A stretch of 26,304 nucleotides of DNA, taken from positions 1 to 26,304 of IMG/VR virus record IMGVR_UViG_3300032047_002907; one strand, written 5' to 3'. The notes under the pieces were generated by a model that was given only the letters and a program-made list of their open reading frames with translations, did not search any database and was not told the origin of the DNA. Origin of the DNA: a virus. Of this stretch, positions 1 to 26,304 are shown one piece after another (within the stretch, counting starts at the first letter, position 1; each line of letters opens with the position of its first letter). A program made the position numbers and the translations under genes.

Positions 1-62
1 TGAAATTCCTCTTCTAACTTCTTTTCTTTGGCTATTTCTTCTTTAGTTTTTTTCTTTTCCAT
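1..62 (-). CDS. Start of a charged, lysine/glutamate-rich protein (partial)
   Basis: Only the first 20 codons lie in the window and the gene runs off the left edge. The ATG at 62-60 overlaps the stop of the preceding sulfotransferase-like gene by one base (TAATG), the junction type used through this operon, which supports a real start. The visible N-terminus begins MEKKKTKEEIAKEKK and is almost entirely Lys and Glu, so it is probably helical or coiled coil. No family can be named from so short a piece. Confidence 0.6.
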   Translation of the reverse strand, partial: MEKKKTKEEIAKEKKLEEEF

Positions 63-817
63 TATATCTTTTTATAGTATTTACTTTTTTTAATCATGTT
101 CCAAAGGTAATACCAACTGTCTATCTTCGTTCTAACATTAAAGTCATAGTTATCTTTTACTTTATAATCTATATACTTATTATCTTTTCTTAAGTTGTCA
201 AAAGCTTGTATAACAACTTGTTTCTGAGAATGTGTATTGGTAACATTTACATTTGGTATGGTACATCCTTGGAATCTCTTATCTAATGTAACTAACCAAG
301 GTATGAAGCTTTCTTTTCTTAATGAAGCTAAGTCTATAAAAATTAATTTCATACCCTTCCACTTAGGGTTATTATAAATATTATCCACCCAAAATTTAAA
401 TGCCGGTTCATTAGTATAATGTAGTCTACTATTAATTTTAGTTTGAAAATGAAAACTAGTAGGATCCTTATCTACATTATATTCAGGTTTTTTAAATTCT
501 TTTTTTAGGTAGTATTGAACTCTTTTTAACGAATTGTCTAAATTATCTCCTGAAAAGGCTCCGATCAATTCTAAATGATCTCTAAAAGATTGTATAAATT
601 CACTTTTAATCCTACTCCATTCATCTCTTATAGGAAAAATCAAAGTAAGATCTTTATTATTAAATTCTTTTTGATCAAAGTGGAGATGTCCTTCTACATC
701 ATCATCTACTTCCCAATTATTTATATCAGGATTATCTCTACCTATTCTTTTTATAGATTGGCTACCATTTTTTGGTATACCTATTATTCTTACGTTTTCA
801 GTTCCTGTTAATCTCAT
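62..817 (-). CDS. Sulfotransferase-like protein (second of two)
   Basis: A 251-residue protein with the layout of a PAPS-dependent sulfotransferase. After a short beta strand comes IPKNGSQS at residues 14-21, matching the 5'-phosphosulfate loop (PKxGT/S type). A second strand is followed by IRDEWSRIKSEF, which matches the 3'-phosphate-binding element (Arg, then Arg and Ser one helical turn on). Such enzymes move sulfate from PAPS to a hydroxyl, often on a carbohydrate. The ATG start lies inside the last 20 bases of the upstream putative glycosyltransferase gene, so the two are tightly coupled and may act on the same product. The CysC-like kinase at 5715-6179 could supply PAPS. The family is divergent and the acceptor unknown; the call rests on two motifs. 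Confidence 0.6.
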   Translation of the reverse strand: MRLTGTENVRIIGIPKNGSQSIKRIGRDNPDINNWEVDDDVEGHLHFDQKEFNNKDLTLIFPIRDEWSRIKSEFIQSFRDHLELIGAFSGDNLDNSLKRVQYYLKKEFKKPEYNVDKDPTSFHFQTKINSRLHYTNEPAFKFWVDNIYNNPKWKGMKLIFIDLASLRKESFIPWLVTLDKRFQGCTIPNVNVTNTHSQKQVVIQAFDNLRKDNKYIDYKVKDNYDFNVRTKIDSWYYLWNMIKKSKYYKKI

Positions 818-1652
818 TTGTATAAGGGTTAATTTTTTTTATCAAACTTTTATCAAAAGTTACTTTAAGTTTTTGAAATTTTTCGTGAAATTCATACTGG
901 AAGTCCGATGAATTATCGTATATATTTTGTAATTTATTATGTTTATATAAATCAAGTATATAATCAACGTGTACACTCCTGATTATTTGTGAGTATCCTT
1001 CGATAGGGCAATTAGCTAATTTTTGATCTACAATATATGTGGCACTAGTTGCATGTCCTATAACTCTATCATTAATTTTATATTCAGAAATATTATCATA
1101 CAAGCTAGAAAATTTATCTATAGAAAAATTGCCACCAACTACAAATAAATCATCCATATAAAAACATTCTACTTCTTTACCATTTATATCTAACTTTCTA
1201 TACGGTAATGTACCTGTACCGGTATAAACCATGTTTTTATTAAGAATAAATTTATCACCGTTTTTATAATTGTTGGACCTTAATAAAAGATCTCTAATAT
1301 TATTTAGTAAATCTAAACCTAGATAAATATCAGGACGTGTAGCTATTACACAATCATACTTTATGTTATGTTTTTTAGCATATTCATTTTTAAGAATATT
1401 TGCAGATTTACATAAATAAGCATGACATAATAGTTGTTCGGTATATAGAGATTCTTTTTGATCATGTAACTTATATTTTGTTATAAATGAATAAGAATTC
1501 ATATCATATTCAACATTATCGTATTTATCATCCCAAGTAGCTAAGAAAAAATCAAATTCTACATCTGAGTATATACTGTTATAGAGTTCGAATACTTTAG
1601 AACATACATTCCAATCTCTTACTTGTCCTGCTAGTAATATCGCTATTCTCAT
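798..1652 (-). CDS. Putative glycosyltransferase of the GQ-R-W / RPD family (copy 1)
   Basis: A 284-residue protein clearly related to the product of 6176-6895. Shared landmarks in order: an N-terminal strand ending in GQVRDWN, DFFLATWDD, YDCVIATRPDIYLG near the middle, and a later DDLFVVGG. This layout (nucleotide-binding N-terminal strand, Asp-containing central motif, acidic motif further on) suggests a GT-A type glycosyltransferase, but the family name is uncertain. I recognise similar proteins only as putative glycosyltransferases of phages and large viruses. Its ATG overlaps the stop of the carbamoyltransferase by four bases (ATGA), and its 3' end overlaps the sulfotransferase-like gene, so the three probably work on one molecule. 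Confidence 0.5.
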   Translation of the reverse strand: MRIAILLAGQVRDWNVCSKVFELYNSIYSDVEFDFFLATWDDKYDNVEYDMNSYSFITKYKLHDQKESLYTEQLLCHAYLCKSANILKNEYAKKHNIKYDCVIATRPDIYLGLDLLNNIRDLLLRSNNYKNGDKFILNKNMVYTGTGTLPYRKLDINGKEVECFYMDDLFVVGGNFSIDKFSSLYDNISEYKINDRVIGHATSATYIVDQKLANCPIEGYSQIIRSVHVDYILDLYKHNKLQNIYDNSSDFQYEFHEKFQKLKVTFDKSLIKKINPYTNEINRN

Positions 1653-3313
1653 TTTTTAGTTACTATAAGTTTATCTATTACTAAGTGATCTATATCAGAA
1701 TCTAAAAATCTTTCTATAGCCTGCTCTGGTGTTCTAGTTATTGTTTGATCTTTTAAATTATAAGAAGTATTTAATACTACTTCTGCACCGGATATTTTAC
1801 CTAACTCTTTTAATAAATTGTAGTAAAGTTTATTTTGGTATTTATCGACTGTCTGAACTCTACATGAACCGTCAATATGTGTTGCTGCTTGGAATTTATT
1901 AGTTTTAGCCTGTAGTACCATATTCATATACGGTACACTTTGTTGTAAATCAAACCAAGTAGATGCTTGATTAACTGTTACTGAAGGAGCAAAAGGTCTA
2001 AATCCTTCTCTCTTTTTAATTACCCTATTTAATTTATCTCTCATACTTGCGTCTCTAGGAGAAGCTAATATAGAACGATTACCTAAAGCTCTTGCTCCAA
2101 ATTCCATTCTACCTTGAAACCAAGCTACAATCTTTTGATTATTAATTATTTCTGCTGTTCTTACTACAAGTTTATCGTAATCAAAATATTCAGCAGTAAC
2201 TTTATCTTTATAGTTAATTAAAATCTTTTTTATTTCATTGTACGTATATCCATTTCCTAAATAAGGAGTGCTATTATCTACAGCATAACCTGAGTATGGA
2301 TTATTTATTAAGCAAGCTCCGATTGCAGATCCAGCATCAGAAGGAGCAAAAGGTATAAATACAGATTTAAAGTGTTTGTACGCTAATACATTTGCAACTC
2401 CATTATAAGCACATCCTCCACCTAAACATATATTAGGACTATCAGTAAGTTCTTTTGCTTTATAAACTAACTTTTCAAACTCTCTTTCGTAAATTTTTTG
2501 TAGTGCTGCTGCTAAATCTTTATGATCTTGAGTTATAGGTTCTTCTTTTAATCTAGGAGGAATTCCTAAAAGCATACAAAATTCTAAGTCAAACATTACT
2601 TCTTTAGAATACTCCCAAGTAAAGTATTTTTGATCTATTTTTAAATACTGTTTCTTATCGAATATCTTTGATAATTTATTAAAGTATTTAGTCGGATTTC
2701 CAAAAGGTGCTAACCCCATTACTTTATATTCTCCTTCATTAGGTTTAAATCCTAAATATGCAGTAATAGTAGAGTATAACATTCCTAAAGAGTTAGGAAA
2801 ATCTATACTATACATTTTAGTAACATCAGGACCTACACCTTTAGATATAGTAATTGTTTCCCATTCACCAACTCCGTCAACTGTGAGTATTGCAGCTTTT
2901 TTATATGGACTTATAAAGTAGCTAAAAGCAGCATGCGATAAATGATGATCTGTGTATTTTATTAAACCTTTGTATTGGAAATGACGTTTAAGTAAATTTT
3001 TAGGAGAATTAAAATAATAGTTATAAAGAAAAATACATCTACTTCTAAAAGTTTTGAATATATGTTTATTAAACGTTTTGAGAACTCTGTTTTTCTTAAC
3101 CTTAGGTTTTTCATACCAACATACTTCATTAATATCATTTAAATTCTCTATTCCTGCTTCCGATAATACATAGGCTATAGCATTAACAGGAAAAGAAGAA
3201 TCATGTTTAATTTCTGTAAATCTTTCTTCTTCTGCTGCTGCTAAAACTTTACCATCCTGAACTATACAAGCTGCTGAATCATGGTAAAAAGCTGATATTC
3301 CTAATTGTATCAT
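1649..3313 (-). CDS. Carbamoyltransferase of the NodU/CmcH/TobZ family (copy 1)
   Basis: A 554-residue two-domain enzyme, near the usual family length. The N-terminal kinase-like domain opens with GISAFYHDSAACIV and carries the metal-binding DHHLSHAA (122-129), TVDGVG (144-149), GGGCAYNG near 298-305 and SDAGSAIG near 325-332. The C-terminal YrdC-like domain has GRMEFGARALGNRSIL at 401-416 and KREGFRPFAP, the carbamoyl-phosphate/adenylate site. The family makes carbamoyl-adenylate from carbamoyl phosphate and ATP and transfers the carbamoyl group to a hydroxyl on a sugar or antibiotic. All visible catalytic residues are intact. Its ATG overlaps the stop of the 52-residue gene before it by one base. 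The paralogue at 11550-13130 is quite divergent, so the two probably have different acceptors. Confidence 0.93.
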   Translation of the reverse strand: MIQLGISAFYHDSAACIVQDGKVLAAAEEERFTEIKHDSSFPVNAIAYVLSEAGIENLNDINEVCWYEKPKVKKNRVLKTFNKHIFKTFRSRCIFLYNYYFNSPKNLLKRHFQYKGLIKYTDHHLSHAAFSYFISPYKKAAILTVDGVGEWETITISKGVGPDVTKMYSIDFPNSLGMLYSTITAYLGFKPNEGEYKVMGLAPFGNPTKYFNKLSKIFDKKQYLKIDQKYFTWEYSKEVMFDLEFCMLLGIPPRLKEEPITQDHKDLAAALQKIYEREFEKLVYKAKELTDSPNICLGGGCAYNGVANVLAYKHFKSVFIPFAPSDAGSAIGACLINNPYSGYAVDNSTPYLGNGYTYNEIKKILINYKDKVTAEYFDYDKLVVRTAEIINNQKIVAWFQGRMEFGARALGNRSILASPRDASMRDKLNRVIKKREGFRPFAPSVTVNQASTWFDLQQSVPYMNMVLQAKTNKFQAATHIDGSCRVQTVDKYQNKLYYNLLKELGKISGAEVVLNTSYNLKDQTITRTPEQAIERFLDSDIDHLVIDKLIVTKK

Positions 3314-3471
3314 TATCTTGGGTTTTTAACTAATCTAAAAGTACAAGCCGGTCTACCATTTATTATAGGCATACCAAACTCATCATACTCTATAGTTTTT
3401 ACTTTACTTCTTTTATTTTTAAAACGACCTACTAATATAGTATCGCCTACTTTTACATCTAATTTTATCAT
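3313..3471 (-). CDS. Small 52-residue protein, translationally coupled
   Basis: A short gene with good junctions on both sides. Its ATG at 3471-3469 overlaps the stop of the upstream 278-residue gene as ATGA, and its TAA overlaps the ATG of the carbamoyltransferase as TAATG. The product begins MIKLDVKVGDTILVGRF and continues with a Lys/Arg-rich strand, then GMPIINGRPACTFRL. The pattern VGDTILVGRFKNK suggests a small beta-barrel of KOW or SH3 type, perhaps binding RNA or protein, but this is a resemblance only. Without it the 154-base stretch between its neighbours would be the longest gap in the window. Confidence 0.75.
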   Translation of the reverse strand: MIKLDVKVGDTILVGRFKNKRSKVKTIEYDEFGMPIINGRPACTFRLVKNPR

Positions 3472-4304
3472 AATAACTTAGTATAAGTATCTAAATCTTT
3501 TTCTTTTTCTTTAATTTCAATATCTACTGTAGATATATTAGTATGGTATGATTTCTTACCCCAAAGGCTTTTGTTTTCTAAATCAACATAAAATAAATAA
3601 GTAAATTTAGATTCCTCTTTAATAAAAGGTTTTTGTTTTTCTTGGAATAAAGCACTTGGCATTTTCATAAACCAACTTTTTTTATTTTCAGGTACTTGAA
3701 TATAAAGAGGTATTGATTTAAAGTTAGCAAGATGGGCTGAAAATAGAGTATGAGCTGAACCTATAAAGAACTTTTCTGGTCTATCTAATAAAGGTATTCC
3801 TAGTTGTCCATATTTCATAAAAGACCAATACTGTTCAGGTTTATATTGATCTCTCCACGCTATAGAGTTAAACATATCATCCATTCTCCATTCATAGTCT
3901 ATAGGGTATAAATCTCTTACTATAGTTGGGTATTTTTTGTCGACCTCTCTTATTTTATTAGTTAATTCCCCAGAACTAATATTATCAATATCTAATCCTT
4001 TACAGAAGTTTTTCATTATTTCATAATTAAAATGACCATAAGGGGTAGACCTTATATCATTTATAAAAAAACTAACAGGAAAATTAAAATACACTAAAAT
4101 TTCACCTAAACGAGTCCTTCTAACTTGTGACTGCATTTGGTATCTTATAACTGGTTCATTATCGTTACTAATAATATAGGTTTCTCTATAACTATCAGGG
4201 GAGACTTCTACTTTATAGTTATTAAATTTAGACTTAAAACTATCAACAAGTTTACTCTCAGCAACTACGTATTCTGATGTTCTTATTATATCGAAGTTTT
4301 TCAT
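3468..4304 (-). CDS. Unrecognised 278-residue protein
   Basis: I do not recognise a family. The protein is soluble-looking, with no signal peptide or membrane segment. It is rich in aromatic residues, with stretches such as PVSFFINDIRSTPYGHF, YEWRMDDMFNSIAWRDQY and FFIGSAHTLFSAHLANF, and ends in a charged tail. It is fully embedded in the operon: the upstream DUF2061 gene stops at 4305, directly before its ATG, and its TGA overlaps the start of the 52-residue gene. Its place between the sulfation-type genes and the first carbamoyltransferase suggests a part in the same surface or DNA modification pathway, but nothing in the sequence shows a catalytic motif I can name. Confidence 0.8.
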   Translation of the reverse strand: MKNFDIIRTSEYVVAESKLVDSFKSKFNNYKVEVSPDSYRETYIISNDNEPVIRYQMQSQVRRTRLGEILVYFNFPVSFFINDIRSTPYGHFNYEIMKNFCKGLDIDNISSGELTNKIREVDKKYPTIVRDLYPIDYEWRMDDMFNSIAWRDQYKPEQYWSFMKYGQLGIPLLDRPEKFFIGSAHTLFSAHLANFKSIPLYIQVPENKKSWFMKMPSALFQEKQKPFIKEESKFTYLFYVDLENKSLWGKKSYHTNISTVDIEIKEKEKDLDTYTKLL

Positions 4305-4514
4305 TTACTTTTTATCTATACCAAATTTACTCAGTTTGTACCAAGCTCTTTCATGCAAGTAGTATAGCACCATCTTTGTTATTACCTCTACTGCTCCAAT
4401 AGCTGCTCCTAACTTAATACTACCTGTTATTAACCAAGATAATAAAAAAGTATCTAAAGTGCCAACTATTCTCCAAGTAATTGTTTTTAATATGTGTCTT
4501 TTTTTACTTACCAT
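4305..4514 (-). CDS. DUF2061 small membrane protein
   Basis: A 69-residue inner membrane protein of the DUF2061 family. It has the typical opening (KRHILKTITWRIVGTLDTF), a hydrophobic segment LLSWLITGS, then GAAIGAVEVITKMVLYYLHERAW, giving two likely membrane helices with a charged loop and tail. The function is unknown. As I recall, in bacteria such genes often sit beside sulfate-activation (cysD/N/C) genes, which would fit the CysC-like kinase and sulfotransferases here; that association should be checked. The ATG overlaps the stop of the nucleotidyltransferase gene by one base. Confidence 0.85.
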   Translation of the reverse strand: MVSKKRHILKTITWRIVGTLDTFLLSWLITGSIKLGAAIGAVEVITKMVLYYLHERAWYKLSKFGIDKK

Positions 4515-4870
4515 TATAACTTACCTTCTTTTCTCATCTGTTCTCTTATCTTAGTAGCTGATATCTCTTCAATTTCTTTTGGTGGTATATGTTCGATAAC
4601 TTCATAACCAACACCTCTACCATAGTTAATTGATTCGATATCAGGTATTATTGTTGTAATAACCCTACCATCTTGTATCAATTCTTTTAGCTCACCTTCG
4701 TGAACCATCTTTTGTATTTCTTTAGCAGTCCAAGGTTGATTTTCATTTGGCTCAACATCTCTGATTGCTAAACATACATTCTTTCCTTCTTGTAATCTTT
4801 GATTGATTAACCAAAGATGGCCTTGATGTAGAGGTTGCCATCTACCTATAAACATTGAATATTGTTTCAT
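4514..4870 (-). CDS. HxGH-type nucleotidyltransferase (adenylyl/cytidylyltransferase fold)
   Basis: A compact 118-residue enzyme of the nucleotidylyltransferase superfamily. It has GRWQPLHQGH at 9-18, with the two histidines of the HxGH motif, and ISATKIR at 103-109, the second nucleotide-binding signature (usually ISxTxxR). The first motif most resembles archaeal-type NMN adenylyltransferases (GRFQPxHxGH), but the protein is shorter than those. It lacks the QxRNP signature of ATP sulfurylase. It may make NAD, activate a sugar or alcohol phosphate, or conceivably form APS for the nearby CysC-like kinase; sequence does not decide. It is coupled to the oxygenase upstream (TAATG), with an initiation region nearly identical to that gene's own. 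Confidence 0.8.
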   Translation of the reverse strand: MKQYSMFIGRWQPLHQGHLWLINQRLQEGKNVCLAIRDVEPNENQPWTAKEIQKMVHEGELKELIQDGRVITTIIPDIESINYGRGVGYEVIEHIPPKEIEEISATKIREQMRKEGKL

Positions 4871-4892
4871 TATATTAAACTTTTTGTTTTTT
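4866..4892 (-). repeat. Translation-start repeat, copy B
   Basis: Twenty-seven bases ending at the nucleotidyltransferase start codon match 26 of 27 bases at 5351-5377, including AAGTTTAATATAATGAA. In this copy the repeat also encodes the last residues and stop of the oxygenase gene. Confidence 0.75.
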
Positions 4893-5355
4893 TATCTATA
4901 TTATTACTTGTTGCCCAAATTGCAATTGAGTATCTAATTCCTTCTGTTACTTTTTTTACTTCATGAATTGTTGATGCATCCATCACAAAAGCATCTCCTT
5001 GATTACCACTTACCCTCTTTCTACTAATATATAAATCACCACCTGAGAAAGTATTATTTTTTGATAAATTTATAATAACTGTTTTTAATCTCAATCTATC
5101 TGGGTCATTGATACCACCTCTATCAGCATGAGGTAAAAAATAAAAACCTTTTTGATATTTGTTAATGTTAAAAACAGGTTGATTAATAATATTAATAGTG
5201 TTTAATTTTTTTTCTAAAAATTTAAAATTACTATAATCTTTAATATGAAAAAATTCCAACTTTGAAGCGCCATATGATTTTATAGAATCATATTTTTTTG
5301 TAAAATCTATAATATATTCACACTCGGATTCTGTTAAGAAATTTTCTAATTTCAT
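4870..5355 (-). CDS. 2-oxoglutarate/Fe(II)-dependent oxygenase
   Basis: A 161-residue protein with the double-stranded beta-helix signature of prolyl-4-hydroxylase-like oxygenases. Iron ligands are HAD (H76, D78) and H131 in STIHEV, and R141 in GIRYSIAIWA is placed to bind the 2-oxoglutarate carboxylate. FSGGDLYI and GDAFVMDAS are typical strands between the ligands. Such phage enzymes hydroxylate proteins, nucleobases or small molecules; the substrate here is unknown. It sits between a HAD phosphatase and a nucleotidyltransferase in the modification block, so it may install the hydroxyl that a sulfo-, carbamoyl- or glycosyltransferase then uses. That role is inference. Confidence 0.85.
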   Translation of the reverse strand: MKLENFLTESECEYIIDFTKKYDSIKSYGASKLEFFHIKDYSNFKFLEKKLNTINIINQPVFNINKYQKGFYFLPHADRGGINDPDRLRLKTVIINLSKNNTFSGGDLYISRKRVSGNQGDAFVMDASTIHEVKKVTEGIRYSIAIWATSNNIDKKTKSLI

Positions 5356-5377
5356 TATATTAAACTTGTTGTTTTTT
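5351..5377 (-). repeat. Translation-start repeat, copy A
   Basis: The partner of 4866-4892, ending at the oxygenase start codon. Here the repeat lies almost wholly in the gap after the HAD phosphatase stop. The single mismatch is at 5368. The shared leader has no Shine-Dalgarno sequence. Confidence 0.75.
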
Positions 5378-5715
5378 CATATTCCTTTATCTCTTATTAA
5401 ATTTATTGCTGTTGCTCTATCTTCATTTACTTTTGGATCCTTATCATTAATTAAAAATCTAGGTCCTCTTTCTATACCCATTACTAATCTATCAAAAGGT
5501 ATATCGTTAATTTTTAACTCTTTAACTGTATGTTCATATAACCAATCTGGTCTAGCTGTAGTTAGAACTATCATATGACCATGTTCTTTTTTATTTCGTA
5601 AGTACTCTACTGTACTCGTTATTGGTTCAGCTTGAGAAGTTTCGTATGTCTCAAATTTTCTGTATTTAAATATAGTTCCGTCTATATCTACAAAGTATGT
5701 ATTTTTCTTTTCCAT
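5377..5715 (-). CDS. Small HAD-superfamily phosphatase
   Basis: A 112-residue capless HAD hydrolase. Motif I is DIDGT at residues 10-14 (nucleophile D10, acid/base D12), motif II is in IVLTTAR, and the acidic metal-binding end is FLINDKDP, with Asp residues in the expected place. AEPITSTVEYLRNKKEHGHMIV resembles small HAD phosphatases found in sugar-nucleotide and capsule clusters, so a sugar phosphate is a plausible substrate; a nucleotide or polynucleotide 3'-phosphate is an alternative. It is coupled to the APS kinase by TAATG. Confidence 0.85.
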   Translation of the reverse strand: MEKKNTYFVDIDGTIFKYRKFETYETSQAEPITSTVEYLRNKKEHGHMIVLTTARPDWLYEHTVKELKINDIPFDRLVMGIERGPRFLINDKDPKVNEDRATAINLIRDKGI

Positions 5716-6179
5716 TAAATTTTATTTATAATTTTTAGCAATGATTCTTCTGGTGTATCTTTAGTAGTATCTATATCTATAAAGTTTTCAGTTGGAGGCA
5801 TGTATGCTATTGCTTTGAAATGATCTCTTTCTCTAGGTTCTGAGGTATGGACATATATTTCAGTTATATTATCTTCTAATAATTTTTTAAAATCTTCTCT
5901 TTGATCTATATAAGGAGCTACTAAGGATACTATTATATCATTACCTTGATTATGTAAATAATGAGCTATTCTTTGAGCTGTTCCTACATTTTCTACTCTA
6001 CCTTTAATAGAATAGTCTTTATTAGAGAACAGTTCCCTCATATCATCTCCGTCTATCCTATAAACTTTATACCTTTTATTAGGATCTTTACCGTTTTTTA
6101 AATTTTCTAAATAAGTTTTAAGTAGGTTACCTAAAACTGTTTTTCCATGAGCAGGTTGCCCTGTGAGCCAATATATCAT
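5715..6179 (-). CDS. cysC: Adenylylsulfate (APS) kinase, CysC-like
   Basis: A 154-residue P-loop kinase matching CysC in order: Walker A GQPAHGKT (7-14), DGDDMREL (43-50) where CysC has DGDxxR, SIKGRVENVGTAQRIA as the FSxxxRxEN..RR element, and SLVAPYIDQRED for the SxxSPYxxxRD APS-binding stretch. It is somewhat shorter than bacterial CysC (about 200 residues) and has a variant P-loop. The family phosphorylates APS at the 3' position to give PAPS, the sulfate donor for sulfotransferases. Two sulfotransferase-like proteins in the same operon support that role. No recognisable ATP sulfurylase is in the window, so APS would come from the host or from another enzyme. Confidence 0.82.
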   Translation of the reverse strand: MIYWLTGQPAHGKTVLGNLLKTYLENLKNGKDPNKRYKVYRIDGDDMRELFSNKDYSIKGRVENVGTAQRIAHYLHNQGNDIIVSLVAPYIDQREDFKKLLEDNITEIYVHTSEPRERDHFKAIAYMPPTENFIDIDTTKDTPEESLLKIINKI

Positions 6180-6895
6180 ATTAAATCTCTTTGTAACTTA
6201 AGTTGTTGGTTGTCTATACTTATAGGCCAATTATAAATATTCATTTTTTCTAAAAATGTACTGAGAAAAGCATGAGCTCCTCTCTGTATTAAATTAACAT
6301 TATAATAATCTTCTATCATTAAAAATAAATTCATAGGTATTCTATTACCTAAAATAAATTTATCCTCAACATATAATGGTACTGTATTTTTTTTATTTGA
6401 AGGTCTAGCTACTGCACCTATACTAGTGAATACTCCTCTGTTATCTAAGTAAACTTCAGTATTTTCCCCTTTTAAAATATTTAAAAATGTTTTTAAGGTA
6501 CCATTACTGAAAATTAAATCTGGTCTGGATATCAAAACACAATCGTAATTTTTATTAAATTTTTTTTCATATTTAAGCCTTATAAAGGTGCTTTCAGTAA
6601 AATGATGACACATGCACCAAAAAGAAGGCTCTAATGGTGATCCATCAAAAGAAACCTTTTTATCAAATTCTATATTTTGAGTTTCAATATTTGTATCTTT
6701 AAAAAAAGATTTATCTATTTTTACTAAGTTACCTGTAGAATTATAGTCATATTGTTTTCCTTCTTTATCCCAGCAACTCAGAAAAAAATCTACTTCGATA
6801 TCATTATCGTTAAAATACTTTTTAAATTTTTTCCAATACCTATACGACTGGTTCCAATATCTTATTTGCCCTGATAGTTGTACTGCTAAGGTCAT
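6176..6895 (-). CDS. Putative glycosyltransferase of the GQ-R-W / RPD family (copy 2)
   Basis: A 239-residue paralogue of the protein at 798-1652. Matching landmarks are SGQIRYWN at the N-terminus, DFFLSCWDKE, YDCVLISRPDLIFS and EDKFILGN. It is about 45 residues shorter than copy 1, mostly at the C-terminus. A nucleotide-sugar-using transferase is the best guess from fold layout, but no biochemically defined family was recognised. It is overlapped by four bases on both sides (ATGA), downstream of a sulfotransferase and upstream of the APS kinase, so it belongs to the sulfation part of the operon. Confidence 0.5.
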   Translation of the reverse strand: MTLAVQLSGQIRYWNQSYRYWKKFKKYFNDNDIEVDFFLSCWDKEGKQYDYNSTGNLVKIDKSFFKDTNIETQNIEFDKKVSFDGSPLEPSFWCMCHHFTESTFIRLKYEKKFNKNYDCVLISRPDLIFSNGTLKTFLNILKGENTEVYLDNRGVFTSIGAVARPSNKKNTVPLYVEDKFILGNRIPMNLFLMIEDYYNVNLIQRGAHAFLSTFLEKMNIYNWPISIDNQQLKLQRDLI

Positions 6896-7491
6896 ATTAC
6901 TGTCTGAGGATTAAATTGTCTGTATCTTTTCTTAGGGTCAACATACGGCATTATTTGACCTACTTTAATATCTATTCCCCAATTATCAATACATTTTTGT
7001 ATTTTTTGCTCATCGCCACTATATAGGTCTTCATACCAGGTTATAGGTATATGAGTTTTTTTACTATACCATTGTAAGTAGTTATGTGAATTTTCCATGT
7101 CTTTCCATAGTCTTCTGTCGAAAGTTAAAGGATTATGGTAGTGGTACTTCTGATGCCAGTGTTTATCTTCTTTTATAAAGTAATCTTGACTTTCGTAAAT
7201 ATCTTGAAAATTTTTTCTCCCTAATAAGATAACTTTATCAAATGATCTTTTCCAGTAATCATAAAAATTAACTTCTGAATCTGTATATTCTCTAGGGATA
7301 TGTCTTGTAAGAGTTTTTACTAAACTATTATCTGCTAATTTGAAAGGAAACTTTCTAATTAAAGTACCTGCTTTATCTCGCATGTAATAATTAAAAGGTT
7401 CACCGTACTTCTTTAACCCTAATATCTCACTCAGAGCGGTATAAAGTACGGTAGAACCTGTTCTAGGATTAGCTAGTAATAGGATTTTCAT
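6892..7491 (-). CDS. Sulfotransferase family protein (first of two)
   Basis: A 199-residue protein opening with ILLLANPRTGSTVLYTAL. The NPRTGST loop at 8-14 is the 5'-phosphosulfate-binding motif of PAPS sulfotransferases. FDKVILLGRKNFQDIYESQ further on matches the strand and helix that bind the PAPS 3'-phosphate (Arg then Ser). It is a compact version of the family (usually 250-300 residues). It starts one base into the QueC stop and overlaps the paralogous putative glycosyltransferase by four bases. With the CysC-like kinase two genes on, PAPS production and use are encoded within 1.8 kb. The acceptor is unknown, most likely a carbohydrate hydroxyl. Confidence 0.78.
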   Translation of the reverse strand: MKILLLANPRTGSTVLYTALSEILGLKKYGEPFNYYMRDKAGTLIRKFPFKLADNSLVKTLTRHIPREYTDSEVNFYDYWKRSFDKVILLGRKNFQDIYESQDYFIKEDKHWHQKYHYHNPLTFDRRLWKDMENSHNYLQWYSKKTHIPITWYEDLYSGDEQKIQKCIDNWGIDIKVGQIMPYVDPKKRYRQFNPQTVI

Positions 7492-8342
7492 TATCCCGCG
7501 TACTCTGCAAGTACCTTTTGAACATGATTTTTAGCTACTTCATAATCCACCGGACCAGTTTCGTCTTCATATTGAACAGGGTCTGGACGATCCAAAGCAA
7601 TAAAAGCTTCAATTCGTTCAACAGATGAAGCAGACTTATAATCACTGTTACCACTAGGGTAAGGCTTATAACTAGTATTAGTTCTAGAATAGACTTCATC
7701 GAATTCTAAATTTAAACTTGTACAACTTTTTTCTCCATCTTGCAAAATACCGAACTTATCAATATCTAAGTAAGGAGTATAAAACTTAACTCTATCAGCA
7801 TCCCAATTTCCCATTTTAAATGCTTCAAAATCAGCATCTCTAAATTCTTGTCTACAATCAGGATACACTGCATGATCACCTGCATGAATACCTAAACTAA
7901 TAAAAGTTTCTTCTTTTGTTTTGTTAGCAATAGATAAAGCTACTGCTTGAGTTAAAGAAGAAAATATTTTATTTCTATTAGGAACAACAGTCTCTTTCAT
8001 ATTATCTTGCTCATAGTGACCTTCCGGAACGTCATCACCTCCTTCCACTAAAGCCGAATCTAATAAATTAACTAATCCATCAAGTTTAATAACTTGATAA
8101 CTTACAGGCATATACCTTAATTTTGCAATAGTTGCGTTAGTTTCTGGTTCAGTACCTACAACTTGATTACATTTACTATTTACGTAATCGATTAGAGCTT
8201 GAGCTCTTTCTAATTCTACTCTATGTTTTTGACCGTAATCAAAAGAGAGTGCTGTTACATTATAACCTTCTCTTAATAAATGTAACAATAACGTAGAAGA
8301 ATCCATTCCTCCACTTAATGATAAAACAGCATTTTTTGCCAT
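7491..8342 (-). CDS. queC: 7-cyano-7-deazaguanine (preQ0) synthase QueC homologue lacking the zinc cysteines
   Basis: A 283-residue QueC-like protein. The PP-loop is SGGMDSS (10-16), followed by ALSFDYGQKHRVEL, VVPNRNKIFSSL and GIHAGDHAVYPDCRQEF, all typical of QueC, which converts carboxydeazaguanine to preQ0 with ATP and ammonia. It is longer than most bacterial QueC (about 220-230) because of an insertion before VVPNRN and a C-terminal extension. The four cysteines that bind structural zinc in bacterial QueC are all absent: the TxSCY cysteine is S224, and the CGxCxxC..R cluster aligns with D234, S237 and S240 before R243. The function may be retained in a zinc-free fold or changed. Phages use preQ0 pathways to make 7-deazaguanine DNA; the partner genes are not in the window. 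Confidence 0.87.
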   Translation of the reverse strand: MAKNAVLSLSGGMDSSTLLLHLLREGYNVTALSFDYGQKHRVELERAQALIDYVNSKCNQVVGTEPETNATIAKLRYMPVSYQVIKLDGLVNLLDSALVEGGDDVPEGHYEQDNMKETVVPNRNKIFSSLTQAVALSIANKTKEETFISLGIHAGDHAVYPDCRQEFRDADFEAFKMGNWDADRVKFYTPYLDIDKFGILQDGEKSCTSLNLEFDEVYSRTNTSYKPYPSGNSDYKSASSVERIEAFIALDRPDPVQYEDETGPVDYEVAKNHVQKVLAEYAG

Positions 8343-8374
8343 AATAATATAAAAATTAAATTTGCCAGGTATTT

Positions 8375-8689
8375 TTAGGATATAGGCTGATCCTTTATCG
8401 AACCAATTTTTGATTCAATACTTTTATATTCACTAATATAATTTTGTAATGAACTATATATTTTTTCATTACCGTCATTAAGTATATTTTCTGCTACTAG
8501 TTTTAGTGCTTGACTAAAATTACCTGGGTAGCAGATAGTCTTAATATAAGGTGTATTGTTTACCCCTTTGATAACTCGTTTATAAATAACATATCCTCCA
8601 GATTGAGACTTTACTAAAAAGTAAGGTTCAATTGCTTGGTCCTCAATAATAGTATCTCCTTTTGGTATTGAATTTGGTTTTCTTAACAT
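8375..8689 (-). CDS. Unrecognised 104-residue phage protein
   Basis: A small soluble protein beginning MLRKPNSIPKGDTIIEDQ. The first part contains alternating strands (PYFLVKSQSGGYVIYKRV, YIKTICYPGNFSQAL) and the second half is helical and charged. I recognise no functional domain. It is coupled to thioredoxin (TAATG at 8689), and a 32-base A/T-rich gap separates it from QueC downstream. It is probably a conserved phage housekeeping protein, but that is only an impression. Confidence 0.75.
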   Translation of the reverse strand: MLRKPNSIPKGDTIIEDQAIEPYFLVKSQSGGYVIYKRVIKGVNNTPYIKTICYPGNFSQALKLVAENILNDGNEKIYSSLQNYISEYKSIESKIGSIKDQPIS

Positions 8690-8949
8690 TATCCTTTTAT
8701 TAGTTTTTCTAAATCTCCGTATGCTAAAGCACCTACTTTACTTTGGAAATCTTTATTTTCTTTTACTACTACAGTAGTAGGTACGCTTCTAACTCCAAAC
8801 TTTGCTGCTAATCCGGTATTATCTTTATCAATATCTACTTCAATAAAGTTATGGTTAGCACCATGTTTTTCTTTAGCTTCATTCCATACAGTTTTATAAT
8901 ATCTGCATGGAGAACACCATTCGGCGTGGAATTTAATTACATCTTTCAT
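8689..8949 (-). CDS. Thioredoxin
   Basis: An 86-residue thioredoxin-fold protein with active site WCSPC (11-15) in place of the common WCGPC, and the cis-proline motif SVPTT further on. It lacks the first beta strand and helix of full-length thioredoxin (about 105 residues), so it is in the size range of phage T4 thioredoxin and NrdH proteins. It may act as electron donor for the phage ribonucleotide reductase at 14587-17292; that link is inferred from function, not adjacency. The leader is A/T-only. Confidence 0.92.
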   Translation of the reverse strand: MKDVIKFHAEWCSPCRYYKTVWNEAKEKHGANHNFIEVDIDKDNTGLAAKFGVRSVPTTVVVKENKDFQSKVGALAYGDLEKLIKG

Positions 8950-8993
8950 AATATATAATATAGTTAAAATTTATTAATAAAACAACTATTTTA

Positions 8994-10673
8994 CTAGTTT
9001 TCTCTTCTTTCTTCTTTAGGGTAATGGTCGAATCTATCGTGTTCTGTAGGAGTTAACAATAATATGCCAGTTTTTACTATATTTTCCCTTGTTAGTTGAA
9101 ATATATGTGACATCCAGGTCTGCTCAAATGGATTAGCCCACTTAGTATCTAAAAACATTTTCTTACTACCTTTTTTTGTAATTACTTGAGGCCAGTTACA
9201 ATAATAAACTTCGCCAGTAGCGTATGGTAACCCTTTATGTGATTTAATATGATTAAATTTAGTATTAGGAAAATCAAAAGTATGATTATTCTTAACAGGA
9301 TGAGCTGGGAAGTACTCTTTTCTTTTATCACCGGGTACATTATGCCAAGCCCATTGTTTTAAGTTATCACCAAAAAACTCTGTCATATTAAGTTTAAGGT
9401 AATCAAGTTCTTCTACATTACATATATCTAATGATTTTTTATATAAGCCGCTAACTTTCCTTAAAAAACCATTTTTACAGGTATTTTCATCTCCATTATA
9501 AAAAAACATATCATCTTCATAGAATAAATAATGTTGTAAGTCTTCTTGCTCTTCAAAATGTTCAGCTATAAATTGTCTGCCTCCGCATATACCTATATTA
9601 TCTTTTTTTATTTCCTCAAAACCCCACTTTTTACACAATTCTTTATACTTTTCATCAGTAGATCTATCTATAGAATTATTTAATAATATCTTACGGTTAG
9701 GTAATTCTAAATAATCCTTATCGTACTGTTCAAAAGATTTACATAGGGTATCAAACTGATCTGGTGAGTTATAAGTGATTACGTACAGAGCTACTTTTCT
9801 ATAATCTAATCTTTCACTTTTTGGTTCTGTATATTCAGCTTTAATTTCTAATTGATCGTTTTTAAGTTTTTCAAAAAAGTAATAAATTAGGCCATTATCC
9901 TCAATTTCACAGTAATTAACTTCACGAGGAAACTGGTATACTAAAAGGGAAAATAAAGATTCTTCTGTTCCCATATAACCGTCATTCAATGTCGTGCTTA
10001 ATAGGTCATAGTATCTACTATTAATTTCTTTTATACAATCTTTAGGTCCTCCAAAAAAACCTCCTCTTGCTACCTTATTAACATCTTTTCCTTTAGTATA
10101 CGTATTAATTTCAGGATAGGAAAAACCGTGAATTTCCGTATTTGCCTTATAAGGAAAACAAATGAATAAGAATTTAGTAACCTTATCTAAAAGTTTATCT
10201 AAGACAAGATCAGACGTAAAATACCCAATGCTAACAGTTGTAGATATAGCTGCATCTATCCAATATAAGTGTTCAGAGTCAAATTTGTCTAAAATACCTG
10301 CATCGTTTAATAAAAACATCTTAGACATTACAAGTGGATTATACATTTCTAGTTTACCTTGAGTAGATTCAGCTAACCAACCTGCTTGATTTTTCCAATC
10401 ATCACTATTTCTTATTGTCTGTATTTTATCATAAAATTCATTTTTAAACCAATCTTGACTTCTTACTATAAACTGGGTATTTTCTTCAGTTCTTTCTTTG
10501 AAGACTACTTCTCTTAGTTCTTCATCTCCAAATACTATTAGATTATAAGGTACTTTTAATAATTCTTTAAATTTGGTAATATAATGTTCTTCATAGCCTC
10601 TATTCCAACCAACTCCTAAAGAATCTCTTTTAATATCCCATAACCCTGTAACTAATGTAACTTTACTATTCAT
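8994..10673 (-). CDS. Two-domain glycosyltransferase: HtrL/WlaTC-like plus GT2-like
   Basis: A 559-residue fusion. Residues 1 to about 270 look like an HtrL/WlaTC-type glycosyltransferase: TLVTGLWDIKRDS at the start, LIVFGDEEL, and YWIDAAIS at 137-144. Residues about 290 to 559 look like a GT-A family 2 enzyme: VALYVITYNSPDQF at 294 onward and FYEDDMFF, whose EDDM (386-389) is the likely metal/nucleotide-sugar motif. Two catalytic domains in one chain suggest two successive sugar transfers. The upstream gene (10666-11565) encodes a second HtrL-like protein and overlaps this start by eight bases. The sugar and acceptor are unknown. Confidence 0.75.
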   Translation of the reverse strand: MNSKVTLVTGLWDIKRDSLGVGWNRGYEEHYITKFKELLKVPYNLIVFGDEELREVVFKERTEENTQFIVRSQDWFKNEFYDKIQTIRNSDDWKNQAGWLAESTQGKLEMYNPLVMSKMFLLNDAGILDKFDSEHLYWIDAAISTTVSIGYFTSDLVLDKLLDKVTKFLFICFPYKANTEIHGFSYPEINTYTKGKDVNKVARGGFFGGPKDCIKEINSRYYDLLSTTLNDGYMGTEESLFSLLVYQFPREVNYCEIEDNGLIYYFFEKLKNDQLEIKAEYTEPKSERLDYRKVALYVITYNSPDQFDTLCKSFEQYDKDYLELPNRKILLNNSIDRSTDEKYKELCKKWGFEEIKKDNIGICGGRQFIAEHFEEQEDLQHYLFYEDDMFFYNGDENTCKNGFLRKVSGLYKKSLDICNVEELDYLKLNMTEFFGDNLKQWAWHNVPGDKRKEYFPAHPVKNNHTFDFPNTKFNHIKSHKGLPYATGEVYYCNWPQVITKKGSKKMFLDTKWANPFEQTWMSHIFQLTRENIVKTGILLLTPTEHDRFDHYPKEERREN

Positions 10674-11565
10674 GTCCTATTTCTTTTAAAAAATGGTAGA
10701 AACTTGTTTGTGTATTTAACCATTCTGGTGTAATCCAGTCCATTCCTCCTGTGTTTTCATGGTACCAGGTAGTAAATAACCAAGATTTATAATCTTCAGG
10801 TTTGCTTTCCGCCATATGAGTTAAAATTCCTTCATGATTTAAAACAAATTCTTGATTAATACACTGTTCTGCTCTTTTATAGAATTCATTTAAAAAACCT
10901 TTTATTTTAGTACTATGGCCGCCTAAAATACCACCTATAGTTTGACCATTACAGCAGAATATATCTCCTAAAAGCTTATTAATATCGTATGATTGATGGA
11001 AATGTTGTTTATTTTTAATATTGATTAATTTATCTCCTACCCAGTTGTTTATATGTTTGAAAAAATCTGGTGTAAATACTTTGTCAAACTTGTAATTCTC
11101 CATATTATAAGACATACCTGTAAGTTCTTTTGGTTTTTTAGCGTATTTATCAGGCCATAATCCTCTGTGGGATAACCCACAATCTATCCAATATGTGTAG
11201 TCAGCACCTTTTTTAACTTCTTCTTCTAATAAGTCTAATTTAGCCCAATCTATTTCATGATAAAAATCAAATTTTCCAGGATATTTATTTTTTAATTCTC
11301 CTATCTTTTTAGAATATTTGAAGCTAGATAAATCTCTAACTTCTACTTCTACATTTTTAACATTATTACTTTTTAGTTCATTAGTTAATGCATCGTATAC
11401 GTTATCACCGCAAACTACCTTTATAGGTAAATTCATTTTTGATAATTGTACTATAGAGTATAGGTACCTATGGTATCTAGCGATTACATTATGTAAATGA
11501 AAAGGATAATTTGGTATTCCTTCACTATTTTTGAAATAAAAAGCTGTAACTAAACGTGTTTCCAT
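10666..11565 (-). CDS. HtrL/WlaTC-like glycosyltransferase
   Basis: A 299-residue protein with the same landmarks as the N-terminal half of its neighbour: RLVTAFYF at the start, RYHRYLYSIVQLSKMNLPIKVVCGD, and YWIDCGLSH at 125-133. This is the pattern of the HtrL/WlaTC family, best known from lipopolysaccharide/lipooligosaccharide biosynthesis. The C-terminal part (CCNGQTIGGILGG, NHEGILTHM, WYHENTGGMDW) has several His and Asp residues that could complete the active site. It overlaps the carbamoyltransferase upstream by 16 bases and the fused glycosyltransferase downstream by eight. Confidence 0.7.
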   Translation of the reverse strand: METRLVTAFYFKNSEGIPNYPFHLHNVIARYHRYLYSIVQLSKMNLPIKVVCGDNVYDALTNELKSNNVKNVEVEVRDLSSFKYSKKIGELKNKYPGKFDFYHEIDWAKLDLLEEEVKKGADYTYWIDCGLSHRGLWPDKYAKKPKELTGMSYNMENYKFDKVFTPDFFKHINNWVGDKLINIKNKQHFHQSYDINKLLGDIFCCNGQTIGGILGGHSTKIKGFLNEFYKRAEQCINQEFVLNHEGILTHMAESKPEDYKSWLFTTWYHENTGGMDWITPEWLNTQTSFYHFLKEIGHE

Positions 11566-13130
11566 TTTATATAGTAGTCTTCTAAAATTAATTTATCCAT
11601 TCTGGTGTTTTTAAAAACCTCTATAGCTTCTGCATAAGAAGATAAAATTGGTTTTTTATTTACGTTAAAAGAAGTATTTAGCAGCACACCAAAGCCTGAT
11701 GCTTTTTCAAATTCTGTTAATAAGTTATACAGCCATTCATTTTGCTCTTTAGTAACAGTTTGTACTCTTGCAGTATTATCCACATGAGTTATTGATGATA
11801 GTTTTTTACGCCATTTAGCTTTGACTGTAGGGCAAAAGCTCATAAATCTACTCTCATCTTTGAAATTAAAATACTTATTTACATCCTCTAATCTACAAAC
11901 AGGAGCAAAAGGTCTATACCATTCTCTACTTTTAACTTTTTCATTAAGCACCTCTTTCATTTTTAACATACCCGGGTTACATAATATACTCCTATTACCT
12001 AAAGCTCTTGGACCATGTTCTGAGGTACCTCTTACGCATCCTATGATATGACCTTTCATTAAATCATCACATACATCTAAATATTTTAACTCTATACCTC
12101 TTTGTTGTTCTATATAGTACATTAATCTATCTTTATCTAGTACTTCAGTTCCGGAATAAGTTAAATCAATAGCTTTTTTAGGTTTAATATGATCGAGTAT
12201 CATGCCTGAGGCTAATCCACAATCATTAGGATTAGGGGGTACAAATATTTCTCTTTTATATCTTGATTTTAATTTACTATTAAGAATAATATTTAATGCA
12301 CATCCTCCAACTAATATGATAGGTAATTTAGGGTATTTTTTTACAAATGGATCTGCATGTTGAAAAAATACTTGTTCAAAAGCTTCTTGAGAGGTTGCAG
12401 CTATATCATAAGCTTCTTGACCTTCAATTCTGTTTTCTGTATCAAATTTAATACCTGTATTTTTTGATAATTCTTTGAGAAAATCTTTGTAATTATTACC
12501 ATCAGGTTTTTGAATATAGAATCTAGTAAAATGAGGTAACCATTCATTATTAATTTTACCATAAGAACAAAGCCCCATTAGTTTACCTGAGTATACTAAA
12601 TTACCTATATTTAATCCCGGTTCAAATTTTATATCTTTTAAATATTGGCCAAATATCATGTAGGGAAAACCTAAATCCAATTTATGTTTAGATATGCATT
12701 CAATAGTATTTCTATCTTTAGCATGATACATGTTAAAGAAACCATCATTCCCACCACCATCAAATGATATAATTATTGCTTCATTATAATCAGTTTGGTA
12801 TAAACCAGATGCTGCATGACTATAATGGTGAAGACAATTAATATAGTTTTTAGCGGGTATTAGTTTTTCATAATGAGTTTTTACTCCATCTTCTATAGTA
12901 TCAGTATTTTGGTAATAACAAGTATCGTAGTTCTTAATACCGTATTCCCTGTAAATATAATCTAAAATATACTTTAACAGGTAGGGTCTGGTATAAGAAA
13001 TCAAGTATTGACTATATCCTGCGTTCTTTTGACCTAAAAACCTCTCAATCTCTATAACTGTAAGAACTTTTCCATTTTGTTCAACAGCTACAGCAGCATT
13101 ATGAGAACCGTAAAATGCTATATTAGCCAT
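11550..13130 (-). CDS. Carbamoyltransferase of the NodU/CmcH/TobZ family (copy 2)
   Basis: A 526-residue carbamoyltransferase. The N-terminal domain starts IAFYGSHNAAVAVEQNGKVL and has HHYSHAA at 101-107, FDGGGNDG from residue 123, VGGCALN near 275 and PNDCGLASG near 302. The C-terminal domain has GTSEHGPRALGNRSIL at 368-383 and REWYRPFAP. These are the metal, ATP and carbamoyl-phosphate sites of the family, and none looks broken. It differs from copy 1 throughout outside these motifs, so it is not a recent duplicate. It lies between three glycosyltransferase-type genes, which suggests a sugar hydroxyl as acceptor. Confidence 0.92.
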   Translation of the reverse strand: MANIAFYGSHNAAVAVEQNGKVLTVIEIERFLGQKNAGYSQYLISYTRPYLLKYILDYIYREYGIKNYDTCYYQNTDTIEDGVKTHYEKLIPAKNYINCLHHYSHAASGLYQTDYNEAIIISFDGGGNDGFFNMYHAKDRNTIECISKHKLDLGFPYMIFGQYLKDIKFEPGLNIGNLVYSGKLMGLCSYGKINNEWLPHFTRFYIQKPDGNNYKDFLKELSKNTGIKFDTENRIEGQEAYDIAATSQEAFEQVFFQHADPFVKKYPKLPIILVGGCALNIILNSKLKSRYKREIFVPPNPNDCGLASGMILDHIKPKKAIDLTYSGTEVLDKDRLMYYIEQQRGIELKYLDVCDDLMKGHIIGCVRGTSEHGPRALGNRSILCNPGMLKMKEVLNEKVKSREWYRPFAPVCRLEDVNKYFNFKDESRFMSFCPTVKAKWRKKLSSITHVDNTARVQTVTKEQNEWLYNLLTEFEKASGFGVLLNTSFNVNKKPILSSYAEAIEVFKNTRMDKLILEDYYIKWKHV

Positions 13131-14406
13131 TCTTTTCTATTCCTAAATTACCACTTAATCTTTTACACCACTCTTTACTTACTGAGTAAGGCCATACACT
13201 CCAACTTGAAGGAAGAGCTCCTGTATAAGTTCTCCAAAGGTTTATCCATCCGTCTTTTTGTGTAGCTATTAAATTAGCTACTTCTTCTTTTGAAGCATCT
13301 TGTCTATGAATATCTTTTCCGTCTTTATCATGAAATGCTACTGCCCAAAAATCATAATCTTTTTCAGGTACATCATTTATGTGTATATCGATACAGTGTT
13401 TAAATACTTTATGAAATGAATTATCATAATCTTCAACTATAGGATTAGGAGGATATCCTACTTTGTCTAACGTATATTGCTGTACTCCTCTATCTTTAAA
13501 TCTTATACCTGCATATTTTTCATAATCTGCTATTGTTCTTTCTTCTCCTAAATGATAAGGAACTAATTGCTTTTTCATACAAGGAGTACATACAGTACCA
13601 TCGGTACCTAATAATCCTTTCAGCCTATAAAATGTAGTTTTATTTTTCTCTACCCATGTATCATCATCATCCCAATGTTTGGTTCTACCTTTTCTAGTAT
13701 ATTCATGCCATGCTATTATCTTATGGGGGTGAAATAAATCGTAACCAAAAGTAAACGATCTTACTGCTAATGCTATTTCTTCTCCATGAAAATAATATTT
13801 AGGATCGTGTTGGACTTCTTTACAAAAAATACCTAAAGTAAAAGTAAAATGAGCAGAAAAGAATCTAGCAGGTACTGGTTCAGTTCTTTCTTTCCAGTCA
13901 TCTATGGTAGCAGGAAGGAAAAATATTACTCCTTCTGGTGTGAATCTATCGAAATCCATTTTCCATGGAGCTTGTACTCTTCCATCAGGGTCATTAGCTG
14001 GATCATATGAAGGTATGTAACCGGTTAAAAGAGGTTTATGGTGTCCTTTCTTTTGGAGCTGTTTAATCATTCTAATACATTCACTATCCCATCCTTTTAC
14101 AAATCTATGATGAGAATCTAATTGTAATGTATAATCTTCTCCGTTATATTTCTGTTGAATAGTATTTCTAGCCCAACAAGTACCGTTAGTTTCAGTATGA
14201 GGAATATCTATAATAATAAATCTATCATCATTTAAATACTCATCTAACGTATCCCATTCATCCTCAGATGTATGTTGCCATGCTACGCAGATTTTTAATC
14301 TATCAGGATTATCTGCTTTATCTAAGATATCCTCTAATGTTTTTCTTAATTCTGGATCTCTATAACTTGCAATCTGTACAAAAATTGTACCGTTTTTAAT
14401 TGTCAT
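13123..14406 (-). CDS. GlcNAc-transferase-like glycosyltransferase
   Basis: A 427-residue protein whose first 260 residues match the GlcNAc (GT60-type, Skp1 GlcNAc-transferase) family: IFVQIASYRDPELRKTLEDIL at the N-terminus, then WARNTIQQKYNGEDYTLQLDSHHRF, with D97-S98-H99 as the DxH metal/nucleotide motif, and FHGEEIALAVRSFTFGYDLF. A C-terminal region (about 320-427) ending WSVWPYSVSKEW is not part of the core family and may bind the acceptor. Homologues add GlcNAc to hydroxyproline or sugars. It overlaps the small CGC protein by four bases and the carbamoyltransferase by eight. Metal ligands are present. Confidence 0.8.
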   Translation of the reverse strand: MTIKNGTIFVQIASYRDPELRKTLEDILDKADNPDRLKICVAWQHTSEDEWDTLDEYLNDDRFIIIDIPHTETNGTCWARNTIQQKYNGEDYTLQLDSHHRFVKGWDSECIRMIKQLQKKGHHKPLLTGYIPSYDPANDPDGRVQAPWKMDFDRFTPEGVIFFLPATIDDWKERTEPVPARFFSAHFTFTLGIFCKEVQHDPKYYFHGEEIALAVRSFTFGYDLFHPHKIIAWHEYTRKGRTKHWDDDDTWVEKNKTTFYRLKGLLGTDGTVCTPCMKKQLVPYHLGEERTIADYEKYAGIRFKDRGVQQYTLDKVGYPPNPIVEDYDNSFHKVFKHCIDIHINDVPEKDYDFWAVAFHDKDGKDIHRQDASKEEVANLIATQKDGWINLWRTYTGALPSSWSVWPYSVSKEWCKRLSGNLGIEKNG

Positions 14407-14594
14407 AACTTTGGTGTTGGTTTTGGTTTTTGTATAACTCTGTTTTTATCTTCAAAAGATACTAAATCGTTAAGTATTTCCTGTCTTTCATCACATCCAC
14501 AGTCATCCCCCCAAACTTTCTTTACTAACCACCTAATACCGGTGTATTTTGTTATTAAAAATATTATGTCCCCTAGTCCTTTTACTTTATCCAT
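14403..14594 (-). CDS. Small CGC-motif protein of unknown function
   Basis: A 63-residue protein with an amphipathic N-terminal stretch (GLGDIIFLITKYTGIRWLVKK) and a CGCDERQEILN motif, then a Pro/Lys-rich tail. The CGCDER element recurs in short phage proteins as I remember them, and the Cys pair could bind metal or be redox-active; no function is known to me. I chose the ATG at 14594 rather than the adjacent GTG at 14597, which would add one residue. The start lies inside the end of nrdA (8-base overlap), so it is coupled to the reductase. Confidence 0.7.
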   Translation of the reverse strand: MDKVKGLGDIIFLITKYTGIRWLVKKVWGDDCGCDERQEILNDLVSFEDKNRVIQKPKPTPKL

Positions 14595-16302
14595 CACAAC
14601 TTAAACAATCTTCTGAAGTTCTTGACCCTATATCTCCATTAATAACTGAGTCGGTTCTTAGATAATATAGTGTTTTTATTCCTAATCTCCAAGCTGTTTG
14701 ATGAACTTGGTTGATAAATTTAGGACTGTCAGAAGGATCGAATGCTAAGTTTAAAGACTGTGTTTGATCTATATACTTCTGTCTAACTGCTGCTTGTTCA
14801 ACTAATTGCAACTGGTTTATTTCAGCAAAAGTATAAAATACTTCTTTATCTTCAGCTGATACTATCTCTTCTGGTAGGTTTACTACAGAACCTCTATCTT
14901 TCATTATCTGATCCCATACTTCTTCAGTATTATGGCCTCTTTTTTCTAAATACTCAACTAAAGCTATATTTTTTCTAATAAAAGTACCTTTAGCAGAGTT
15001 AAACGTCCATACATTAGCAGGCATAGGTTCAATACCGGCAGATACTCCACCTGCTATAGTTGAATTAGATACTGTTGGAGCTATTGCTAATAAATGAGAG
15101 TTTCTCATTCCTGTACCTCTACACCATACTGGTTCTCCGTATTCATCTGCTAATTTTCTTGAAGCGGATTCTGCTTGATTTTTAATTTGAGAAAATATTT
15201 TATGAGTTAATGAAGTTGCTGCAACTGAAGAAAAAGGAATTCCTTCTCTTTGAAGTAGAGTATGCCATCCTAAAACTCCTAATCCTACTGCTCTTCCTTT
15301 TTTAGCTGATCTATGTGCTCTAATTAATGACTCTCTTCCAGAAGTTTTTGCTAAGAATTCTTCTAAAACACCGTCTAAAAAGTAAATTGCAGTTTCTATT
15401 AGGTCTGTTTTTTCCCATTCGTGATATTTTGTAAGATTTACTGATGATAAACAACAAATAAAACTATGCTCTTCGTCGGTAAAGAGGGTTATTTCAGAAC
15501 AAATATTGGTCATTGTAACGTCTAAGTTATTTTTTTGATATGCTGGTGGATTGGCATTATTTACGTTATCGTCAAACATAATATATGGTTCACCAGTCTC
15601 AACTCTAGACTTTAATATTTTTACCCAAAGTTCCATAGCTTCAGGTTCTCTTCTTTCTAATTTTTGCATAAATTCATCATCTACTATTACGCATTGATGT
15701 AAATTTAAGCATTGTCTATTAGGATCTCCTTTTGGTCTCCTAATTTCAAGATATTCATGTATATCTGGATGATTAATATGTAGGTTTACTGATGCCGCTC
15801 CTCTTCTTACAGCTCCTTGATTAGTAGCTATTATAGTTGAATCGTATATTTTAGCCCAAGGCACTACTCCTTCTGATTGTCCTAATGTTCCGTTACCTAT
15901 TTTTCCGCCTCTACCTCTAATTCTAGATAAACCTATTCCTACTCCTCCTCCTAAAGAAGTTAATCTCATTAATTCAGCATTTGTTAACCCTATACCTCTA
16001 ATAGAATCAGGTGTATCTATACCAAAACATGAAATAGGTAAACCTTTATCGGTACCTGTATTGGATAACACGGGAGAAGCAAGGTTTAACCAACCTTTCC
16101 ATATATACCTAAAAAACTTATTAGCTAAATCTGGTCTGTCTAATCTTTCAGCAACAGTATTAGCAACTCTTCTAAAAGCCATTTTAGGAGTTTCATCAGG
16201 TAATAAGTAACCTTTAGATATTGTAGCTAAAGATACTTCATTCATCCATTCAGGGTAATCTTTACCCGCTTCCCATTGGGAGTAATCTACTTGTATTGTC
16301 AT
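14587..16302 (-). CDS. nrdA: Ribonucleoside-diphosphate reductase, class I alpha subunit
   Basis: A 571-residue catalytic subunit. C92 in PISCFG and C283/C284 in FICCLSS are the active-site disulfide region, NICSE at 266-270 holds the N, thiyl-radical Cys and Glu of the active site, Y546-Y547 in LYYLRT match the radical-transfer tyrosines, and the C-terminal DCLSCDG carries the shuttle cysteines. PTVSNSTIAGGVSAGIEP is the typical substrate phosphate-binding loop. It is about 190 residues shorter than E. coli NrdA (761), and no ATP-cone is visible at the N-terminus, so dATP feedback through that domain is not expected. It reduces NDPs to dNDPs with NrdB encoded just upstream (12-base gap). Confidence 0.97.
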   Translation of the reverse strand: MTIQVDYSQWEAGKDYPEWMNEVSLATISKGYLLPDETPKMAFRRVANTVAERLDRPDLANKFFRYIWKGWLNLASPVLSNTGTDKGLPISCFGIDTPDSIRGIGLTNAELMRLTSLGGGVGIGLSRIRGRGGKIGNGTLGQSEGVVPWAKIYDSTIIATNQGAVRRGAASVNLHINHPDIHEYLEIRRPKGDPNRQCLNLHQCVIVDDEFMQKLERREPEAMELWVKILKSRVETGEPYIMFDDNVNNANPPAYQKNNLDVTMTNICSEITLFTDEEHSFICCLSSVNLTKYHEWEKTDLIETAIYFLDGVLEEFLAKTSGRESLIRAHRSAKKGRAVGLGVLGWHTLLQREGIPFSSVAATSLTHKIFSQIKNQAESASRKLADEYGEPVWCRGTGMRNSHLLAIAPTVSNSTIAGGVSAGIEPMPANVWTFNSAKGTFIRKNIALVEYLEKRGHNTEEVWDQIMKDRGSVVNLPEEIVSAEDKEVFYTFAEINQLQLVEQAAVRQKYIDQTQSLNLAFDPSDSPKFINQVHQTAWRLGIKTLYYLRTDSVINGDIGSRTSEDCLSCDG

Positions 16303-16314
16303 GTTTTCTTTTAG

Positions 16315-17292
16315 TTAAAATGCGTTTGACCAATCTAAATGTCCTTTGCTATAATTTGTAACTCTATTAGCAAAGAAATCTGTATGCTGTTTACCTGCTA
16401 TAACAGCATCAAACCATTTCATAGTCTTAAGTGCTCCTTTATCAATTTCTGATGAAGGAATTATTGGTTCTAATCCTAAATCAGCCATTTTAGTATTAAC
16501 TCTATGTCTAATAAAGTTTTTCAAATCTTCCTTACCTAAATTTTCCAGATCACCCATTTCAAATACTTTTTCTATAAAATTAAATTCAAGTTCTAAAGCT
16601 AAATGAGCTGCGTCTTCAATTTCTTTTACTAGTTTCTTAGTTTTAAATTCTGGATGTTCTTTCATTAATGTTCTAAATAACCAACAGCCTGCTTCAGAGT
16701 GAAGAGATTCATCTCTTACAGACCATTCTACTATCTGACCTACTCCTTTTAATTTATTTCTCATTTTGAAAGAAAGTAAAACTGCAAAAGATGAAAATAA
16801 ATTAACACCTTCTGTAAATGCTGAGAATATAGCTAGTGATTTAGCTCTACTATGCCAGTTAGGAGTACCGTCGTGGTTATCTCTAACGTCCATTAATGCT
16901 TCTATTTTAGCCATAGTAGTTTCATCTTCTAAAAACTCAGCAAAGTCGTCTAACCCTAGTTGCTCGTTTAGTAATGAGTAAGCTTCTGCATGTATAGTTT
17001 CGCTTGAACCAAGTGTTGTACCCATCATTATGATCTCAGGCTTTCTAAACCACTTAGTAACTAAAGTAGACCAGTAGTCATTTACTATAGTTTCAGTTTG
17101 TGCAAATCCTTTTAAAATTTGACCTACTACATTTTTTTCGTAATCTTTTAAATTCGATTTCCAATCAGTTACATCTTGTGCCATTGGTACTTCAGTGTGT
17201 AGCCAATGCGCTTGCTGTTGCTTTAACCAATAATCGAAAGCTTTTGGATATTCAAAAGGCTTATAAACTATTCTTTCTTTTATTATACTCAT
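16315..17292 (-). CDS. nrdB: Ribonucleoside-diphosphate reductase, class I beta subunit
   Basis: A 325-residue radical-generating subunit. Diiron ligands are visible: E67 in TETIVNDY (the first acidic ligand by position), E98 and H101 in SETIHAEAY, E161 in FTEGVNLF, and E195 and H198 in VRDESLHSEA. Y105, seven residues after E98, occupies the place of the stable tyrosyl radical (Y122 of E. coli), so this is a Tyr-containing class Ia type rather than a Tyr-less class Ic. The gene is the first after the terminator at 17324-17354 and starts the nucleotide-supply and modification operon. Confidence 0.97.
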   Translation of the reverse strand: MSIIKERIVYKPFEYPKAFDYWLKQQQAHWLHTEVPMAQDVTDWKSNLKDYEKNVVGQILKGFAQTETIVNDYWSTLVTKWFRKPEIIMMGTTLGSSETIHAEAYSLLNEQLGLDDFAEFLEDETTMAKIEALMDVRDNHDGTPNWHSRAKSLAIFSAFTEGVNLFSSFAVLLSFKMRNKLKGVGQIVEWSVRDESLHSEAGCWLFRTLMKEHPEFKTKKLVKEIEDAAHLALELEFNFIEKVFEMGDLENLGKEDLKNFIRHRVNTKMADLGLEPIIPSSEIDKGALKTMKWFDAVIAGKQHTDFFANRVTNYSKGHLDWSNAF

Positions 17293-17323
17293 ATATCTTT
17301 ATATATTACTCGTTAGGTTAGAC
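17293..17323 (-). promoter_or_regulatory. nrdB leader, A/T-rich, no Shine-Dalgarno
   Basis: About 30 bases lie between the terminator T-tract and the nrdB ATG. They end in AATATATAAAGATATATG with no GGAGG-like sequence. Either a promoter begins here or upstream of the hairpin, or transcription reads through part of the time. I see no recognisable -35/-10, Bacteroidota (TAnnTTTG) or T4 late (TATAAATA) promoter on the minus strand, so the promoter call is open. Confidence 0.3.
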
Positions 17324-17354
17324 AAAAAGATCCCTGGAAGGGCTCTCCCAAGGA
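17324..17354 (-). terminator. Intrinsic terminator after the helicase gene
   Basis: On the minus strand the arms TCCTTGGGAG and CTTCCAGGGA flank the loop AGCC and pair over all ten positions (two as G-U), followed by TCTTTTT. The stem is far richer in G and C than the surrounding DNA. It lies in a 107-base gap, the longest non-coding stretch in the window, between the replication genes and nrdB, so it would end or attenuate the replication transcript. Confidence 0.8.
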
Positions 17355-17399
17355 CTCTAAAATAAATATCATATATATTCATGTTTCTTGATATTATTT

Positions 17400-18746
17400 T
17401 TACTTTTTTTCAAATATTTTTGACAGAGTCGCACTATCTAAATTAAACGTTGGTTTTGACTCGTCAGGTACTAAATCTGAAGGATCTGCTTTACCTTCGA
17501 ATTCAATATGTCCATTATTAGTATCCATCTTAATGTTATATGTCATACCATCTTGTCCATATCTATTTTTCATAACATGAATTCTACCGGTTCCTAGTAC
17601 TTTATCCTCTTTCATTCTAGATAGCGATAAACAAACATCTGCTACCATCATCTTATCGTATGATCCTGCTGCTTTATCTCCTTCAATAACAGAATCTCTA
17701 GCACCCATTCTATTAACCTGTGAAGGTGTAAGGATAGGTATTTTTAAATCTTTAGCTAAACCTTTTGTAGCTATAAAATTATCGTCAATTTCGTCTTTAC
17801 GTTCTGAGTATTTACTCTTAGATGGAGCTCTTAAGTAATCTACATAGTCAATAATAATCATATCTGGTTTATGATCCATATCTCCACATTTCTGTACGTG
17901 AGCTTTAATAGTAGATATAGATGCTCCTTTAGGTGGATATTCTTTTACTATTAATTTACCTTTTAAATTATTTACATACGCTTGAACGTCTTTTCTATGT
18001 TTATTTATTTCGTCAATATTATACCCAGTAAAATAACAATCAAATCTTTTACCTACATAATCTTCTCCTAACTCTAAGGTATAGTAATTAACTTTATATC
18101 CTAATTGAACAGCATGTGCTGCTATTGCTACCATAGTCCAAGATTTTCCTCCTCCTGGGCTACCAAATACTATTCCTAAGTCACCTGGTCCAAAGCCTCC
18201 TTGTAATCCATCATTAAGTAGGGACCAAGGAGAAGGTATAGTAGGTCTATAATCGACTCTATATCTAGTTTCAATATCTTTGTTATATTCATGTCCTATA
18301 TTTTTATCCATCCCTGCTTTAATAGCTTTTTCTACTAAACCTCTAATACCATCAAAATCTCCTAACTTAAGTAAATCAGCAGAATTTAAAATAGCATTTT
18401 TCATCTCTTGATTTTTACAAAAATTAGTAAACTCTTCTTGAATATAATCAAGATCATCTCGAGAAGATGCATAAGAATTTCTCAGCTCTTCTTTTAACGC
18501 TACCTGTAGTACTTCATTCTCTACTTTATGAAGCTCTACTTTAAGAACATCCATAGTAACTATGGTATGATATTGATCAAAGTATTCTACAATCTGGGTG
18601 ATAATCCACTTATGAGAATCAGCATCAAAATAATCCGGATACAGTACATCTCTAACGTTAAGTAGGAATTTTTTATCAGTAAGTAATGACCCTAGCACTT
18701 TTAATTGAAATGCTTTACCGTACTGTTGAAGACTTTTTAATGTCAT
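17400..18746 (-). CDS. DnaB-like replicative DNA helicase
   Basis: A 448-residue RecA-fold helicase of the DnaB/T4 gp41 type. The N-terminal 130 residues are helical, as in DnaB/gp41. Walker A is GSPGGGKS at 195-202, followed by YTLELGEDYVGKRF (the helicase motif after Walker A); Walker B is MIIIDYVDYLR with D300; and TPSQVNRMGARDSVIEGDKAAGS is the conserved Gln/Arg-finger region. It would form a hexamer that unwinds the fork 5' to 3'. No primase domain is fused. It is the last gene before the terminator and starts six bases after the exonuclease stop. Confidence 0.93.
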   Translation of the reverse strand: MTLKSLQQYGKAFQLKVLGSLLTDKKFLLNVRDVLYPDYFDADSHKWIITQIVEYFDQYHTIVTMDVLKVELHKVENEVLQVALKEELRNSYASSRDDLDYIQEEFTNFCKNQEMKNAILNSADLLKLGDFDGIRGLVEKAIKAGMDKNIGHEYNKDIETRYRVDYRPTIPSPWSLLNDGLQGGFGPGDLGIVFGSPGGGKSWTMVAIAAHAVQLGYKVNYYTLELGEDYVGKRFDCYFTGYNIDEINKHRKDVQAYVNNLKGKLIVKEYPPKGASISTIKAHVQKCGDMDHKPDMIIIDYVDYLRAPSKSKYSERKDEIDDNFIATKGLAKDLKIPILTPSQVNRMGARDSVIEGDKAAGSYDKMMVADVCLSLSRMKEDKVLGTGRIHVMKNRYGQDGMTYNIKMDTNNGHIEFEGKADPSDLVPDESKPTFNLDSATLSKIFEKK

Positions 18747-18752
18747 AATAAC

Positions 18753-19772
18753 CTATTTTTTAAAAACCGTTAAACCCCTAAAGTTTTCTAGCCAACCTTC
18801 AGTATTTTTCGTTACACCCTCTATTCTATCAGAATCTAATAGATGTAAAAATGCTCCTGCTTGAAGATCAGGTACGCCACTTTTTATAATATCTAATATA
18901 GTATTTTTTTCTCTATTATCCAACACACTTTCATGTAAATTCATCAATTTAAAATTAGTTTCTACTTTATCCCATTGATGAATAATTTTAGAGAATATTT
19001 TTTTACCTTCTAGATTTTTTTCACATATCTCAAATATGTAATCTAATGTAGTGTTTGGTTTGTCTACTATATCAGGAAATTCAGATACTATAGTTTTTAT
19101 ACCCAAACCTTTCACTCCGCTTAAACCATCAGAATTATCTCCTAGTAATGCTTTTACTACATTATAATTCCCTGGTATTACTTTTATTTCTTCTTTAGTA
19201 TTTTTTTCAGTATATACTTTTTTCTTTACAGGAGCATATACTTCTACATGCTTATTTATCATCTGTAAAAAATCTTTATCTGAGGAAATAATGGTTAATT
19301 TCTTTTTATTATTAGTAGCTTCTTGAGCTAAGTAAGCTATAATATCATCAGCCTCTAATTTTTCCATCATAATTTGATGTATTGGAAGGCATTCAAGATA
19401 GTCTTTTGTTCTAAATAATTGTCCTACTAGTGCTTCAGTTTCTTCTTGTTTAGTATCGTATAATCCCCAATGTGTAATTCTAGTATTAGCTCTATGAGCT
19501 TTATAATTAGGGTCTATATTTTGACGATTTCCGGAACCTCCTTTACCGTCCCATACTATTATTACTCTAGTAGGATCAAATATTCTAGTAACATATCCTA
19601 AAGATCGCAAAAAGCCAACTAGGCCTCCAATATGGTGACCTGTTGGACTCATTGCTTTGAGCAGGGAAAAGCTACGAATTAACATATTCATAGCATCGAT
19701 CACCATAATGTGATCATTTAGCTCTCGGGGTGGGGTCTGCTTTAAGTTCTTTAGTATTTTATCGTATGCCAC
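18753..19772 (-). CDS. 5'-3' exonuclease of the FEN / T4 RNase H type
   Basis: A 339-residue PIN/FEN-fold nuclease. Acidic metal ligands are at D26 in MVIDAMNM, D75 in IIVWDG, EADD at 140-143, DKD at 165-167, and D212/D215 in LLGDNSDGLSGVKGLGIKT, which also supplies the helix-hairpin-helix that grips duplex DNA. It would remove RNA primers from Okazaki fragments. The start is GTG at 19772-19770, joined to the UvsX stop as TAGTG; the next Met is residue 23, just before the first catalytic strand, so GTG is preferred. Confidence 0.93.
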   Translation of the reverse strand: MAYDKILKNLKQTPPRELNDHIMVIDAMNMLIRSFSLLKAMSPTGHHIGGLVGFLRSLGYVTRIFDPTRVIIVWDGKGGSGNRQNIDPNYKAHRANTRITHWGLYDTKQEETEALVGQLFRTKDYLECLPIHQIMMEKLEADDIIAYLAQEATNNKKKLTIISSDKDFLQMINKHVEVYAPVKKKVYTEKNTKEEIKVIPGNYNVVKALLGDNSDGLSGVKGLGIKTIVSEFPDIVDKPNTTLDYIFEICEKNLEGKKIFSKIIHQWDKVETNFKLMNLHESVLDNREKNTILDIIKSGVPDLQAGAFLHLLDSDRIEGVTKNTEGWLENFRGLTVFKK

Positions 19773-20845
19773 TAGTCTAGTAAATTAGTAGTGATTTTCT
19801 CTTCTTCTAAATCTCCTTCTTCAACTAGATCGAAATCTAAGCTACCAACTAATTTTAACCAGTGTTCTTTATGAGCATCTCTATACTTATCTATAGCTTT
19901 CTTATCGTCTGCTATAAAACCATGTTGCGTCATAACTATTCTACCTCTAGACTGTACTCCTCCAATATGATTCTTTTCTATCTGGACGTTAGTTCTTTTA
20001 GCAAACTCTACTTGCATACCATTTTTAATAGCTTTGATTTTAGACGTACCTGGATTAGTAATATTACCAAAGGTAACTACTAAGGTTGCATCATACCACA
20101 TAGACATACCCCCTTTATTTTGTAATTTAGGCATACCCATAGGGTGCTCTGGTTTCATAGTCCATACTTTATTAATTGCTACTAAAGTATTTGTATAAGG
20201 AGAATTTTCTTTCCTAGATAAAAGAATCTTTTGATTTAAGTTATTTCCAAACTGAGTAGACATAGCTCCTGCATTCCATTCGTTATTATTCTTATTAGAA
20301 CGAACTGATAAATCACAAGGAACAGAGCCAATAGAGTCCCATAAGAAGCACATATCAAAAGGAAGATTTCCTTTCGCCTGTTCATCCAAAAGATCTGCTA
20401 TATATACTGCTACATCTTCTATAGTATTCAAAACACCTCTATCAGCATATAAAAAATGACCTTCATAATCAGTGATAGTACCGTTTGCATCAGTTACTTC
20501 GCTAACTTCTAGTCCCATTTCTTTAGCATGTTCCCATGACCACTTCATCTCAGTAATAATAAAGACTGGGAGAATGCCCAATTTCTGAGCACTCACCGCA
20601 GCTTCAATTAGGGCAGTTGTTTTGCCCGTATCACTATGTCCTCTTAAAAGAGAAATGTGACCGGTAGGTATACCGGGTAGGGAAGTAATATCTTGAAAAG
20701 CTTTAGATAAAGGTATCCAACCTTGTTCTTTAAACTTTACAGAAGAGTTTGAAAACCCTTTCTTTTTCTTAAAATTGCTTAAGTTGAACGACTTACGTAC
20801 TGCAGAGGTCGCTCTTGCTTTTACTTCTTCTTTCTTTTTTGCCAT
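19772..20845 (-). CDS. uvsX: UvsX/RecA-like recombinase
   Basis: A 357-residue strand-exchange ATPase. A basic N-terminus (AKKKEEVKARATSAVRK) precedes the core; Walker A is GHSDTGKT at 69-76; FIITEMKWSWEHAKEMG follows at the place of the T4 UvsX catalytic Glu strand; LWDSIGSVP is Walker B; and MSTQFGNNLNQ and LVAINKVW match the Gln and Asn/Lys switch regions. The C-terminus is acidic. It forms filaments on single-stranded DNA for recombination-dependent replication and repair. It sits directly after the single-strand binding protein (two-base gap). Confidence 0.92.
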   Translation of the reverse strand: MAKKKEEVKARATSAVRKSFNLSNFKKKKGFSNSSVKFKEQGWIPLSKAFQDITSLPGIPTGHISLLRGHSDTGKTTALIEAAVSAQKLGILPVFIITEMKWSWEHAKEMGLEVSEVTDANGTITDYEGHFLYADRGVLNTIEDVAVYIADLLDEQAKGNLPFDMCFLWDSIGSVPCDLSVRSNKNNNEWNAGAMSTQFGNNLNQKILLSRKENSPYTNTLVAINKVWTMKPEHPMGMPKLQNKGGMSMWYDATLVVTFGNITNPGTSKIKAIKNGMQVEFAKRTNVQIEKNHIGGVQSRGRIVMTQHGFIADDKKAIDKYRDAHKEHWLKLVGSLDFDLVEEGDLEEEKITTNLLD

Positions 20846-20847
20846 TT

Positions 20848-21651
20848 TTACTCGTTAAATAGGTCATCAAATTTACTAACTGTGTCTTTGTTGCCAGCGG
20901 TAGCTGTTTCCAAAGTAAAGTCAGTCTTTTGAGGACTTCCTGAGCTTTCTGGCTTGCTTGATTCCGAACCTGCTACTGGAGTATTCTCTTCTGCTGATCC
21001 AGGATTCAAATAATTCTGAAGTTGTTTTTTAATAAAATCATAATCGTATTGAGAATGAACCTCTACCGGATTAGGTTGAGTTTTAATCCAAGAATCAACT
21101 AAATCATTATTATCTGATAAAGGTGATTGTTTTGGTTTAATTCTAACCGAAGTAGTAGGGTAAGGGTTACCTTGTTGTTGTTCAACAATCATATCCCAAC
21201 CATTGATTACATCAGTAAAATCACCTACATCTTCATCTTCAGCTAATGCTAATAATGCTTTGTAAATGGTAATACCAAATCCCCATAACCTTACACCTTT
21301 ATCTTCTTCACCTCTTACTATAACAGGTGCGAAAATTCTAGTCTTAGGGTTAAGTTTCCCTGCTAATGACCAATTATCCTTATCCGAAGTCTTTTTAAGC
21401 TCCTTTACAAACTCTTCTATAGGGTCTTGCTTACCGAAATTCGATAAAGCTACCATTGGGTACTTCCCTATACCGTAATGAAACTTTAACTCTTTAAAAG
21501 GAAAAGTGGGATCAAAAGCCGATGGAACAATTCTTACTGTCTGTTTACCTAATTCAGGTCTCCAGAAGATTTTTGTGTAATCAGTTTTCTCTTGTTGCTG
21601 ATTACCGTTGTTTAAGGCGTCTAATTTTGCCTTGATCGCATTTAAATCCAT
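20848..21651 (-). CDS. Single-stranded DNA-binding protein, T4 gp32-like
   Basis: A 267-residue protein resembling gp32 of T4-like phages. It has a short helical N-terminus for cooperative binding, an OB-fold region (KQTVRIVPSAFDPTFPFKELKFHYG, then IFAPVIVRGEEDKGVRLWGFG), a Ser/Pro/Glu-rich linker from about residue 215, and an acidic tail ending KFDDLFNE for recruiting replication proteins. The protein has no cysteine, so the gp32 zinc site is absent; it is slightly shorter than T4 gp32 (301). It precedes uvsX by two bases, as expected for a recombination-replication pair. Confidence 0.88.
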   Translation of the reverse strand: MDLNAIKAKLDALNNGNQQQEKTDYTKIFWRPELGKQTVRIVPSAFDPTFPFKELKFHYGIGKYPMVALSNFGKQDPIEEFVKELKKTSDKDNWSLAGKLNPKTRIFAPVIVRGEEDKGVRLWGFGITIYKALLALAEDEDVGDFTDVINGWDMIVEQQQGNPYPTTSVRIKPKQSPLSDNNDLVDSWIKTQPNPVEVHSQYDYDFIKKQLQNYLNPGSAEENTPVAGSESSKPESSGSPQKTDFTLETATAGNKDTVSKFDDLFNE

Positions 21652-21713
21652 AATATAACTTATTTTAATTATAACGTTTAATATAATATAGGTAATAATA
21701 TTCTATTATCCAA
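21652..21713 (-). promoter_or_regulatory. A/T-rich leader before the single-strand binding gene
   Basis: A 62-base gap, longer than nearly all other junctions in this packed genome, holds only A/T-rich sequence ending TTATATTATG. It is a sensible place for a promoter driving the abundant ssDNA-binding protein, but I cannot point to a convincing promoter motif. Confidence 0.25.
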
Positions 21714-22163
21714 CTATATCTCTAAAATTTTGTATAATTTTGTGTTTATTCTTTTGAGATCTGGACCTTTGGTAAGAAGTATACAATTTCTGTAATCTGT
21801 CCAGGTTACTTTATAGGTAGTATCTAAGACTCCTCCATTTAATTCTTTAATTAAAGTATTTAAAGCATTAATAGTATATAGAGTATTAGATTCTTTCTTT
21901 CTATGGACTAGAATTGTATTTTCTAAAAAAGCTCCTACATTGCCAAAATCAACATTATAAGTACAAATATATTCATCTTGACTCTTAGAGTAAAGAACGA
22001 ATATTTTATTATAAATTATCTTATAACGTTCTTGAATTTGTTCAAGTACGCTCTCAAGCGAATCTTCTGTAGCAAAAGTACAGAACAGTTTATTACTCAT
22101 ATCTTCGTTTAAATATAAAGGTTCTAAATCGTAATCGAACCTGGAGGCTATAACATTTGCCAT
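21714..22163 (-). CDS. Unrecognised 149-residue protein in the replication module
   Basis: No family recognised. The protein is mixed alpha/beta with several likely strands (KIFVLYSKSQDEYICTYNV, NTILVHRKK, YKVTWTDYRNCILLTKGP) and no catalytic motif. It lies between the DNA polymerase and the single-strand binding protein, all in the same orientation, which suggests a role in DNA replication or its regulation. Its A/T-rich leader (22164-22185) contains AGTTTAATAT but no Shine-Dalgarno sequence. Confidence 0.8.
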   Translation of the reverse strand: MANVIASRFDYDLEPLYLNEDMSNKLFCTFATEDSLESVLEQIQERYKIIYNKIFVLYSKSQDEYICTYNVDFGNVGAFLENTILVHRKKESNTLYTINALNTLIKELNGGVLDTTYKVTWTDYRNCILLTKGPDLKRINTKLYKILEI

Positions 22164-22185
22164 TTTATATAAATATTAAACTGTT

Positions 22186-23511
22186 TTACAAAACTAAATT
22201 ATTGGAATATTTAAACTTTATTGGGTATTTTTTACCTTCTTCTAGTATATTTTTAATATCCTCTAAAGTTTCTTTTCCATCTTCTTTACAAAAATCAAAT
22301 AAAATAGCATCATACGTGTATAAAACTATTTTTGATTTCTTATCTCTTAAGTACTTGAGTACTTCTTTTAATATAAGTATATTTCTTGAAGTTTCCAACG
22401 ATTGCATAACATAATTCATTAATTTCTGTGGATGCATGTCTTTTAACTTAGTAGTAAAGGGTTTTTCACTAATAGGAGCTTTTATTTCTCCTTTCTTTTC
22501 AAACTCTTTCCATAAATCTTGAATAAACTTATTTATTTTTACAAAAACATCTAAAGATGCATGCTCTTCTGGTATCTTACCGTAGATAGCTTGAAAATTT
22601 ATTTGTTTAGCTTTACTGTATTCATCATCTGTAATTTCTTCTTTACCAAAGTATAACTTTGCTAACTGCTTATGAGCGGATTCATTAGTAAGTGGGTGAT
22701 TAATCTGTTCGCAAAGTAGTCGCAAGTGGTAACCGTCAAAGTCAAACTCTACAAAGTAATCGTTTTGCGGTTTAAAGGTTTTTCTATGCTTTTCAGAGTG
22801 AGGGATAGCAGCGTAATTAACACTATTATATGAATTAGTAGGTCTAGATGTAACATTATACAGGTTGTAGTAGGTCAGAACTGTGTTATTAACAGTATTG
22901 TATAAAGGATTTCGAGGTTTAAATAATTCATTATAAGCTTCATAATAAACTCCTAATCCAGTTTGCTCGATTAAATAGAAAACATTAATACCGGTTATAT
23001 TATAAAAATCGAATCCGGTAGGTATTTTATATTTTACTATAGCTTTAACTTGATCGTATAGTTTTTCACAAGATTCATATAACTTAGTAATAGGAATTAA
23101 TTTATTTATTTCTACAAAGTCTCTATTTTTATGGTAGAAATAGTTTAAAGTAGAATTTTCTTTAGAGTATTCTAACCTTTCAAATTTCGTCATTGAATAT
23201 AGTAAAGAAAGATCAATTGCTCCCTGTATATTAAAGTGATATAGCAATTCTTTCTTATCAACTGTATAAAGAGTACTAAACTCCTGTAGAAGTTTGTAGA
23301 CACGTTCTTTAGTAACATTTAAGCCTTCATCATGATCTATAGGAATGATAAAACCATGTTTACTATTAACTGGTCTTAAGTAAACTGCTATAGTACTTGC
23401 TAATTTAGGATGGTAATTATCGTTAGAAGATATAATATGAACAAAAGCTCCGAATCTAGCTAAGTTTTTTAAACGCTCTAACTGATATTCTGTTTCTGAT
23501 ATGTAAAACAC
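22186..23511 (-). CDS. Small family A DNA polymerase without proofreading domain
   Basis: A 441-residue polymerase of the Pol I type. The palm/fingers motifs are in order: TSRP at 221-224 (the TxRxSS region), motif A DFDGYHLR at 257-264, motif B KQINFQAIYG at 302-311, and motif C TYDAILFD with D401. The two metal-binding aspartates (D257, D401) and the motif B Lys, Phe and Tyr-Gly are kept. The position of E. coli E710 is H262, R754 aligns with Y298, and H881/E883 beside the catalytic Asp are Y400/A402. The first 180 residues are too short for a 3'-5' exonuclease and lack its Asp/Glu motifs. The start is GTG at 23511; an in-frame stop lies 15 bases upstream and no ATG intervenes. It is probably the replicative polymerase. 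Confidence 0.85.
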   Translation of the reverse strand: MFYISETEYQLERLKNLARFGAFVHIISSNDNYHPKLASTIAVYLRPVNSKHGFIIPIDHDEGLNVTKERVYKLLQEFSTLYTVDKKELLYHFNIQGAIDLSLLYSMTKFERLEYSKENSTLNYFYHKNRDFVEINKLIPITKLYESCEKLYDQVKAIVKYKIPTGFDFYNITGINVFYLIEQTGLGVYYEAYNELFKPRNPLYNTVNNTVLTYYNLYNVTSRPTNSYNSVNYAAIPHSEKHRKTFKPQNDYFVEFDFDGYHLRLLCEQINHPLTNESAHKQLAKLYFGKEEITDDEYSKAKQINFQAIYGKIPEEHASLDVFVKINKFIQDLWKEFEKKGEIKAPISEKPFTTKLKDMHPQKLMNYVMQSLETSRNILILKEVLKYLRDKKSKIVLYTYDAILFDFCKEDGKETLEDIKNILEEGKKYPIKFKYSNNLVL

Positions 23512-23535
23512 TCTATAACCTTTTTAATAATATAA

Positions 23536-23554
23536 GTAATTTATTTTAAATTAC
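23536..23554. repeat. Perfect inverted repeat before the polymerase gene
   Basis: GTAATTTA and TAAATTAC flank three bases in the 46-base gap between the structural gene and the GTG start of the polymerase. The eight-base arms match perfectly but contain only two G/C pairs, and no clean T-tract follows on the minus strand. It could be a protein-binding operator or a weak hairpin that separates virion from replication genes. Confidence 0.45.
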
Positions 23555-23557
23555 CAA

Positions 23558-24157
23558 CTAATAACCAGAAGATCTTTTTTCTTCATTAACTATAGGGTCA
23601 AATTCAGGATCAGATATCTGTTTTTGAGTTAATTCAATATCCTCTTCTATAATGAATTCGTAATAGTTTTTAAAGTAATTTTTAGGAAAATCTATTACAG
23701 ATTGATTCATAACTGTTTCTTTATTTCTAGCTGCTGAACCAAAATAAATATAAGGTCCTTTATTAATATTTTCAATAGGACCTACTAACAACCATTTTAT
23801 TTGTAAATTTATAATATAGTTATATTTTTTTAAAAAATCAAATTTTTCTTTCTTTACTTCTATAATCTTTTTAGATCTTTTATCTTGTAGGAAAAATCTG
23901 AGGAAGTAACCGTTATCATAATCAGCTTCTTTTGGTTGTATATACTCTCCTGTAAATTCCATTTTTGGTATTGGAGCTGTTAATTCAGAATTTGCTAAAG
24001 TTAAACTAAAAGAAGTATTTGAAGGTTTTTTACCTGCAAAAAAATTACCTGATATATCTGTAAAGTACCAACCTACATAGAACGTTCCATCAGATTTAGT
24101 AAAATCATTTCCTCTTGAATATTTTGCTTTTGAATATTTTGATATTGGTATGTACAT
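23558..24157 (-). CDS. Probable virion structural protein, unrecognised
   Basis: A 199-residue protein rich in aromatic residues and beta strands (GTFYVGWYFTDISGNFF, NGYFLRFFLQDKRSKKII, PYIYFGSAARN) with an acidic/charged C-terminus. I do not recognise the family. It is coupled to the baseplate-hub-like gene by TAATG and lies just before the replication module, so a tail or baseplate role is likely. No enzyme motif or signal peptide is present. Confidence 0.75.
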   Translation of the reverse strand: MYIPISKYSKAKYSRGNDFTKSDGTFYVGWYFTDISGNFFAGKKPSNTSFSLTLANSELTAPIPKMEFTGEYIQPKEADYDNGYFLRFFLQDKRSKKIIEVKKEKFDFLKKYNYIINLQIKWLLVGPIENINKGPYIYFGSAARNKETVMNQSVIDFPKNYFKNYYEFIIEEDIELTQKQISDPEFDPIVNEEKRSSGY

Positions 24158-26304
24158 TAGACTATTGATTTAGTTTGATAAGGTGCTTTAACAGGGTTTA
24201 TTAATGCTCCATTATATCTTATTTCTAAATGAATATGATTTGTCATATCTCCTCCATATCCTGGGAAGAAATTAGGGATATCATTTTTATTAGTCGTAAC
24301 TATCCCATCTGAGGTTGTTTTCAAAGAACCATTTACCATATCGGTTGCATAACATACTAATTCTCCTGCTTTAACTGTTTCTTTAAATATATTTTTTGTT
24401 ACTTGATTTGATTTAGTATTTATACCTAATTTGATTATTTTAACCAACAGGGGTTCTATACTTTCCTTATTATAACCTAAGTATATGTATCCTATTTTAA
24501 CTGAATACCCTAAATAGTCACCTTTACCTGTTATTTCTATACCGTGTCCACCTTTATCTGTAAACTCATTTATAAACCTTACAGAACCATCTATAGGAGC
24601 AATAATAGGCCTATCAGATTTCGCTATAATATCTAATCCTGCATGTTGACGTGCTCCTCTTTTTGCTCCAAATTTACCTGAACCGGTAGTACCTGCTCCC
24701 TCTCTAGTGCTACTATCAATGAAATTTCTTTTACCTACTGAACCTAATCCATTTTCAGAAAATTTATATGGATTAAATGAAGTAGATATTGGCCAGAATA
24801 ATATAGGAGTATCTGGTGCTGGTGTTTCCGTTACCTTTAGTCCTTCGGTTATAAAATCATCTATGTTGAAATCTTCTCTTCCTTTAATTTCAGCTTGAGA
24901 AAGAATACACATTTGACCGGTTATATCTGTTTTCCATTTATTATCTGATCCGATAACATGAGATAGCCCTTTTATAATAAATCCTACTTTATCATCATAT
25001 TTAGCAGGTAAAGTTCCTTTTTGAATAGTAAATGCTTGTGCTATTTTAAATCCTGAAATTCCTATCATACTAAAATCCACATTTATAGGAATTAATCCTG
25101 CTGCATTTTGTTGCTCTTTTTTAGTCTGAGCTTTATATAAATCTTGCATAACTTTATTATACACCGGTCTAATAGCAGATGCATCGTTTGCATTATAATT
25201 AATATAATAAAAAGGGTCGTTTTGAGTTGATGCTGAATCTCTAATTTTCTTTTCTAACTTACCATTTGATCCTTCAATTATTTCAGATCTATCTACATCA
25301 CATATATAGTCTATAAGTTTACCAAATTTTTGTTGTGATATACTATCTTCTGCTTGATCTTCATTAGTATTATCTCCTAAAAAACCAGGATTAGGATTAA
25401 ATCTATCTCTTAAACCTTTATTCCATGATTGAACATTTAACATATCTTCACCTAAATCAGTACCTTGAGCTGAAGCTCCTATAGCCATAGTTGTAGCTAA
25501 ATTAGCAGGTACTTTACTGGTAATTGAGAAATTAAACATAGAAGTTTCAGTACCTCTAATTTCTAATAAGGAATCTTTTATATCTTTTGATTGAGGAGTT
25601 ATTTTTCTATCTACTATATAAACTTTATCTTCTTGATCTTCGTAATGAAAATCAAATAAATTTATATCCCCTAAAGAATCGGTTATTCCTTTTAAAATTA
25701 CTCTGACAAAATCGTATACTGATTGATCATTTTTATCAGTTTTACTAGGATCTATCATGTCGTTAAATACTTTCAATATATAGTTTATACTCACCATAAT
25801 ATCTAATATATCATCTTGTCTAGAAGGTAATATAGAAGAATCAGCGTTGGTAAAAAAGTATGAAAGTGGAAAATTTAAAGCTCTTGATTTAGGAAGAAAA
25901 CATATTGTTGGATTAATCGAAAAATGACCTGGGAATGTAAGGTAAGATGTTTCTTTATCTCCTTGTTCTGTGTAAAATTCAACATCATTAATATCTTCAT
26001 CAACATCATTCTTAGGACAGAATATTAAGTTAATCATTTCTAATACGACTGATAATGGTACAAATTTTATTATTTCATCTTTTTCTCCTTCTGCTGTTGC
26101 TTTTCCAATAGACAGTATTTTTAAGTCTCGTTTACTTTTTTCTAGTCGTTTTTCAAATAAATTATAATCTTCAGCAATTCCGTCTTTTAAAGCTTTAATA
26201 GTTTCTTCTGTAGTCCCTAATAAACCTTGATCTAATATAATATTAAAAAATTTTGTAAATCTAGATATATCTTTAGCAATATTTGCTGTAGAGGTTGTTG
26301 TGTC
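24157..26304 (-). CDS. Baseplate hub-like protein with C-terminal M23 peptidase domain (5' end beyond window)
   Basis: The frame stays open to the window edge: 89 codons precede the ATG at 26037, with no stop, so that ATG is internal and 715 residues are visible. The central part has strand-rich, hub-like sequence (KVYIVDRKITPQ, LEIRGTETSMFNFSI). The last 180 residues form an M23 (lysostaphin/LytM-like) peptidase domain. Counting from the Met at 26037, H465 and D469 in QHAGLD and H603 in HIHLE are the zinc ligands and H601 is the conserved general base; the other usual catalytic His (YxHL) is Y519 in GYIYLG. Such phage proteins cut peptidoglycan peptides during tail penetration. A long insertion precedes HIH. 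Whether the domain is active is uncertain. Confidence 0.8.
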   Translation of the reverse strand, partial: DTTTSTANIAKDISRFTKFFNIILDQGLLGTTEETIKALKDGIAEDYNLFEKRLEKSKRDLKILSIGKATAEGEKDEIIKFVPLSVVLEMINLIFCPKNDVDEDINDVEFYTEQGDKETSYLTFPGHFSINPTICFLPKSRALNFPLSYFFTNADSSILPSRQDDILDIMVSINYILKVFNDMIDPSKTDKNDQSVYDFVRVILKGITDSLGDINLFDFHYEDQEDKVYIVDRKITPQSKDIKDSLLEIRGTETSMFNFSITSKVPANLATTMAIGASAQGTDLGEDMLNVQSWNKGLRDRFNPNPGFLGDNTNEDQAEDSISQQKFGKLIDYICDVDRSEIIEGSNGKLEKKIRDSASTQNDPFYYINYNANDASAIRPVYNKVMQDLYKAQTKKEQQNAAGLIPINVDFSMIGISGFKIAQAFTIQKGTLPAKYDDKVGFIIKGLSHVIGSDNKWKTDITGQMCILSQAEIKGREDFNIDDFITEGLKVTETPAPDTPILFWPISTSFNPYKFSENGLGSVGKRNFIDSSTREGAGTTGSGKFGAKRGARQHAGLDIIAKSDRPIIAPIDGSVRFINEFTDKGGHGIEITGKGDYLGYSVKIGYIYLGYNKESIEPLLVKIIKLGINTKSNQVTKNIFKETVKAGELVCYATDMVNGSLKTTSDGIVTTNKNDIPNFFPGYGGDMTNHIHLEIRYNGALINPVKAPYQTKSIV

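Follow-up and report, generated by a model that had tools for sequence, protein, structure and literature searches.

A marine phage operon encoding a candidate sulfation module with a putative minimal ATP sulfurylase

The operon at positions 62-7491 of a phage genome record is read here, with reasonable confidence, as a self-contained sulfation module, in which a small nucleotidyltransferase (NTase) would form APS, a kinase (KIN) would convert it to PAPS, and two sulfotransferase-like proteins (ST_A and ST_B) would carry out the transfer. The first step towards active sulfate is normally performed by ATP sulfurylase, and the genome context suggests that the NTase acts as a minimal, non-orthologous form of this enzyme. 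A wider joint reading, which we consider moderately probable, is that the NTase represents a third type of ATP sulfurylase, of ~115 residues with an NMNAT-like HxGH core and without recognisable sequence relation to the two known types; that it is found in hundreds of phages as well as in marine group III archaea and marine bacteria not yet cultured; and that together with a short-lid APS kinase it would constitute a minimal PAPS synthase, making phage sulfation of glycans or proteins independent of host activation. A search of an open library of papers returned none that describes a new ATP sulfurylase or links DUF2061 with cysC.

Layout and gene content of the operon

The window, i.e. the whole stretch of DNA that was analysed, corresponds to an IMG/VR virus record of 26.3 kb, so the operon possibly extends beyond position 1. 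The open reading frames of the cluster are long, lie on the minus strand and have overlapping or abutting ends. All motifs quoted in a preliminary description of this DNA were recovered in long open reading frames of the same strand, each where it had been placed. The features are as follows.

62-817, minus strand: ST_B, probable sulfotransferase, 251 aa (motifs)
798-1652, minus strand: uncharacterised protein, paralogue of 6176-6895 (phrog_13607, 8.6e-6)
1649-3313, minus strand: NodU-type O-carbamoyltransferase, cassette neighbour (PF16861/PF02543)
3468-4304, minus strand: protein of 278 aa (5/80 virus loci)
4305-4514, minus strand: DUF2061 small membrane protein, 69 aa (PF09834, 2.7e-24)
4514-4870, minus strand: NTase, HxGH nucleotidyltransferase, 118 aa, proposed minimal ATP sulfurylase (CTP_transf_like, pairing with KIN)
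4870-5355, minus strand: 2OG-Fe(II) oxygenase, 161 aa, variable passenger (PF13640, 4.4e-11)
5377-5715, minus strand: HAD phosphatase, 112 aa (several HAD families matched weakly, best 3.7e-5)
5715-6179, minus strand: KIN, short-lid CysC/APS kinase, 154 aa (PF01583, motifs, cysDN-operon relatives)
6176-6895, minus strand: uncharacterised protein, paralogue of 798-1652 (phrog_13607)
6892-7491, minus strand: ST_A, sulfotransferase, 199 aa (fold, P-loop, conserved R92/S101)
7491-8342: QueC, abutting the cluster
8994-10673: HtrL_YibB, glycosyltransferase-type match, outside the range 62-7491
11550-13130: NodU-type carbamoyltransferase, second copy, outside the range 62-7491
13123-14406: GlcNAc transferase match, outside the range 62-7491

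The NTase, both NodU-type carbamoyltransferases and QueC were absent from the preliminary description. The virus is marine and infects bacteria, its host likely belonging to the Bacteroidota, and hundreds of relatives carry the same apparent kit. Apart from QueC, PADLOC gave no match to anti-phage defence genes in the window.

The DUF2061 protein, the 2OG oxygenase and the HAD phosphatase had been named beforehand, and all three match Pfam families, the HAD protein weakly. Across 80 virus loci, DUF2061 occurred at 65, the HAD gene was in the cassette at 42, the NodU-type O-carbamoyltransferase was present at 18 and the 2OG-Fe(II) oxygenase at only 8. DUF2061 is also present in cellular cysDN operons, and a HAD domain is fused to KIN in the cysDN operons of Flavobacteriales. 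No family match was obtained for the protein at 3468-4304 in Pfam and PHROG searches. The proteins at 798-1652 and 6176-6895, which had been described as glycosyltransferase-like, are paralogues with 26% identity; neither has a Pfam glycosyltransferase match, both fall only in phrog_13607 (function unassigned), and the genuine glycosyltransferase-type matches lie outside 62-7491. The product of 6176-6895 is nevertheless a possible glycosyltransferase.

The kinase and its nucleotidyltransferase partner

The earlier identification of KIN as a CysC-like kinase was upheld, as DGDDMR and SLVAPYIDQRE both lie in 5715-6179 on the minus strand and the protein exceeds the Pfam cut-off for PF01583 (APS_kinase), with 59.1 bits where 21.1 are required (E 7e-16). 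The P-loop, the DGD..R and the R..N substrate residues are invariant across 32 viral rows and align with canonical CysC, and the PDB profile matches of KIN are nearly all APS kinases. KIN fails the NCBIfam apsK equivalog TIGR00455 (56.6 bits vs a curated cut-off of 138.7). The canonical lid (KGLYKKAR...FTGI) is deleted in the short-lid clade, cysDN-operon members included, and FTG[IVL] was found in 0/78 kinases adjoining the NTase. Cellular relatives of KIN, which are 44-53% identical to it, adjoin cysD and cysN in marine Flavobacteriales, most of whose genomes have no PF01583 match besides the KIN-type kinase; the short lid is therefore compatible with a CysC role. APS is the probable substrate of KIN.

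The NTase matches CTP_transf_like in Pfam at 2.3e-7, and the NMN adenylyltransferases (NadM) are the known proteins closest to it in sequence and in fold. The Sat-type ATP sulfurylase model PF01747 gave no match to it, and an hhalign comparison with 11 Sat-type proteins returned a probability of 1%, with no sequence relation detected. The NTase carries GRWQPxHxGH and GRGVGY where Sat has QxRNPxHxxH and GRDHAG; its GRGVGY loop is conserved, yet it was modelled at a pLDDT below 50. Nor is the NTase of the CysDN type, since it is an HxGH enzyme and not the PAPS-reductase-like fold of CysD with the CysN GTPase. As there is no sequence link between the NTase and Sat, the claim made here is that it works like an ATP sulfurylase, not that it is one. 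A function in NAD salvage was rejected on account of the co-occurrence of NadD (above cut-off in 14/18 bacterial genomes bearing the NTase) and by the missed curated cut-offs of NadM (PRK01153, 42.3 vs 127 bits; TIGR01527, 28.3 vs 181.2 bits).

With KIN as bait, the NTase was near it in 78/80 virus loci, and with the NTase as bait KIN was found in 78/80, all on the same strand and mostly overlapping or abutting. The two are fused in a Bacteroidota contig (L131), and a more distant kinase-NTase fusion in phages constitutes phrog_10255. In one genome (G148), in which neither CysD nor Sat was found, the gene immediately downstream of a canonical full-length cysC (PF01583, 2e-70) encodes an NTase closely similar to that of the phage.

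The cellular genomes are mostly draft MAGs and SAGs and not independent lineages; among the 50 with KIN, the NTase was present in 19, CysD in 30, both in none and neither in one, and Sat was present in a single genome. Across 199 genomes of the Marinimicrobia phylum, the NTase occurred in 14/117 with APS kinase and in 0/82 without it. Both CysD and Sat were missing from 13 of the 14 NTase genomes, compared with 8/103 other APS-kinase genomes (Fisher 4e-11, a statistic that ignores kinship); most NTase carriers have small genomes of the Marinimicrobia, which makes streamlining loss of CysD/Sat a confounder. By role, the NTase thus stands in for CysD/Sat beside APS kinase, the exceptions being G018 and G195, which carry the NTase and Sat together. 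APS kinase without the NTase and without a known ATP sulfurylase was observed in G037 and eight Marinimicrobia-phylum genomes.

These observations bear on the preliminary description, whose combination of an APS kinase-type enzyme with PAPS-type sulfotransferases in a single operon was supported, while its glycosyltransferase-like genes and its proposal that the phage draws on host APS were not. If host-made APS were converted to PAPS by the kinase for both sulfotransferases, the NTase being unrelated, the kinase and sulfotransferase assignments would hold, and APS would be available, as marine Flavobacteriales encode CysDN and the host is likely one of the Bacteroidota. We regard this as unlikely: no other gene accompanies KIN as constantly as the NTase does, in viruses and cells alike, the NTase replaces CysD in cells, and canonical cysC pairs with it too. 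Because the NTase that accompanies KIN takes the place of ATP sulfurylase in cells, APS is probably produced by the phage itself.

Sulfotransferases and the proposed pathway

Two sulfotransferase-like proteins had been proposed, and this holds in part: NPRTGST is located in 6892-7491 and PKNGSQS in 62-817, but neither ST_A nor ST_B matches the Pfam sulfotransferase models. Of the checks suggested in the preliminary description, structure prediction was applied to ST_A and gave a sulfotransferase fold (pLDDT 84.7), whose eight best PDB fold matches were sulfotransferases, with solved PAPS enzymes first. The 5'-phosphosulfate P-loop and the 3'-phosphate residues R92/S101 are conserved in ST_A, and IPKNGSQS and IRDEWSRIKSEF of ST_B are kept in four relatives. 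A PDB sequence search with ST_A returned the CurM sulfotransferase only, marginally, and a distant member of the ST_A family (L055) matched Sulfotransfer_3 at 2.5e-4, under the cut-off. We infer that ST_A and ST_B use the PAPS made by the operon.

On 49 other KIN-bearing virus contigs, 17/23 PF00685 matches lay within 2.5 kb of KIN, compared with 8% expected (p 2e-14). This Pfam-based count is preferred because the first count of sulfotransferase positions, which used models from clusters near KIN, was biased beyond 6 kb. No recognised sulfotransferase was found near KIN at 29/60 non-redundant virus loci. The sulfotransferases that cluster at KIN on virus contigs belong to several families. 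Among cellular genomes, Sulfotransfer_3 proteins were present in 14/20 with a close NTase, and a Crocinitomicaceae contig carries three sulfotransferases within 10 kb of KIN-NTase.

At the tblastn sensitivity used, no isolate carrying the cassette was found among 50,697 cultured-phage records: ST_A and ST_B gave no match, NTase matches were NadM-type or distant kinase-NTase fusions, and of three KIN matches the two examined were canonical CysC of another clade. Xanthomonas phage AhaSv was considered as a cultured model and rejected, its fusion being divergent and its genome having no PF00685 match.

Campylobacter capsule phosphoramidate synthesis uses a CysC-like kinase, and by analogy KIN and the NTase could make another activated compound, such as a 3'-phosphorylated NDP-linked group or a sugar nucleotide, to be moved by sulfotransferase-fold enzymes. 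The lid of KIN, unlike that of canonical CysC, the CTP_transf_like/NadM type of the NTase, and a distant NTase pair near sugar-nucleotide-type genes in G195, a genome that has Sat, are consistent with this. It is quite improbable, however, given that cysDN operons have no APS kinase other than this short-lid type, that the NTase shares an operon with canonical full-lid cysC, and that the clustered partners are Pfam sulfotransferases and not phosphotransferases. A role as auxiliary metabolic genes for assimilatory sulfate reduction, which is the published view of viral cysC (PMC9529941, PMC10914622), appears very doubtful, as cysH, cysI and cysJ are missing from the window and the genes clustering at KIN are sulfotransferases. 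It is scarcely credible that the NTase serves NAD synthesis as an NMN adenylyltransferase beside an unrelated kinase: NadM proteins are closest in sequence and fold, but the NTase is shorter, lies under every NadM cut-off, coexists with NadD and is strictly paired with APS kinase.

In the preferred sulfation module, the NTase would perform the ATP sulfurylase reaction, converting sulfate and ATP to APS. This step is unfavourable and would be drawn forward as the short-lid CysC kinase phosphorylates APS to give PAPS. From PAPS, ST_A and probably also ST_B would transfer the sulfuryl group to an acceptor; of the candidate classes (glycan, nucleic acid or protein), a glycan of the surface or of the virion is the most probable. 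As guesses, the HAD protein might be a PAP phosphatase that clears the by-product PAP, and DUF2061 might aid sulfate entry.

Significance and comparison with known systems

In viromes, cysC has so far been counted as a sulfur-assimilation gene. If the proposed reading is true, cysC of the KIN type serves sulfation, which would change viral sulfur-cycle interpretations, and sulfate esters may occur on phage particles or infected-cell surfaces. It would further account for a missing metabolic step in Marinimicrobia and marine group III archaea, where APS kinase is present but no ATP sulfurylase is known, and would provide a very small enzyme of potential use in PAPS production.

The viral cysC auxiliary genes described in PMC9529941 and PMC10914622 likewise represent phage-encoded CysC, and their transcription was reported (PMC10914622); in the available portions of these papers they are assigned to assimilation, and neither an NTase partner nor a sulfotransferase link is mentioned. 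The role of phage sulfotransferases has been described as unclear (PMC10580990). ST_A shares the P-loop, the 3'-phosphate Arg/Ser and the fold of SULT, TPST and Stf0, but is only 10-18% identical to them and, at ~200 aa, represents a phage version. The NTase resembles NadM, the archaeal NMN adenylyltransferase, in its HxGH fold, GRxQPxHxGH and C-terminal S-T--R motifs; it differs in being shorter, in its invariant R37 and GRGVGY, which are not seen in NadM, and in its link to APS kinase rather than to NAD genes. The CysDNC operon of marine Flavobacteriales has a kinase of the same short-lid clade, DUF2061 and a HAD domain that frequently forms a fusion with this kinase, but uses CysD and the GTPase-driven CysN where the phage has the NTase. 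PAPSS enzymes, which are SAT-APSK fusions, differ from the phage pair in that the NTase has 118 aa and no sequence relation to Sat, the KIN lid is truncated and the components are mostly two genes; the likeness lies in one unit leading from sulfate through APS to PAPS, in a kinase half homologous to KIN, and in the natural occurrence of kinase-NTase fusions in phages and bacteria.

The kinase and its partner in virus loci

The 26.3 kb IMG/VR virus record includes genes for RecA/UvsX, a helicase, ribonucleotide reductase and a baseplate-type protein, with all major genes on the minus strand; its nearest cultured phages by UvsX are the Flavobacterium phages 'immuto' (73.5%). The preliminary description had proposed, from motifs, an APS kinase and two sulfotransferase-like proteins in one phage operon, and every motif that it quoted was found in the window. 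The features considered here are as follows.

62-817, minus strand: ST_B, sulfotransferase-like protein
798-1652, minus strand: protein with no assigned function, paralogous to 6176-6895 (26% identity)
1649-3313, minus strand: first NodU-type O-carbamoyltransferase
4514-4870, minus strand: NTase, nucleotidyltransferase
5715-6179, minus strand: KIN, short-lid APS kinase type
6176-6895, minus strand: paralogue of 798-1652
6892-7491, minus strand: ST_A, sulfotransferase-like protein
7491-8342, minus strand: QueC, abutting the sulfation cassette
11550-13130, minus strand: second NodU-type O-carbamoyltransferase (28% identity to the first)
22186-23511, minus strand: 441-aa ORF with a partial family A DNA polymerase model match (1.2e-9, model positions 105-362 of 381)

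KIN scored above the Pfam APS_kinase threshold and under the NCBIfam apsK cut-off; absence of the lid segment KGLYKKAR...FTGI probably accounts for the latter. In the kinase tree, the viruses formed one clade (support 99/91) nested in the short-lid clade. The sister row was a short contig assigned to Chitinophagaceae (L089), which may itself be viral.

The virus loci analysed were the best 80 of 248 matches to KIN and, in the reverse search with NTase as query, the best 80 of 586; the frequencies therefore describe close relatives, and the counts include shared-lineage effects. NTase was present in 78 of the 80 KIN loci, DUF2061 in 65, HAD in 42, ST_A relatives in eight and ST_B in three. The gene that stays with the kinase is NTase, not a sulfotransferase. 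KIN was likewise found in 78/80 NTase loci, always on the same strand and with the ends mostly overlapping or abutting, and the two are fused in PHROG 10255 and contig L131.

NTase is a 118-aa HxGH nucleotidyltransferase whose closest known relatives are NMN adenylyltransferases. Its conserved elements, identical in viruses and cells, include GRWQPxHxGH, R37, GRGVGY and SATxIR. A role in NAD synthesis is disfavoured, since 14 of 18 NTase-bearing bacterial genomes tested have their own NadD above the cut-off. A divergent KIN-NTase fusion in Xanthomonas and Stenotrophomonas phages may have another role; a PF00685 match was absent in AhaSv, a Xanthomonas phage carrying it. The divergent loci, listed below, share 'DWDF..GR' and 'YGRDVGY'/'YGRGVGY' motifs and a kinase without the R..N substrate motif.

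L150:4578-5324 and L151:4590-5321: divergent fusion, two cultured phages
L165:1575-2373: divergent kinase-NTase pair, genome G195

NTase in place of CysD in cellular genomes

The kinase alignment, used to scan bacterial and archaeal genomes, yielded 61 loci. In marine Flavobacteriales, cysD and cysN adjoin the KIN-type kinase, often with DUF2061, and this kinase is the only APS kinase match in most genomes with such an operon. A HAD-fused kinase was observed in a dozen loci (L100, L106, L111, L113, L120, L121, L123-L125, L127-L129) of the marine Flavobacteriales type, with cysDN mostly adjacent. In Marinimicrobia and marine group III archaea, as well as in a few Bacteroidota, NTase adjoins the kinase, replacing cysDN there. 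Among 50 kinase-bearing genomes, 19 had NTase, 30 had CysD, none had both and one had neither; Sat occurred in one (G018).

Across 199 genomes of the Marinimicrobia phylum, NTase was present in 14/117 with an APS kinase versus 0/82 without. CysD and Sat were both absent from 13 of the 14 NTase genomes, whereas among APS-kinase genomes lacking NTase this held for 8 of 103; Fisher values on the genome counts are descriptive, kinship and genome incompleteness being ignored. The single most informative genome is G148, where a canonical full-length cysC is followed by NTase, whose start overlaps the cysC end, and where neither CysD nor Sat was found in the genome. A Crocinitomicaceae contig (G042) carries three sulfotransferases within 10 kb of the kinase-NTase pair. 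In two marine group III archaeal loci (L098, L107), the pair lies directly 3' of adenosylhomocysteinase- and SAM synthetase-looking genes and is followed by a glycine hydroxymethyltransferase-like gene.

Sulfotransferases and neighbouring genes

Neither P-loop protein, ST_A or ST_B, had a Pfam sulfotransferase match. An alignment of 13 ST_A family members shows conservation of the P-loop, K59, R92 and S101. The eight best PDB matches of the ST_A AlphaFold2 model (pLDDT 84.7, pTM 0.84) were all sulfotransferases (human-type DHEA/hydroxysteroid, estrogen and tyrosylprotein enzymes), and most of these structures contain PAP or PAPS; P-loop kinases ranked after them with similar scores. With these fold matches, the ST_A model does not go against the sulfation proposal, which the preliminary description would have taken as refuted by models lacking a PAPS site. 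ST_B relatives keep IPKNGSQS and IRDEWSRIKSEF, motifs that mark it as a putative sulfotransferase.

In 49 other KIN-bearing virus contigs (3.0 Mb), 17 of 23 Pfam sulfotransferase matches lay within 2.5 kb of KIN, versus 8% expected. Several families are represented among the sulfotransferases near KIN in viruses (the Sulfotransfer_1, _2 and _3 types as well as the ST_A family), and no recognised sulfotransferase was found in roughly half of the non-redundant loci from viruses.

The two carbamoyltransferases may modify the same glycan; the first has a relative close to the cassette in 18 of the best 80 of 248 loci. A preQ0/7-deazaguanine pathway may stand beside the sulfation genes, as QueC abuts the cassette and QueD- and QueE-looking ORFs were seen by inspection downstream in relatives (L067:15473-16042; L060:15291-16070). 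The paralogues 798-1652 and 6176-6895 may set acceptor specificity, and the position of related ORFs inside the cassette varies, for example in L013. The match of the 441-aa ORF covers only part of the polymerase model; a split or reduced DNA polymerase is predicted. Copies of a TATAATATAG-like motif at 8953, 18891, 21681 and 23809 are possibly a phage promoter element.

Proposed pathway and known systems

In the simplest reading, NTase would make APS, KIN would convert APS to PAPS, and PAPS would then feed the sulfotransferases. The adenylyl transfer carried out by HxGH enzymes is of the same type as that of Sat-type ATP sulfurylases, which makes APS formation by NTase chemically plausible, but the two families could not be aligned in this analysis. 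The GRGVGY loop, modelled without confidence, is a candidate anion site. The module is surrounded by carbamoyltransferase, GlcNAc transferase and HtrL-type genes in the window's lineage and, by inspection, adjoins tail-fibre- and sheath-looking genes in other phages; given these neighbours, a glycan or virion protein would fit better than phage DNA as the sulfation target.

Viral cysC is already known and is classed under assimilatory sulfate reduction (PMC9529941, PMC10914622). Phage sulfotransferases are likewise known, their function being described as unclear (PMC10580990). In a library of open-access papers, no report was found of the NTase partner, of NTase-CysD mutual exclusion, or of a phage PAPS-plus-sulfotransferase module. 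The route of sulfate activation is a known one, of which one step is probably carried out by a new enzyme family.
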